Part shown: one piece after another, positions 1 through 64,000 of the stretch
Layout: each line of letters starts with the position of its first letter
How positions within the stretch are numbered: the stretch's first letter is position 1
Assembly (NCBI GenBank): GCA_030077755.1
Contig: JAQJZZ010000020.1
Coordinates: 372,001-436,000, forward strand
DNA length: 64,000 bases
Direction: 5' to 3'
DNA from: Filosporella fistucella
Taxonomy: Eukaryota; Ascomycota; Leotiomycetes; Helotiales
The notes under the pieces: model-generated
Seen by the model: the letters and a program-made list of their open reading frames with translations, nothing else
What the model was told of the DNA's origin: nothing
Databases searched by the model: none
Position numbers and translations under genes: made by a program

Positions 1-998
1 AATTTCCACCGCATCTCAAACCTCCAAACCCTATCCTCCTCACCAGCCTTACTCCCCCCTCCCTGCGCCATCACCACCTAAAAAGCCTTTCCACCTGACA
101 CCCATCATCTAATACATCACGTGTCGTTCTACCCATCCCACCTCACCCAAAAAACCTATCCCTCTCCCTCCCCTCACATAGGAGGACAAGTATAACCACA
201 TATCCATATCCAATACATTTGTATCTATACAAAAAGCGATATAGTTATTATACATCTAATTCATATCATATCCTTTAATAACGTGCTATTCTCTACAGGA
301 CGAAATAAACGTTAAATGTCACGTGATTGCCACCTTTGTCACAGTATTTTCGGGTCGTACTCACGAATCAAGTGTCTCTACTTGACAGACTTGTCCTGGT
401 ATTGGCTTTTTCCCATTCAACATCTATTCACCCCTGTGGAGAATACAAACAATAACTAACCTAACCTGTCCTGACTGCCCATTATTCTCGCTTCTTGTCC
501 TATTGGGTTCCAGGTTACGATAATATAGGTAGGTAGATGCGGGCAGTGGCTGCGCCTCCCACCACTCACATCTACACCATACGATAAGGTTGAATAAGCT
601 CAGCCTTACCACTTTCCTTTACCTTGATATCTTTTCTTCAACCAGATTCTACATCTTCTCTTACGCAGCGTTGAAATATAAATACCACCGATAGCTATCG
701 TTTGTCACCCACGATTCTTCCGGGTAGCGTAGCCTTATAGATCGCCTTGTATGACTGGACTGGGCTGGGAAGACAGCAGATGGATAAATAGATATCACTC
801 ACCTAGTCCTATCTCTCACTTATCACACATACATACCAACCTTACCTTAACCCCCAACTAAACACATAATCCACAGGTCTCGTAACACGAAAATAGACTA
901 AAGTGGAGGCTTATGTTCCCTCCTCACTAAACCACGAATCCCCTCTTTTTCTCAGCCTCTGTGATACTTCGCACAGATAGTGGGGATGAGGAAATATA
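1..998. other. intergenic / upstream region
   Basis: I see no convincing gene here; open frames are short and low in coding character. It is the upstream region of the NACHT-ankyrin gene and may hold the edge of a gene outside the window. Confidence 0.5.
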
Positions 999-3900
999 AT
1001 GGATCCCCTCTCCACGACAGCGTCTCTAATAGCTATTATTCAGCTCTCATCTAGGCTATATACACTTTTATCCTCGTTTTATCTCTCGGCTACTGGGGCG
1101 AGGGAACAGATTTCTGCGTTGAGGGGGGAGATTGTGGGGGTGCAGGATGTGGTTTGTAGGGTTTGGGATCTAGTTGGTTTGGAAGATGGGGAGGGTGAGG
1201 GCGAGGGCGAGGAGGATGGAGAGGGGGATAGGGATGAGAAAAGTCTTGCCTTAGGAAATCATCTAGACGGTGCGCTGGAAAGAGCGAAGCAGAAAGAGAG
1301 GACAGATGCAGACTCGGAATCTATATTCAAGGCGGCTGCACCATCAACTTCAACCACCCCGCTCCGAGCACCCCCTAGAACCTCCTCCCTCCCAGCACTT
1401 ACCGCCTTGCTCTTCCCCACAGGCACCCTCTCCCAGCTGAGCAATGAGCTCAACTCTCTACACATAAAGCTCTCAGCCGCATCTCCTAACAACCCAATTG
1501 ATGCCTCCCCTGGAATTGCAAGATGGAAAAGGGAGAAGTTCAAAAACATGATCAAAGTTCTGAAATGGCCATTTAAAAAGGAAGAAGTAGAGGATATGAT
1601 AGGCGTGATAGGGCGATATAAGAGTACATTGGTGATGGCGTTGAGTGTTGATAATGTGTTTGTTTCCCCTTCCTTAACTTCCCTCTCCGTCCGTCATTCG
1701 AGGTTCTCCCCGTCTTTTAAATACCGAGATAATACACGTTAAGCCAGAATTCTACCCACCATCAGATCATTGATAGCTGATATATAGGAGCTAATGAGAA
1801 TGCAGTGCCCTTTCAGTCTCAGCAAATAAAACTCTCATGTGTCTCAAAGGGAGCCTAGAAATTCAAGCCGACGTTGAAATGAAAGATAAAATGGTGAAAT
1901 GGCTAGCTATCACCGACCCATCTCTAAACTACCATGCTGGATGCCGAAAAGCACAGATAAAGACAGGGGAGTGGGTTTTTAAAAGAGACGATTTCAAGAC
2001 ATGGATGAAGAGAGGTCCAGCATGGATGTGGATCTCTGGAATACGTGAGTTGATAGAGATTGTGCAGCAACGAAAGAAGATTTGCTAATGTGCGGTAAAG
2101 CGGGATGTGGGAAGACGATTCTTAGGTAGGTGGAATATGCGACGAGATGGGGAAATGTAAATTAACTGCTGAAAATAGCTCAACCATAATCCGTCATCTC
2201 CAAAACTACTGCAAAAGCCGACCAAGACATGCACTAGCATATTTCTACTTCGATTTCAACACGGCCGCGAAGCAAGAGACTTCATCTTGTATATCCTCAA
2301 TCCTTGCACAGCTATGTTCTCAGATCCGAAATACTCCCCAGCATATGGCACAAGCCTACAAACAATGCGGAAATGGAAATCATCAGCCTAGTGTGAATGA
2401 AATGAAGGAAATGCTTTTCAAAACTCTCAAAATGTTCGATGAGGCATATATAGTTATCGATGCCTTGGATGAATGCCCAAAGAATAGCGAACGAGAACAT
2501 CTCCTTGCTCTTCTGTCAGATATTTACCAGCAAAGAGCCGAAAACCTACATATCACAGTCACTAGCAGAAGAGAACACGATATCGAAGAAGTGTTACTGC
2601 CACTATTGACGAGTCCCGCGATCGCATTGCAAGGGATCGATGTAGATACTGATATCAAATCGCATGTCGAGTACCAACTTGCAGCCGATCCAGTCCTGAA
2701 AAGGTGGTCAAAAGAGATAAAACTCGAGATGGAAACTGCGTTGCTTAAAGGTGCACACGGAATGTAGGTACTAAGACTCATACAGACACACTACTGATAT
2801 CTATAGGTTTCGCTGGGTAGCGTGCCAATTGGATTCTTTGAAGCGTTGCCTCAAAGTCAGCTTGATCAGAAAAGCACTCCAAAACTTGCCAAAGACTCTC
2901 GACGATACATACGCGCGACTCTTCCTCGAAATTGATGAAGACTATCGGCAAGATGCCAAAAATGCGCTCGTATGGCTCGCATTTTCATCACGCCCACTTC
3001 TTCTTAGCGAATTGGCAGAAGCAATTGTGATCGACCCAAAATGCGCCCCGTCATTCGATATGGAGAACCGTTTTCCAGATCCCAAGAACGTAATTCAGAT
3101 TCTCGGTAGCTTTGTCACAGTGCTGTCCCACGAAGAAAGCCCACAGGGTATTCAACCAGAAGGTTCCAACATGAGAGTGATGCTAGCACACTTCTCAGTG
3201 AAAGAGTTTCTCCTCTCCGAACGGATCGAACAGAGTACAGCGAAATTTTTCGCTACCTCTAATCTACTCGCCGAGGCATTCCTTACAAATTGTTGCTTGC
3301 TTTACACATTGCAATATGTCGAGCTGGCACCAAAACCTGCATCAGATGAGGATTTCGTGAAGTATCCACTCCTCTGGTACGCTACGACATGCTGGCCCTT
3401 ACACGTCAAACAATTGTGCCCCCAGCAATACGATGAAGTTGATAATCTTTCCTTGATGAAGCTTATAACATCAAAACATCCCATTCTGAATTTTTTTCGA
3501 TTGCAATATCCTTCCAGGAGCACACCGTTCTTCGTGGGGGGAAGCTTTTGCAATAGCCCCTTGTACCTTGCATCCAGCTTAGGTCTAACATTCCTTGTCC
3601 AACCGATTCTCGACAAGGGATGGGATGTAAATGAAATAAATTATGGTGACTCAACAGCACTACATGCTGCTGTAGAAAATGGACATGAGGATGTAGCAAG
3701 AATGTTACTTGAGGCCGATGCAGACACAGCTGTCATTGATCATGCAGGATGCACACCACTGCATCGTGCAATTGGCACCACAGAAAGTATGGTCGAGCTT
3801 TTGATGGTACATGGACCATATTTTCAAGTGTCGGATCACTATGGCTTGACACCTCTCCATTCTGCAGTTTTGCAGGGCAACGATAGCATTGTAAATTTGC

Positions 3901-4513
3901 TATTACACGGGGGAGCAGAATGTGATGTGAAGGGAAGTAGATTGGGACAGGTACGACCATCACTAGCACAACTAAGGCAGGGGTTGAGCCTTAGCCATCG
4001 CCGAATTCGAATCGCAAATCAATTGAATATAAACACTAATTCTGTGTGCAGACTCCTCTTCACTTGGCAGCATGGTACAACCACACTAGTCAGCTGGAGA
4101 TGCTACTGAAATTTGGAGCAGATATCAATGCGAAAACGACAGATGGGAGAACTGCACTACACTATGCAGCTGGCTCTAATGAGAAAATTCTCCCATATCT
4201 TATTGCCAATAATGCAGACCTTGAGGTTCAAGATGATAAGGGAGAGACTGCATTATATTGGGCAGCTGCTCATGGAGAGTGCATGGCAGTTGAGATTCTG
4301 ATTGCAGCTGGCGCGGGTACCTATTCGACACTTATCCTTCTTGCCAAAAATGGGTTTCATGTTGGTTTCCATATAGTACTGGATGTGGCAATGACAAACA
4401 GAAGTACAGCAGAAGACGCTTGGAATGCACTGAGGAGGGTTGTAGCAGACGGTCATGGAATCTGTAGTGGATGTCGGGAATTGTTGGCAGGGATGGCGAA
4501 GACAGGACCTTGA
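999..4513 (+). CDS. NACHT-ankyrin NLR-like (STAND) protein, probable internal frameshift
   Basis: The N-terminus from 999 has the hydrophobic helix typical of fungal NLR N-terminal domains (MDPLSTTASLIAI), followed by an acidic glycine/glutamate stretch. A Walker A motif, GKAGCGKT, lies at about 2094-2117 and a Walker B motif, VIDALDEC, at about 2453-2476. Ankyrin repeats fill the C-terminus (about 3640-4330). Supported introns are 2126-2178, 2764-2806 and 3951-4051; each restores a conserved frame. An intron between about 1645 and 1820 is likely but its ends are not fixed. The segment before Walker A (ending WMWISGI, about 2040) is in another frame from Walker A, and only about 40 bp separate them, too short for an intron. 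TGA at 2046 and TAA at 2086 close the two frames. The gene is therefore either frameshifted or carries a small insertion. Family members act as intracellular non-self sensors; the ligand is unknown. Confidence 0.75.
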
Positions 4514-4532
4514 AGTGTTCCGTGAGGTTAAG

Positions 4533-5181
4533 TCAGTTATTGCCCCCGGGCTCCAATATTTCGCAAGGAGTGGTGGTTGATTTGTGACCGCAGCATGTCC
4601 GCCCTTTTATGGCTTTGTCTTCGTATTCATCCTCGTCCATATTTCGCATTGTGTACGCATAGCTGACCCTTCCCCAGGAAAGCCAGTTAGTATTGTAGGT
4701 TTGGGACAGACCTTTGCTGGCTGGGAATGACAGTCGTTGCCGTAGTTCCCTTTCTCTGCATATCTTCATCGGTGTCCACAATATATGCATTGCTCTCCCT
4801 CTTCATATTGGTCATTGTTACAAGAGGCCTTCTGGGCAATGTGGTGTGTATTGGGGCTTCATTGGAACGGAACTGTTCCCAAGTCCGCCGGGCTGTACGA
4901 AGCCCTTCCTCAGTAGACAAACTTTCACTGGAATATTCTTGTATGCAATCATTCTCGTACTCGTGTTGCAGAATGGAGGTTTCGACATGCACTCGATTTA
5001 TCTGGGTTCAATTGGGTCAGCATCTAATGCTGTACTCATTCATAAATGACGCACCACCATAATCGTTATCCTCTTGACTAGAGTCCACTAATCTTCGGTA
5101 TCTCCCAGGGGTTTCACCGTTTTCCTCTCGTCGTACAGTCTTCAGGCCGAGATTTGTTTCTCTTGATTCTGATGCCCTCTC
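4533..5181 (-). CDS. possible spliced gene or gene relic, function unknown
   Basis: Three minus-strand segments look coding although no long ORF joins them. The first (about 5181-5061) follows an AG acceptor and encodes a hydrophilic stretch containing ETPGRYRRLVDSS. The second (about 4992-4720) is acidic and serine-rich. The third (about 4660-4533) contains MDEDEYEDKAIKG and ends in a TAA stop. A plausible intron with a TACTAAC branch point separates the last two. Between the first two, two in-frame stops lie within about 15 bp, so a second intron or decay is needed. The composition resembles a cytoplasmic tail. I recognise no family and see no start exon. Confidence 0.25.
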
Positions 5182-6161
5182 CTATTCTCGGCCCGTGAAG
5201 AGTAAATGAGAATGTCGCAGTTGCCAGTGGACAGTTACTTGGAACATGACGGACGGGTCGGGTCATCCCGAAGCTGCGGACCGTCTCTTCAAGACTTCGA
5301 CAAACATTATCCTTTTCGGGAGTGATAGTATATATATCGGAAGAAATTGGTGGTCAGAAAAGCTCTAGCTAGGAAATAACGAGACAGAGCTTAGATTGAA
5401 TTGGAACACGAAGGCAGGATCATAATGTCGACGCGATCCGGATGACGCGCAGAGTGGTCCGTGCCATTTCACTCTCTTCACACCAACCCTTCCCCTACCC
5501 AGACTTGTCTCCCAAACATGGACTCCATATATCAAACCATCATTACCTTTTCAGACAAATTTTCCAGCGTCATCTCCGCAGTCATTCTTCAAAGACCGGA
5601 TGCACACTTCAATTCGCATTGTACGAATGAAGAAACGCAAAAATCCTCGTTATCTCAACTATGGTGGCTCTCAATTCTTCCTCCCTCCAAGGGGCATGCC
5701 TCAAATTATGATATTACCCCAGACAAACACGAACCAAATTAATCAAAATATGGTTTGCCATATAACAAGCGTTGATATTAATATGTGGGAAATATTCAAC
5801 TTCACCCCCAAACAAGGGCATCCCGCTATAATCACATGATATAGCTTTAATCAACCCTCTGAGTTGTCAAATATCATTTTACCATGTCTCAGATCTCAGT
5901 CTATCCATTCTTCCTATCTGGAGAAATCCGGTAAAAGACATTTGTTTCTTGTTCTTTCATATACCGAGCATTTTGAGTTTCATCGATTTCAGCTGAAACT
6001 TCTTTGCCGTTCCATCCCTGATATACGTGGCAGAACACGCGTTGACCCATGATTTATACCCGTCGCGTCCACATACTTTGTTACGAGCGATTACAACTAT
6101 AACAATCAAGCTGTATCAAGCAGCTCCTTCACAATCGGATTCAGGAGACAATTCCCACGAA
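5182..6161. other. intergenic region
   Basis: No supported gene. Plus-strand open frames at about 5442-6050 are short, overlap in several frames and show no domain or signal peptide. The 3' part is the promoter region of the Ras-like gene. Confidence 0.4.
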
Positions 6162-6924
6162 ATGGATCAGTCTCCCACCGCGAAGTTTATTGTTGAGATT
6201 CTAGGAGACGCTGGGGTTGGTAAGAGAGCTATAGCTGATAGGGTATATTTGTCTCATGATGCGCATCTTTAATTCATACCTACTAATTACTTCACAGTAC
6301 TGCTTGGATAGGTTTGCCAGTGATCCGGTGACTACTGGTGACTCCACCGTCAAGACTATTGAAGTCGAGGGACAAGATATTATTCTCGATATCAGAACTG
6401 CCGAAGATCCTTATATCAGCCTTTCTGATGATTGGTACCAAGCCGCGTCTGGATTTTTGCTTGTTTATGATGTTACTTGCGCTAAATCTTTCGCACTCAT
6501 TGAACCTATGTACAGAGAAGTTCGTGAGCGAGGGCACAAATTCCAGACCGTTGTCATCGCAGGCAACAAGTGTGATGAAGAAAAAGATAGAGAGATGACA
6601 GATGAAGAAGGTCATAATCTGGCAATGAAGTTACACTGTGGATTTGCGGAGCTCTCTGCAAAAAGAGACACCGGTTTGGAGGAAATGTTCAACAGCATGG
6701 CTGGACAAATGCTGGCATTGAACGAGATCAAAGAAGAACTTGAAGCTCATCAAATTGCGAAAAAGAATCGTAAACGAAGGCACGTACGAAGATTCTCAAA
6801 GTCCTGGAAACGCTTTCGCCGAAACATGGATGACTTCTGGAATGAGATTTTGTGTTGGATTCTTGGATATGATCGCCGGCTGGTATTTACGCCAGTTCCC
6901 CCGCTCGAGCATTTTCAACTTTGA
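6162..6924 (+). CDS. atypical Ras-like small GTPase, likely catalytically impaired
   Basis: Two exons (6162-6242 and 6298-6924) are joined by a 55-bp intron in phase 0. The P-loop reads GDAGVGKRA, so the Ser/Thr that coordinates magnesium in GxxxxGK[ST] is Arg. The G3 DTAGQE region is replaced by a sequence with TAEDP and lacks the DxxG core. G4 is normal (NKCD) and G5 is SAK. A core phrase, LLVYDVTCAKSF, is clearly Ras-like. The C-terminus is basic (KKNRKRRHVRRF), suggesting membrane or nucleic-acid contact, but ends HFQL without a CaaX box. The product is 235 residues. Guanine binding through G4/G5 may remain, but normal Mg-GTP binding and hydrolysis are unlikely. It may be a pseudo-GTPase scaffold. 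Confidence 0.8.
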
Positions 6925-7371
6925 GCCTTATATTCAGAGAGAGGACAACAAAAAGACCTTGGAAAGGCTTGAAATTAACTTTGTCGGTGTGAGATTTTTG
7001 GTACAGGGGTACATCCGAGTATATCTACCGACATCAAATTCTCGCCGATCGACCTCATCTCCGCCCACCGGGATTTCCTCGGGGAGCGATTAGCAAACTC
7101 AAACCCAGACACAAATACAAAAGCGACTCTCACATACTCAATCGTGGAGATGGACGAGCATTAATGTTTGAAATCAACTTCAATTACTACACCGCCCACA
7201 CCTAGAGGTTTAGAAGTCACAAATTTGGGAAGTCCGCACGCCTGACTTTATATCCTCCCGCATCACCCCGTCACTCCCCGAGTGTATATATTGCCACTAC
7301 TCACACATATCCATCCTTCGGAGCCATACTGGTACTTTATTCGTTTCGAATAACACTGTTTTGCAGTTCAG
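6925..7371. other. intergenic / promoter of the tannase-family gene
   Basis: No gene seen. It contains a TATA-like run near 7284-7291, about 80 bp before the next start codon. Confidence 0.5.
7284..7291 (+). promoter_or_regulatory. TATA-like element
   Basis: The sequence tatatatt lies about 80 bp upstream of the ATG at 7372, a usual distance for a fungal core promoter. It is a sequence match only. Confidence 0.35.
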
Positions 7372-9027
7372 ATGAACAAATCTCAAGTTATGGGTGGAGG
7401 TTGGTGGTCGGCCTTCAAGACACCAGCTCTGTCCATTCTAGGGTTCCAGTCAATGGGAGGGTATGCAGCACCAGCACTCAACTGCTCAATCTCATCAATC
7501 TCCTCAATCCTCTTGGCAAACGCAAACATCACTTATGCCGTAGCAGTGTCGGAGAATGGCACGTGGTTTAAACCCTCCCCGTCATTTCCGGACCCTGCAG
7601 TGGGACTTCCGGAACTTTGTGCCATCAACATCAATGTTACTTCGTCTCCCAGCTCATCTTACAATTTCGGACTGTTCTTGCCTCGAGATTGGAACTCACG
7701 ATTCCTGACCTCAGGAAATGGAGGATTCAGTGGAGGGATCAATTGGATCGATATGACAGGGAGTTCCCTATCAGGATTTGCGTCAATGTCCACAGACACG
7801 GGGCATATTTCAGCTTCCCCTGATGCAACTTGGGCATTGAATAGACCTGAATCTCAAATTGATTGGGCTCATCGAGCCATGCATGGTTCAGTTGAACTGG
7901 CGAAACTCATCACCCAAAAGTACTATGGAAGCAACATCAAGTACTCTTATTTCTCGGCTTGCTCAACAGGTGGAAGACAGGGACTGAAGGAAGTCCAGAT
8001 GTATCCCAATGATTTTGATGGTGTGATCTCTGCCGCTCCAGCATGGTGGACCTCACATCTACAGCCCTGGTCTGTTGAAGTTGGTCTATGGAATCTGCCT
8101 GTCGACAGTCCACATCATATCTCATCTCCCTTGTTCCCAGTCATTGCAGCAGAAGTGCTTCGACAATGCGATCCTCAAGATGGTCTTACAGATGGTATTA
8201 TCTCTGACCCTCAACGCTGCCATTTCATCCCAGAAACCCTTCTATGTACGCCTTCTTCAAGCAGTACCACATGTCTGAGTGCACCTCAACTCAAAACACT
8301 CTCGAAATTCTACAAGGACTGGGTTGAGACGAATAATACATTCATGTTCCCCAGTTATCCACTAGGTGCAGAATCTCAGTATCCTTTCCTTCTGAATACA
8401 GAATCAGGGGTACCATCTGCAATGGGCACCACATGGGTTGAGAATTTCGTACTGAACAAAACTGTCAATTCCTGGCTCAACGATTTCAGCCTCGCAACCG
8501 TTGAGCTAGGCGATTCTCTCAATCCAGGCAATGCAAATGCAGACGACTTCGACCTCTCGCCATTCGCTGCACGAGGCGGCAAGTTACTGATGTATCACGG
8601 TCTTGCAGATGGTCTAATCCCAGCTACATCAAGCATATATTTCTACAATTCAGTCATACAAACACTAGTCCCGAAGGGCGTTTCTGTATCTGATTTCTAC
8701 AAATTCTATCTTATTCCAGGAATGCAGCATTGTTCCGGTTCCGTGGGAGATGCCCCTTGGTATCTTGGAGGTGGGGGTCAGTACACCAAAGTCCTGAATA
8801 CGAAAGGAGAAGGAGACGCGAGAAGTGATGTATTGAAAGCTTTGATGAAGTGGGTGGAAGAGGGTGTTGCCCCACAGGAATTAGTGGTTACGAAGTGGGT
8901 GGATGATGATGCTTTAAAGGGAGTGAAGAGACAGAGACCTGTTTGTGCGTACCCGATGCAGGCTAGGTATGATGGCAAGGGAGATCCTGATTTGGAGGGC
9001 AGTTGGGTGTGTAAGAGTTTGTATTGA
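7372..9027 (+). CDS. tannase / feruloyl esterase family protein
   Basis: Single exon of 551 residues, a normal length for the fungal tannase/feruloyl esterase family (alpha/beta hydrolases that cleave gallate or hydroxycinnamate esters of plant phenolics). The nucleophile motif is at about residues 195-202 (SACSTGGR) with Ser198 next to Cys197. The acid is in YHGLADGLIP and the base in GMQHCSG, giving the CS-D-HC arrangement in which two cysteines flank the triad. The N-terminus has only a weak signal-like segment (about residues 15-35), so secretion is likely but not certain from this start. Many Asn-X-Ser/Thr sites fit a secreted glycoprotein. Tannase cannot be told from feruloyl esterase by sequence alone. 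Confidence 0.92.
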   Translation: MNKSQVMGGGWWSAFKTPALSILGFQSMGGYAAPALNCSISSISSILLANANITYAVAVSENGTWFKPSPSFPDPAVGLPELCAININVTSSPSSSYNFGLFLPRDWNSRFLTSGNGGFSGGINWIDMTGSSLSGFASMSTDTGHISASPDATWALNRPESQIDWAHRAMHGSVELAKLITQKYYGSNIKYSYFSACSTGGRQGLKEVQMYPNDFDGVISAAPAWWTSHLQPWSVEVGLWNLPVDSPHHISSPLFPVIAAEVLRQCDPQDGLTDGIISDPQRCHFIPETLLCTPSSSSTTCLSAPQLKTLSKFYKDWVETNNTFMFPSYPLGAESQYPFLLNTESGVPSAMGTTWVENFVLNKTVNSWLNDFSLATVELGDSLNPGNANADDFDLSPFAARGGKLLMYHGLADGLIPATSSIYFYNSVIQTLVPKGVSVSDFYKFYLIPGMQHCSGSVGDAPWYLGGGGQYTKVLNTKGEGDARSDVLKALMKWVEEGVAPQELVVTKWVDDDALKGVKRQRPVCAYPMQARYDGKGDPDLEGSWVCKSLY

Positions 9028-10084
9028 GGACTTGGATATAACGTTCTGTAATTTTATTTGTTGTTGATGTCAGATGGTTCAATGATCAAGTATTGTGGGC
9101 TGCTCGCATTTGACATTGCTGCTGTATACAATCTTACGATGAAGATTACATAGTTTTAGGACAATGGCCATTCCAGACGAAGCTACACTAGGCAAATCCC
9201 TTGCACTTTCTCTCAATGTACCCGGTGTTATCCTATGTATAGGATACTCGATTCCAGTACCTCGTTTTACCAGCATTTCCCCATTCTCCTCCCATGCCCT
9301 TGTTCTCCCACAAAGCGACGCGCATTCAACATGGCAGCATGACCCCGCGCCACACGCGCCGCGCAAGGCTCTCCAGCTTTCAGACCAACACCTTCAAAAC
9401 TTCAAAGCGTGGATACATAGCCACAACTCAAGAATAAATCTGAAAGCATGGTAATTTTATGTCGTGTTGGTTTTCCTTCTAAGTTATTAGTAAGTGATGG
9501 CAGAGGTGATAAAGCTTGTTTCATCACATCGTACAGTTTCAAGAAGTGAGGCGCAAGAATATGCATACTTTTAATCAGCGATAAGTGTTGCATTCTTTGT
9601 ACTTGAGACTTCCAGAGTATCTTCTGTCGTGCCATTGTAATTGAGACAGGGCAACTTTGTGACTAGGGCAGGTTTATTTGTAGGAATGAATAACTTGTGT
9701 CGAATACTCACCTGGTTGGAATTTGAGAATAAATTATACGCACCAGTGAGCAAGACAAAAGCAAAGGGAGCTAGGTAGTATATGATCGAAAGTGTTGACC
9801 GCATCCAGATTGATCTCTAACAAGATGCAATTGTTCAAAGGGGTGAAGGATTTTGTTGGTGGAGAGGGTCTGTGAGAAAATGTAGAAAGAAGGCAACACT
9901 AAAATATAGGACTTTAATCTGCCTTATCGAATAGCAATAAGATTTGAGTATTTATTGTCACTTTCCTCGCCATTAACGATAATCGTTGCAGCTTCTCATT
10001 TCCAGCAATACAGATACCCTCACTTAACACCACCATACCAATCGAAACAGCCCAAGACACCAAAACACAACTAAACGCACCAAA
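9028..10084. other. intergenic, possible small spliced minus-strand ORF
   Basis: On the minus strand, 9804-9712 begins with an ATG and a strongly hydrophobic leader (MRSTLSIIYYLAPFAFVLLTG), followed directly by a consensus GTGAGT donor. I could not find a convincing continuing exon. A cysteine-containing minus-strand frame at 9079-9366 has no start context. Both are left as candidates only. Confidence 0.25.
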
Positions 10085-10507
10085 ATGCATTTCAACTCCT
10101 GCACCCTCTTCTTCATATCTTTTCTCGCCATAGGTACATGCGTACCTCACCTATCTCCCCAATCCGACCAAAATCCCCAAGACTTCAGCATCGAAAAGCC
10201 CATCCATATTCTACCTGTCGAAACCGAAGTTGCTCCCCTCAACCTTGATAAACTACCCCTTGCCCGCCAAGAATCAGAGCAAACTCAAGAAGAAAAGGAG
10301 GCAGAATTGGTGAAAAAAGAGGCGCAAGGGGAACCGCTAAGCTCTACAGAAAAGGAGAGAATCGATAAGGATGGAGCGGAGTGGCTCGATAAACTGGGAC
10401 GTATGAGAGATATTTGTATGCGTATAATTGAAGACAAGTTTGATAATGAGGGGGCGGAAAATGAGTATAACCGTGAGAATGGGATTTTTACTGGTTCGGC
10501 TTTTTGA
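10085..10507 (+). CDS. small secreted protein, unknown function (paralogue of the 11181 gene)
   Basis: 140 residues starting MHFNSCTLFFISFLAIGTC, a clear signal peptide, so the product should enter the secretory pathway. The mature part is charged, rich in Glu/Gln/Lys, with a predicted helical stretch around residues 60-110 and a KK pair before EAQ. Just after the signal peptide the pattern SPQSDQNPQDFSIE resembles TPQSDFGFQNFDLE in the next gene, which suggests the two are diverged tandem paralogues. It has few cysteines, unlike classical disulfide-rich effectors. I recognise no family. Confidence 0.65.
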   Translation: MHFNSCTLFFISFLAIGTCVPHLSPQSDQNPQDFSIEKPIHILPVETEVAPLNLDKLPLARQESEQTQEEKEAELVKKEAQGEPLSSTEKERIDKDGAEWLDKLGRMRDICMRIIEDKFDNEGAENEYNRENGIFTGSAF

Positions 10508-11180
10508 TGGAGGTCTCGCTGTTAGGATTTCGTTTAAGGATCGTAGGAACATCTGTGATGCGTATTACCCTTCTCGAGACCAAATAATGGTGATTGTGCT
10601 ATACCAAAACAATTTCATACTTCCACCGCTCCCAGCTTGCCAAAATCCAAAAACATGACAGGGATGTTAACTCGCCCAAAGTTTAATCACTACCGATATT
10701 CTGACTCATCTCTCCGCCAATATTTGAAAGCTCCTCTCATTCGTCCCATCGCATCTCCAAACGCGGGAAGCTCATGCATAAATTCTGTGCCACTGTGCCG
10801 CATCGCCAGGCTCTTCAACTTCTCCAGCCTCAAATCTTTTGGAAAGCATGAATATTATAGGCATTTTCAAGAAATAGGAAGGAGAAAATCTTACAGTATG
10901 CTTATTCTGGTGAGAGTTACACAAAAAATTGTGGGTGAGGAGGATATCTGAATGGTTGCAGATTCCGAGGACTGAGGTAGAAGTATAGATGAGGTCTTAT
11001 GGAAGGTTAATAGTGCTAGGAGATAGAAGTATAAGAGGAAGAGAATTTTCAAAGCAGAATTCATTCTCATCACTTCCATATCTACCCATCATCAACACCC
11101 AACACCCTTCAATTCACCAGAAAATAAAACACTCCACCTCATCAACACCTCAACCACAACTCCCCATCATCCTCTCCAAA
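10508..11180. other. intergenic region between two small secreted genes
   Basis: No gene supported. The last 100 bp are AC-rich, as expected for the 5' leader of the next gene. Confidence 0.5.
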
Positions 11181-11447
11181 ATGCAATTTTCTTCTCTCAT
11201 CCTCTTTCTCACCCCCCTTACACTCATCGCCTCTCTTCCACTCCCATCTCCAACACCACAATCAGATTTCGGCTTCCAAAACTTCGATCTCGAAAATTTC
11301 AATCATATTTTCGGAAGCAATCTCAATTTAGCACAAGCTGTGAAACTCATCGAGAGTGTTTCCACCTTTAATGGAGGAGCGGAGAAGAGAGAAGCACAGC
11401 AGAACCATGGGATGATGGTTAAGGGATCGCCGGGAGAGGATGCGTAG
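11181..11447 (+). CDS. small secreted protein with a Kex2/STE13-like site
   Basis: 88 residues. The ATG at 11181 is chosen because it opens directly on a signal peptide (MQFSSLILFLTPLTLIAS). The middle resembles the protein encoded at 10085. Near the C-terminus is EKREAQQ: a KR pair followed by EA, the order used for Kex2 cleavage and dipeptidyl trimming in yeast alpha-factor-type precursors. This would release a C-terminal peptide of about 16 residues rich in Gly and Met. The site is directly visible; use as a peptide precursor is inference. Confidence 0.6.
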   Translation: MQFSSLILFLTPLTLIASLPLPSPTPQSDFGFQNFDLENFNHIFGSNLNLAQAVKLIESVSTFNGGAEKREAQQNHGMMVKGSPGEDA

Positions 11448-12112
11448 GTCAGCGGTTGATGATTTGAAGCTGAGAGATGGGTGGTTTGCCGCAGCAGGGT
11501 GAAGGAGGATAGAAATTTATGTTCCTGATCATGCTCAGCGAAATTGGGCAGTGGGAGTGGGAAAGGATATATGTTGAAAACGGGCAATTCCAGTGGATTT
11601 CATGATGGTTCAGATAACAAGATTGACAACTCTCTTAGATTACAACTGTATTTCATTACTTTTATTCTCTCAATATGAATTTCAACTTTGCTGAAATGCC
11701 TCAAATAGCGTTCCATATTGATGAGATATTCTGGTTATTCTCCTTCCAGGAGACACCAACCCCCAGAGACAGGTGCAGATGACGTTACTGACGAAAATGT
11801 ACTATTGCTTCATAAGGTACCGCAATTTGATTCTGTCAACTTCTTTCTGGGAAAAACTTCCATAAAAAATCAAGATAAAAAGAGCTTTACACGAAAGTGT
11901 TTCTCTCCAAAAACCTGGACATGGAAACCTTACTATTTTGTGTTTGCACTAGCACATGCAACGAAAAGGGTTCCAAGCTGAATCCAAAAAGTGCTGCCTC
12001 CAATCCCTTTCCAAATTGCTTCAAATCGGCAACCATTATTCTCCATATCTCAAAAGCAAAAGCGACATTATCACTACACAAAGTTTTCATAAGCCAAAAA
12101 GAAAATCACATT
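11448..12112. other. intergenic region
   Basis: No gene supported. A-runs at 12096-12105 serve as the T-run terminator for the minus-strand tRNA that follows. Confidence 0.5.
12096..12105 (-). terminator. RNA polymerase III T-run terminator
   Basis: On the minus strand, runs of four and five T follow the tRNA-His 3' end within about 20 bases, the usual Pol III stop. Confidence 0.6.
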
Positions 12113-12208
12113 TGGCGATGCTGGGAATCGAACCCAGATCAAAGCGGGTGTTGTTCCCTTTTTCAAGAGAGACCACAACACTACGTGCTACCATTACACC
12201 ACATCACC
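12113..12208 (-). tRNA. tRNA-His (GTG) with a 25-nt anticodon-loop intron
   Basis: Read on the minus strand the acceptor strands GGTGATG and CATCGCC pair at all seven positions (one T-G). The A box region is TGGTGTAATGG, the T-arm is CTGGG/TTCGATT/CCCAG, and the discriminator is A. The anticodon loop reads TTGTGG followed by a 25-nt intron (12148-12172) at the canonical 37/38 position. The intron contains ACAACAC, which can pair with GTGTTGT spanning the anticodon, the usual anticodon-intron helix. The mature length is 71 nt before CCA addition and the extra 5' G of tRNA-His. Confidence 0.93.
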
Positions 12209-13129
12209 TTTGAATATGCATGAGGATAGCTATTATAGATTTTATTCTTGTGGTGTGATGCAGAGCCGCTTAAGGCGACTTTATCAACCGTGGACAGAGA
12301 CACAGAGATGTTATTGAGAAACAGAACGATTTATCTAAATCTGGATGTGTCTTTGGCCTGCTGTTGAGACTGAGTGGTACCAAACTATACCAGTCTCGAG
12401 GAAAGTCGCGAGAGAAAAGCTTGTCTAGTTGTATAGGAGAGAGGGGCAAGGATGCATGACAAAATGCAGTTTATTTGGTAATCGACTCTCCTGTCCAGCC
12501 TAAGCCACTTTAGTAACTAGCTAATAAATTGCAAGCATCTAGTCTAAAGAATCATTTGCCATTATAGACCTAAAGTGTAGCATAAGTTTGATTTCATTAA
12601 CCCGCATATGAAATAGTGTAGGCTGCAGAACAGAATAAGATGCTGGAAAATAAAACGACCCCACCATCTAGACTCAAATTGGGCAAGGCATATATGAACC
12701 TCGAATTGTCAACGATCAAGGGTTATATAATTATCACTCTATATAATCTTGAAAGCAGTTGATTTATAAACAAAATCTTTACACAAACATCATTAGCGAC
12801 AAAGATATATCTTGTCCGAGCATAAGGGCTTGTACAATCCTCCTGACAACCTTGGATATTGTAGCATCTTACTAACTTTAGCAAAGTGGGTTGAGTAAGG
12901 AATTCGCACACCGCATAGTGCTATTCAAGCCATATCTTAATTTCTTCTGCCCTGACATTGCCAGTTGACAATTCTCCATGTCCAAAAACGCAGTTTCTCA
13001 TCTCTCGCCTAAAATCCCATTTTCCACCCCACCACACCAACCCCGCTCCACTCCACTTCCCTCACAGCTTTCCGCTTCCTCTCTTTCCACTATGAAAACA
13101 AATAACAGGCCCTCCCTCAACCAATCAAA
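12209..13129. other. intergenic region between divergent tRNA-His genes
   Basis: No protein gene supported. Both tRNAs share a CAAAG leader directly before the first base. Confidence 0.5.
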
Positions 13130-13284
13130 GGTGGTGTGGTGGTAAGTTCTTCTTCCTCTTCACCCAATCCCTCAAACACGCATCTAACATTGCAAATAGT
13201 AATGGTAGCACGTGACGTTGTGGAAAGTCTTCGGACTTAACATGCTGACCCGTTTCAATCTGGGTTCGATTCCCAGCACCGCCA
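13130..13284 (+). tRNA. tRNA-His (GTG) with a 58-bp GT-AG insertion in the D-arm and a 26-nt anticodon-loop intron
   Basis: The gene aligns base for base with the tRNA-His at 12113-12208 once two insertions are removed, again giving 71 nt. Bases 13130-13141 equal its first 12 nt, then 13142-13199 is inserted, then TAATGGTAGCAC resumes at 13200. The insertion starts GTAAGT, has TCTAACA near its 3' end and finishes AATAG, which matches the spliceosomal introns of protein genes in this window. It splits the Pol III A box. The anticodon intron (13224-13249) contains a perfect AAGTC-TTCG-GACTT hairpin. Acceptor pair 5-68 is G-C here and A-T in the other copy, a compensatory change implying selection on the folded RNA. 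A pseudogene remains possible because of the split A box. Confidence 0.8.
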
Positions 13285-13820
13285 TATGATGGCATAAATT
13301 GAAGAGTAGATGGTTTGAATCCATTGTTCTGGTTAATTTTTTGCCATTTTGTTTTTTTGGAGGGTTTGGAAGGTGGGGAGGGATGGGAATAGGAGAGCCA
13401 GTTAGAAAAGTGGAAGGGTGAAAGTGGGGTTCGATGGGAGTTTTGATAGGAGGGAGAGGTGGATTCGCTTGGTTTTTTGTCGGCTCGGCTTCAGTAGGGA
13501 ATGCTGTTTTGAAGAGATGATTGGTTTTGTATGTTTAATGAATGACGCAAAGAATATGATTCTGTCTCTTCTAAAAGGTCGTTGGCTTTCCCGTCTAATA
13601 TAGGTAGTATCCTGGGTCAACATGGTGGTCGCAAAGTCACGATTTAGAAATTCTAGGTTCCTTATAGAACTACATAGACACTGGCCCATTGGTGCAAACG
13701 ATAGCGTGTACAACTAAAGTGTCACTCTTCGACCTTGAAGGTAACTGTAGTCACTTGGATGTATTAAATCAATGCTACTCCAAGTATCAATCTGATCAAA
13801 ACACCCCTCCTTGCACAGAC
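13285..13820. other. intergenic region
   Basis: Apart from the T-runs noted separately, no gene is supported. Overlapping open frames on both strands show no domain. Confidence 0.5.
13337..13358 (+). terminator. T-runs downstream of the second tRNA-His
   Basis: T6 at 13337-13342 and T7 at 13352-13358 lie about 52-75 bp after the tRNA 3' end. The distance is longer than usual for a Pol III terminator. Confidence 0.4.
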
Positions 13821-14459
13821 CTATTTCCCTTTCTTCTTCTCCAAGATCTCTACCAAACACCCCAAAGCCTCCTCCTCACTCCCAAACAGTCCCTCCACCC
13901 CACAAGCAATCATCAAATTATCCACCAACCCCTTCTTCCCTTCTCCATAAAACTCCTCTACACTATTCCCCTCCTCATCTCTCAGATGCCCGTCTTCCGC
14001 TCTCTTTACAGTATGCGTTTCTTGCACTTTGTCTAAATACGATTTCAAGTTCGTGCTGTAGCCTACCACGGGTTTACCCAAAGCTGCTGCAGCACCCATT
14101 TCGTACGCGGTGCCGACGTCCATAGAGGATCCGCGGAAGGGAGTCATGTTTGCGAGGATACCGTCACAGGAGTGGATGAGTGCCACTGTGGTGGATTAGA
14201 TAATGTTTTATACCGTCTCCGGCAACATTGACGTATATTTGAAGAGGTTCGAAAGGGAATACAGAGAAAATTCCAACTCACTATTAGCACTCCTAATAGC
14301 ATCCGCAAAAGTAGCTGAGTGAGGATCCGTAGTCTCCAACTCATTATCAAGTGGAAATAATCCTTCAGCACCATATTTGGCACATATTGCTTTGAGGGCC
14401 TGGCCACGTGCAATAGGATCTGGAAGGAATACGTCTGGACCCGCTAGGTAGATCTTCAT
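13821..14459 (-). CDS. nucleoside 2-deoxyribosyltransferase family protein
   Basis: Two exons (14459-14282 and 14185-13821) joined by a 96-bp intron encode about 180 residues. The N-terminus MKIYLAGPDVFLPDP is the classic start of this family; these enzymes swap or hydrolyse the base on deoxyribonucleosides. Further conserved pieces are CDGILANMTPFRGSSMDVGTA, which carries the substrate-binding Asp residues, and the GxAxALGKPV-like segment (AAALGKPVVGYS). The splice joins SAN to MALIHSCDG in frame. It is probably a cytosolic nucleotide-salvage or sanitising enzyme; substrate choice cannot be read from sequence. Confidence 0.92.
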
Positions 14460-15006
14460 CTTGGATAGAAAGAACTAGGAAATATTAGTCCTGTTGATAA
14501 ATAGGTATGCGACTTACAGCGAGTAAGCAAGAGTGGGGAGTACGACAGATTGATTTGGATTAGGCTGAAGTTTTGTGTCTTTCTAAAAGGTAGGCTTATT
14601 TGTGGTATTTGGGGGAATTCGCGTGGATGTTGCAATGTGACGGTAGACGCAGAAGAGAGATAATGGGCATCAAGAACTTCGAGCTGGAGGGGCAAGCAGT
14701 CTTATCTACGTAGCCAAGACGAAATCAGAATCAACTCACCCAATCAGGAAGGTGGTTTATGCGGGGTAAGTACAACTCGGTGAGAGTAGGCTTCAATCTC
14801 CCAACTGCCCAGTCAAAAAATAGCCTCAAAATATAGTCCAAGAGTACTCAGGATGTTTAAATAGAGTCTTTGAATTTGATATAATGCTCTAAAACATCTA
14901 TGCATATGTTGATCCCGGGTATGATCCCTACTCGCGCCTCAAAATAACACCAGAAAAGCAGCGCCGTCAAGAAATATGAATCTAGGGACAGAATATAGCT
15001 TTGAGG
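14460..15006. other. intergenic region
   Basis: No gene seen; it is the upstream region of the deoxyribosyltransferase gene and the 3' flank of the phosphatase gene. Confidence 0.5.
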
Positions 15007-16880
15007 TTATAGCTTGGCCTTTATGTCACTGGCAGAGGCACTAGCTTCTTTATTAACAACCACATCGCCGCTCTTGTCACTATTTCCAAAGAAGATGACT
15101 TCAACAGTTAAGTCGTCCCTGTTCAGAATTAGCAGGGGTCTGAAGTATCGAAATATATTCTTACCTGTATCGTCTCGAGTAAGGTGCCGGCAGAGTCAAT
15201 AAGGCGCACACCATATCTCTATCCTTCCCACCGAGAGCGTTTCTCACTAGATGAGTAGCGACGTTCTTGTCCTGAACAACAAATCTTTCATTCTCCCCTC
15301 CCTTGACACCCCATTGTTGTTGTCTAATAGGAGTCTTCTGACCATCTTTCCCCTCCTTGACCTTTTGGACTTGCTCAACAGGCAATCCCTTCTGCTGGGA
15401 AGAGAACATTTTGACCCACGAGTTTGCACCATTTCCATTGGTCTCGTTCGTTTGCTTTTCAATCCATTGCCCAACTAAGCCAACAACCTCTTCATTGGTC
15501 AACATTTCCCAAAGACCATCCGTAGCCATAACGACGAAATCTCCCTTTTCAGGCTCGATTTTGGTAGTAGTAACCACGGGTTCAGCGGTGACGTAAGGTG
15601 GGGTCTTGAGAAGATTTGATGGTGTTTTACCAAAGAATGATCGCTTCAACCGCTCCGAGACTTCACGGGTCCATTTGTATGTGGCATCACCAAAAGCGCG
15701 TGTGGGCTCAAGACCGCCGAGTACTCGGCCGTTTCGAATAACATAATCCTCTCCGGGATGCAGTTTGCGCATGCGAGCCTCTTCATCTGGGTTGCTACCA
15801 GTTTGATCCACTGAAAGAGATTTGGCGACCCATTTTCCAGAATCACCTCGTCGACCAAGAACGGCTCTCGAATCACCAGTACAGGCTACTCGCAAAAGCT
15901 TACTCTTGCTGTCATAGAACGAGAGCAAAGCACAAGATCCGGAAAGAGCTGGTGCAAGAAGTTCGGCAGCGGCAAGCTTGGAGTTGGCTTTGAATGTCTT
16001 CTCAACACTTTCGTGAACGATTTCATGGTCGAGTCTGTTGAAGCCGGTCTTGATAGCATGCTCCACAGCTTCAGTAGATGGCCCTTCACCAGTCTTATCT
16101 GCCAGATATGTAGTATTCAGTTCGCGTGCAACAAAGCTGATTAAAACCTGTCGTAATTTCGCAGAGGTAGTCCAACCACTGGTAATAATTAGCCATAATC
16201 TTAAAATTCTTCAAATCAACATACGAATGGCCATCGAAAACACCCCAGAACATCCAATCACTTGCAGCTTGGGGCACTTCAATTATTTTCTCGGAATGAT
16301 CGTCCTCGATAGGATCATTGCTGGGTATCTGAACAACATCATATCGTACAACTCCTTTTCCTCTGCCAACCAAGTATGATTCCTCATTTCGGCGTAGCTT
16401 CTGTGTAGCTTGTTCCGGTGTCAACATCTCCAACACCTTCCTCCCAGATTCATCAGTATCTTTCGATATTGGACCGTCTCCTTGAATAGCTCCGGTGTAT
16501 AACGTGTCTGGACCAACAATGACTGCCTTTCTCTCTACTTCAGGGCCGGTTGGGACAGGACCATAAACCTGTGGAGTAGTCGTAAAGCCGCGCGATTGAT
16601 CAACAGCTCCCTCTCCACCTTGCAACTTGTATGTATACCAAGCACCGTATCCCACCAATCCAGACACAACAGCGACGGAGAATCTTCGAATGTACATGGA
16701 CGAAGCACCTTGTGAAGCAGGAGAGATTTTTGAGGCGGGCGAAGGTTTGGAAGGAGATCCAGAAGAATGTCGGATACCTAGAACATAGCTAGAGGACTGG
16801 AAATTATTGCATCGCAATGCAGAGTGTCGAGAAGGGACAAGACGCGCAGCCCGAAATGCTCTAACTGCTGCTCGACGCAT
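15007..16880 (-). CDS. mitochondrial PP2C-type protein phosphatase (PTC5 / pyruvate dehydrogenase phosphatase-like)
   Basis: Three exons, with 46-bp introns at 16179-16224 and 15119-15164. The N-terminus (MRRAAVRAFRAARLVPSRH) is an Arg/Ala-rich mitochondrial presequence followed by a possible membrane span (about residues 65-85). PP2C motifs are visible: WGVFDGHS, then GWTTSAKL across intron 1, SGSCAL, ACTGDSRAVLGRR, VLGGLEPTRAFGDATYKW and VMATDGLWEMLTNEE. The last exon adds DDLTVEVIFFGNS and ends at TAA 15007-15009. The Asp residues in DGHS, TGDSR and TDGLW are the metal-binding set. Yeast PTC5 dephosphorylates pyruvate dehydrogenase in mitochondria, and that is the likely role. Confidence 0.93.
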
Positions 16881-17317
16881 TGGAAGGTATGTTGAAGCTT
16901 AGAGCGAGTCTGAGGCCTGTCGTAGGCGTTTTGGTTGGCGACGGTTGATCTTTAAGGCGGTGACAGATACAACCTGGAAGGCTGAGAGATAAATGGGCCG
17001 GGAGGAAAGGAACGACGAAGATTCAAGTGAACGGAATACTTTATCGCATATTAATTATTATTTATCAAATGTCACTTCAGAAGTTCGGGCGATTATGCCC
17101 AGCTTGAAGGTGAGGATTGTTCCACAAGGCTGGGATGCTCGCGTGCAGTGCTCTGAATCAAGGGAAATTCCCAAAAGGGAATTTTGCCGTCGCAATGCGT
17201 CATTCACCGGGACCAAGCTCTGTTCTGAACATAAATTCTTTGAACACTGACGACCATTTTGGAATTTGGATAGATTACCAAATTACCCAATCTCTGAATC
17301 TACCATATACGCCCATA
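16881..17317. other. divergent promoter region
   Basis: Shared upstream region of the PP2C gene (minus) and the TCF25-family gene (plus). An in-frame extension of the downstream gene to 17117 exists but lacks protein character. Confidence 0.5.
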
Positions 17318-19499
17318 ATGTCGAGCAGGCAGCTAAGGAAGTTGCAACAGCAACGAGAACTAGAGCAGGCAAAACTACAAGCGCAAGCCGAAGAGGAAGA
17401 ATCTGAGGAAGAGCCAGTCGTTCCTGCAAAATCAAAAGCAAGTCTATTCGCGAACCTAGCTACTCTCGAGGATGAAGCAGAGGAGGACGAACCAGAGGAA
17501 GAAGAGGAGCCAGAAGAGAATGTGAAAGAAGAAATTGCCCCACCTTCCGCCTCGAAAAAACCCAAGAAGTCGAAGAAAAAGAAGAAGGGAAAGAAGAGTA
17601 AGGATAAAGTTGAAGAGAAGGAGGAGCATGCTGATGGAATTGACGATATTGATGCCGCGTTGGCAGAATTGGCCGCTCAGAAACCGGCTGGAAAATCCAA
17701 TGCTTGGGATTCTCTGAAGCTTATGGTTGATCCAGAATACGAAAGAGTATGCGAGCTCCTAGGGGTCAGCGCCCAGCACCTGAAGGTTGGGAATGAAATG
17801 AAAAATCTGTTTGGTAAAGAAGCTGTTGAAGTGAATGAAGAACCAGGTGGCCCTGCTGGGCGTGGCGGGCGTCGAAGACAACGGGCACAGCAGCAGCAAG
17901 TAGATTTGGAGACCGCTCTCAAAGGACATCATGCACCCGGAAAAGGACTTTCGGAGCTCACGCTGCGGCGGAATACTCTCATACAAGGAAAAGATGACTG
18001 GCCAAGAGCGACTACGGGTGGATTGACAATGGAGCTGGTAGATGACAAGGCAGACGATGGAACGGTGGAGTTCAGATACGTTCATGATGCACAGTATCAA
18101 TCAGTGCAACAAGCATTCTATGGATTTGTTGAGATGGGAGTTCCGCAAAATCTTATTGGGCTCTTGACTAGAAATCGTGAGCCAACTTCTTTACACTTAT
18201 ATGCACGTACTGACTTTTCTAGCCTACCACATTTCACTCCTAATACAAGTTAGCAAGATCGCAAAAGATCAGTCAGATCACTCTCTAGCATCGGACCTCC
18301 TAGAGCGAGCACTGTTCACTTTCGGTCGAGCTGCCACTTCTCTATTCAATACCAAATTATCACAAGGAAAAGCTCGCTTGGATTTTGCGAGACCAGAAAA
18401 TAGAGAGATATGGCTTGCAGGATATCACTACATCAGATCTCTCGTTCAGAAAGGTACATATCGAACAGCTCTCGAATGGGCAAAGTTATTGCTATCACTT
18501 GACCCGGAAGGAGACCCATATTGTATGCGACTCATGATTCATCACCTTGCTATCCGAGCTCGTGAGAACAAGTGGCTACTAGATGTTGCTGAGAGCGAGA
18601 TACCTGATATCTGGGCGCCTTCGTACAAAGGAAAAAGTCTTGCAGCCTCTCATACCACCCCATCTCTTGCTTTCGCCGCGTTGCAACTACGAGAGAGCAA
18701 GAAGTGCAGGGAGTTACTCACTAGCTCGATGCAGAAGCTACCCTGGCTGTTTGCTCGACTTTTGAGCGAAATGAATCTTGATGTACCGAAGACTTTATGG
18801 GGTATCACACCTCGAACAGACGCAGAGACTCTGTTTACCGAGATGTACGTCTTACAGATGAAGGATATATGGAATACACCAGAGGCCACAGCGTTACTGA
18901 TGGAAATCGCACATACCATTCCCAAAGTCCAAGAGTCTAAGATTCCGAAGCTGGAAAATCCGGAGATGACACTCGATGTCGTTCGCTTCGTGTATTTGGA
19001 CAACACTCCCGCTCTCATGTCCCACGCGCCCAGTCATCTTCTGCACAGAAGCAATAATTCTGATTCGGACCCTCTTCCACCAGATGTGAACATTTTTTCT
19101 TACGCTGCCCAGCGCATGGCAATTGAAAAACCGGACGGGGATAGAGGTGGTGACTTTGACGATGGATTTTTCGATCCCATCGCAGCTATGGCACGTATGC
19201 TGCCAAACCTATATCGCCGGGCGCCAGAAGAGGAAGAAGGAGGCGTGGAGAATTACGGGGATGCTCTCCGGGAAGCTTTGGATGAGATAGCAAATGATGG
19301 ATTAGGAGATGATGATGAAGATGACGACGATGAGGAGCCTGATCCGAGCGCTATTCGACCTAGTGTGGCAAGACGCATATTAAATATGCTTTGGGGACCT
19401 TCTGATCCTCTACAAGAGGATGACGAGGATGAGAATGAGGACGACGGAACGGATGATGAGGTGCCTGAGTTGGAGGATGTCGCTGAGGAGAGAAGATAG
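17318..19499 (+). CDS. TCF25 / Nulp1 / RQC1 family protein
   Basis: Two exons (17318-18176 and 18223-19499), the 46-bp intron joining LLTRN to PYHISLLIQVSKI, give 711 residues. The ATG at 17318 is chosen because MSSRQLRKLQQQ is the family's usual start. The N-terminus is acidic with a lysine tract (KKPKKSKKKKKGKKSK). The core has the family signature SLASDLLERALFTFGRAA and a helical-repeat region (about residues 290-500). The C-terminus is very acidic. Yeast Rqc1 works with the Ltn1 ubiquitin ligase on stalled 60S ribosomes, and that quality-control role is expected here. Confidence 0.92.
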
Positions 19500-20253
19500 A
19501 GTAGAAAATGATTCTCAAATCAATTGTTGGGCCATAGATACAGATAGGCAATGTGCTGGCAGAAGAATAGAGTGCTGATCTTCCAAAATCAAAAGCAATA
19601 CGAGAATATGTCAAAGTAGTACAGCTCCCTACGTCCTTATATCATGAATCCTGTACACAGTCACCTCTATTTGAACTCCTATACCTACTCCTTCCTAAAT
19701 CCCAATAAGTTCCATGTTCTCTATTTTTATACACGATGTCTAGGTAGGTATTTACACACAAATAATCGACTTTACCCAACCTCAGAATCCCAAAACCAAC
19801 TCAAAACTCTCTTCCTCCAGCCGCCAAGCCCCTAGTGATCACACACCTCTGAAACATGCTCACGCTAGCGGCCGCCCTGCCCCTCCACAGCCGAAACGGG
19901 TAAGGAACGATTGCAACATTTGGGTGGGTGAAATCGATTTCTAAGCCACTGCTCTGACTGCTGCAGCTGAATTGACACCTTTGCTTTTGCCTGTCTTGTA
20001 AACGTGCTCATCTTCAATATAAATCCGAATTCACCCTCCTCGTCCTCCTCTCCCTCCTCTCAAATTTCAATTCAGATAAAGTTGTGATTCATACCTCCTG
20101 CCTATCTCACCATTCCATCTACCGTACCTACCTCTTCCAGCGCCGCAGGATATAGTCTGTTCCACTCACGAAACTAAGAAAGTTGAGCGATAAGATATCT
20201 ACATACATACGATCAGCACAAGCCAGCACAGAAAAGAAGAGAAAATAGATACA
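19500..20253. other. intergenic region
   Basis: No gene seen. Pyrimidine-rich tracts near 20030-20120 precede the copper chaperone start. Confidence 0.5.
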
Positions 20254-20641
20254 ATGGCAGAAGAACAACACGTCTATAAGTTCGGTGTTAGCATGAGCTG
20301 TGGTGGATGCTCGGGCGCTGTTAACCGTGTGCTTGGAAAGCTGGATGGTTTGTCTCCCTCATATTCTGCCCTTCCCTTCCTTTGTATCCCAATCTTCCCT
20401 ACTCTCCTCTGCCCTCTCCCCTCTATACCTCCGCACTCTATCCAAGAAATGGAATCTCATTTCTACAGGCGTAAAATCCTACGACGTCTCCCTCGACACA
20501 CAAACCGCGACCGTAATCGCCACCCCGGAGCTCTCATACGACAAGGTCTTGCAGACTATTAAGAAGACGGGAAAGAAGGTTAATACGGGTATGGCGGATG
20601 GAGAGGTTAAGAGTGTAGAGCTTGTGGAGGAGACGGCTTGA
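20254..20641 (+). CDS. ATX1: ATX1-like copper metallochaperone
   Basis: Two exons (20254-20347 and 20469-20641) with a 121-bp intron encode 88 residues. The metal-binding MxCxxC motif is MSCGGC at residues 14-19. The beta-alpha-beta-beta-alpha-beta pattern follows, with the splice joining GKLDG to VKSYDV, then TATVIATPELSYDKVLQTIKKTGKKV, the last containing the conserved Lys-rich helix. Such proteins carry Cu(I) to the secretory-pathway P-type ATPase. It sits next to the HxxHC oxidase-like cluster, whose enzymes may need copper, but it is most simply a housekeeping gene. Confidence 0.93.
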
Positions 20642-21843
20642 GGGCATTTCGTGTTGAGGGGTGAGGAAGGAAAGGGAATACAGGACTTGAGTGGGAGCAA
20701 GTGAAATAGATGATTGAATGAATGCGAGCATGGCCTTTTCTACATACCTGGATGCAGTTTTGCTGGTGCTGAATGTGAGTTGAGAGTGTGAGTTTGTTGG
20801 AGCTGATGGAGAGTCGTATACTAGGTATACTGCATAGCTACAGTGAGGAGTGTCTCCGTATACATTCTCACCGAATACAAGGTCTCTCGCATTTGCTTTG
20901 TTTTGTTCTTATCACTTATAGCCTTTGTTTAATGTTAGCTTGGGCCTCGAGCAAGATATATTCAGCTCGAGTGAGTAGATTTAAGGTCTAGAAGATTCGG
21001 AGCAAGCGTAGCAAATATCGTGTTACATTTCCATCTCCGGTTCCTATCTCACTCGGCGCTATTCTCCTGCACCACAAACAGTACTCGTTGTTGCGCGGTG
21101 CTGGTATTCATCTGGGTTCATTATTCGCAGAGTTTTTGTTCACGGGCATCACAATTCTCTTAACGCCTCTTTGTGGGCTGCTATCATCACAAAAGGTGCT
21201 CTTAGACGACGACTTCCCCCGCTCTTCTGTCCCTTGCCTGCACTCTCGTCGGCGCAACAACAGGACCGGTATCTACAGACCTGCTTACGCTTAGTCTGCA
21301 CTGCGATTGGCATCTGGTAAGCCATATGGAAATAGCTTTATGACATACAGCTGTGACCCTCTGGATGGGATGGAGCTGCTCTGTTTACAAATCGTTACAT
21401 GAGATTCTTGTCCTTGCGTGCAACTCCGCGCCTACGGCTACACTGAATAACATATGTGCTGGCATCGTGCGGCTGGACACATCCAACCATGTTGCGAGGG
21501 TACAAGAGGTCCCTGGGAAGGCAAAGTTCCATGTAGAGTTCGTGCTGAATGAGGAGAGGGAGGCTGTCAACGTAGAAGACGGCAAGACTTATGGGTCCAT
21601 CGGGATTCTCACACCACGCAGAAGCTTGCACATATTAGGGACCTCAAGAGATCAAAGTAGAATTGGCGGTGTTGAAGTCTAGGTGTCGAAGTGGTAAATA
21701 TCGCTTGAGCCAGACTAATTTATAAAATGTCTTTCATACAATCGGTTTTGAATGTCTAAGATAACATGATTGTGTCTTGCTTGTATCTCACAGTGGGGAA
21801 TGTAAATCAAGGTAATGTTTCAATTACAAGCAGATTATGTCAT
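20642..21843. other. intergenic region
   Basis: No supported gene over about 1.2 kb. An open frame at 21353-21682 (plus) has no recognisable domain and an opposite-strand frame covers it. It could be a relic. Confidence 0.4.
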
Positions 21844-24143
21844 CTAATTCAAGCCAAGATCTTCATAAAATGCCTTTGCATTTGGTTCACGACCCAAAAA
21901 CTCCTTCAGAATCTCTGCCTCATCCTGACTACCTCCCTTCTCCAAAACAAGCTTGCGATATCTCCTTCCCTCTTTCTTATTCGTCACATCACTCTTGAAA
22001 GCAGTGTAGAACATGTCCGTAGAATAAACCTGAGAACTATTTTCTTGTCAGTAACTAGATTCTATACTTACGATGCTAGACTTACAAGAGATAGCTGTAA
22101 TACCCAGCATCATACTCATTCATGAAATGGCTGATCGAAACAAAAAACGAGCTCCACTCTTCTCTCTCCTCAGAAATATCAAACATCTGAAGCTCTTGGA
22201 TCATTTTGTTATACTCCATGACTAGATCCATACTCTCAATCACCTCTCGACTCTCAGGATCATGGATTTTCAGATCAAACATAGCGAGCAATACTTGGCC
22301 AAGCAGGAAGTTAGGTTTCTCGCAATACTTTGTCCTAATAATACCTTCAATCATCTCATCCGGGATCTGTGCGGGTGGCAGAGGGGCGCCATTTGACTTT
22401 TCGTTCCAGATTTCAAGGTGCTCGGCAGAAATGGAAGCATAATGTTTGGCCAAGGATTTCAAGAAAGATGGTGTCCAGCACCAGTTCTCTAGCATCTGAC
22501 TCGGGGCTTCTCCGAAATCGAGAGATGTGTTTGTACCATGGAATCGTGAGTATGTTGTTCTTGATACCATGTTGTGGATACCGTGGCCAAGCTCATGGAA
22601 GAGCATAACAAGATTATGCTGGCTTAAAAGGCAGAGTTTGGTAGAAGTTGGCTTGGAGAAACTGCAGAATAATATTGTGCTGGGGTAGTGTCTTGTGCCA
22701 TCTGCTCTAATAAATCCCTATGTCTACTTAGTGGGTATTTTCGAGCAGTGGACTAGAATTACACACCGGCTCTAAGGTATAGTTGAATTCCCCAGCATCT
22801 TTTCCCGTTCTGGCGAACAAGTCGAGATAAAAATACCCTAAGAATTCGCCGCCGAGATCTTCCTCGTCCCAAACACTATATACTCGTACCTCTGAGTCCC
22901 ACACAATATCCTCATTGGAGATCTCCTCGAATCGAATACCAAACAGTGCTTCAAAATTGGCTAGCATCCCCCGAATAGTTGTCGTTATCTTGAAGTATTC
23001 AGCCAATTTTGACCTATCCAATGGATGCTGTGTCTGCGCAAGTTGGCGATTATAAAATGCATAATCCCAGGGGTAAAAACGTCCGTCAAAGCTCTCCCCT
23101 TTTGAATGCAAATCAGTTTCCTTCAGCTTTCTCAACATTTCGAGTTCTTCTTTCCCGCTTTCAAGGAGACGGATCCTCAAATCATGCAAAAACGCATTCA
23201 CAGTGTCTGGGCTTTTAGCCATCCTGCCCTCCAATCGCGGCATAGCATGGCTAGCATAACCCAATAATCTCGCTGCTTCATCGCGCAGAACCACCACTTC
23301 TTTCAGTAAAGGCACATTCTGTACACAAACATTGCTCTCTGCAACCTCGAATCTCTTCCGTACCTCACTATTATTCACCTGCACAGAGATACCACATTGA
23401 TCAGGATCGTCAAGACATATTCGCACTTTTCCTTTGTTTTCTCCAGTTCCTTTCTCCAGGGTACATAAAATATCCTGCGGAGCGCCATCTAGCTCATTGA
23501 GAGTGAACCAGATACTGCCAGCATCAGCTGTCCTATTCCGTCGAAAATTTGTCGCAAGATGACTGATTCGATTTCCAATGGTTCTGAAACGCAGTCGATC
23601 TGGTCCTTCTGGAATAGCCAAGCCATTCGTTATGAAGTCCTGATGCATTCTTTCCACCAGTAGCTTAGACTCCGATTTGATATCTTCTCGTCTTTCCCTG
23701 ACGGCACGGACGAGATGATAGAGTGTCTCGTTTTTCTTTCTCTTCGATCGAAAGGCGTCGAGAAGTTTCCGCGCTGAGGTTGATGCGTTGCCGACATCCA
23801 GATGAGTTGATGTCACTTGATAGAGAGTGAGGATTGGAGCGTGGAGATTGATGGAGTTTTCTATGCTGGCAAGGGGGATAATTGTATTTGTGAAAGTGGC
23901 ATCTTTAGGACGAATGTCATGGATAAGGTCGTCTTGTAATTTTTCCCAATATTTTATCAGACTCTGGGTCTTATGGAGAATCTCCGTAGAATCTTGGAGA
24001 ATTATTGGAGGAGCTTGAGGGCATTCCCTGGGATGTTTCGATATCATCGTGATGCTATATTCTATGGGAGCTTTATACAGTAGCGCAGCCTGTTGAAGAA
24101 CAATAAGAAGTATAAATCGTCGGTTCCTGGATGTGTGATGCAT
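21844..24143 (-). CDS. M3-family zinc oligopeptidase (thimet oligopeptidase-like)
   Basis: Three exons (24143-22767, 22717-22086, 22036-21844) with 49-bp introns give 733 residues. The zinc motif HELGH is in MLFHELGHGIHNM, followed by the downstream Glu in TSLDFGEAPSQMLENW. Other M3 hallmarks are GYFYLDLFARTGKDAGEF and, in the last exon, VYSTDMFYTAF. The second intron's acceptor at 22037 was chosen because it restores SQVYSTDMF. The first 30 residues are hydrophobic; a Met at about residue 33 is an alternative start. M3 enzymes cut short peptides. Fungal dikaritin clusters such as that of phomopsin include an M3 oligopeptidase as I recall, and this gene lies next to HxxHC genes, so precursor trimming is a plausible role. 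Confidence 0.9.
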
Positions 24144-24446
24144 TAAGTATTTGAAAACTTCACACAGAGTTTGTCACATAATCTCATGGAAGCATGATTA
24201 CCTAACAACTGTGAAACTCACGTAAGATTTGTTTGCTTGGTCTCAGCGTACAAATTGTTACGGGTAAACAGTTGACCGCTGATGGTAGTATACTATTTCA
24301 TATTTCATGCCCACGTTTTCGACATCTTGAAAAGCACTTGTTCAACAGATGATCATGTCTCATCTTTTCACTTTTCAATACGTGCTAGTGACTGCAATTT
24401 CACTCCACGAGTATCATTTATATTTCCTATTAAATCGATGGACAAT
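24144..24446. other. intergenic region
   Basis: No gene seen; upstream region of the M3 peptidase and 3' flank of the next minus-strand gene. Confidence 0.5.
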
Positions 24447-25130
24447 TCAATGATGCTCAAAACTCTGTGAAAGCTTGACCCCATCTACAACTCTATACCA
24501 CCCCGCCCTACTAGCTTCTTGTTTTGACACAGGACATTCTACAAACTTTGCAAAAATTATCGTGTTCGTCGCGTTGATAGCGCTCTCGTGATCCACCAGC
24601 ATCTGCTCGCAGTGTTCCGTATGCATCATACTTCCAATATAACCATCCAGTATTGCTCCTCTCAGTACTGCTCTGTGCATCTTCCTCCACATATAAGTGC
24701 AATGATACATATGGTATTCCTGCGTCACATATAGCTGATAATGGCCACCAGCCAGTACAGAATTCACATCAACGCCATGCTTTCCCTCCTCATCCAAAAA
24801 CCATTCCCAATCTCGCAATGCCAGGAATTGGCGTGATAGCTCTTCATCGAAACAAGGTTCTGGTAGCCATGCAAATGATGTTATGTCGAAGTGACAACCA
24901 AGAGATATTGCTTCTGTGGCTGAGGTACCGCAGCTTTCTAGGCCATGAGTCTTGTCTCTTCGATCTAGATAAATGTATAGAGCAGAGAGGGATATGATAA
25001 TTGCGGTGATAACTGCAAAGAGACGCCGGGGTTGAGGCCAACGCCGTGTTGAACCAATTCCAGCCCTCTTAGTCTCTGTCTCCCACTGTTCCTCTATACT
25101 ATTCCGGTTGGGTAAGGCACCGTATGGCAT
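24447..25130 (-). CDS. UstYa/DUF3328-like membrane protein, CG-EA-GC subtype (copy 1)
   Basis: Single exon, 227 residues; the ATG at 25130 is used because the frame upstream has no ATG. One membrane span at about residues 35-58 (FAVITAIIISLSALYIYL) leaves a lumenal C-terminal domain. After it comes SCGTSATEAISLGCHFD and then a conserved Trp-x-Pro. Two HxxHC motifs follow, in YHMYHCTYMW and MMHTEHCEQML, the paired motif of UstYa-type proteins that oxidise or cyclise core peptides in fungal RiPP pathways. The CG...EA..LGC block is shared with the proteins at 32952 and 34079, and so defines a subtype within this locus. Exact reaction unknown. Confidence 0.8.
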   Translation of the reverse strand: MPYGALPNRNSIEEQWETETKRAGIGSTRRWPQPRRLFAVITAIIISLSALYIYLDRRDKTHGLESCGTSATEAISLGCHFDITSFAWLPEPCFDEELSRQFLALRDWEWFLDEEGKHGVDVNSVLAGGHYQLYVTQEYHMYHCTYMWRKMHRAVLRGAILDGYIGSMMHTEHCEQMLVDHESAINATNTIIFAKFVECPVSKQEASRAGWYRVVDGVKLSQSFEHH

Positions 25131-25698
25131 TTTCACTTGACTCTCAATCTCAAAGTATATTTCGGTTGATCATTCCGTGATATCTTCAGTGCAGGCACAA
25201 TGCGTACCGTTGCCACAATTTTATTCTTTTCGTCTCAGATCAGAATGTATGAGGAACATGAAAGTGAAGCACCAAGTGGATTGTTAGAAAACAATCCCCA
25301 AATTAGTGGCCCTGCCAGAAATGAAAGATAAAGTAGTTGCCATATGTCTCTAGTTGAATTTTTTTGAGACCGGAGAGGGATTCCTGGCCATGAGGCACAG
25401 TGCTTGGTTGAATATCTCGTAATATGTAGCAGTGGGGCCACCGAGCATCACTTAATGACTGCAGTAGGCTTACGTGGAACGTGACACAATTCAAATCGAA
25501 GCGAGAAACTGCGGCTTATGACGAAAACCACAGCTTACAATACTACCAATAACCCAGTGAACGTGGTCTAGGATTTGCATTCCTCCTAAAAGGCTGATGG
25601 GGGTTGAGCTGTTTACGAAGCCACCCCAACGCATTGTTTGCCAATTTACAACAGGAACATACCTCATTTGACCTCCTATCAAATTTTTTCTCTAGACT
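25131..25698. other. divergent promoter region in the HxxHC cluster
   Basis: Lies between two oppositely transcribed HxxHC genes. No gene or clear motif seen. Confidence 0.5.
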
Positions 25699-26810
25699 AT
25701 GTTTTCATCATCTTTTGAATCTGAGGACCGCGCAGAGTCCGAAAAAACACTTCTCGAATCTTCACCAACAACATCTGATTTAGCTGTGTGGAGAAAGAAT
25801 TCCAAAAGGAAACTACAAATCCATTCTTACATCCCCTGGACGATTTCATTTATCCTGTTGATTATAGTCATCCTGCAATGGAGGCTGGCAAAGCCAGTGG
25901 ACTGCCAAAGAGTCGCATTCTGGAAATATCATGAAATCGGTCAGTTTGAGGATAGCAGCTATCAATTTTCAGCGGTGTGGACTTTCTGTCTAACAAATCT
26001 GTGCATTTATAGAGGGTGCCAGACGTGAAATTCCCCCCAAATTCAAAGAGGTTAATTTCACTGGGGGTTTGAAAATAAAGCCAGGTGTTGGTCTGTACCG
26101 TGACCAACCACCAGATCTACCTGCATATGTTGGACCTCCTTCTCCGGAGATTGATGCTGCGTGGTCAAAACTCATAGATCGTAAGAAATCAAGGTTTTTA
26201 TTTTATGAATAGTACCAACTAATCGCCATTTCAGCACTAGATTTGTTCTTGACTATGGATGAGGCGGATGTTATGGGAACAGAAGGAATGGGTATCGAAC
26301 CTGCGTCAGGCTTGTATATGGCGATGTGAGCTCATAGCATATAGCCTCTCTCCATATTGCTGACAGTAATTAGGCCACAAGGTCTTCATGATCTTCATTG
26401 TCTTGTAAGTAGGAAACCTCAACACCGAAAACAAATATGACTAACAATATTGCAAGAACATGCTTCGCAAAGCCTTAACTTTAGACAAATATCCTGAAAT
26501 GCAATCTGAGGTACTGCAAATACATCTTGGTAAACTCAAACTAATCCTAGGTTTGAAGGATCAGTGCTAATTCCTTGTAGAACATTGCATTGACGCCATT
26601 CGACAAAGTCTCATGTGTACCAGCGACATGACGATTATCAAAGAACATTGGACAGTGCATAAGCTTCCAAATGGTGGTATGATTGGTGATTTTGATAATG
26701 TTCATATGTGTCGTGATTTCGACTCCATAAGGAGCTGGGTCACAAGTAGAGATGCAAACGATGAGGATGTGTGGCCCATTGTTGCTGAAAGACTGCGAGG
26801 AAGTCATTGA
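25699..26810 (+). CDS. UstYa (DUF3328) family protein, classical subtype (copy 2)
   Basis: Six exons: 25699-25939, 26013-26180, 26235-26325, 26374-26404, 26457-26529, 26581-26810, giving 277 residues. One membrane span at about residues 47-64 (WTISFILLIIVILQW) follows an acidic cytosolic tail. The two hallmark motifs are rebuilt exactly by splicing: HDLHCL joins NMLRKAL across intron 4, and IHLEHCIDAIRQSLMC across intron 5. This matches the HxxHC pair of UstYa/UstYb, membrane proteins required for oxidative cyclisation of ustiloxin-type peptides. Intron positions next to the motifs are similar in the gene at 27408, so the two are close relatives. Confidence 0.88.
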
Positions 26811-27407
26811 AGAGCCTGATTCTCGTTACTTGTGGGATAACTTCAACCTTAGTTTCCATTTTCAAATTTTTGAAGTAGTGTTCGAACGTCGTGGCTCATG
26901 GTCATGTTTGTGCAGACGTCACTTCCTCCAATTCAATAGGCACGAATTTAAATCCCTCCTGCACCATACACTATTATTGTCATGTATTTCTCGTATAAAT
27001 AAAACAGAAGATAAAACCATATTCGTTCGTATTCCAGCATATCTCCTGACTACGATAAGATTGCTGGGCAATGTACTGCCACTTCCACATCAGGGCCAAT
27101 GAGGCCGCGATAAGCAACAATTAAAACAAGAGACCCAATGGTATGAGACCTAGCATTCTAGATTTCTTAATCGCCAGCGATGAACATCATTCCCACGTAA
27201 TGCATGTGGTAATCTTCGTCGGCCAATCGAATCATCGGCATACACGTCCGTTGCCAACACGAACATCAGAATATCGAGCCTCCCGAGCAATTAAGGTGAG
27301 CATCTGCACATCTTCAGAAGATTTGGTGTGATTACTGTTCAGTCGCCCAAGCATCGACCAGGACTCCAGAAAGTGTTCTTCCAGAGGCAGAATTCGTCGC
27401 ATTCACT
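26811..27407. other. intergenic region
   Basis: No gene supported; open frames are short and without domain. Upstream region of the next UstYa gene. Confidence 0.5.
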
Positions 27408-28365
27408 ATGTTCACAAAATTCAGCGGGTATAAGTCGCTTCGAAGGAGCGAAGACTCTACAAATGACAAACAGGACTTATTCCTACACAGGAATGAATCC
27501 CAAATGAGAAGAGCTTCAATTCTGTTTTATCTCGCCATTCTTCATATTTTGTTGCTTCTTGCAGGCACCTGCATCTTACAGTACCATCAGCAAGTCAAAG
27601 CATTGCAAGTACGGTTACTTCCATCAGAACTTCGTAAGTCTCAAGCTTGCTTTTGCCACTCATGATTGAATTGGGTTAGAATTTGCGAAAGACGCTATCA
27701 AGTATGAAGAGATCACATTTGAACCCAGCGGTTTCTGGGAAGATGAGTCTCAGCATACTTCATTTGAAGGCCCTATGTCTAGTGAAACAGAGGAAGCCTG
27801 GCAATCTTTGACAAATGGTAAATCTCGATAATTTCTCTGGACTGTTTAGTTTTGCTAACCCTGCGGAGTCGGAATGCTCTCTCTCAGTCAAGATGAATAC
27901 AACACATTAAATGTCAGCACAATAAAGGTCCCAGGAGACCCTAATCGATATCTTGTTACTATTGAGATGTTTCATCAACTTCATTGTCTTGTAAGTCGTA
28001 ATTGTTTTGCGTTTTCATTACTTTTATCAAGAACTAAACTTTAATCCAGCATTATATCCGCCAAAAGTTATATGGTGTAGCTCCCCCTGAATTGACTGCG
28101 CACGGCGACAAGGCACACATAGGTACGTCGATCTATATACTTCTCAAAGCTACGACATGGGAAGTTAACGCAAGCAGAACATTGCGTGGACTATCTTCGT
28201 CAGGTGCTCATGTGCCACGGAGATCTAACGCCCATTACACTGGCTTGGAGTGAGGAAATGGATTGGGTGAAGCCAAACTTCAGTATTCAGCACACATGTA
28301 GAAACTTTCAGAGTATTTGGGATTTTGCCCTGAGCAGAAATCACTCAGGAATTAGTATAGAATAA
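27408..28365 (+). CDS. UstYa (DUF3328) family protein, classical subtype (copy 3)
   Basis: Five exons (27408-27633, 27680-27817, 27869-27990, 28050-28132, 28179-28365) give 251 residues. The membrane span is at about residues 38-58 (ILFYLAILHILLLLAGTCIL). The first motif is MFHQLHCL, joined to HYIRQKLYG across intron 3; the second is HIEHCVDYLRQVLMC, formed across intron 4. These are near-perfect UstYa consensus motifs. It sits in tandem, same strand, 597 bp after the previous UstYa gene. In characterised pathways two different UstY proteins often act together, so this pair may form one functional unit. Confidence 0.9.
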
Positions 28366-28843
28366 AGTTTTGCCTCCAGGGTTATGTTTGGAGTGGTTCA
28401 TAGAAGCGAACATAAGAAGTGAAAGAACAGTTCCACGAAATTCAGTGTCAGATGATTGAAGCTTAGACTAACGTGATGTGATTTCTGAAAGAGGCTTCAA
28501 AGAGTTAGTAATAATTTCCCTAGGATCAGGGAGATTCTTGCTCGGATTAGATGAATCTTTTTTTGAGTGCTGTCAGACGATGTTTTCTTACCACACCACT
28601 CGCTTATGGAGGATGCGCAGTGTTGCACCAGAGCTCATGCCTTTAGCTTACCTCATGTATCTGTACATTGTAGTGATGTCTCTCCAGATCTTTTGCTAAC
28701 AGAAATGGGGAACGAGTTTGGTGTGTCGCTTTGTAATGTATTTGTTCACAGTCAATTTCTATCCATAAACGCCACAGGAAATCCCCCTTTCTTTCCACCT
28801 TGTAACGTCGAGATTTTGAGATTTTGAGATTTTGAGTCACGAT
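28366..28843. other. intergenic region with a short tandem repeat
   Basis: No gene supported. Just before the next start, 28810-28836 carries about two and a half copies of a 10-bp unit, gagattttga. Confidence 0.5.
28810..28836 (+). repeat. 10-bp tandem repeat in the 5' leader of the DOMON-b561 gene
   Basis: The unit gagattttga is repeated head to tail, ending seven bases before the ATG at 28844. It could affect leader length or be neutral. Confidence 0.7.
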
Positions 28844-30139
28844 ATGCATTTCGCTCTATTATCACTGTGGCTTGTGCCTTTTGCGGCTACGGTTCTGGCT
28901 ACGAATCGCCATTCCCAATATTGCTACTCATCGGAGAGTGTACTGTCGAGCTTTTGCGTCTCTTTTGCTCGAAATGAAAACTACACAAGTCAAGGCATCG
29001 ACCTATACTTGACTTTCTCGGCCCTACCAACATCTGTAGGAGGAGGTTGGACTGCAATCGGAACAGGAGAGTATATGGCAGGCTCTCTGATGTTTATATT
29101 CTGGGCAGATGAGAGTAGGGAGAACGTTGCTGTGTCAGTGCGAACCGCTACCACCCATACCGAGCCATTCACAGACAGTGGTCTTCCTCAAGTCGAAGTA
29201 CTCCAAGCAGAAGCTTCGAAGCATGGTTCTCATGAAGTGAAGTTAGTTTGCTACTCCTGTGGTAAATGGGAATCCCTGGACTTCCACGACAAGGCACAGC
29301 CTTGGATTTGGGCCATCAACTATTTTACCGAATTCCCATCGGCAGATCCGAATTCCCACCTTGGAGACCACCAATTGCACAATATATTCTATGCAGATAT
29401 GACAGCACTCCCTCCGACTCAATCTTCCAATCGCGAAATGATGCTTCCAACAATACAAGGCATAGAAAATGTAGGGACATGGGATCAGCTTTTACCGCTA
29501 TCATCTTCAACACACCATGGGAACGGCTTTTGGCACGGAACTCTTATGACTGTAGCTTTCATGGGAATCATGATACCCTCAGCAATCTATAAGAGGTGGA
29601 AGCCAAACACGTCGACTCACCTGTGGATTCAGGTTGCTGGATCAACTCTTTCTCTTGTTGGAATCTTGCTGGGTTTATCGGAAGTCAACTGGAGGATCTC
29701 TTCATTTGGAATACATCAAACACTCGGTCTTATTACTTATTGTCTGATTATGCTGCAAATATTCCTGGGCACCCAGATTGTAGGTTCAAGTCATGAGAAA
29801 CATGTAAGGTCTTATCGCCAAGTTCATCGGTGGTTCGGCCGAGGCATACTCGCGCTCGGAATTTCAGAGGCGGGCTTGGGCTTGATGATTGCAGGAAGTG
29901 GCACTACAAGGCTAGTTGTGTTTCTTGTGTCTACTCTTTGTGAGTTGTTTCTGTATCTCTGGCTTAGCCCCGGAGGCGGCAGTGAGAAGATCAACTGGAG
30001 CAGCTTAATGAGAAATTACGGCAGGAAGGATATGGGGAATCCAGTCCTAATGTCTGAAGAAGATGCTGATCTGACAGACCTCGTTATAGAGGAGGATTCA
30101 TTGGACGAGGTCTACTCAAAATCTCACGATAGAATGTAG
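28844..30139 (+). CDS. secreted/membrane DOMON-cytochrome b561 protein
   Basis: Single exon, 431 residues from the ATG at 28844, which opens on a signal peptide (MHFALLSLWLVPFAATVLA). Residues about 20-185 form a DOMON-type domain (WTAIGTGEYMAGSLMFIFWAD), a haem- or sugar-binding fold like the CDH cytochrome domain. Residues about 215-390 form a cytochrome b561 membrane domain with the conserved His in HGTLMTVAFMG, THLWIQVAG, HQTLGLITY and HRWFGRGIL, enough for two haems. A cytosolic acidic tail follows. Such proteins pass electrons across membranes. It is embedded between UstYa-like genes, so it may supply or accept electrons for peptide oxidation; that is inference. Confidence 0.88.
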   Translation: MHFALLSLWLVPFAATVLATNRHSQYCYSSESVLSSFCVSFARNENYTSQGIDLYLTFSALPTSVGGGWTAIGTGEYMAGSLMFIFWADESRENVAVSVRTATTHTEPFTDSGLPQVEVLQAEASKHGSHEVKLVCYSCGKWESLDFHDKAQPWIWAINYFTEFPSADPNSHLGDHQLHNIFYADMTALPPTQSSNREMMLPTIQGIENVGTWDQLLPLSSSTHHGNGFWHGTLMTVAFMGIMIPSAIYKRWKPNTSTHLWIQVAGSTLSLVGILLGLSEVNWRISSFGIHQTLGLITYCLIMLQIFLGTQIVGSSHEKHVRSYRQVHRWFGRGILALGISEAGLGLMIAGSGTTRLVVFLVSTLCELFLYLWLSPGGGSEKINWSSLMRNYGRKDMGNPVLMSEEDADLTDLVIEEDSLDEVYSKSHDRM

Positions 30140-30621
30140 GATTCACTCAAAATATCATAGGTGCTAGCTTAGCTTTAAATAATTACAGCGATCAAGATTT
30201 CGGTTGAGAATTGTTGTTTCTAATCATACGGCGGGCAATATTCAAGATAAGAGAAAAAGGTTTTGGCGTTCTCCATGACCTAGCCAGAAGACTGCTTCAT
30301 CAACCTAAAAGCACTACAACAAGTTATTGATGAAATAATGTCCTGTGTTTCTTTCTCATTGCGTTACACTAAAACGAACTGCGAAGTATTCAGCCAAAAA
30401 AGGCAGAGCAAGATGAATAAGTAGCACAATAAAGTCGAGCATCTTCGATTCGAGATGGAGAAAACAACCAATAGAGATTCCTCGACAAAGCTAAAACTTC
30501 AAAGTACCAAAAGAACTAGGCAGAAACTGGGAAAGCTTAGCAAGAGTAACACGAGGTGTCGTGTAGAAAGGCTGAAAGCATACCAAATTTAATCTTTTTT
30601 AAGCTATCTCAAATATCCGCT
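30140..30621. other. intergenic region
   Basis: No gene seen between convergent genes. Confidence 0.5.
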
Positions 30622-30831
30622 TCACCAGTGGTCCCATCCTTCCAAAGCATTGAATAATGCTACCTTCCTTGCTTCCTCTTCATCCACAGTCACAGGTATA
30701 ACTTCTTGATCCCAGCGATCCAAATCTTCAAGCGCGAAAGGCTTGTTCCGAGTTGCTATAATGGGATATTTTGGAATAAAGAGGCCGGTGATAGTGGTTG
30801 CAAGCAATAAAGCAACGAGAGTTTCCCGCAT
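30622..30831 (-). CDS. tiny secreted protein, candidate second peptide precursor
   Basis: 69 residues, single exon. The start MRETLVALLLATTITGLF is a strong signal peptide. The mature part is acidic and contains DRWDQEVIPVTVDEEEARK, ending FNALEGWDHW at the C-terminus with two Trp residues. There are no cysteines and no dibasic site in the mature part, only single Lys/Arg. It has no recognisable domain. Its size, leader and position among HxxHC genes fit a single-core RiPP precursor or a small cluster accessory protein. It is also small enough to be chance, but the signal peptide argues for a gene. Confidence 0.55.
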   Translation of the reverse strand: MRETLVALLLATTITGLFIPKYPIIATRNKPFALEDLDRWDQEVIPVTVDEEEARKVALFNALEGWDHW

Positions 30832-31793
30832 TATTAATCTGAGAAGTGTATAAATTAGGAAGATGAAGAGTCAACAAAGCAATTGAATGGCGAGTCTATC
30901 GTTGAGAAAAGTACAATGGAAGTGTGAGGCAACCTGTTCTGACTTGCAGCCATTTGATCTCGCGGGTGAATGAAGCTGGATCCTAAGTCCTAGCCACCAT
31001 CAGCCGACTGGGGTACGTGATGGGGAATCATTGGCTTACTGTACAACAGCCAGACATCACATAAGAACTCTAATAATTTCTCACCTCATACCTAGAACCC
31101 CACAACATAGTTTCTGAGAGGGCAATTACGTTAAGTAATTGGCATTGCATAGATCCATGCTCCAAGCACTGAAGGATTTTATGTATCTTGATTTTGTGAC
31201 ACGCCGAGTAAGTCAATGACTGAATAATTTGGATGTTGTATAGTGCATTGCATAATCTGGTAACCAACCAGCATAGGGCACTAGTATTGTGTTAGCACAT
31301 CCTGGAAAGAGTATAGAGTTGTGGGTAAACTGATACTCCGTCTTGCCTGAGGTGACTTTTCGGCCGCGAATCTCTAGCACAGACCGACTGATGGAAGCAC
31401 TCCGTTTTCCCATTCAACTGTGCGACGTCTAGCAGCAAGAAAATACCGTTTAACTTTTCATTCTCTCTACCATTATCTTAAGAGATAGGCTCTTTATCGA
31501 TCAGGATGTTGGAAATTGTGGACTCGAGCTGCGACTCGGTTCGACTTGGCGAGTTTGACCTCAGAGTTCTTGCCACGGCTTGTACGAGTACTGGAGCTGG
31601 ATTCAATCTTACTGTCAAAAGCCATGACGGCAGAGAGTTCAGTATTTGGATTGCGATGATCCAGTATTCTCACGTCCTGTTGCCATTGACTGAAGCAATT
31701 GAAGCATGCGAGGACTTCCTTACAAATACGCGAAAAGAGTTGCTAGAACATTTTATCATTACTTTTGAAACAGATATCCTTGGATATTCTCAG
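30832..31793. other. divergent promoter region, possible ToxE-box-like site
   Basis: Between the tiny secreted gene (minus) and an HxxHC gene (plus). An in-frame extension of the plus gene back to 31506 is open but does not look like a UstYa N-terminus. A near match to the ToxE box is noted separately. Confidence 0.4.
30957..30966 (+). promoter_or_regulatory. possible tox-box-like site (ATCTCGCGGG)
   Basis: As I recall, the ToxE regulator of HC-toxin genes binds ATCTCNCGNA; this site matches nine of ten positions. It is about 125 bp upstream of the tiny secreted gene. A single near match this short is weak evidence. Confidence 0.25.
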
Positions 31794-32546
31794 ATGGCGA
31801 AACCAAAATTCTTGCTTTTGGCTAGTTCTGGGCGGATATCAACAAACTACGATCCGTCCGATAAAAGCATTGATCTTTCTATGAATGAAAAGAACGAGGA
31901 GGAAAGCCGTCTCATATTTGTTACGGATGCAATATCAAACGTTACATCTCCTTCAAGGACGATGAAGGTCTGGGTTGGATATTTGCTTATATTTGGTATT
32001 GTTCTTGCTGGTGGGCTTTTCAAAATCTTGACTCGGAAGCCTGCAAGATACGAGAGATACCCAACTCCGGGAAGCATAGGACCCAAGCATCAGTCAAGGC
32101 TTCTTTACAATAACGCCACGTCATGGGCGCGCGATGTCTCTTTTGATGACAAAAACTGGAGGATTCGAATTGACGATCAGGCTCTGGTTCCAGCACACCT
32201 GTATACCACCGATGAAGACCATTACCAGAAATGGTTCCGACAACGCTACCCTCACTTACAAGAAATTGTCGAGCGTCATGACTATCTACGTCCTTCATGG
32301 CTAGGTTCATCCCAAATTGCTGTCCCCTGGGATGAGCAATTTCATTTCGCTCACTGTGTTCTTGCGTTGAGGCGATACTGGACCGCGAAAGAAACAGGAA
32401 CGCATTTGTGCGGAAGAGATATTGATTACGCTCATATAAAACACTGCTTGGACTCTTTGGATGAGAAGGCTTTTCCCCCAGGTCCAATGGAAGACGTTGG
32501 CAAAGGATATAGACTATGGTGGCAAACTAAAGTCTGTTACGATTAA
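31794..32546 (+). CDS. divergent UstYa/DUF3328-like protein (copy 4)
   Basis: 250 residues from the ATG at 31794; the frame stays open upstream to 31506 but that part lacks family character. A membrane span at about residues 58-80 (VGYLLIFGIVLAGGLF) precedes a lumenal domain. The paired motifs are FHFAHCVLALRRYW and YAHIKHCLDSLDEKA, both HxxHC. The spacing between them is about 30 residues. It lacks introns, unlike copies 2 and 3, and the CG-EA-GC block of copies 1, 5 and 6. It is therefore the most divergent member in the locus. Function is inferred from the motif pair only. Confidence 0.72.
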   Translation: MAKPKFLLLASSGRISTNYDPSDKSIDLSMNEKNEEESRLIFVTDAISNVTSPSRTMKVWVGYLLIFGIVLAGGLFKILTRKPARYERYPTPGSIGPKHQSRLLYNNATSWARDVSFDDKNWRIRIDDQALVPAHLYTTDEDHYQKWFRQRYPHLQEIVERHDYLRPSWLGSSQIAVPWDEQFHFAHCVLALRRYWTAKETGTHLCGRDIDYAHIKHCLDSLDEKAFPPGPMEDVGKGYRLWWQTKVCYD

Positions 32547-32951
32547 ATTTAGGGATGGTCTCGCGTGTCGACCAAAACAAAATGGCAAGGTTCTGTTACC
32601 CAGCTGGGAGATGATAAAGAACCTTCCTCGAAACCGCTTTGTGATTACCATATGCAGTATAAGACTTGAATGGCACTTCTAATTGTGCTTGAAAGTGAGA
32701 GAAATCACTTATACATGTAAAATTCAGTTACGAATCCTAGCGTCAACATGTTAAATCTTAGTTAGACCTACATCGCACAATCTTGATCAAAGGGATGTCT
32801 ATGCCCCACTGAGGTAGCAAACCCTATCTACTCGTGCAAATTGTAAATTGTAATCATTTCCACATTCCGAATCAAAGTGATGTTGTGAAAGTAATGGAAG
32901 ATTTGGGAAAGTACAATGTGCCGCCAGAGGATACATTGAATTATGTCTTTT
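32547..32951. other. intergenic region between convergent HxxHC genes
   Basis: No gene seen. Confidence 0.5.
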
Positions 32952-33737
32952 CTAATTCTTAACAAAGCAACCAGCTTGACCGACAAAAACTGGTATCGGC
33001 ATATTCCTGAATTCGGTCCCGTGATCTGTCATATCCACCAAGAAGTTCGCACAGTGGAGAGTATGTTTTCTACTCGCAATCATAGAGTCAAAAACTCCCC
33101 TCCCATCAAAAAATGCCTGGTATTGCTTCACCCAAAGCATTGCGCAGTGGACAATGTGATCCCTGGCTGACGTATAATACACATCCTTTTCTCCCATCTG
33201 ATCAATGGTCAGAATCTCCGTCCTGTTCCAATCAGCGTACCCGAACCATGATCCATCTGCCTGGTATTCTTCGATGGCTCTTTGGTCGATACAGATATCC
33301 GGCAGCCATTTGCCGACCAATATGTCATACTTGCAACCAAGTGATTTTGCCTCCGATGTTGAAAATCCGCAACTCAAGAGATGTGCGTTCGTTGCGAAGT
33401 CTCCATAGTCACTATGATCTGACAGTTGGAGCTCGTGATATGAATTAGTTGACATGTTGGAGAGGTGCTGAGAATGGCAGCTTCCCCGGAATAATAGTAT
33501 GCCTGCCCAGAAGAGAGACGTAGCCAGAAATATAGCCAGGTGCAAGAGGTTTGGATGTAGCTTAGAATTGTCATATTTACAAGTTCGCAGCCGTTTTCGC
33601 ATGCGTGGGCCTAGAGAATCTGGGCTTTCTATAGATTCGTGGCCTTCGATAGCAAGAAAAGGCTGTGACTCTGCCTTGAGAGACATAATGATGTTTCGGC
33701 CTTTCAAAGTAGTGATGATTGTTTGAAGAGCTACCAT
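32952..33737 (-). CDS. UstYa/DUF3328-like membrane protein, CG-EA-GC subtype (copy 5)
   Basis: 261 residues from the ATG at 33737; a Met at 33686 is an alternative start that keeps every domain. The membrane span is at about residues 66-84 (LAIFLATSLFWAGILLF). The lumenal part has SCGFSTSEAKSLGCKYD, then KWLPDIC, and the paired HxxHC motifs DHIVHCAMLWVKQYQ and KHTLHCANFLVDM. The layout is the same as in the proteins at 24447 and 34079. It is transcribed divergently from copy 6 with a 341-bp spacer, suggesting shared control. Confidence 0.8.
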   Translation of the reverse strand: MVALQTIITTLKGRNIIMSLKAESQPFLAIEGHESIESPDSLGPRMRKRLRTCKYDNSKLHPNLLHLAIFLATSLFWAGILLFRGSCHSQHLSNMSTNSYHELQLSDHSDYGDFATNAHLLSCGFSTSEAKSLGCKYDILVGKWLPDICIDQRAIEEYQADGSWFGYADWNRTEILTIDQMGEKDVYYTSARDHIVHCAMLWVKQYQAFFDGRGVFDSMIASRKHTLHCANFLVDMTDHGTEFRNMPIPVFVGQAGCFVKN

Positions 33738-34078
33738 ATTGGATATTGGCTGTTGAAAACGCGTTGTTCCTGAAGAATAGGGGCCAAAATGAAAGCGCAG
33801 GCGGCTGATGGTTTCTTACCTCATACATCAAGCGAAAGGGGCGAACACTCACCTAAGCCGCTCCCAGTAAGCACAACTACTGTCTTTTCCCTGCTGATCG
33901 CAAGTGCCATTGATATTTTGGACATCACGGTAGACAAAAACTTCATACAAACTCTCAGCATTACAATTACTTTCCGCCGATTTTCATCCTTCACACTTGA
34001 TTCCTCCCGTCCCAAATTCACAATCAACTATTCTGGCTCTTGATTCACGACCCAAAATCTTTCAAAGTTATAACTGGG
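33738..34078. other. divergent promoter between two HxxHC genes
   Basis: 341 bp with no gene and no strong motif seen. Confidence 0.5.
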
Positions 34079-34768
34079 ATGGAGGCGAAGTCACTTTACC
34101 ACAGTATTAGCACCAACGACATAGAGGATCATGTCGGAGATCAAATATCGTCCTCAGAAAAAGATCTCAGGAGAGGAAATACGAATACACATACAACTAG
34201 AATCCTCCTATATGTCTTTATGGGAATATGCATCGTAGTCTTGATGATTGGGAGTGGCTATAGGTTGTTGCAACCTGATGTTGGCAAGCGCAAAAATACC
34301 AGCGGACATCAGACTCAACATTCAGCTCTGAATCCATGTGGGAATTCTTCTACGGAAGCTCGGGCTCTTGGATGTACCTTTGATCAGCTAATGTGGGCTT
34401 GGTACCCAGCGGATTGCCCGCACTACGCCAACGAGAAATTTGTGACGGCTGAACCAGGCAAGCCATGGCGTTACTATGATAATCTCTATCACGGAAAAAT
34501 TGTGTTTCCGGAGGACGAGAATTGGGTGGAGGTTTTGGACAGTGGAGTTCAGCTCTATGGAGAAAGGAGAGAGCATTTGACGCATTGTGTGTATATGTTT
34601 CTCAGTGCTGGGGAAATCATATGGGGAGGGGGGAGATATGTTCCAAAACTAGTCAGCTCTAACCACTATGAACATTGTGTGGCTGTCCTTCTAGATGCGC
34701 TTCGACAGGACAATACTTGGTTTGATATTGAGACGACCGTGCCTAAACCAACTTTTGAATCTTGTTAA
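34079..34768 (+). CDS. UstYa/DUF3328-like membrane protein, CG-EA-GC subtype (copy 6)
   Basis: Single exon, 229 residues; the ATG at 34079 is the first in frame. The membrane span is at about residues 41-62 (ILLYVFMGICIVVLMIGSGY). The lumenal part has PCGNSSTEARALGCTFD, AWYPADC and the paired motifs EHLTHCVYMFLSAG and NHYEHCVAVLLDAL. Comparison with copies 1 and 5 shows conserved Cys in CG and LGC, probably a disulfide pair, besides the HxxHC residues. It lies 711 bp upstream of the repeat precursor, on the same strand. Confidence 0.8.
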   Translation: MEAKSLYHSISTNDIEDHVGDQISSSEKDLRRGNTNTHTTRILLYVFMGICIVVLMIGSGYRLLQPDVGKRKNTSGHQTQHSALNPCGNSSTEARALGCTFDQLMWAWYPADCPHYANEKFVTAEPGKPWRYYDNLYHGKIVFPEDENWVEVLDSGVQLYGERREHLTHCVYMFLSAGEIIWGGGRYVPKLVSSNHYEHCVAVLLDALRQDNTWFDIETTVPKPTFESC

Positions 34769-35361
34769 ATGTAACTATTCTCAGATATGGATTAAGTTAT
34801 ATGACCCATTTAGTACTCAAAACAGCATCGAATTGTTTCACTGCTTTATATTTTGCAAATCTCAACGAAATTTTCCTTTATAAGTTGACTTGAGTGATAC
34901 AGATATCTAACTCCAAGCTACCAGACATGGAATATTTCTTTCTTTTCAATTTCCAGACATCTTCCGTCTTCCGTGGAGCTTGTATTTGCCAAGACTAAAA
35001 CAACATGATTTCAATTTAAGTGCTACACTAACTTCATCCTTGTCCCTCATGTGCTGGACAGAACGAAGTGCCATAAGCTTACTGCATGTTCCTGCTTATT
35101 AATTACTGCAAGTTGATTGTTCTTTCATTCTGATGAAGCCACTGTCAGCCAAGAGCGGCCGCTGGTCAACCAAACACAACGTAAGCTGCAGGCGCAAACG
35201 TAATAATACGCAGGGACACATAATCGACATAGAAATATTACGTTTTGTTTCCCATACTAATGACAAGAGATTATCAGGAACTATTTTTGCGTGAGTAAAT
35301 GGAAGCTAGAAAGCCATCCATAGTAGTTACTAGAGCGTACTCATATCCAAATTATACGAGT

Positions 35362-35370
35362 ATTATATAA
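35362..35370 (+). promoter_or_regulatory. TATA-like element of the precursor gene
   Basis: attatataa lies about 110 bp upstream of the ATG at 35480, a normal distance for a strong fungal core promoter. Confidence 0.45.
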
Positions 35371-35385
35371 AGCAGGCAGATTCAT

Positions 35386-35395
35386 ATCTCGGATA
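35386..35395 (+). promoter_or_regulatory. weak tox-box-like site (ATCTCGGATA)
   Basis: It shares the ATCTC half and the final A with the recalled ToxE consensus ATCTCNCGNA but lacks the CG. It lies between the TATA-like run and the precursor start. Low weight. Confidence 0.15.
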
Positions 35396-35479
35396 GCAAC
35401 AAAAATCCAGATATCCTCTTTCATCTAAACTCTCTCATCCGTGCCAAAATCCACCCAACAAGCCAAGAATATTAAAGCC

Positions 35480-35924
35480 ATGCGTTTCCAATCCCTTCTC
35501 ATCGCTGCCATGGCAATGGGCGTAAATCTAGCCACTGCAGTTCCAGTTGCTGGTACTGAGAGTGGAATTATTGCCAGAGACCCACAAGGAGGTGATAGAA
35601 ATGCAAAAGGCTACGGGGGAAAATACATCCGTAAGTTGGATGCTCTGAACTAATTTAGAAAGCGTATTTCTTAATCGACGAATGCCTGATGTGGAAATAG
35701 GAGCCGAAGAAGACCTCACTGCAAGAGACCCACAGGGAGGTGATAGGAATGCAAAAGGCTACGGGGGAAAATATATCCGTAAGTTGGATTCTATAGACTA
35801 AAGAAGCATACTACGTCATTTATAGATGATTGACATGCAAATAGGAGGCGAAGAGAGCCTCGCCGCAAGAAACCCACAGGGAGGGGATAGAAATGCAAAA
35901 GGCTACGGGGGGAAATACATTTAA
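35480..35924 (+). CDS. secreted three-repeat peptide precursor (candidate RiPP precursor)
   Basis: Three exons: 35480-35630, 35701-35778, 35845-35924, giving 102 residues. The ATG at 35480 opens a signal peptide (MRFQSLLIAAMAMGVNLATA). Then come three copies of PQGGDRNAKGYGGKYI, identical in all 16 residues, each preceded by AR-Asp or AR-Asn and linked by the acidic spacers RAEEDLTA and RGEESLAA. Each repeat sits at the end of its own exon. The two introns share their first 11 bases and their last 4, so exon and intron were duplicated together. Codons differ only silently inside the 16-residue core, a sign of selection on the peptide. The layout matches Kex-processed repeat precursors of dikaritin-type RiPPs, although cleavage would be at single Arg rather than KR. 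The two Tyr are candidate crosslink sites. Confidence 0.85.
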
Positions 35925-36434
35925 GCTTTTGAGGGGCGGGAAAGCTGAGGAACAGCTAGCCCTACCTCTTTTCCCTACATGAAGCAGCTCATGAATCATT
36001 GCCGAGATAGTTTAACACTTCGACTGTTGCTACACAATATAAACCTGCCATAGTCCCAATTTTATATGAATGGATTGTGAAATGTAGTCTGGTTTTGTTT
36101 TAGTACCTTACACCGTGCATCATGTCGGTCAGCTGCTCTCGTGAATCCTTATGATATTTGCTTCCTGAATGGCCTACCGGGGGGCTGATGACATTCTTAC
36201 GGATGCATTGCAAATCCATTTACCTATGCCGTGAAACCTCGTGAAAGTGCACCGGGTAATATCCGCGCCCCACGCTAAGACACTGCAGGTAGGTAACCTG
36301 GTACCCTCGTAATACCCCACTAATACTTAAAATCCCAAGGATGGCTATCTACCTGAGCCAAAGTGGAATATGAGTCCATTGCTCACCAAGAGCCAAGCGA
36401 AAATTCTCCCTCAAGCTTGTGCACCTCTGGGTGA
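35925..36434. other. intergenic region
   Basis: No gene seen; upstream of the bZIP-ankyrin regulator. Confidence 0.5.
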
Positions 36435-37441
36435 ATGGATGAACCACCGATGGCAATTGACGCAAAGGAGCGTAAAAAGCAACAAAATCGCATTGCACAA
36501 CGCACATATCGTGAGCAAATTCTGTTCCTGCACCCTTTTGTTTAGCTCACTATATCTGACGGAATTCGGAGGTCAAAATCAGAAGCAACGAATAAGGGCT
36601 CTAGAAAAGGCTTTGGAAGCATCCACCTTGCCCCAACCATCGATTCCAATTGAAGCATCTTTAACTAACACTACGATTTGTGAGCCTGAGCCTAATGACA
36701 ACTCTGACGGCCCTATCGATCCGATGTGGTGTTTCCACATGGACGATAACATGTATTCAAGCAATTCAAGCGTTGAGCTTTCTAGTATGTTGGATCTAAG
36801 TGTTCCATCAGTTGAGCCTTCGCTAGAAAGGGTATGTGGAATTAATTCTCCCTACCTCAAGAATTACGTGATTTCTAAGCAGTTCTGCGGATTCTCTCAA
36901 ATAGTTCAGATCTTTCATGGAAGGAACACTGCGGATTTTTGAAGATTCCAAATTCTTATTGGATTCGGATTAATCATTGGTCGCTTCTAATTTCTTTCAG
37001 GCTGCAAATGATCTTCAATCCGAATTTGTCAATATTCAAGAATCGCCTCCGAGTCGAGGTCGAGCAGCCCTTCACCGTGCAGTCTGTAATAAGAATGAGT
37101 CAATGGTCCGGCTGCTTCTTGAGCAAGGAGCGGAGCTTGGAAGACAAGATCATAACGGTCAGACTGCATTACACATAGCAGTTGAGAGTGGACAAGATAG
37201 CCTTGTCAAAGTATTACTCGATGGGAGTGATTCGAGTGTGAAGGACTCGATGGGTCGAACGGCATTGTTTTGTGCCGTTAAAGCAGGGAATGATACTGTA
37301 ACGAAATTACTTTTGGATGCATCGATTGATGTAAATTGCAAGGACTCTGTCGGTGAGACTGCTCTCCACGTTGCGGTCGAGATGGGGTTCGAGTCATCAA
37401 CTCTCCTTTTACTCAGTTATGGAGCTGATATCGATGCCTAA
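36435..37441 (+). CDS. bZIP-basic-region plus ankyrin transcription factor (ToxE-like)
   Basis: Three exons (36435-36510, 36572-36831, 37001-37441) give 258 residues. The first splice rebuilds a bZIP basic region: KKQQNRIAQRTYRQNQKQRIR, with the N-x-x-A-x-x-x-R-type core, followed by a short coil without a full leucine zipper. Four ankyrin repeats fill residues about 120-258 (RAALHRAVCNKNESMVRLLL, GQTALHIAVESGQ, GRTALFCAVKAGN, GETALHVAVEMGF). This basic-region plus ankyrin layout is that of ToxE, the pathway regulator of HC-toxin synthesis. Position next to the precursor suggests it controls the cluster. Confidence 0.88.
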
Positions 37442-38770
37442 AGCCTTGATTCAATTTTCAAATACAATATGAAAAATGCTACTGCTGACATTGACATGTT
37501 GTCACGGTACTTGATCGGTATGCATTCTACGCCAATTCGCTAAGCGAGGAGGAAAAGGGGGGGACCGTGACGACTCCCGAACAACAGAGTGGAAGTCTTT
37601 TATCACCTCTGCTGAAAGCAGTTACTACTCTAAGTTCAGCAAAATTGCATCCTATGAATATCTCATTCTTTAGTATGAGCAGTGTATCCTCACCGCGACA
37701 ATCGTACATCCCTTGAATTTCTTAGGAATCAATATCAATGAAACGCCCCCAATATTTTTGAGGAACCACTCCTGCAGGTACTTCTCCAACGCCGTCTCTC
37801 TAGTTAGGTCAGACTTTCTTGCTGCATTCGCGAGATCCTGCTTTGCCTTTGGACCTCTAGCAGCTGCAGAGTAAACCTGAGAGTTTGCGGCATTGTAGTA
37901 TTCACTACATCCATGATCGTCAGTGAATGAAGGTGCACCGCCTCGGACCTTGCGGTAGACATATTGAGGCTGCGAGGTTTATGGTCGATGCAGGCTACAC
38001 GGGTTGGCAGGATCTCTTGCTGGGATGGGTGGGTAGTTGGAGGTGTTGGAGATGGCTTGGTTGACGGCGTTGCCTCCTGAAAGTGATTTATTGGCATCAT
38101 TAATGGAACACGTTTTGACAGAGTTGAGTTCTTAATGTGGCTTTTTTTAGAGATAGATAACTTAGCCAAATATACAATCTCTTAAAGATGAGGAGAGAGA
38201 TAGTAAGCTCGCCTGTCCTGATAATCGTCGGATGAAGAGGAAGTATGATTTAGGAGAGCGTGAAGCTGACATCTATGTTGAGCCGCGAAAATCGTAAATT
38301 AACGCTCAAAAATTGGACGGCCTTGGTCCTAAGGACGACAGTGATCTGAAACTCTACGGTCTAACAGATATAAATGTTATGAATACACTATATAATGAGA
38401 AGTAACAAATCCTGAGATTTCCATCACCACGAGCTTTAGATACCATACATTCTTTAGCATATTTATTGCACCTGGTATTGAGATCTGGGCACGCTTTATA
38501 TTTTTGTTTGGCATCAATGTGTGGGCTCGCACTATATTCCTGGGTGCAGAACCACAGAGAGAGATAAGAAAACCTGTCGGTGTGTAATATTCCTTAGACT
38601 GGCCCTTCCCTTTCTACAAACAGGTTTGTCGAGAGTCTCGTTGCAAGAGGACATAAAAGCAAAACTGAAAACAAAGAGAGAAACAATGGCATGCAAAAAT
38701 ATTGCAATATAAGTAGACCCAAGAGTCCATCTTTGACTTCTTGGGCAGAAATCTGGCAGGAAACGATGGA
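37442..38770. other. intergenic region
   Basis: No supported gene in 1.3 kb. A minus-strand open frame at 37804-38169 encodes a Ser/Pro-rich stretch without domain. The region may mark the edge of the cluster. Confidence 0.4.
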
Positions 38771-39065
38771 GTGCGACGAAATCCAGAGACTAGTACGATT
38801 ATTACCAGGTCATAGGACGGGGCAGAGAAGAGTGGAGTGACCTGTACGGAGTGCAACGAAATACAGAACAGAGAGCTCAAAGGAGCTTGAAGGGCGAAGC
38901 AGGAAGCGGGCATAAAAATACCTTAGTGCAACGAAATGAAGCAAAAAGAGCTAAGGAGAGCTTAAGCGGTAGGGCAGAAAGCGGGCAGAGAAATAACGTA
39001 GTGCAAAGGAGTGTGGTAACAGAGGCTAGTAGGCCGGATAGGAAGTGGGCTAGAAAGCGGACAAG
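38771..39065 (+). repeat. 75-bp minisatellite, about four degenerate copies
   Basis: Unit starts (gtgc[a/g]a.g) are at 38771, 38851, 38926 and 39001, with spacings of 80, 75 and 75. Each unit ends near a GGAAGCGGGC-like block. The period is a multiple of three, so one plus-strand frame stays open across it and encodes a 25-residue Arg/Glu-rich repeat. No start, signal or domain supports a protein. Confidence 0.75.
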
Positions 39066-40142
39066 TTGTGGACTGATTACAGCGGTCATCTCCAGCAAAT
39101 ACCGGGCGGAATATTACGAATGGACGTAAAACCGGCTTAAGATGTTCGATGGCCACAAGTGAAATAGCTATGACCCAATAGCCTATGCCAAATATAAAAT
39201 ATGATATTTCTTGGTCTGCCATAGGATTTGATATAAAGCAGTAGTATGAAAATCGTGAGCCAATAATAGATAAAGACGACAATTAAATACACTATCTTGG
39301 GATGGATATCTAGGCGGAGGTGACACCTTTTGAAGCCAAAAAGATAACTATGTAAGTTCAGTAACAGATGTTTCGAGATATTCGACTGATTTATTGATTT
39401 ATACTTCTTGATAATAACGCACTGATTGACTTTCCTATAATGTGCATTGCATTGCATTAAGGTATCATCTCTAAGTGTAGAATGTGGACAAATTAAACGA
39501 AGAAATGAGAAATCATTCACAGTTGCAGGCGAATTTCCTGGGCCATTTCATCTCCAGCTCTTGGGAGGTCAGTATTCATGATAAGGTCTCAGGTTTACTT
39601 CAAATATAAGGAAAGCCTGAGAAACATGGACATTATTAAAGGAAATTTTGAAATCAGTTCGAGGTTGATACGACTTTTCGAAGCTGCTGCAAGAGCGCAA
39701 GGTATCTTGTTGACTGTACAGCTGAGAACACTGTCCTATCAGAAGCAAAAATCTCTTCTCGGGTAAATCCCGATCTTGCATTTTGAATCCCTCACTCAAC
39801 ATCGATTTCGGTGTCGAATACTATTCAACAGCTTTCACATTGAAAGTTCGCTTTCAGTACGTCAGCATCGGGAGGTATTACTCAACAGCAGGCACGTGAT
39901 CTCAGCTTACCGCTATGCCTCGGCTGGTTCCCCCGCAATTTCGGTGCCGCTGCCGACCCATCTCCATGTGGAGACGCTGCTCTTATAGCTGTTATACTTT
40001 TATATATTTCACCTGCCTTCTAATTGTTTTCTTTTTTGCTAGTATTCACTGTTTTATACCCGAACCAGATCTCAAACACTTTGACATCACAAGAAGACCT
40101 CCATACCCCTCATTTTTCTTCCAGATATAAAACAAAGCCACA
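39066..40142. other. intergenic region
   Basis: No gene supported; the last 100 bp are the pyrimidine-rich leader of the thiolase gene. Confidence 0.5.
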
Positions 40143-41565
40143 ATGGTTATCAAACGCAACGAGCCATGCTATGTCCTCGGCGTAGGCATGACAAAGTTCA
40201 TTAAGCCCAGAGGAAAGGTCGATTACACAGAGCTTGGTTTTGAGGCTGGTATCAAAGCTATGCTCGACGCGCAAATCAACTACGACGATGTTGATCAAGG
40301 TGTCGCATGCTACTGCTATGGCGATTCGACCTGCGGACAACGAGTATTCTACCAATTTGGAATGACCCAGATCCCAATTTACAACGTCAACAACAACTGC
40401 TCTACCGGATCGACAGGTCTCCATCTTGCGCGAAATGTTATCAGCCATGGTGGTGCAGATTGTATCTTGGTCGTTGGGTTTGAAAAGATGAACCCAGGCA
40501 GTCTACAAAGCTTCTGGCAGGACCGAAGCAACCCCACTGGCACTAGTGGCGATATGATGAAGGCAACTCGCGGTGTTACAAATGCTCCTGGAGCTGCACA
40601 GATGTTCGGTAATGCTGGACGTGAATACATGGAGAAGTATGTTTGCCCTATCTGGCACATGGAATATACTAACCACTGCCAGGTATGGTGCCAAACCAGA
40701 AGATTTCGCAGAGATTGCACGCGTTAACCACGAACACTCCCAACGAAATCCATACTCCCAATTCCAAGATGTATACTCCCTCGAACAAATTATGAAAGCA
40801 CCCATGATCCACGAACCCCTCACAAAGCTTCAATGCTGCCCCACCTCAGACGGAGGTGCTGCTGCAGTTCTCGTCTCCCAAGACTTCTTGGATGCCAGAC
40901 CACATTTGAAGGAACAAGCTATTTTGATCGCAGGTCAATGTCTGGCTACTGATGCACCAAGTCTCTTCTCCAGATCAGCAATTGATTTGATGGGTTTCGA
41001 GATGACAAAATATGCTGTTAAGACCGCCATGGACGAAGCAAAGGTTACACCAGCCGATGTCAAGGTCTGCGAGTTACATGATTGCTTTTCTGCAAATGAA
41101 ATGATTGTTATTGATGCTCTTGGTCTTTCACCACCTGGCAAGGCACACGAGTTAGTCCGCAATGGCGATATCACATATGGTGGAAAATACGTTATCAACC
41201 CCTCTGGTGGTTTGATTTCGAAAGGTCACCCACTTGGAGCATCCGGTATCGCTCAATGTGCTGAGTTGGTTTGGCATTTGAGAGGCTGGGCCAACAATAG
41301 ATTGATCAAAGACACCAGAGTTGCTCTGCAACATAACTTGGGTCTAGGAGGTGCTGTCGTTGTGACTGTGTACAAGAGAGCAGATGGAAAGACAAACACT
41401 GAACTTGATGATGCCACGATTGGCAAGAAGAATAAATTAGGTTACAATCCTGCTGTCGTTGCTAAGGGATTCACTGAGGCACAAGCTACTAGCGTGAGGA
41501 GTAAGACTCGCACCAGTGCTTGGGCATTGGGAGATGTGGGGAAGAAGGTTGAGGCGAGATTTTAG
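40143..41565 (+). CDS. SCPx-type thiolase (sterol carrier protein X / 3-ketoacyl-CoA thiolase-like)
   Basis: Two exons (40143-40636 and 40683-41565) with a 46-bp intron bearing TACTAAC give 458 residues. The catalytic Cys86 is in NNNCSTGSTGL. The His loop is LISKGHPLGASG and the C-terminal GLGGAVVV segment replaces the usual second Cys region, as in SCPx thiolases. HDCFSANE is another family marker. These act on acyl-CoA with branched or long chains, usually in peroxisomes. The C-terminus ARF is only close to a PTS1 signal, so location is uncertain. There is no SCP2 lipid-transfer domain. Confidence 0.93.
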
Positions 41566-41950
41566 GTTAATGAAATTAATGATATATGTATATTGGAAGA
41601 TATTTGAAACACTTTCGATCCCGTTTGACCTAATTAATGTTTACAGTGATCTGCAAAAAGTACGTTCCATTCGTTTGTTCTACTGGCTAGGCTTCAAAGA
41701 GTACAGCACTAGGTACCCCTGAAATATGATGATTTCGCAAAACTTTCCCCCAACAGCCAACTGCCTTCTGGTTCCGTCTTCTCTGTCTACATTTTACCCA
41801 AAAAATAACTTCACCACGTTGCTTTCGAAAGAGGCACTTGAGGTTCTCATGCATTTGAGGTTTCAACAGCAATATCATGACAAATATTGAACCTTGCATG
41901 TATTTCGCAAAGAAAGTTTCATTAGTCATCATGTTGAAGTCGTTGAGGCT
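41566..41950. other. intergenic region
   Basis: No gene seen between convergent genes. Confidence 0.5.
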
Positions 41951-42560
41951 CTACTCCTTCAAGTCCGAACCATTATCCAAATTTTCAGAGCTAGATTTCG
42001 CCTTGGCATCCCGCCTTTTATCATAATCAGTACCTTCAAGCTCGTCAAAGGGGCTTTGCTTACCAGACACTAGTATGCTGATTCATGATAACCTGAGATG
42101 CCAATCTCAAAGCTGGTTTCAACGCTCCCCAGACGATCGGATTCGACACCTAGCACTCGTTAGAGCCATCAACCTCAGCATAATATCCTCCCATACCTTC
42201 CAAAACCCCGGTCTCCCATTTGCAAGCGGGTACGGGGCAAGATGTGCTGGAAGAGGAGCTTGCCACTGACTCTTTGCAAAACTGGGATGTATAGGGACCT
42301 CTTCCAGGGAAACGAACTCATCGTCTTTTCCTAAAAGTGCAAAAGCTTCCAATTTATGTAACTCTTCGGTCACAAAGCCTTTCTTATATTATTAGTTTTA
42401 TCAAGTAATATCCTCACAACTTACCTCGAAAGCGAATCCGCTGGTATGTGATTAATTTCTCACGCAGTTCTCGTTCTTCTTCGCTGGAATTGGGAACTAC
42501 TGGTTCAACTGGTGTCAGTCCACTTTTCAAAGTAGAATGCCTTGCAGATCTTTGTGGAAG
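41951..42560 (-). CDS. hypothetical protein, 5' end unresolved
   Basis: Exons 42560(approx)-42427, 42378-42150 and 42077-41951 are joined by introns of 48 and 72 bp that keep frame. The product includes EERELREKLITYQRIRFRG, then a Pro-rich segment PLPAHLAPYPLANGRPGFW, and ends DKRRDAKAKSS...DLKE before a TAG. The 5' end is unclear. An upstream minus-strand frame (43210-42527) contains MENPKHPYTDLAKIYSHPYF and reaches this point in a different frame. Either an undetected intron or a frameshift joins them. No family recognised; the style is that of a small mitochondrial protein. Confidence 0.45.
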
Positions 42561-43743
42561 TACGGATGAGAGTAGATTTTCGCGAGATCAGTGTAAGGGT
42601 GTTTGGGATTCTCCATCTCTCTATGGGGCGCATTAGAATAAAAAATTAATGTGCTGTTTCTATTGTTGCGATCTTCCCTAGCAGAAGTCTTTGCATTCTT
42701 TGTTTCGAAGTTACACGATTGTTGAGTGATGGAGCTCTTACGCTTCCGGAAAGGGATGAAGTCTTTATCCAGTCTCAAAATTCCCAACTCCGGTGTTGTC
42801 ATTCTTTCGCACTTCAAGGTTGGTTCCTTCGAGAAATTATGTCTACTACCCAACTTTGTGTTGCTTTGCTTTGTGATGCTAAGATAACGTCGTATTGTGC
42901 TGAATATTCTATGTCGCCCTTCTGTACGGATTGAGAAGAACTCGAAACGCATATCGAAAACTTTCAGCGAAGACGCGATGCGCTGGTAGGCAAACATGGA
43001 GTCATAAAAATCCTTAGAAAGCTTCCCAAAAAAGCCAGAAGAGAAAGAGAACGGGACATGCAGATATGCCAGAAAGCGCAGCGATAGCCATCGATCAGGT
43101 TGACAACGACTTCGAAAAGGAGAGGGCAAAACATCACACCTACTCAAAGCCGGAGTGGGGGACTCTATAGCAATAGGCTCCAACGAACTCTTGAAACGTG
43201 CTGAAGACACTAAAGAATATCGAGCATCGACATCCGAGCCCCCTTTAATTTTAGGGCATTCGCTTCTCAGTTGCGTGTCGTGAGAAGGGATTGGTCCTTA
43301 TACCCCGCATGGATGCCAGACAACGGGAGGAAAGAGACATAAGGCTGCACCTTTGATCGAGGAATCCCTTGGTTCCATAGGCATTATCCAGGAACTTCAT
43401 GCTAATGATGAGTCAGCGAGTTACAGTGGACAAACAGGGGAGCAGAATGCAGTACTACCACAAATTGAGGCTGATAGATTGATGGATGAGTTTTTGGAAA
43501 CTTTCGCCCCGAAATAAATACTGAGTTGAATGCAATAACAGCTTAGTGGAGACTTACTTATGCATTGGAACTGAGAAATAGTTCGTTATTGCCTTCATTC
43601 TTTCTAATGTTTCTAGAAATCGACCACTTTGTAGCATGGATCTCTCAAGGCTAGAAGAAATCGAGCAACTAGGGCGCCAGCTAGCATTTATAGCCAGGAT
43701 TTTCACCTCTAGAACTTTTCTATTTACCCATTCAAATAACAGG
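42561..43743. other. unresolved region upstream of the hypothetical gene
   Basis: Contains a long minus-strand open frame (to 43210) of mixed character that may hold the true first exon of the gene at 41951. Nothing else is supported up to the HET-NACHT gene. Confidence 0.35.
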
Positions 43744-46377
43744 TTAAGATTCTTCAGCCAAGTATTTGTATTGCTCCCCAATTGCCGAAATCTGCCTATA
43801 GACTGGCAATGGAACGCTCGACATCGAAAATCGAGAACTAGAGAAAGTCCTCTTGAAGATGGGACTTTCCACAAACATGCCTTTAGGAGATGTCGCTGCC
43901 AGGACATGGGAAAAGTGCCAAAAGAAATCCCATCTTGCCTGTAGATACCTCTCAAAAAACTCGTACCTTGATATTGGACTCGAACTCAACACTTCTAGTA
44001 CTTTCAAAGCGTTTCCAAGCAAGTTTGGCCAATGGCCAGAGTAGTTGACGATAATTCCAGACTCGACCCAGACAAGACATCTGTCTGTGGTCAGAAATTG
44101 AATCAGGAGCTCACATAGAAATTGAGCCATCATTAACTCATCCCCGTCTAGGACGTCGGGCAGTGCCCCAAGAGTCATGGCGTCCCAAAGCCCGTATACC
44201 ACCACTGGATGTGGTGTATCCCACCAAACATCGCACGCAGCGTCAGGGCACTGGCGGTAGACTACCAAGTTTCTAAATGCCAAAGAACTTTCAAAATACC
44301 ATAAAGCGGTGCGGCCACGGTAAAGTTGCCGAAGCCTTCTTGGTTTCAATAACCGAGGAAGTCGGGACAAAGGTTGGGTATTTGAGGCGGACATAATATA
44401 CTGCTTGGCGCTAGGATGTACATAGTCGACGCCTCCTTGGCCGTCCACTTCCCTTATCTTTATCTCCATCATGGGCCCACCCAGGATCTTAGCAACACCA
44501 AGCGGATCAATGGGTGGGTCGCCATCAACATTAACTGCCTGGAAGATGACTGATAAGACTGACGTATCTACTGACTGCGTTTCCTCTTTCCCTAGGAGCC
44601 AGTAATAGTCTTCCGTGTCGACCCATAGAAACAACTGCTGTGCCCATTCAAATTGCCAGGGTAACAGCCTGTCAGCATGACGCTCCAGGATCTGAAAATA
44701 CATCTCGGGAAGGCCCGCTGGAAGCTGTTGTAGTTGACGTTCGATTGCTCTTATTGAAGGCATCTCTGTCACAGCATCGATCATGAGTTTAGCATAAAGC
44801 CAGAGGCCTTCTGCGCTGCGGTTGACTCCCTCGAAAATTGCTCTCTTGAGACTTTGATCAGGCAGTGTGTGCCATTCAGATAACCTCTTGGTCAGATACC
44901 TTTGTATCGGGGATTCAGTCATTTTGGAAGTTATTTGCAGATTCGGATACGATGCAAAAGATTCCGTAATGTCACTCTCATTACGACCAGTCACAAGTAT
45001 CTTGACAACCGTACTGGATTGGCAAACAAATGATTGTAGTGCTTGAAATAATGGTGGTCTGTCCGTCAACTCATCGACAGCATCAATTATTAAATGTAGA
45101 ACTGGAAGCCCAGATTCCAACAGGACTGTGAACATATGCTCAATCTCCGATATCGAATCTGCCGACATCTGGCCATTCTCATGGTATATTGGAAGAAGGA
45201 TATCGTACGCTGGCTTCTCTAGTTTGAGAATTTGCGATAATAGTGTCCGTAGGACGGCTATTGTCGATCCCATGGATTTGGAGCCGCTTTTACAGAAGAA
45301 GTAGGCTACCTTGGCTTCAGATTTTTGAAGTCGTTCACACGCCGCAGAGGCGAAGGAAGTTTTGCCAGCACCGGCGTAGCCACCAACCCTTAAGATGGAC
45401 GAACTCGTTCCTGCCTCCCAGGAGGCAAATTGTGGCGAGAGAAATAGAGGGTCACAAGATGAGACCATAAGTTTGCGACAATGTCTGACTAAGTCATCTT
45501 GGACATTGGAGGGGGAAAGCCATCGTTGTAGCGCCGAATGCTGTGTGTCTATGAATAATGTCAGCTTAGACGACGAATGAAGATGACAAAACGCAATTAC
45601 ATAGCCATCGTTCCCAGGCTGGGCTTGCTCACCAATTCGTTTGTCTATTTTACGTCGAAGCCGGCTCAACGCGTTTGGCTTCCCTTCGCCGTAGATAAGC
45701 GGCATGAATATGTCGAAAATGCCCAGTAGGCAGTAAGCATTGTCTTCTTCACGTGTCGTCACACGCGTCTTCGTCCATGACATTCGCTCATCGACACTGA
45801 ATTCAGACAAAGGGGTTCCTTGCAGAGCCTGTTGCGGGATACCCGTTATCTCTTGAAGCTGTCGCTCGAATAACTTTTTATCACCAAACTTTTCACCTTC
45901 CTTGGAAAAGAACTCTACCGACGGAGGAGCAATAAGCTCTTGAAGTGTCCAGCCCCTAGTAAACCACCTACTTTCCCGAAAAGCTTGTTCCAGGCCCCCA
46001 TGAAAGATCTTATCGCTCTGGCCACAATTTTCTATCGTTACATCTGACATATATACGTAACATTTGGCCGCGTTCTGATACCAGCGAAACATCGAATTGA
46101 TAGCTTCCGCGAGCTCAGCATTGTTCGATTTATCAATGCAACAGGTGTCAACCCAAAAGTATTGTATGCTATCCCGTTTGGCCAATTGCCCACATAATCG
46201 AATCTTCTCGTAGCCAGCCTTACACTCGCCAGTACCATCCATCATATCTCTATATGTCACCTCATCGGTATCTGCTCCCCATGTGTGCGAAAGTATAGCA
46301 TATTGAGCGGTGTCCTTCTCAACGAAAACGTTGGTCAGGCTGATCTCATCGTCATCGTTTCGCTCCAGAAGACGCAT
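43744..46377 (-). CDS. HET-NACHT protein (vegetative-incompatibility-type NLR)
   Basis: The first ATG is at 46377, giving MRLLERNDDDEISLTN, the usual start of HET-domain NLRs. HET motifs are AILSHTWG, WVDTCCIDK and RGWTLQELIAPPSVEFF. The NACHT P-loop is GYAGAGKTSFA and the Walker B is LHLIIDAVDELTD. A 60-bp segment at 45541-45600 starts with GTAATT, has GCTGAC and ends in CAG; it is in frame but likely an intron, giving about 857 residues. The C-terminus after NACHT shows no WD40, TPR or ankyrin repeats. HET domains trigger cell death when activated, and this layout is that of HET-E-like sensors. Confidence 0.9.
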   Translation of the reverse strand: MRLLERNDDDEISLTNVFVEKDTAQYAILSHTWGADTDEVTYRDMMDGTGECKAGYEKIRLCGQLAKRDSIQYFWVDTCCIDKSNNAELAEAINSMFRWYQNAAKCYVYMSDVTIENCGQSDKIFHGGLEQAFRESRWFTRGWTLQELIAPPSVEFFSKEGEKFGDKKLFERQLQEITGIPQQALQGTPLSEFSVDERMSWTKTRVTTREEDNAYCLLGIFDIFMPLIYGEGKPNALSRLRRKIDKRIGEQAQPGNDGYVIAFCHLHSSSKLTLFIDTQHSALQRWLSPSNVQDDLVRHCRKLMVSSCDPLFLSPQFASWEAGTSSSILRVGGYAGAGKTSFASAACERLQKSEAKVAYFFCKSGSKSMGSTIAVLRTLLSQILKLEKPAYDILLPIYHENGQMSADSISEIEHMFTVLLESGLPVLHLIIDAVDELTDRPPLFQALQSFVCQSSTVVKILVTGRNESDITESFASYPNLQITSKMTESPIQRYLTKRLSEWHTLPDQSLKRAIFEGVNRSAEGLWLYAKLMIDAVTEMPSIRAIERQLQQLPAGLPEMYFQILERHADRLLPWQFEWAQQLFLWVDTEDYYWLLGKEETQSVDTSVLSVIFQAVNVDGDPPIDPLGVAKILGGPMMEIKIREVDGQGGVDYVHPSAKQYIMSASNTQPLSRLPRLLKPRRLRQLYRGRTALWYFESSLAFRNLVVYRQCPDAACDVWWDTPHPVVVYGLWDAMTLGALPDVLDGDELMMAQFLCELLIQFLTTDRCLVWVESGIIVNYSGHWPNLLGNALKVLEVLSSSPISRYEFFERYLQARWDFFWHFSHVLAATSPKGMFVESPIFKRTFSSSRFSMSSVPLPVYRQISAIGEQYKYLAEES

Positions 46378-47761
46378 TATTCGACGAAATTTGAGACGCC
46401 TATAGGTGGGAAGTTTTAGTCGTGAAGATCTGTTTTTTATGCATGCGGAATTATCTGTTGAACTGGATATCAAAGTGAGAGAAAAGGTTGATTAAGCCTG
46501 GTGCTCATGCCAGAGCAAGTTGGATGGTAGCCTCGTTGCAATTGGGGGCTGAATTGAGGCTGAATTGCTGCCATAAGCGCGCGAAACCAGCCAATGGCTG
46601 GCCGTGTGCTGTTGCAAGTCTGACCAGTCGGCCATCATTACTACATGAGCCCGACCTTGAAGAGTCACAAGCTTGGCAATGGTTTTGTGATTCGATTACA
46701 GAGAACGTTGATAACTAAAGAATTATGGACGTGCGCGATTGTTTCGCATTAACCCAAATTGTCTCGCCTTACGAGTTAATTCGAGGTACCGACCCTTATA
46801 TCGATTATCCATAAATTTGCACGTGATAGCAGCCACAGTACAAATTAGTGATTTCATCTTTGATGTCGGAGGCCTCCGAGCTTGGATAAGACTCCTTTAT
46901 ACGTATTAGAGATTGCTTGAGCTCGGTGGTAGGCCTATGGTGGAAGGACTTTGTGACCCTATAAAAAATACTCTTTACAAATTAGGTGTGAGGGCGATGA
47001 TGCAAAGGCGGCTTGTTAATATTGAGGGTTCTACGTGTCTGAGAGTGGCCACGAAACATAACTAACAAGAAATTTTAGAGCGTATTGAGCTTTGCATAGA
47101 TTTCAAGATGCTTGAAGTCAAAGTAACGTCTGTCTCTACTTAGCGAGAAACCCCCCGTGCCGAGCAAATGAGGGGTACTGTTGTTTGACTTGAAATATAT
47201 TAAACTTTGTGCAAATATGATAAGTATTATACTTATGCAGAACTCGTGTCCTATCGCCACTGCTAAACACTCTGAGCCAATTCTACTAGAAAATTACTTT
47301 TGCATCGTTGCACTTGCGCTTGGTTTATAAACAATCTCTGCATGTAGTGCAAAAGCGTTCCTTTACCGCAGCTTTATCATCGAGCTTTTATCACTTCTGG
47401 AACTTATGAAAATGTGATTCCCGAGTCTTAGGGCTTTACTACTTCGCTGGAGGTCGCTATCAACTTTGTGGCTGCCATGGCGCTGATCTTCATGCAATGT
47501 CGCAATGCTCATCAGTACCTCTAGTCCAAAAGGAAACTGAAGGCCGAAAAAACTCTACCAATCCCACAGAATACGGTGCACGTAGTACACAGTATTTTTA
47601 TTTTAGACCGCTGTCCGGATCGATCCAAGCGTTGTCTGACCAGTTGTCCGTGCCGATGGAAGAGCACAAGGCTGAACTGAACCACGTCATCAACCCAGTT
47701 TTCCACATCCTACAGACTCCCTCTACAGTACTGCTTTCGCCTTTGATCGCAACACAAATAC
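46378..47761. other. intergenic region
   Basis: No supported gene over about 1.4 kb. It is AT-rich from about 46730 onward. Short open frames have no domain. Confidence 0.45.
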
Positions 47762-48193
47762 ATGGCTTCCTTGGTCGTTAAGCCTCCCGTCCCTTCCGAG
47801 CTCGATGATGAGGTTGACGATGCTGACCTCCCTCCCGGACACATATGGGCTTATCCATGCAAGCTCCCTTTGTGTCCTGACTACGGCAAGTCCTGGACCC
47901 TGCGAAGCAACTTTCTCCTTCATTTGAAAGAGCGAGAGGTACATAGAACCTCAGCGACGACACCTACTGCACGCCGTGCGATCGAGATAGATTGGCGATA
48001 TACCACTCATTTTTACCTGCCGCCTCGGGTGGCCCCAGATTTTCGTTCTCGGGAAGATCCTGACGAGCAAATTTGGGTCTATAGCTTTAAAGATGATAAT
48101 GGCAGGGTGATATCGGGGAGGGGCACACAAAAGCAGATGGAAATGCATAAGGCCTCACGGCGCCTGCAAGCAGAAGGAAGGTCGGACGCGTAG
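47762..48193 (+). CDS. small C2H2 zinc-finger-like protein
   Basis: 143 residues, single exon. One finger-like pattern, YPCKLPLCPDYGKSWTLRSN then FLLHLKEREVH, has Cys-x4-Cys, a 12-residue loop and His-x5-6-His. An acidic N-terminus and an Arg-rich C-terminus flank it. A second region (IDWRYTTHFYLPPR) is probably structural. It could bind nucleic acid or protein; the single finger makes sequence-specific DNA binding doubtful. Confidence 0.65.
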   Translation: MASLVVKPPVPSELDDEVDDADLPPGHIWAYPCKLPLCPDYGKSWTLRSNFLLHLKEREVHRTSATTPTARRAIEIDWRYTTHFYLPPRVAPDFRSREDPDEQIWVYSFKDDNGRVISGRGTQKQMEMHKASRRLQAEGRSDA

Positions 48194-48399
48194 CTGCGTT
48201 CCTGTTGATGAGCGCGACAACGACTGAGGGCTTGTTGGCATGCGAGAATACAAGTTATGGTTTTAAATATAGTTAAGGATTATTTAAGGTAAACGGGAGT
48301 TGCCAGCACTTCCAGAACAGTGAGCCAATATCAGAGCATCCCACCCTGCTTGACTTGGATCCAACTCAATCTCGTCCTCCCACAAGTTAAAAAGTTACT

Positions 48400-48883
48400 T
48401 TAGGAAGACCACCAATGCCTAGCGTACCCGAGTGTGAACCCACCGACAAAGCAAACTGCCGTAATGGGACCGCCTAGAATAGTAAGGCCGCAGCCCACAG
48501 TCCCAACTACCAGAAACCCGGTTGATATGGTGTCGTTGATTGTCTTCTCTTCTTTCATGATGTAATCCTTTGTAGGATTCAGCCCCAGTCCTAGCCTATA
48601 TATTCTGTCTTCGATGCTGAGCGACTCACATGAAGCATATGTCCTGCGAATACATTCATTGCACCAACGCCGATCTTCAGGGCCACATTCCTGACTTCCT
48701 TGCTACGCCTGCTACTTCGTTTATAGTCGCTGACCTAGCGCCAGTAACGCCAGACTTGGCAGGAGAGGTTACTACAGGAATCGCCTCCCTTTCCATTATA
48801 TAGGTGTTGGCCATGGTTGCTTTGGTGTTGTTCGAAGTAGTAATGACGTCTACAATGTGAAGGGTAGCAGCCCCAGCGGTCAT
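48400..48883 (-). CDS. small membrane protein of unknown function
   Basis: The last exon (48567-48400) encodes DYIMKEEKTINDTISTGF followed by a Gly-rich membrane span (LVVGTVGCGLTILGGPITAV) and ends HWWSS. A 62-bp intron (48568-48629) joins it in frame to an exon containing KEVRNVALKIGVGAMNVFAG. Upstream, the MTAGAATLHIVDV frame from 48883 must be joined by a short intron, possibly 41 bp, so that junction is tentative. The product would be about 125 residues. No family recognised. Confidence 0.45.
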
Positions 48884-49767
48884 AACCTATCGACGGCAAA
48901 ATTAAGGTGTTATTGATAATTCGAAGGCAAGGGAAAGGGAGCGGAGGTTGGAGTGGGTAACTCATATGCTGGAGCCCTCGTCTGACTCCTGGATTGCGGG
49001 CTATCTGAGTCAAACATCCCCTCACCGTCGAAAGCATTGGGCCCATCCTGTTGCATAGTGCTCTTTTGGGAGCCGAGGAGATACTGGAGTTTTGAGAGCA
49101 GGACAGCTTCTATACTGAACGAGATACTGATTTTTTCGGTATTTTGAGAAGATGGGAACGCAAGGCTATGGGTTCAGTTGCAACTCTACATACTTGGATA
49201 TCCAATGAGACTTCGCCAAGTTGATCCTTGCTATTTTGTGTAACAACAATCCATCTCTTCCGCTTTGAACATGTTCCTTCCCTTCTTCTAGCTCCGGCTT
49301 GCGAAAAATTCCCCTTGGGGTTCTCGGCTCAGGATCTCACGATTAAGAGGCCAAATTCCTTCGAATTAACTCTATTACAAAGGGCTGTGAGTTCGGTCAT
49401 CATCCAATGGATCTCTTGAGGTTAGTGATAGCAAACTTTGGAAACTGCGTGGAGAGTGCGAACGACGCCAATGTACCACAATATGTAGATGATTAGAGCC
49501 CTCAATGAATTAGGGTTACAGGGCATGTTTAGATGACACCAACAAATGCTACGAGCGTGTTATTAAGTGCGTATCATTCCAACAACTCGATTGTGTTCTC
49601 CGTCTCTTGAGTATTCCTGCTTCCCAATAATCTTCATTACTCGTCACTAAGGCAGAAACTTTATGCAAATTGAGTTTTATTTCGTACAACCTGTTCTGAG
49701 CTCGCAGAGCAAGAAACGAACCAAATTTAGAATTCATATCTACAGAATCCATAATGCGGCTTTGATA
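48884..49767. other. intergenic region
   Basis: A minus-strand segment at 49040-48960 (MLSTVRGCLTQIARNPG) could be a mitochondrial-like first exon of the preceding gene, but the splice does not keep frame cleanly. Otherwise nothing is supported. Confidence 0.35.
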
Positions 49768-51237
49768 CTACATGTGACTGCATATCAAAGGCTGCTTACG
49801 GCGACGCATTCTGCGCTTCCGTTTCTCCTTATCCTCGTCTCGTTCTCCCCGTTCCCGGTCACTTTTATGATCTTTGCTAGTGGACTTCTTATCTTTCTTT
49901 TCTGCTTGTCTATCGTCTAGAGTGCTTCGACTTTCGCGGTGATAGTGGCGATCTCGCGGAGTGGCACTTTTGTCTTTCTCTTTTCTGCTTCGATCTCCTC
50001 GATGTTCTCGATCCTTCTCACTACCGCGCTTGTCTTTGGCACGGTCTTTGTCTCGATGTCTCCTTTTGTCAGAATCTCCTCTTTTATCAGTTCTGTCGAC
50101 TGGTTTTCCCTTACGGCCTCGGCTCTTCTGTCTGCCGCTTTCTAGTTTCTTACCCTTATGATTTTTATCCTCATGGTAGGTTCCTCTGCGGCGCTTCGAA
50201 TGTCCTCTTCCTCTGGCCCGGGTTTTCGCCTTGCCTTTAGTATCTCGATCTTTCCGACTGCTTCTTCTTCTTCCTCCTGTACTGGTTCTGTCGTTCTCAT
50301 CATCTGAATCGAAGCCCGACTCCGAGTTGGAGTTTGAACTCGATTCCGAATCTGACCTAGGGAACAAATCATTCATGAAACTATAGTCGATACCGGAGTG
50401 TGAGCCAGATTCTGAGTCTGAGCTTGAAGCTGAATCGGAACCTGATTCTGAGCTAGATTCAGTATCTGAACTCGAGGTATCGTTTGAAGAGCTATCGCTT
50501 CCGGAACGGAAAAGACTGTCCATGAAACCATAATCGGTGCACATTGATTTTCCATCAAAATGCTCACGCGGATCATGAACATCCCATCTTTCGAGCTGAT
50601 CTTCTCTAGGAATCCATCCCGATTTTTTATGCTCGTATTGAATCGAAACATTCATTGCGACGTCGAAGTCTTTGGCCCACGGTACATCTTCTCCCATCGA
50701 GTGTTTCACCAGATGCATACAGTTTGCCCATGACGCGCCATGTCCTGTCTTGCCCACTCCATCTTTAGGTGAGTGATGACCTCTCTGACACTGACGACAC
50801 GGGCAGCAGTATGTGTAGATGAAGGCATGAACCATTTCGTGGAGCAGATGGCCAACAAATCTTTCTCCATCTGAGAGGTACTCCATAATTATAGACTGAG
50901 TCTCATTGCTCCAGATAGCATATGAACCCTTGTATCTTTTGGGCATCTTCTCGACCACATAGTACTTCTTTACGTGGCTTTCGAGCCTCCCGCAGAAGAA
51001 TGCGTGATCAAACAATTTGATCCACTCTTGGAGAACCTCTTCTGCATCCTCAAAATCTTCAATAATTGGCGGTGAGCTGTCTAGGAAGTTATCAATTGCC
51101 TCTTCGGGCATCCTGTCCTCGAGCGGGCGCTTCAGATTTTTCTGGAGAGCTCGAACCAAGTCTTTTAGCTCGTATTTATTACGACGAAGATCTGGCCAGT
51201 CTTCTTCTGGCAGCTTATGTCGATGAGAACGGAACAT
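49768..51237 (-). CDS. SprT-like metalloprotease-domain protein with a long charged tail
   Basis: Single exon, 489 residues, start MFRSHRHKLPEEDW. The SprT-like core (about residues 65-190) has LLHEMVHAF, an HExxH zinc motif, then CCPCRQCQRGHH and GHGASW. The rest (about 245-489) is disordered: a Ser/Asp/Glu tract, then a long Lys/Arg/Asp-rich segment. SprT-like proteases such as Wss1 and Spartan cut DNA-protein crosslinks, but this protein's tail carries no visible SHP or PIP box. It is divergently oriented to the gene at 51890, which has the same core. Confidence 0.85.
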   Translation of the reverse strand: MFRSHRHKLPEEDWPDLRRNKYELKDLVRALQKNLKRPLEDRMPEEAIDNFLDSSPPIIEDFEDAEEVLQEWIKLFDHAFFCGRLESHVKKYYVVEKMPKRYKGSYAIWSNETQSIIMEYLSDGERFVGHLLHEMVHAFIYTYCCPCRQCQRGHHSPKDGVGKTGHGASWANCMHLVKHSMGEDVPWAKDFDVAMNVSIQYEHKKSGWIPREDQLERWDVHDPREHFDGKSMCTDYGFMDSLFRSGSDSSSNDTSSSDTESSSESGSDSASSSDSESGSHSGIDYSFMNDLFPRSDSESSSNSNSESGFDSDDENDRTSTGGRRRSSRKDRDTKGKAKTRARGRGHSKRRRGTYHEDKNHKGKKLESGRQKSRGRKGKPVDRTDKRGDSDKRRHRDKDRAKDKRGSEKDREHRGDRSRKEKDKSATPRDRHYHRESRSTLDDRQAEKKDKKSTSKDHKSDRERGERDEDKEKRKRRMRRRKQPLICSHM

Positions 51238-51889
51238 GGCTTCGGTGATATTGAGGCAGATTCTTCAATAATTTCTGGCTTCAGTTAAGGGTTTTGTGCA
51301 ACATAATTGGGGTAAGAAATAACTTTTATCAAGTTTGTGTCCGTCGTTGTTCTTGAAAGGCATTGTTTACCAAAGACAATTGTGACTCGAAGATGCAAGA
51401 AATGACAAGTTAAAATTGTTTCTATCTCTTTGTTATATGACAGGTGGAATGCAGCGTGTTCAAAACAATGCTATCAAGCCATTTTTCTTGTACGTAGAGG
51501 TCTCTAAACGATGTCTGGGACAAACGTCGAACGATAGAAGCTCTGACTTAGCTTCTTTGCACTAGCAGTACATATAACCAATCCCTTTATGATTTTTTTG
51601 TCATTTATTATATTTTTGACCAATTCAAATCATCTACATTTTAACGAAATCTTCTTTATTCAGGTCCAAGCAATAGACAGCGATTTCGATTGTTCAAAAA
51701 TACCTCGAAACCCCCACGGATCACAAAACAAAGTTGACCCTATCTCGATTTAATTCACAGGACTTCTTACACAGCTAGATATCAGATTTATTGAGTCTTA
51801 TTCGAAAATACTACATGAAAGCCGAGGTTGAGTCACAGATCACCTATCTTAGCCTTCTGTCTACCACAAGCTTCCAGTAGGTTGCAAAG
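51238..51889. other. divergent promoter of the SprT-like pair
   Basis: 652 bp, AT-rich, with no gene seen. Confidence 0.5.
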
Positions 51890-53077
51890 ATGTCGAGGTT
51901 GCTAGGTTCACCTTCACTGACTCATCCCAATGTAGCTAACGACATCTTTACCAAAAAGAAACCAGTTCCTGGAACTTACAAAGTCCAACAACTTGGGGAT
52001 CTAATCGTGACGAATGTCAGAGGGTCAGTCCTAAGAAATCTCTCTGTCTTGGAAAAGGCTGCACTGAGAGACATACCAAAAGATATGCCAGACACTCATT
52101 TCCACATATACAAACTAATCGGTACGTACGCCCCGATCCTCGATAGGATGTTTTTCTTCGGCCTAGTCAGCCAACATGTACACAAGATCTCAGTCTTCGA
52201 CCACACAAAATGCCCAAAGATTCAAACCTTGCAGTATTCCAACGGATACTACAAACCGGACCTCGAGAAGATATTCGTCAGAAGATATCAACTCCAGTCA
52301 TGCGGAACCCTGGCCCAGCAATACATTTCCGTTCTATTTCATGAAATGCTACATGTTTTTCTATGGAAATATCATTGTACTTGCCAAGAGTGCATGTTTG
52401 AAGAGCCGGCGATGTTTGGTATAAGGGGCCATGGACTTGCGTGGGCAGTGCCCCTGAAAGCAATTCTGAAAGCTTTCGAACGCGATCTTGGCTGGAAAAT
52501 GGATGGTGGACTAACTGGAGGTATTAGTACAGATATGGCAGCTGGTACGCTATTTACTGACCAGGAAATACTGATGCTGGGACTCCGCCGTGAGTACAAG
52601 CACCCTTTTTTCAAAGTGTGGTATCTGGATGAAACTATCCCGGCGCAGATGTGCGGTGCGGAAGGCCAGAGTTACGACCCTTTACCCAATGAGGTCCTGA
52701 CTTTCATGGATAGTTTAGCCACCCTGAAATATCAGTGGAATACAGATGACAATTGCTTCAGGGAAAATGAGAAAGCCTTGAAAGCTGCAATCGCAGAAGT
52801 GGTTGAGGAAGAACGCCAAAGAGGAGTAGCACAGCGATCATCTGCAGGAGATCAAGGCGGCCTGGCAAATGATAACCCGTCCACAGACAAAAACGAGCCA
52901 ATGGAAGATATCACTTCGTCACTTTCAGCTGTTTCGCTAAACAGTGGGTTCACTCAGACATGTGAGAACAGCCCAGCAGATGGAAACCCCCTCACAGGCA
53001 GAGATGATCCAATAGAAGGTATCTCTTCATCGTTATCAGCCCTTTCGTTGAACAGCGAGTCCATAAGCCAAAACTGA
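51890..53077 (+). CDS. SprT-like metalloprotease-domain protein (second copy)
   Basis: Single exon, 395 residues. The zinc motif is VLFHEMLHVF (HExxH), followed by CTCQECMFEE and IRGHGLAWAV, the same order of elements as in the divergent neighbour, so the two are old paralogues. It lacks the long basic tail. At the C-terminus a short unit is repeated: DITSSLSAVSLNS and GISSSLSALSLNS, each preceded by a PM/PI-E dipeptide context. Role in protein-DNA crosslink repair is possible from the family, but the sequence is divergent. Confidence 0.82.
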   Translation: MSRLLGSPSLTHPNVANDIFTKKKPVPGTYKVQQLGDLIVTNVRGSVLRNLSVLEKAALRDIPKDMPDTHFHIYKLIGTYAPILDRMFFFGLVSQHVHKISVFDHTKCPKIQTLQYSNGYYKPDLEKIFVRRYQLQSCGTLAQQYISVLFHEMLHVFLWKYHCTCQECMFEEPAMFGIRGHGLAWAVPLKAILKAFERDLGWKMDGGLTGGISTDMAAGTLFTDQEILMLGLRREYKHPFFKVWYLDETIPAQMCGAEGQSYDPLPNEVLTFMDSLATLKYQWNTDDNCFRENEKALKAAIAEVVEEERQRGVAQRSSAGDQGGLANDNPSTDKNEPMEDITSSLSAVSLNSGFTQTCENSPADGNPLTGRDDPIEGISSSLSALSLNSESISQN

Positions 53078-53377
53078 GCAAGGGCATCTGTTCCACCAGA
53101 GAAGACGAAAGGGTTAGGCAAGGAATCTTCCCATTGTTGATGAGCAGGTGGCGAGATCAATGTAAGCAATTATGAGATAGGGTTCTCATCTCACCTATAA
53201 TTAGAATGATGTAAACGAGGTTTTAAAATCATGCTGGCCAGATCAATATAACAATAGTCTTTGCAGAAATAAATTCGATCCTTATGAGAACTACTACAAA
53301 TACCTATTCTGCCGTGACTTTTCGCAAATTATCAGCACCAAATTCTGTCGTCGCATTTCTTCCCTCAAAATTCAAAT
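53078..53377. other. intergenic region
   Basis: No gene seen between the convergent SprT-like gene and permease pseudogene. Confidence 0.5.
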
Positions 53378-54240
53378 TCAATTCCTTAAAGACCCATCCA
53401 TATCCAATTTTATATTGTGAATATTTTCCATATCCTTGTGATGACCTTCAATAATATATGTCGTTTGCATACTATAAATCAGACCATTGTATCGCCCTCG
53501 ACCATATCCAAACCACAAAATGATCGATGCCAGGGTAAGACCACCCACAATTGCAGCAGCATAATTCCTGCTAGCGTTAGTGACAGCTCAAGATTTGATT
53601 TGAATCGCCATTACTTACATATTTGTCGCTGTGACAGGCATGTATACAGGCAAAGACATCAAAACGATAACGTAAGCACAGAAACTTGTGACAAGATTGA
53701 CAATAAAACCAAAGTTTTCAAGCGACTATGCCGGCTTTGTCCGTTCTTTTTGCCATCGAGCGTATGTGACATTAAGTATGATAGGCACGATGTATGAGAG
53801 CTGGAATAACACCAGAACACCGGCCATGATTCCATAGAATGCAGTCGAGTTCCAGATGTAGATCATTGGCACTAGAAGATCGAATGGAAGCAAAGAGTAT
53901 AGCGCGTTGATTGGGACATCAAGCTAAGTATTGACTACTCCGAACCAAGGTGGTAAAGCCGTATCTCTTGATAGAGTCCACAGCATTCGGGCAGCAGCAC
54001 CATAAAGCGCAATTCCCGCTGAAAATGCAACCGCTGTGGACAAACTTCCCAGGAAGATTGCCGTTCCAACGTTGTGTGTGCTGTCATAGACGACCTGAGC
54101 GAAAGGACTGGCGAGGTGCCAGATACTTGTAACTCGCTGGGAACAGGGTATCCTCCAAGCTAGTCTCACCGCAGAGCGTTGACTGCGATATGGAGACAGG
54201 AAATGCCTGCAATCGAGATAAGTATTACTATCTACTTATC
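53378..54240 (-). pseudogene. amino acid / choline permease, 5'-truncated with in-frame stops
   Basis: Minus-strand sequence encodes the C-terminal half of an APC-superfamily permease: HLASPFAQVVYDSTHNVG, YGAARML-type span, PINALYSLLPFDLLVPMIY, and the last spans after an intron (about 53570-53617). A TAG follows VVNT and a second TAG follows RTKPA, both in the same frame as the rest, so the protein is interrupted twice. Both stops could come from CAG by a C-to-T change. The N-terminal half is absent; upstream frames are unrelated. The original substrate was probably an amino acid, GABA or choline. Confidence 0.8.
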
Positions 54241-54978
54241 GGTGGCTGGATTTTATAAGCACATCATCTGCACCGCTTAGATCCTTCTCCCGGCTGTCAG
54301 TGGCAAGCCCCAAGCCTAAGCATTCCTGGATAGAATATCGAGCGGTGCGGGGAAATTAAGCGATTTCCCCCTATTCGGGTTTACCGGGACATTTCAACCC
54401 AGACTGAAGCTGGCTTTTGACATCTATTTACATGATATATACAAGAATTGGCACATTTCTCCTTGCCATGATCATCTGCATGTTGGCTTGTGTTTGAAGA
54501 TTCCGCGTTTGCAGTCTGCTTTCTCTGGAACCAAGCACACCCTGAGCCAACATGTTGGGAACAGATCGAGATCAGCCTGTCTCACCACAATTTGACGGGA
54601 TAATCTTTTCTCTGGATTTTAAATTCTTCGGCGCACACTTCTCCTCAAATCTTATAGTCAATCGTCTTCTCATCAATGCCAATTCGGATTTCAAGATTTC
54701 ATAGGTGGGGGATGAAGCTAGGGGATAAACTTATTATTGGTTAGAGCTGTTAATCCGCCTGGGCAAAGATAGGCTCTTGTACCTGCATCCTCAACCCTGC
54801 TCATCTGATATCAAAGGCATCATGATGACCTCTAGCTGTGTTAGGATGAAGGAGCTCACCAACTCTTCGAAGACGTTGTTAAATCACGCGATTCAAGCAA
54901 TCGTATTCTTCGCAGATATCCGCACATCAAGCTGATCATCTTCATTTCATTATTTTCATAACACTTCTAGTGAATGAA
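54241..54978. other. intergenic region
   Basis: No gene or intact permease N-terminus found here. Confidence 0.5.
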
Positions 54979-56373
54979 ATGACAAGTAAGGGGTTGAAAG
55001 TCATCATAGTCGGCGGTGGATTCGCGGGGCTTACCGCAGCCATTGAATGCCAGACCCGGGGTATGGTGGCCAGCATCATCGAGAGATTTCCCACCAGCGC
55101 TGCTTACGGAGATGTCATCGACTTTTTTCCCCAACGGCGGACAAGTTCAAGTACTATAAGCATGATGGAACTTTGATATGGGAAGAAGATTGGATCCTCG
55201 AACCCCATAACTTCTGGAGACAGTACGCGGGGCATCGTGGACAGATGCATGCTGTTGTATCGGACTACGCTAAGGAGCTGGGTGTCAGATTTTATTATGG
55301 AGATGGTGTCAAGACACATCTGGATGGAGATGAGGTTGGAGTTGTGACTGAAAAGGGGACAAAATACCTAAGCGACGTGGTCATAGCAAGTGATGGTCCA
55401 AGGTCGATTGCTAGACAGCAATTCTTGAACTTACCAGACACCAAGACGAATAGTGGATACGCCATATACAGAACATATTTCAAACTTGGAGAAGAACATG
55501 CGAAGAATCAGCATTTGGCAGAGTTCTGTGATCAAAATGTCGACATCACGAAGATGTGGGTTGCTCGGGATCTTCATATGATCATCTATACTTGGAACAA
55601 GGGGCGAGATCTTGGTTGGATTCTAACACACAAAGTTTGTGCTTCTCCTTTTCTAATTGAATGATTGCTAATTGACATCAAGGACGATCACGATATCGGG
55701 GAGTCTTGGTCCTTTCCAGGGAGAATTGAAGATGTGCTAGAGATTGTGACAGAGGCTTCTTTTGAACAGAAGCTTGCCGAGGTAGTCAAGGCTACACCTA
55801 GCTCGCAGCTGGTAGACTACAAATTGGTCTGGCCGGAGCCTCTCGGCACATGGCTAAGCAAATCGACTCGAATTGCAGTCATTGGTGATGCTGCTCACTG
55901 TCATCTACCAACATCGGCACAAGGTGGCTCTCAGGCGATGGAGGATGGAGTGGCTGTAATTGTGGCTCTACATCGTGTAAAAGGAGACGTTCCACTTGGA
56001 CTTCGTGTTTTTGAACGCATCCGCTTTAAATCGATCACACGCTGTGCATATGTCTTCGATACAAATGCGTGATGGCTATCACAATGTGGATTGGGACGGA
56101 CCCGAGATTAAAAACAATCCGGAGATTGTTAATATGCCTCTATTTGCATGGGTGGTTGAGCACAATGCTGCTGCCAACGCAGAATTACACTTTGATGAAT
56201 TGGCTGCGGATGTTTGGAGTGGACGGGAAGGTACGATCCAAGAACTTTCTTTGCCTGCTGGGGGCGATTTCGATGTTACAAAGCGGGTCAATAGACGATG
56301 CAAGGGTATTGCACCTGAAGTTGTATCGTCAAGCTATATATCATCAGAAAATTGTATTACATCTGCAGCTTGA
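54979..56373 (+). pseudogene. FAD-dependent monooxygenase (salicylate hydroxylase-like), frameshifted
   Basis: The start MTSKGLKVIIVGGGFAGLTA carries the GxGxxG FAD motif. After GDVIDFFP (about 55130) the reading frame shifts and resumes at TADKFKYYKHDGTLIWEEDW, with a gap where the family usually has about 20 more residues, which points to a deletion. Later parts are good: ASDGPRSIARQQ and the GD motif RIAVIGDAAHC, with a normal intron at about 55636-55682. A second frameshift lies at about 56026-56032, where one extra A separates FERIRF from NRSHAVHMSS. The gene is therefore probably dead. Family members hydroxylate phenolic acids with NAD(P)H. Confidence 0.8.
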
Positions 56374-56620
56374 ATTGCTGAACAGCTTGTGAAATATGAC
56401 GAGATGGTTGAGACTTCGAGGGTTCGTAAATACTTAGTAACCAGCTGTTATTACCTCACAGGATGATGAAAATCAGACAGTACAACTTAAATTCCTTGAA
56501 TATGAAAAACAGAACAACCTGTATGCCGGAACGGTCTACCTAATCCAGGAAACATTAAACTCATTATATTGTCATATCTGCCACATACATGGCGTTACAG
56601 TAGAAAAAATGGCAACCTAA

Positions 56621-57659
56621 TCACCTTCCCTCCCAAGCAACTCGCATAAAATCTTCAAGTTTCAGCAAAGGCTTCTCCTGCCTTTCCAATAGTGCCACCA
56701 AATCAACAGCATCCCTCAAATCGGAAAAGTCATAACATCCCAACGCGATCGCAGCTCCAAGATCTGCCTGCAGCCCCATCAATTGCTTCTCTCCCTCAGG
56801 AAAGTGAACAGCACTTGGCTTATTACTCGGTAAGAGCTCTATATTGTGTGAAAGTAAATCCGGTAGAGAATCATTGTGTACACTTAGACTTCGACCTAAT
56901 ATCTTTTCGGTGAGTGCGACAAGCTCGTTGGATGTGACTCGAGACTCGACCACCGTCAAGATTCTTGGCCATTTCTCCACATTCAGAGATGCAGCTATGA
57001 ATCTCGCGACATCTTCCGTGTGGGCGACTGAGATGACTGCGTCTCCATCACCTGGCACTGCTGCGATCCCACTCTCGGCATCAACGACAATGTACAATGG
57101 GCGCATGTTTGTTGGATAATGCGGCATGCCAAAATAGTCCATGAAAAAGCCGCAATAAATGTAAGTGAACTCCAGATTCGTCTTCTCAAGCTCACGACGG
57201 GCTACAGTGTGAAACTTTTTTTCCGCATAAGGGAGCTTCTTGTCGTCGGCATCATATTCGATATTGAATTCTGAAGGAATGAATCGCTTGACGCAATTTG
57301 AAGCTGCTGCTGCTCGGATAAGACGACACTGTGCTTCAGCCACATCTGCAAAGTCCAGCGACACCACCGATATCACTGTATGAGCTTTGTGAGCATCAAG
57401 GATGTGAATAAGCTCCGGCTCAGACGCATAGTTCGTCTCGATCAAAGCGTTATAAGACTTTCCGGACAATGGCGAGACTCGTGTAACTTGCTCTTTGATC
57501 TGCGGTATCGCCGTCAGATCTCAATGGGTCATGTTCTGTAATACCATCTAAACGTACCTTTCGAGTTAGGACGTAGACCTCATGTTTTCCACTTGTAAAC
57601 AGAGATTCGACGACGAGTCTTAGGTCGCCCAGACCGCCCGCAACGACAACAACAACCAT
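56621..57659 (-). CDS. NmrA-like / isoflavone reductase-like NAD(P)-binding protein
   Basis: Two exons (57659-57558 and 57499-56621), the 58-bp intron joining LTRK to IKEQVTRV, give 326 residues. The N-terminal MVVVVVAGGLGDLRLVVESLF is a Rossmann beta-alpha unit, with GGLGDLR in place of the usual GGTGxxG. Family signs are CVKRFIPSEFNIEYD, the segment PYAEKKFHTVARRELEKTNLEFTYIYCGFFMDYFG and PGDGDAVISVAHTEDVARFIA. Such proteins are reductases or redox sensors. It lies beside a dead monooxygenase and a broken permease, and may be a survivor of the same metabolic unit. Confidence 0.88.
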
Positions 57660-58312
57660 GATGACTTACCCCTGAGGTCGAAGCAATGCTTGGGGCAAGT
57701 GAGTAAGGGTTTCAAACAGGAGACAAGTAAACGTAAGATAAAAATGATGGTCGAGTAGCTTTCGTTACACAATTACAGGATGTTCATTCCAAGAATGAGG
57801 GTGGAGTGCTACACTGCTAGGTGAAAGTTAAGCTCATGTACGGTATCAGATGACATGATATTGTGCGGGGATTTCTAGTATTTGCTGGATGCTGAGGATA
57901 AAATTCCGACAAGAATCCAAGCCAGAGGTAAGTTCAATACAAAAACAAGAATTTGCAATCTTGGTTGTCTTTTGGGCCCTTTCAAATCAATACGCTGTTC
58001 ATTTGCCGAAGACGGAAAAATACAGATACGTGGATTATCATGTGATTGGATGGATCGTGAACAGAAAACGCCAGTCACTATACGCCGGGAACGAGTCTAG
58101 ACTATCAATGTACTCGCCCAGAGACCCGGAAAAACCCTCACAGACATCATAAATCGATGAAATTCGGGATTGATCGCCTCTAATTCGGTGATATTCGAAG
58201 TAATAAATTAATGTTTTCCAGCTACTATCGCCACCACAATTTTTCTGTAGCAACTGCTTGAACTTGGATTTATTTCACCACACCTTCGAGGAATAATTGT
58301 GCATTGTTCAAG
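57660..58312. other. divergent promoter region
   Basis: 653 bp between the NmrA-like gene (minus) and the cupin gene (plus). No gene supported. Confidence 0.5.
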
Positions 58313-58829
58313 ATGGTTTTCGAGTACAAGATCGAGAATGCTTTTCATCATATCCCCAACCTTGGCAAGTTGGGTGTAGGACCAACAAATGTAAATTTCG
58401 GTCAGTCAATACTTCAGCAGAGGAGTTCGAAAGTCTTTCAATGTCAAATACTGACAAGTCACTCAGCCGACATTTACGGCACTCCCAAGGGGCAAGAAAA
58501 CCCATTGACAGGTTCCATGTTCCTTCTTGAGCCAACGCCCACTCCAGAACCAGCTCCCACTTACAACTATGATGAATCAGGAGTTGTGTTGAGAGGTGTG
58601 TGATAGTCCCAAGCCTCAACTTCCGAGATTTAGCGAATATCTATTCTGATGTGTCGTACATGAAGGCGATCTTACAATCAAGGATGAGACCGGCAAGTCA
58701 GTAACTTTGGGACCTGGCGATACTTTCTTTATTCGACGTGGAAGCACCATTACGTTCTCCACGGAGAGATATGCTCTTGCGTACAAGATGGCTGCTCGTT
58801 TCCCGGAGGAGGTATTTATGTCAGCTTGA
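58313..58829 (+). CDS. cupin-fold protein (EutQ-like)
   Basis: Three exons (58313-58400, 58467-58595, 58666-58829) give 126 residues. The cupin core is visible as GVVLRG, joined by splicing to DLTIKDETGKSVTLGPGDTF and FIRRGSTITFSTERYALAYK, the pattern of the ethanolamine-utilisation EutQ-like/DUF861 cupins. Only one motif set is clear and metal-binding His residues are not evident, so activity is uncertain. An alternative last intron from 58812 to about 58863 would extend the C-terminus by about 20 residues. Confidence 0.72.
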
Positions 58830-59161
58830 GATTTTGATAACGTAAATCTTGCTGTGGGCATTAGTACGGCGATACGACGTGGCTAGTATCTAGAATAGGT
58901 GGAAATAGCGCACGTATGCTGATAGTAGAACGCAGATGGGAATAGAATTCAAGTTATCAAGTAGAGTCGAGAGCATGTTTTTGGAGGAAAGAATTCAGTA
59001 GATACTAGTATAGTCCTACAAAAAAGAGATTGGCCATAAAAAAACCTCCAAAATATTTTTCTGCTCTGAATTTTCCTCCCTTCACCACCTCCATTCCGCC
59101 ATACCATCTCCCGTCCCCTCTTCTCCACTTCAACCTCCTCACCCCGCCATTCCATCTCATC
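58830..59161. other. intergenic region
   Basis: No further gene apart from the alternative cupin end. A pyrimidine-rich stretch flanks the antiporter stop. Confidence 0.4.
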
Positions 59162-61298
59162 TCAATCAACCCGTCTTAACTTCTCAAGATCAATTTCATC
59201 AAAACTACCCCTCTTCTCATCTCCAAAGTATTGTCTTGCACCCCCACTGTTCCATCTTGACAATTCCAAAGGCTCACCAATGACCACGTCACGTGGTGCT
59301 GCTGAGAAACGGTTGTGTACCATGACGGAGCGACGGTTAGGATTGGCTTTCGAATTTTTGGGGAGTACGGCGTTGTTTGATAGGAGAAGGATCTCGGTAG
59401 GCTCGTCCTCTTCGATAGACTTTACGCCCTGTGACTTGTAGATCAGGTTCAGAGCTGGGATCGAAAGGCCGTGGACGACGATAGAGAAGAGTACAAGCCA
59501 GTAGACGACTAGGTATATTAGAAGGATCTTCATGGGTCTGGAGAAAGGAAAGGTACATACCTGGCCGCATGACTGCAGTCAAGTTATTGATCTCGTCATC
59601 ACTTGCCTTTCCAATCTCAGGGAAGAGATGTCTTGTGTGTTCTATGTAAAACACTGCACCAATTCCTACGCTTTCATGAGCAATTTCATCATATTTGATC
59701 GCGGTGTGCACATACCAATTGGTCCAAAGTATCCCATAAATAATGCCTCCTTCCAGTCCTTGACGCAACTAGGCATAAACTTGTATGTCATCAAGATAGC
59801 CGGAATCCGTCTGAAGATGAGTACCAAGAACCCTAGTAACATAAGTCGTGGAATGGTGATACCTGTCGTGTCGGGCTGATGGAAGTCGGAGAATGGCATG
59901 ATGGTACCGATATACATGAAGCCACCGAAATTGAGAAGGACATCCATGCACGAATTCACTTCGTCGTGGAGGGCTTCAGTCTCTGCGAGGTATTGTCCAT
60001 CCCAGTTCATGGCATTTCCGGCGACGAAGCATGCGAGAAGATCATCTGTGCCAATCGCTCCGCAAGTTCCTACAAGAAAGAGCTGGTAGTATTAGTTTGT
60101 GTTTTACACGGTGATATAAAGACTTACACCAAGTCCAGTGGGCCACAACAGATAGCTCTCGGTGTCGATCCATTGTCTGCCTTTCCATTAGCAATAGTCT
60201 TGTCCGGGCTAGATGGGTTCTTTCATACCTCTTCAATGCATATTTGACTGCCTTGCCACTTCCGTACCCGGCAACAATACCGTACACGACACTGAGAAAA
60301 ACAATATACAACCAGGTTTCAGTAAGCCAGTTGACGAACGCAACACCCACGCCTCCACCGAGTCTCTCAACATCCTCCTGACGGCCATGCAATACCACTC
60401 GCTTAATGACAGCAGTGGTGAAGTTGGCCGCAGAGCCAACCAACGATTCAGCTCCTTCCGTTGACTTGTGAGTACCAGCACCTGGGATATCGGCATGTCG
60501 GAGAAGGTATACTGCCAACATGAGGAAAGGAAATCCGAAGCCGTCGTTGGCACCTGCTTCAGAACTGATGATTTCTCGTAGCGGTCGACGGACATATTTG
60601 TCTGCGAATGGTCCTTTGGCAATTGCCTGGGAGAGAATGGGATCGGTGCAAGTGACACAGGAGCCAATGACGAGTGCAGCAAGCTATAAGCCATTAGCTT
60701 AGCGAAGTCATGTATATCGTGAAAGTTATACATACCAAAGTGATCTTAGGAACGGTCAAGAGAATGCAACCTGTGGTGAAAAGCCACATAATTGTCATGA
60801 CTGGAAGCAGACATATTATCATTGGTTTCCATTGCTTAAGTTGATATTTTGCAGGCAGTTGAAATCCGGCGATGACAAGCTGCACTCCAATCACTACTCG
60901 AGCAATGCCCTGCAGTATGTTAGGATACGACGGTCGTGACGACTGTGAAAATTACCAATGTGATAAGTCCTTTCTGGTCAGGTGCAGCAGATCCCCATCT
61001 TTCTGCTACAAGGAACTTGGCTGCTAAGGGTCCAAGTATAATACCAAAAACGACAGCGGGTACTGTGCAGATATAAGCATATTTCCTGTTGTGTCGTTGA
61101 CGATAGGGATAATCTACTCACGGGCTTCTCCCAGATACCACTGAGCCTTGATCTTCACCGAAATTATGCCATACGATACAATGAAAGCACCTTCGGCTGT
61201 CAGCAAAGATCACTGTATTCGGGTGAATCCAGGATTGAAGGAAGCCTACCGAGAACACCTAGCACGATGTTGAGTTCGCTGACATCGAGAGAAGGCAT
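59162..61298 (-). CDS. Na+/H+ antiporter (NHA1/SOD2-type)
   Basis: Nine exons with eight introns of 45-59 bp (61191-61249, 61063-61121, 60910-60955, 60684-60735, 60177-60228, 60083-60127, 59666-59715, 59509-59560) give 573 residues. All junctions keep frame. The start MPSLDVSELNIVLGVLGAF is typical of fungal plasma-membrane antiporters. Conserved transport motifs are SCVTCTDPILSQAIAKGPFA, ISSEAGANDGFGFPFLMLA and TCGAIGTDDLLACFVAGNA, each carrying the paired Asp residues of the family. A short hydrophilic C-terminal tail follows the last span. It exports Na+ or K+ in exchange for protons and helps salt and pH tolerance. Confidence 0.93.
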
Positions 61299-63301
61299 CT
61301 TGGTGGTCTGTCGATGAAGTCTATAGCAAATGAAAGAATCACGTATCTAACGTGAGAGGGAGGAAAGATCTAAAAAGACCGATTGCCAGAATCGATCAGT
61401 AGGATACGAAGAAAATCAAGAACGAAAGAAATGTCTAATTCCCCAGCGATCCCAATTTCACTGAAAACACGGGCAACTCCATATGGAAATACGAATCTGC
61501 GAAAATCGCACGGACAGGAAACCTGGTCTGAACTCATACGCAAAATTTAGAAATAGAAAGCAAAGACAGAAGCAGGGAATCAGGATGAGAGGAAACACTG
61601 ATGAATTGCCTATCGCCTTGGAGGTTTGAGAGATCGTCGACTGAGCCCTTCTTTGTGGTATCTTATGGGACAGCTGGGCATAACAGAAACATGTATAACG
61701 CAGTATTCCTAACGGCGGCTGGCAATGCCAATAGATAGACAACCAAGAGAGATAATATGGAGTCGGTTTCCCGCGTTGCATTCTGCCAACTCGCTCACAA
61801 GCGTTGGCGGAGCCACTTGGCACATGGGGCGCGGGGTTGGCAGGCTTGGAGAACTTGGAATCCGCATCAACCAGAAATTAAAAGACCCAGAATCAAGGAT
61901 GAACAAAGATATCATCGATAATGAAACAGTTGATTCGTGTACCCGAACGCAGCTTCCCGGCCTTGTTGGCGATTATTCTTCATGGCTCATCAACGGACCC
62001 TTGGTGCCTGTGGCAATTGATCAGCTTGTCAAACAATTGGCAAAATGAAGATGATCGGCTACGGCGATCTCGTTGAATATGACCCTTGTGAAGTAGAGAT
62101 AAATGATGGAGAGACTGCAACGAGACATTGACATCTTGATATGTGATATTGTTGTTGTTGTTGTTGTTCAATATGCTTACGCGACATGAAGTGGAGCGAA
62201 TTGTCATTGACATTTTGGATCGGCAAAGCTGGTGGTCGTTTTCCGGGTGCCGAGACAGACTGCGGCATTTGCGGGATGTACCTGGTCTAGGCTGAAGCTC
62301 GAGATCATCAAAAGGGGAAACAGAAGATGAAAAAAGAACCTTGAATCTTGCTCATTGAAATACATCAGCTTTCGCAAGCCAGCTACACAAGAGATAAGGT
62401 AGATGCAACGCAATCTGGAGATCATTTTCATCTGTTACGAAAATTGCAAGCGTAAAATACCTTCAACAAGGTTTTGGTGTGCAGCTCCAGCGGCTGAGAT
62501 GTGCTTCTGAAACATTTCACATCCATTAGCGCCTTCGAGTCAACCTCCACTCTAGTGCCAATAGATTTTCTCAACAGCCGAGATTTTCACCCTTGACACA
62601 GGAGAAAAAGGTAAGATCTTACCAAGTAATTGCATGAGTTCCCAACTTCTTGGTCTCTTGGAATTGTCATTCATAGATCCTCATTTGTTGAAATAAAGTG
62701 GAAGGCTGTTGTTTATCTATTGCTTACTCGTGTGGCCAATATGTTGCCAATAACGCTGAGACTGACAAGTGTTGATTGATTTTCACCATCTTTGTATCTC
62801 CGTTTGAGGCTCTCTAGAAGTGGGATTTTATCTTCAGAGCCCTTGTTCTGGAGTTACCCCGTTGCTCCAAGTGTCCGAGGGTATCTCCGTATCGCCTCCT
62901 CTTTCCCCAAAAGCTCGGTCATTTTGGACAAGTTTCCAATGTTTCCACGCATCAGTTTCGTTTGGTCGTTGCGAAGATGCGGTGAAAAGTGTGAGAAGAT
63001 GGCTTGGCTACAGGAGTGTAGTTGATTCTGCAGCAAGTGCAAGGTAATCGCTACTTGAGTTCAGACAGGGAAAGGACAAACGATACGCTGATACTTAGCT
63101 ACCTTTTTGTGGCTATCTTTAAGCTCTATGCAGCAAAAGCTATTTGAACATCTCTTTCCCGAAGCCTCCATATTTCGAATTATCATGTTCCACATCTGAT
63201 CTTGTTCTTCCAAGCTTTCGCCCTGTTGGTAAACGGCATTCTACACATAATCCCCCTCTCTTGCACGTTTATTCTATCCGTCGTATATCCAAGCCGCAGC
63301 C
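61299..63301. other. long intergenic region between divergent sodium-transport genes
   Basis: About 2 kb with no supported protein gene; open frames are short. It contains a (TTG)n microsatellite at about 62148-62168 and probably the promoters of both flanking genes. Confidence 0.5.
62148..62168 (+). repeat. (TTG)n trinucleotide microsatellite
   Basis: Seven head-to-tail ttg-type units in a row within the intergenic region. Confidence 0.8.
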
Positions 63302-64000
63302 ATGATGGGAAGCGATAAAAAAGCCAGCTCCACAGTCGACATTGAGTATGGAGACAGTGGATCGTCGACATTGGCTGAGAAGCCTCATACTATGAGTGCA
63401 TCTCAAATTATTGACAAGCTCTCTACTCACGGTCGAGATGGTCTCTCTGCTGACGAAGCCGCTGGACGTCTTCGTGCTTATGGCAAGAATGCTCTTGATG
63501 ATGGACCGGGTGTCCAACCAATTAAGATCCTCATTAATCAAATTGCCAATGCTATGATGCTGGTAGGTTATTCGCAAATTCTACGGACCATAAGCAAGCC
63601 TGCTTCGCTAAAGAGCTTATCATGCTGATATCTCGTCCAGGTCTTAACCATGGCAATGGTTGTGAGTTTTGCTATCAAGTCATGGATAGAGGGAGGAGTC
63701 ATCACCCTGGTCATCATCCTCAATATTGTCGTCGGCTTCTTTCAAGAATATGCTGCAGAAAAGACTATGGGCGCTCTTAAGGCACTTGGATCTCCTAATG
63801 CACAAGTAATTCGCAATGGCGAGTCTAGCTTGATTCCTTCGGCTGATCTAGTTCCGGGGGACCTCGTTGAGTTGTCCACAGGAAACATTATTCCTGCTGA
63901 TGTTCGGTACGCGAATTCAATCTATATTTTCTCCATTTATGCAGAGATAGTTTACTAAATCCGTCAAATCCAGTCTTATCGAAGCAACTAATTTCGAGAC
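63302..64000 (+). CDS. ENA-type sodium P-type ATPase (N-terminal part, runs off the window)
   Basis: Start at the first ATG of MMGSDKKASS. Exons are 63302-63562, 63641-63906 and 63974 onward, with introns of 78 and 67 bp. The N-terminal cation ATPase domain reads KLSTHGRDGLSADEAAGRL, followed by two spans, LTMAMVVSFAIKSW and VITLVIILNIVVGFFQEYAAEKTM. The actuator start NIIPADVR is joined to LIEATNFE in the third exon. The loop QEYAAEKTMGALKAL is typical of the fungal ENA (type IID) sodium/potassium exporters. The phosphorylation site lies beyond the window. Confidence 0.92.

Follow-up and report, generated by a model that had tools for sequence, protein, structure and literature searches.

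Gene content of the locus

The window analyzed here, a 64-kb stretch of fungal DNA that its homologues place in the Helotiales, taken at its full length, harbors within 15.6 kb the genes for an M3 oligopeptidase, six double-HxxHC proteins (Y1 to Y6), a CDH-cytochrome/b561 protein, a 69-residue protein, a repeat precursor and a bANK regulator. All of the genes listed in the original prediction were found near the positions where they had been placed, and the scan of ORFs from 21.8 to 37.4 kb brought to light no gene recognizably foreign to this set. As anticipated, no tyrosinase was detected, a genome-wide exon search yielding zero matches in the window; nor did such a search reveal an S41 peptidase exon there. 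The predicted lack of a P450 held among the 106 matches listed, which included no exon from the window and came from the scoring of 92 of 211 candidates. Likewise, neither a methyltransferase, the absence of which had also been noted, nor a transporter was found among the ORFs scanned, which represent part of those in the window.

Two canonical and four divergent HxxHC proteins

Each of the six HxxHC proteins carries the motif twice, along with a single TM-like segment identified by hydropathy. The earlier description of these as six membrane HxxHC (UstYa/DUF3328-like) genes was correct with regard to the motif, but only two of the six pass the Pfam UstYa cut-off: Y2 (25699..26810, plus strand, six exons; PF11807, E 6e-37) and Y3 (27408..28365, plus strand, five exons; PF11807, E 8e-45). 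Y4 (31506..32546, plus strand) is a divergent double-HxxHC protein that carries ~150 extra N-terminal residues ahead of its TM-like segment, matches PF11807 only at E 0.27 and has no paralogue that could be found in the genome. Y1 (24447..25130, minus strand; motifs HMYHC and HTEHC, no Pfam match), Y5 (32952..33737, minus strand) and Y6 (34079..34768, plus strand; with an 85% partial homologue in Cadophora sp.) are double-HxxHC membrane proteins belonging to an unnamed HxxHC family with a cysteine signature of its own, CGxSxxEA, Y6 being a divergent neighbor of Y5. Profile-profile alignment of this CGxS family with UstYa (hhalign) returned a weak similarity (probability 38%, P 3e-4) with both HxxHC motifs in register, and PF11807 was weakly matched by six of 36 family members (best E 0.033). 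A comparison of the family with solved folds gave no convincing match.

Elsewhere in the genome, a UstYa gene is found no more than 5 kb from two of the five CGxS-type genes located outside the window (P 1.5e-4), and another CGxS-type gene has as neighbors an array of 52 repeat units and a gene for an S10 carboxypeptidase. Among homologues of Y5 and Y6 from other fungi, four contig sizes occur twice, and in every such case one of the two proteins is of Y5 type and the other of Y6 type, an association seen in three fungal classes.

A candidate electron-transfer protein, an M3 peptidase and a regulator

The predicted DOMON-b561 gene (28844..30139, plus strand) proved to encode a CDH-cytochrome (DOMON-like) domain (PF16010, E 1e-16) joined to a cytochrome b561 (PF03188, E 2e-7), making its product a candidate electron-transfer partner of the HxxHC proteins. 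CDH-cytochrome genes elsewhere in the genome are not located beside the HxxHC genes that were found, the nearest being about 31 kb away. The M3 oligopeptidase (21844..24143, minus strand) was also borne out; its gene consists of three exons (22767-24143, 22086-22717 and 21844-22036), two of which match PF01432 (E 6e-45 and 2e-46), encodes a HELGH motif and is intact, with a reading frame open through both introns. It is one of four M3 genes in the genome, as determined by grouping six exon matches.

At the other end of the locus, removal of two introns from the regulator gene (36435..37440, plus strand, three exons) revealed the basic region and ankyrin repeats of the bZIP-ankyrin protein that had been predicted, the latter as four PF00023 stretches (PF12796, E 6e-29). 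The bZIP_1 profile matched the basic part below its cut-off (E 0.003, profile positions 6-34 of 64), and no leucine zipper was recognized, as judged by the coverage of that profile only; the protein is a bANK-type regulator. The DNA motifs of ToxE and Apf2 were not enriched at the cluster, and no promoter motif was shared across the cluster genes beyond chance.

A repeat precursor with three identical cores

The highest-scoring of the four tandem repeats in the window (35576-35920, TRF score 446) falls within the gene for a predicted 102-residue precursor (35480..35924, plus strand; exons 35480-35630, 35701-35778 and 35845-35924). Its N-terminus is hydrophobic and signal-like by hydropathy, and it is followed by three cores, (D/N)PQGGDRNAKGYGGKYI, which are identical over the 16 residues PQGGDRNAKGYGGKYI, as originally reported. 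The three cores form one protein only once two predicted introns are removed (35631..35700 and 35779..35844, plus strand), each of the form GTAAGT...TAG with a branch-like sequence at -15 (CTGAT and TTGAC, respectively), such that each predicted exon carries one core.

The three copies differ at 3, 5 and 6 of 51 nucleotides, D/N codon included, and the spacer (6 of 26 nucleotides different) and introns (47 of 70 aligned columns identical) have diverged more than the core. All six variable sites within the 16-residue core are synonymous, an outcome with a chance probability of about 1e-4 (5e-5 to 2.5e-4 with three transition weights); the core is thus under selection at the peptide level. This observation, the lack of a recognized unrelated gene in the ORFs scanned from 21.8 to 37.4 kb and the Y5-Y6 pairing across three fungal classes make it most improbable that the locus is a chance neighborhood, in which unconnected HxxHC genes happen to lie beside a tandem repeat that is young, specific to its lineage and without a function in common with them, even though the precursor is single-copy in this genome and has no relatives that could be found. 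A search for homologues of the precursor and their synteny with HxxHC genes had been proposed as a check; a protein database of 5.8 billion sequences contained no relative, and hence no conserved link between the precursor and HxxHC genes.

The repeats are bordered by single arginines, and no KR, RR, KK or RK dibasic site occurs anywhere in the precursor, which published repeat-precursor rules would therefore miss. Single arginines are unusual among dikaritins, and repeat precursors without DUF3328 neighbors make up the majority (6120 of 7878; PMC7329392). Together with the lack of a database relative tying the precursor to HxxHC genes, these points would be compatible with a precursor of the ordinary kind, whose repeat peptides (signals, pheromone-like peptides or effectors) are secreted unmodified while the adjacent HxxHC enzymes act on something else. 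We regard this as unlikely, in that the start of the precursor lies 0.7 kb from Y6, with the HxxHC genes on one side of it and the regulator on the other; four of the 11 other HxxHC neighborhoods read in this genome, although only these four, also carry a repeat precursor; and the core contains two tyrosines, a residue present in 65.6% of DUF3328-adjacent repeats compared to 38.2% of the others (PMC7329392).

The second small gene (30622..30831, minus strand) encodes a 69-residue protein with a hydrophobic N-terminus that may be an accessory protein or a second precursor. Both of the tiny secreted genes originally proposed are thus present, but "secreted" rests in this case only on that N-terminus, which falls just under the TM threshold. 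The 69-residue gene is single-copy in the genome and is the only one of the small genes to have a homologue, a single protein (72% identical) from Cadophora sp. MPI-SDFR-AT-0126 encoded on a contig of 1,398,625 bases, the size also recorded for the Cadophora sp. homologues of Y5 and Y6 type. The repeat precursor, in turn, was found neither in Cadophora sp. nor anywhere in the database searched, raising the question of whether the HxxHC enzymes instead act mainly on the 69-residue protein or require it as a partner. Small genes are often overlooked in annotation, so that the absence of the precursor from Cadophora is weak evidence. The 69-residue protein, moreover, has neither repeats nor a cleavage pattern, and between it and the homologue the acidic C-terminal half shows strong conservation, in the manner of a binding or folded segment. 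We thus give little credence to its being the main substrate or partner.

Proposed function of the cluster

The locus is likely a dikaritin-like RiPP biosynthetic cluster of variant architecture. The analysis establishes which genes are present, that their frames are intact, which motifs they encode, that the core is selected at the level of the peptide and that members of the HxxHC families lie together at other sites in the genome; these data are best read as those of a UstY-type RiPP cluster. This reading draws on the two UstYa genes proper and the four additional genes with double HxxHC motifs, on the selection acting on the precursor, on the M3 gene, the fourth of its kind, and on a regulator typical of clusters. 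To call the arrangement a hallmark of dikaritins, as was done at the outset, is too strong given the absence of dibasic Kex2 sites between the repeats, the failure to find a tyrosinase and an S41 peptidase, and the lack of a database relative of the precursor. These points tell against the RiPP reading itself as well, as do the weak profile similarity of the CGxS family to UstYa, the distance of other CDH-cytochrome genes from the HxxHC genes found, the restriction of repeat precursors to four of the 11 other HxxHC neighborhoods read and the want of a promoter motif shared beyond chance.

On this RiPP reading, the product of the gene set would probably be a small secreted peptide, made as three identical copies and subsequently rewired chemically by copper enzymes. 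The bANK regulator would turn the cluster on and the precursor would enter the secretory pathway, where a protease cutting at lone arginine residues (AR↓D, YI↓R) would release three copies of (D/N)PQGGDRNAKGYGGKYI. In the lumen, HxxHC dicopper enzymes would act on the core by oxidation or cross-linking, with the two tyrosines of GYGGKYI as the most likely sites. Electrons to reduce the copper would be moved across the membrane by the b561/CDH-cytochrome protein, and the M3 peptidase may trim peptides. The set would thereby also contain a possible source of the electrons that copper enzymes of this kind are thought to require. Embedded as it is among six HxxHC genes, the b561 gene offers one testable candidate for the DUF3328 electron donor. 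Dibasic-site rules and Pfam-only HxxHC counts, which at this locus are escaped by four of the six HxxHC genes and the precursor, can overlook part of fungal RiPP space. A bolder proposal, which we put forward only tentatively, is that of a self-sufficient dicopper system for oxidizing a RiPP, combining an ancient Y5-Y6 pair and a UstYa pair with a dedicated CDH-cytochrome/b561 protein as physiological electron donor and a precursor cut at single arginines, of a type invisible to present genome-mining rules.

Comparison with known systems

The locus resembles those of the dikaritins (ustiloxin, phomopsin and asperipin-2a; victorin) in its UstYa/DUF3328 genes, signal-like repeat precursor, cluster peptidase and regulator. 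The class-defining enzyme, DUF3328/UstYa with two HxxHC motifs (as cited in PMC12048977), is represented by Y2 and Y3, and a signal-like N-terminus followed by repeated cores is present on the basis of the predicted splicing. Unlike in dikaritins, the junctions are single-arginine rather than dibasic, introns lie inside the repeat unit so that every predicted exon bears a single core, the HxxHC genes number six and fall into three kinds, a b561 gene is present, and the peptidase is of M3 type, with neither an S41 peptidase nor a tyrosinase found. Earlier definitions of the class include a tyrosinase and an S41 peptidase, and functional clusters without a tyrosinase or peptidase were reported later (PMC12048977).

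With the KEPs (Kex2-processed repeat proteins; PMC7329392, PMC6339444) the precursor shares a signal-like N-terminus and three repeats of more than eight residues, but it lacks KR, KK, RK or RR between them and so falls outside the published definition, which calls for at least three repeats of at least eight residues between such sites (PMC7329392).

The DUF3328 enzyme CctR, described in 2025, is a dicopper, O2-dependent enzyme that needs electrons and whose natural donor its authors left as a hypothesis (PMC12435403). The six proteins studied here share with CctR a TM segment followed by HxxHC(x)nHxxHC, and that work is in line with the suggestion, made in the original prediction, that HxxHC proteins and perhaps electron transfer by b561 carry the chemistry; by analogy, the b561 protein perhaps supplies electrons to the HxxHC enzymes as an accessory of the kind postulated for CctR. 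The context differs, being RiPP-like here and NRPS for CctR; the present proteins are putative copper enzymes, and four of the six have diverged too far to pass the Pfam UstYa cut-off.

Finally, bANK regulators form a class tied to cyclic-peptide clusters (PMC4109984). The regulator of this locus has in common with ToxE, Apf2 and Aps2 an N-terminal basic region, four ankyrin stretches and the lack of a recognized zipper, and differs from them in adjoining a RiPP-like cluster rather than an NRPS.

Gene content of the cluster and its surroundings

The original prediction of a gene set combining six HxxHC genes with a repeat precursor was confirmed, with corrections. Eleven genes were modelled between positions 21,844 and 37,443 of the window, encoding an M3 oligopeptidase, three membrane double-HxxHC proteins (Y1, Y2 and Y3), a CDH-cyt/b561 protein, a 69-aa protein, three further double-HxxHC proteins (Y4, Y5 and Y6), the repeat precursor and a basic-region/ankyrin regulator; only Y2 and Y3 proved to be Pfam UstYa proteins. 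The assignment to the dikaritins captured the correct kind of cluster, although its precursor and enzyme set differ from the textbook form. The window DNA carries spliceosomal introns and has fungal homologues, the closest named ones (72% for the 69-aa protein, 85% for a partial Y6 homologue) both coming from Cadophora sp. MPI-SDFR-AT-0126, which is classified in the Helotiales, the order that the window DNA probably belongs to. Exon-by-exon searches, which short exons can escape, yielded 32 tyrosinase and five S41 peptidase matches across the genome (45.8 Mb, 19 contigs), none of them in the window; none of the 106 listed P450 matches, obtained by scoring 92 of 211 candidates, fell in the window either. 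The M3 gene of the cluster is one of four in the genome according to our own grouping of matches, and its product would be fit for peptide trimming; an oligopeptidase is likewise encoded in the phomopsin cluster. Another M3 match (C3:306808-307587, stretch L014) spans seven stop codons in a six-frame search, reflecting either introns or a decayed copy.

The cluster is flanked by genes of ordinary appearance, namely a PP2C gene (15.2-16.2 kb), a thiolase gene (40-41.6 kb) and, 1.2 kb from the M3 end, an ATX1-like copper chaperone gene (20254-20641, + strand; PF00403 match in the second exon). The latter is probably a housekeeping gene, and would be of relevance if the HxxHC proteins were copper enzymes. 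A HET and NACHT-type (NPHP3_N) protein, the product of a fungal NLR-like incompatibility gene, is encoded nearby at 43747-46491 (- strand).

HxxHC proteins of three kinds

All six Y proteins harbor two HxxHC motifs and, by hydropathy, one TM-like segment. Y2 and Y3 matched Pfam UstYa (PF11807; E 6e-37 and 8e-45), Y4 did so only at E 0.27, and Y1, Y5 and Y6 were without a match to this model. These last three have in common C-G-x-S-x-x-E-A, L-G-C and W-x-P motifs besides the two HxxHC motifs. Searching a protein database with their alignment returned 77 proteins (scored candidates only, clustered at 90% identity), with two HxxHC motifs in 75 and CGxSxxEA in 61; six of the 36 family rows scanned matched UstYa weakly (best E 0.033). 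The CGxS-type proteins thus form a widespread family not covered by any Pfam model. Comparison of the CGxS and UstYa profiles placed both HxxHC motifs in register, but with a probability of 38%; a common origin of the two is likely. In Y4, about 150 residues precede the TM-like segment (31506-31960, + strand) and matched no Pfam or NCBIfam family; they are possibly a fused domain.

By tree distance, 22 of the 77 proteins were closer to Y5, 55 closer to Y6 and none closest to Y1, this being a nearest-reference assignment with long branches. One Y5-type and one Y6-type protein occurred at each of four contig sizes (1,398,625, 130,550, 93,901 and 10,400 bases, all the sizes occurring twice among the 77), co-residence on one contig being deduced from equal size and names. 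The pairs came from Cadophora sp. (Leotiomycetes), Colletotrichum camelliae (tags 10651 and 10653; Sordariomycetes), Lophiostoma macrostomum (Dothideomycetes) and a fourth source. Further Y5- or Y6-type matches had no listed partner, which carries little weight in a list clustered at 90% identity and restricted to scored candidates. Y5 and Y6 are divergent neighbours in the window too and therefore resemble a functional pair of long standing.

The repeat precursor

Four tandem repeats were found in the window, the top-scoring one being that at 35,576-35,920, with units spaced 148 and 144 nt apart. The precursor gene (35480..35924, + strand) has two predicted GT-AG introns (70 and 66 nt), each with a branch-like site at -15, and its predicted spliced product of 102 residues comprises a hydrophobic, signal-like start followed by three units (D/N)PQGGDRNAKGYGGKYI that are identical in their 16-residue core and are separated by the spacers RAEEDLTAR and RGEESLAAR. 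Each exon encodes one core, and the duplicated unit includes the intron. All six variable sites of the 48-nt core are third-position and synonymous (5e-5 to 2.5e-4 in simulations), whereas the 26-nt spacers differ at six sites with three amino-acid changes and 47 of 70 aligned intron columns are identical. Therefore, the core is under selection at the peptide level.

No dibasic site was found in the precursor. It accordingly falls outside the rules of both repeat-precursor surveys as these state them, Umemura's requiring KR, KK, RK or RR (PMC7329392) and an earlier one KR, RR or KK (PMC6339444), and represents a type overlooked by current rules. No homologue was found in the protein database or elsewhere in this genome.

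HxxHC genes and repeat proteins elsewhere in the genome

The genome holds at least 20 UstYa genes (27 exon matches, grouped) and at least eight CGxS-type genes. Of five such genes located outside the window, two have a UstYa gene within 5 kb (at 2.0 and 3.9 kb; probability of two or more by chance, 1.5e-4), whereas the distance is 13.6, 228 and 769 kb for the other three. When 11 other HxxHC neighbourhoods, each 10 or 20 kb long, were scanned for exact repeats, four held a repeat protein, in a set that leaves out the surroundings of eight further UstYa genes and C2 216-231 kb; a more sensitive scan of the same 11 added none. Junctions are KR on contig C2 near 232 kb, mixed single and double basic on C15 near 2.01 Mb, single basic plus KK on C9 near 6.11 Mb, with frame changes within the array, and single basic on C9 near 2.86 Mb. 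IKAA(I/V)DAISxxDY-type repeats occur in two precursors near UstYa genes, on C2 (L040 about 1026-1500, +) and C15 (L047 about 2000-3200, -). The 6.11 Mb locus (L048 about 1500-3100, minus strand) carries the repeat EPHHTEAQIAAKKAKAAKNARDVEVEAR with two UstYa matches nearby, and the frame changes inside its repeats look like introns. At C9 about 2.860-2.866 Mb (L046 4024-9570), a CGxS-type gene is separated by ~0.5 kb from an S10 carboxypeptidase frame and by 2.7 kb from a repeat array whose 52 units, of the type D(V)AAPKS(V/A/L)R, are almost free of tyrosine; a P450 match is present at C9:2867094-2867978. It is possibly a second single-arginine repeat-peptide cluster.

Possible electron transfer and comparison with known systems

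In one gene of the cluster (28,844-30,139), a cellobiose-dehydrogenase-type cytochrome domain is combined with b561. Cytochromes of this type supply electrons to copper enzymes (LPMOs) and, judging from its domain build, the protein could carry electrons across the membrane to a lumenal copper site. Among the genome's CDH-cyt loci (21 exon matches), only the window locus adjoins an HxxHC gene that we found, the next nearest being ~31 kb away, and this rarity speaks against such a role. Just upstream of the gene lies a perfect GAGATTTT tandem repeat of 3.4 copies (28810-28836).

For CctR, Huang et al. 2025 showed that HxxHC(x)nHxxHC builds a binuclear copper site at a dimer interface and that O2 and electrons are required by the enzyme, and they hypothesized that an accessory protein transfers electrons or delivers Cu(I) (PMC12435403). 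In asperipin-2a, the ether between Tyr-O and Phe C-beta is credited to dicopper UstY enzymes (as cited in PMC12186524). The present cluster offers a testable electron-donor candidate for DUF3328 enzymes. Finally, its regulator combines a basic region with four ankyrin stretches and is of the bANK class described from the HC-toxin and apicidin clusters (PMC4109984).
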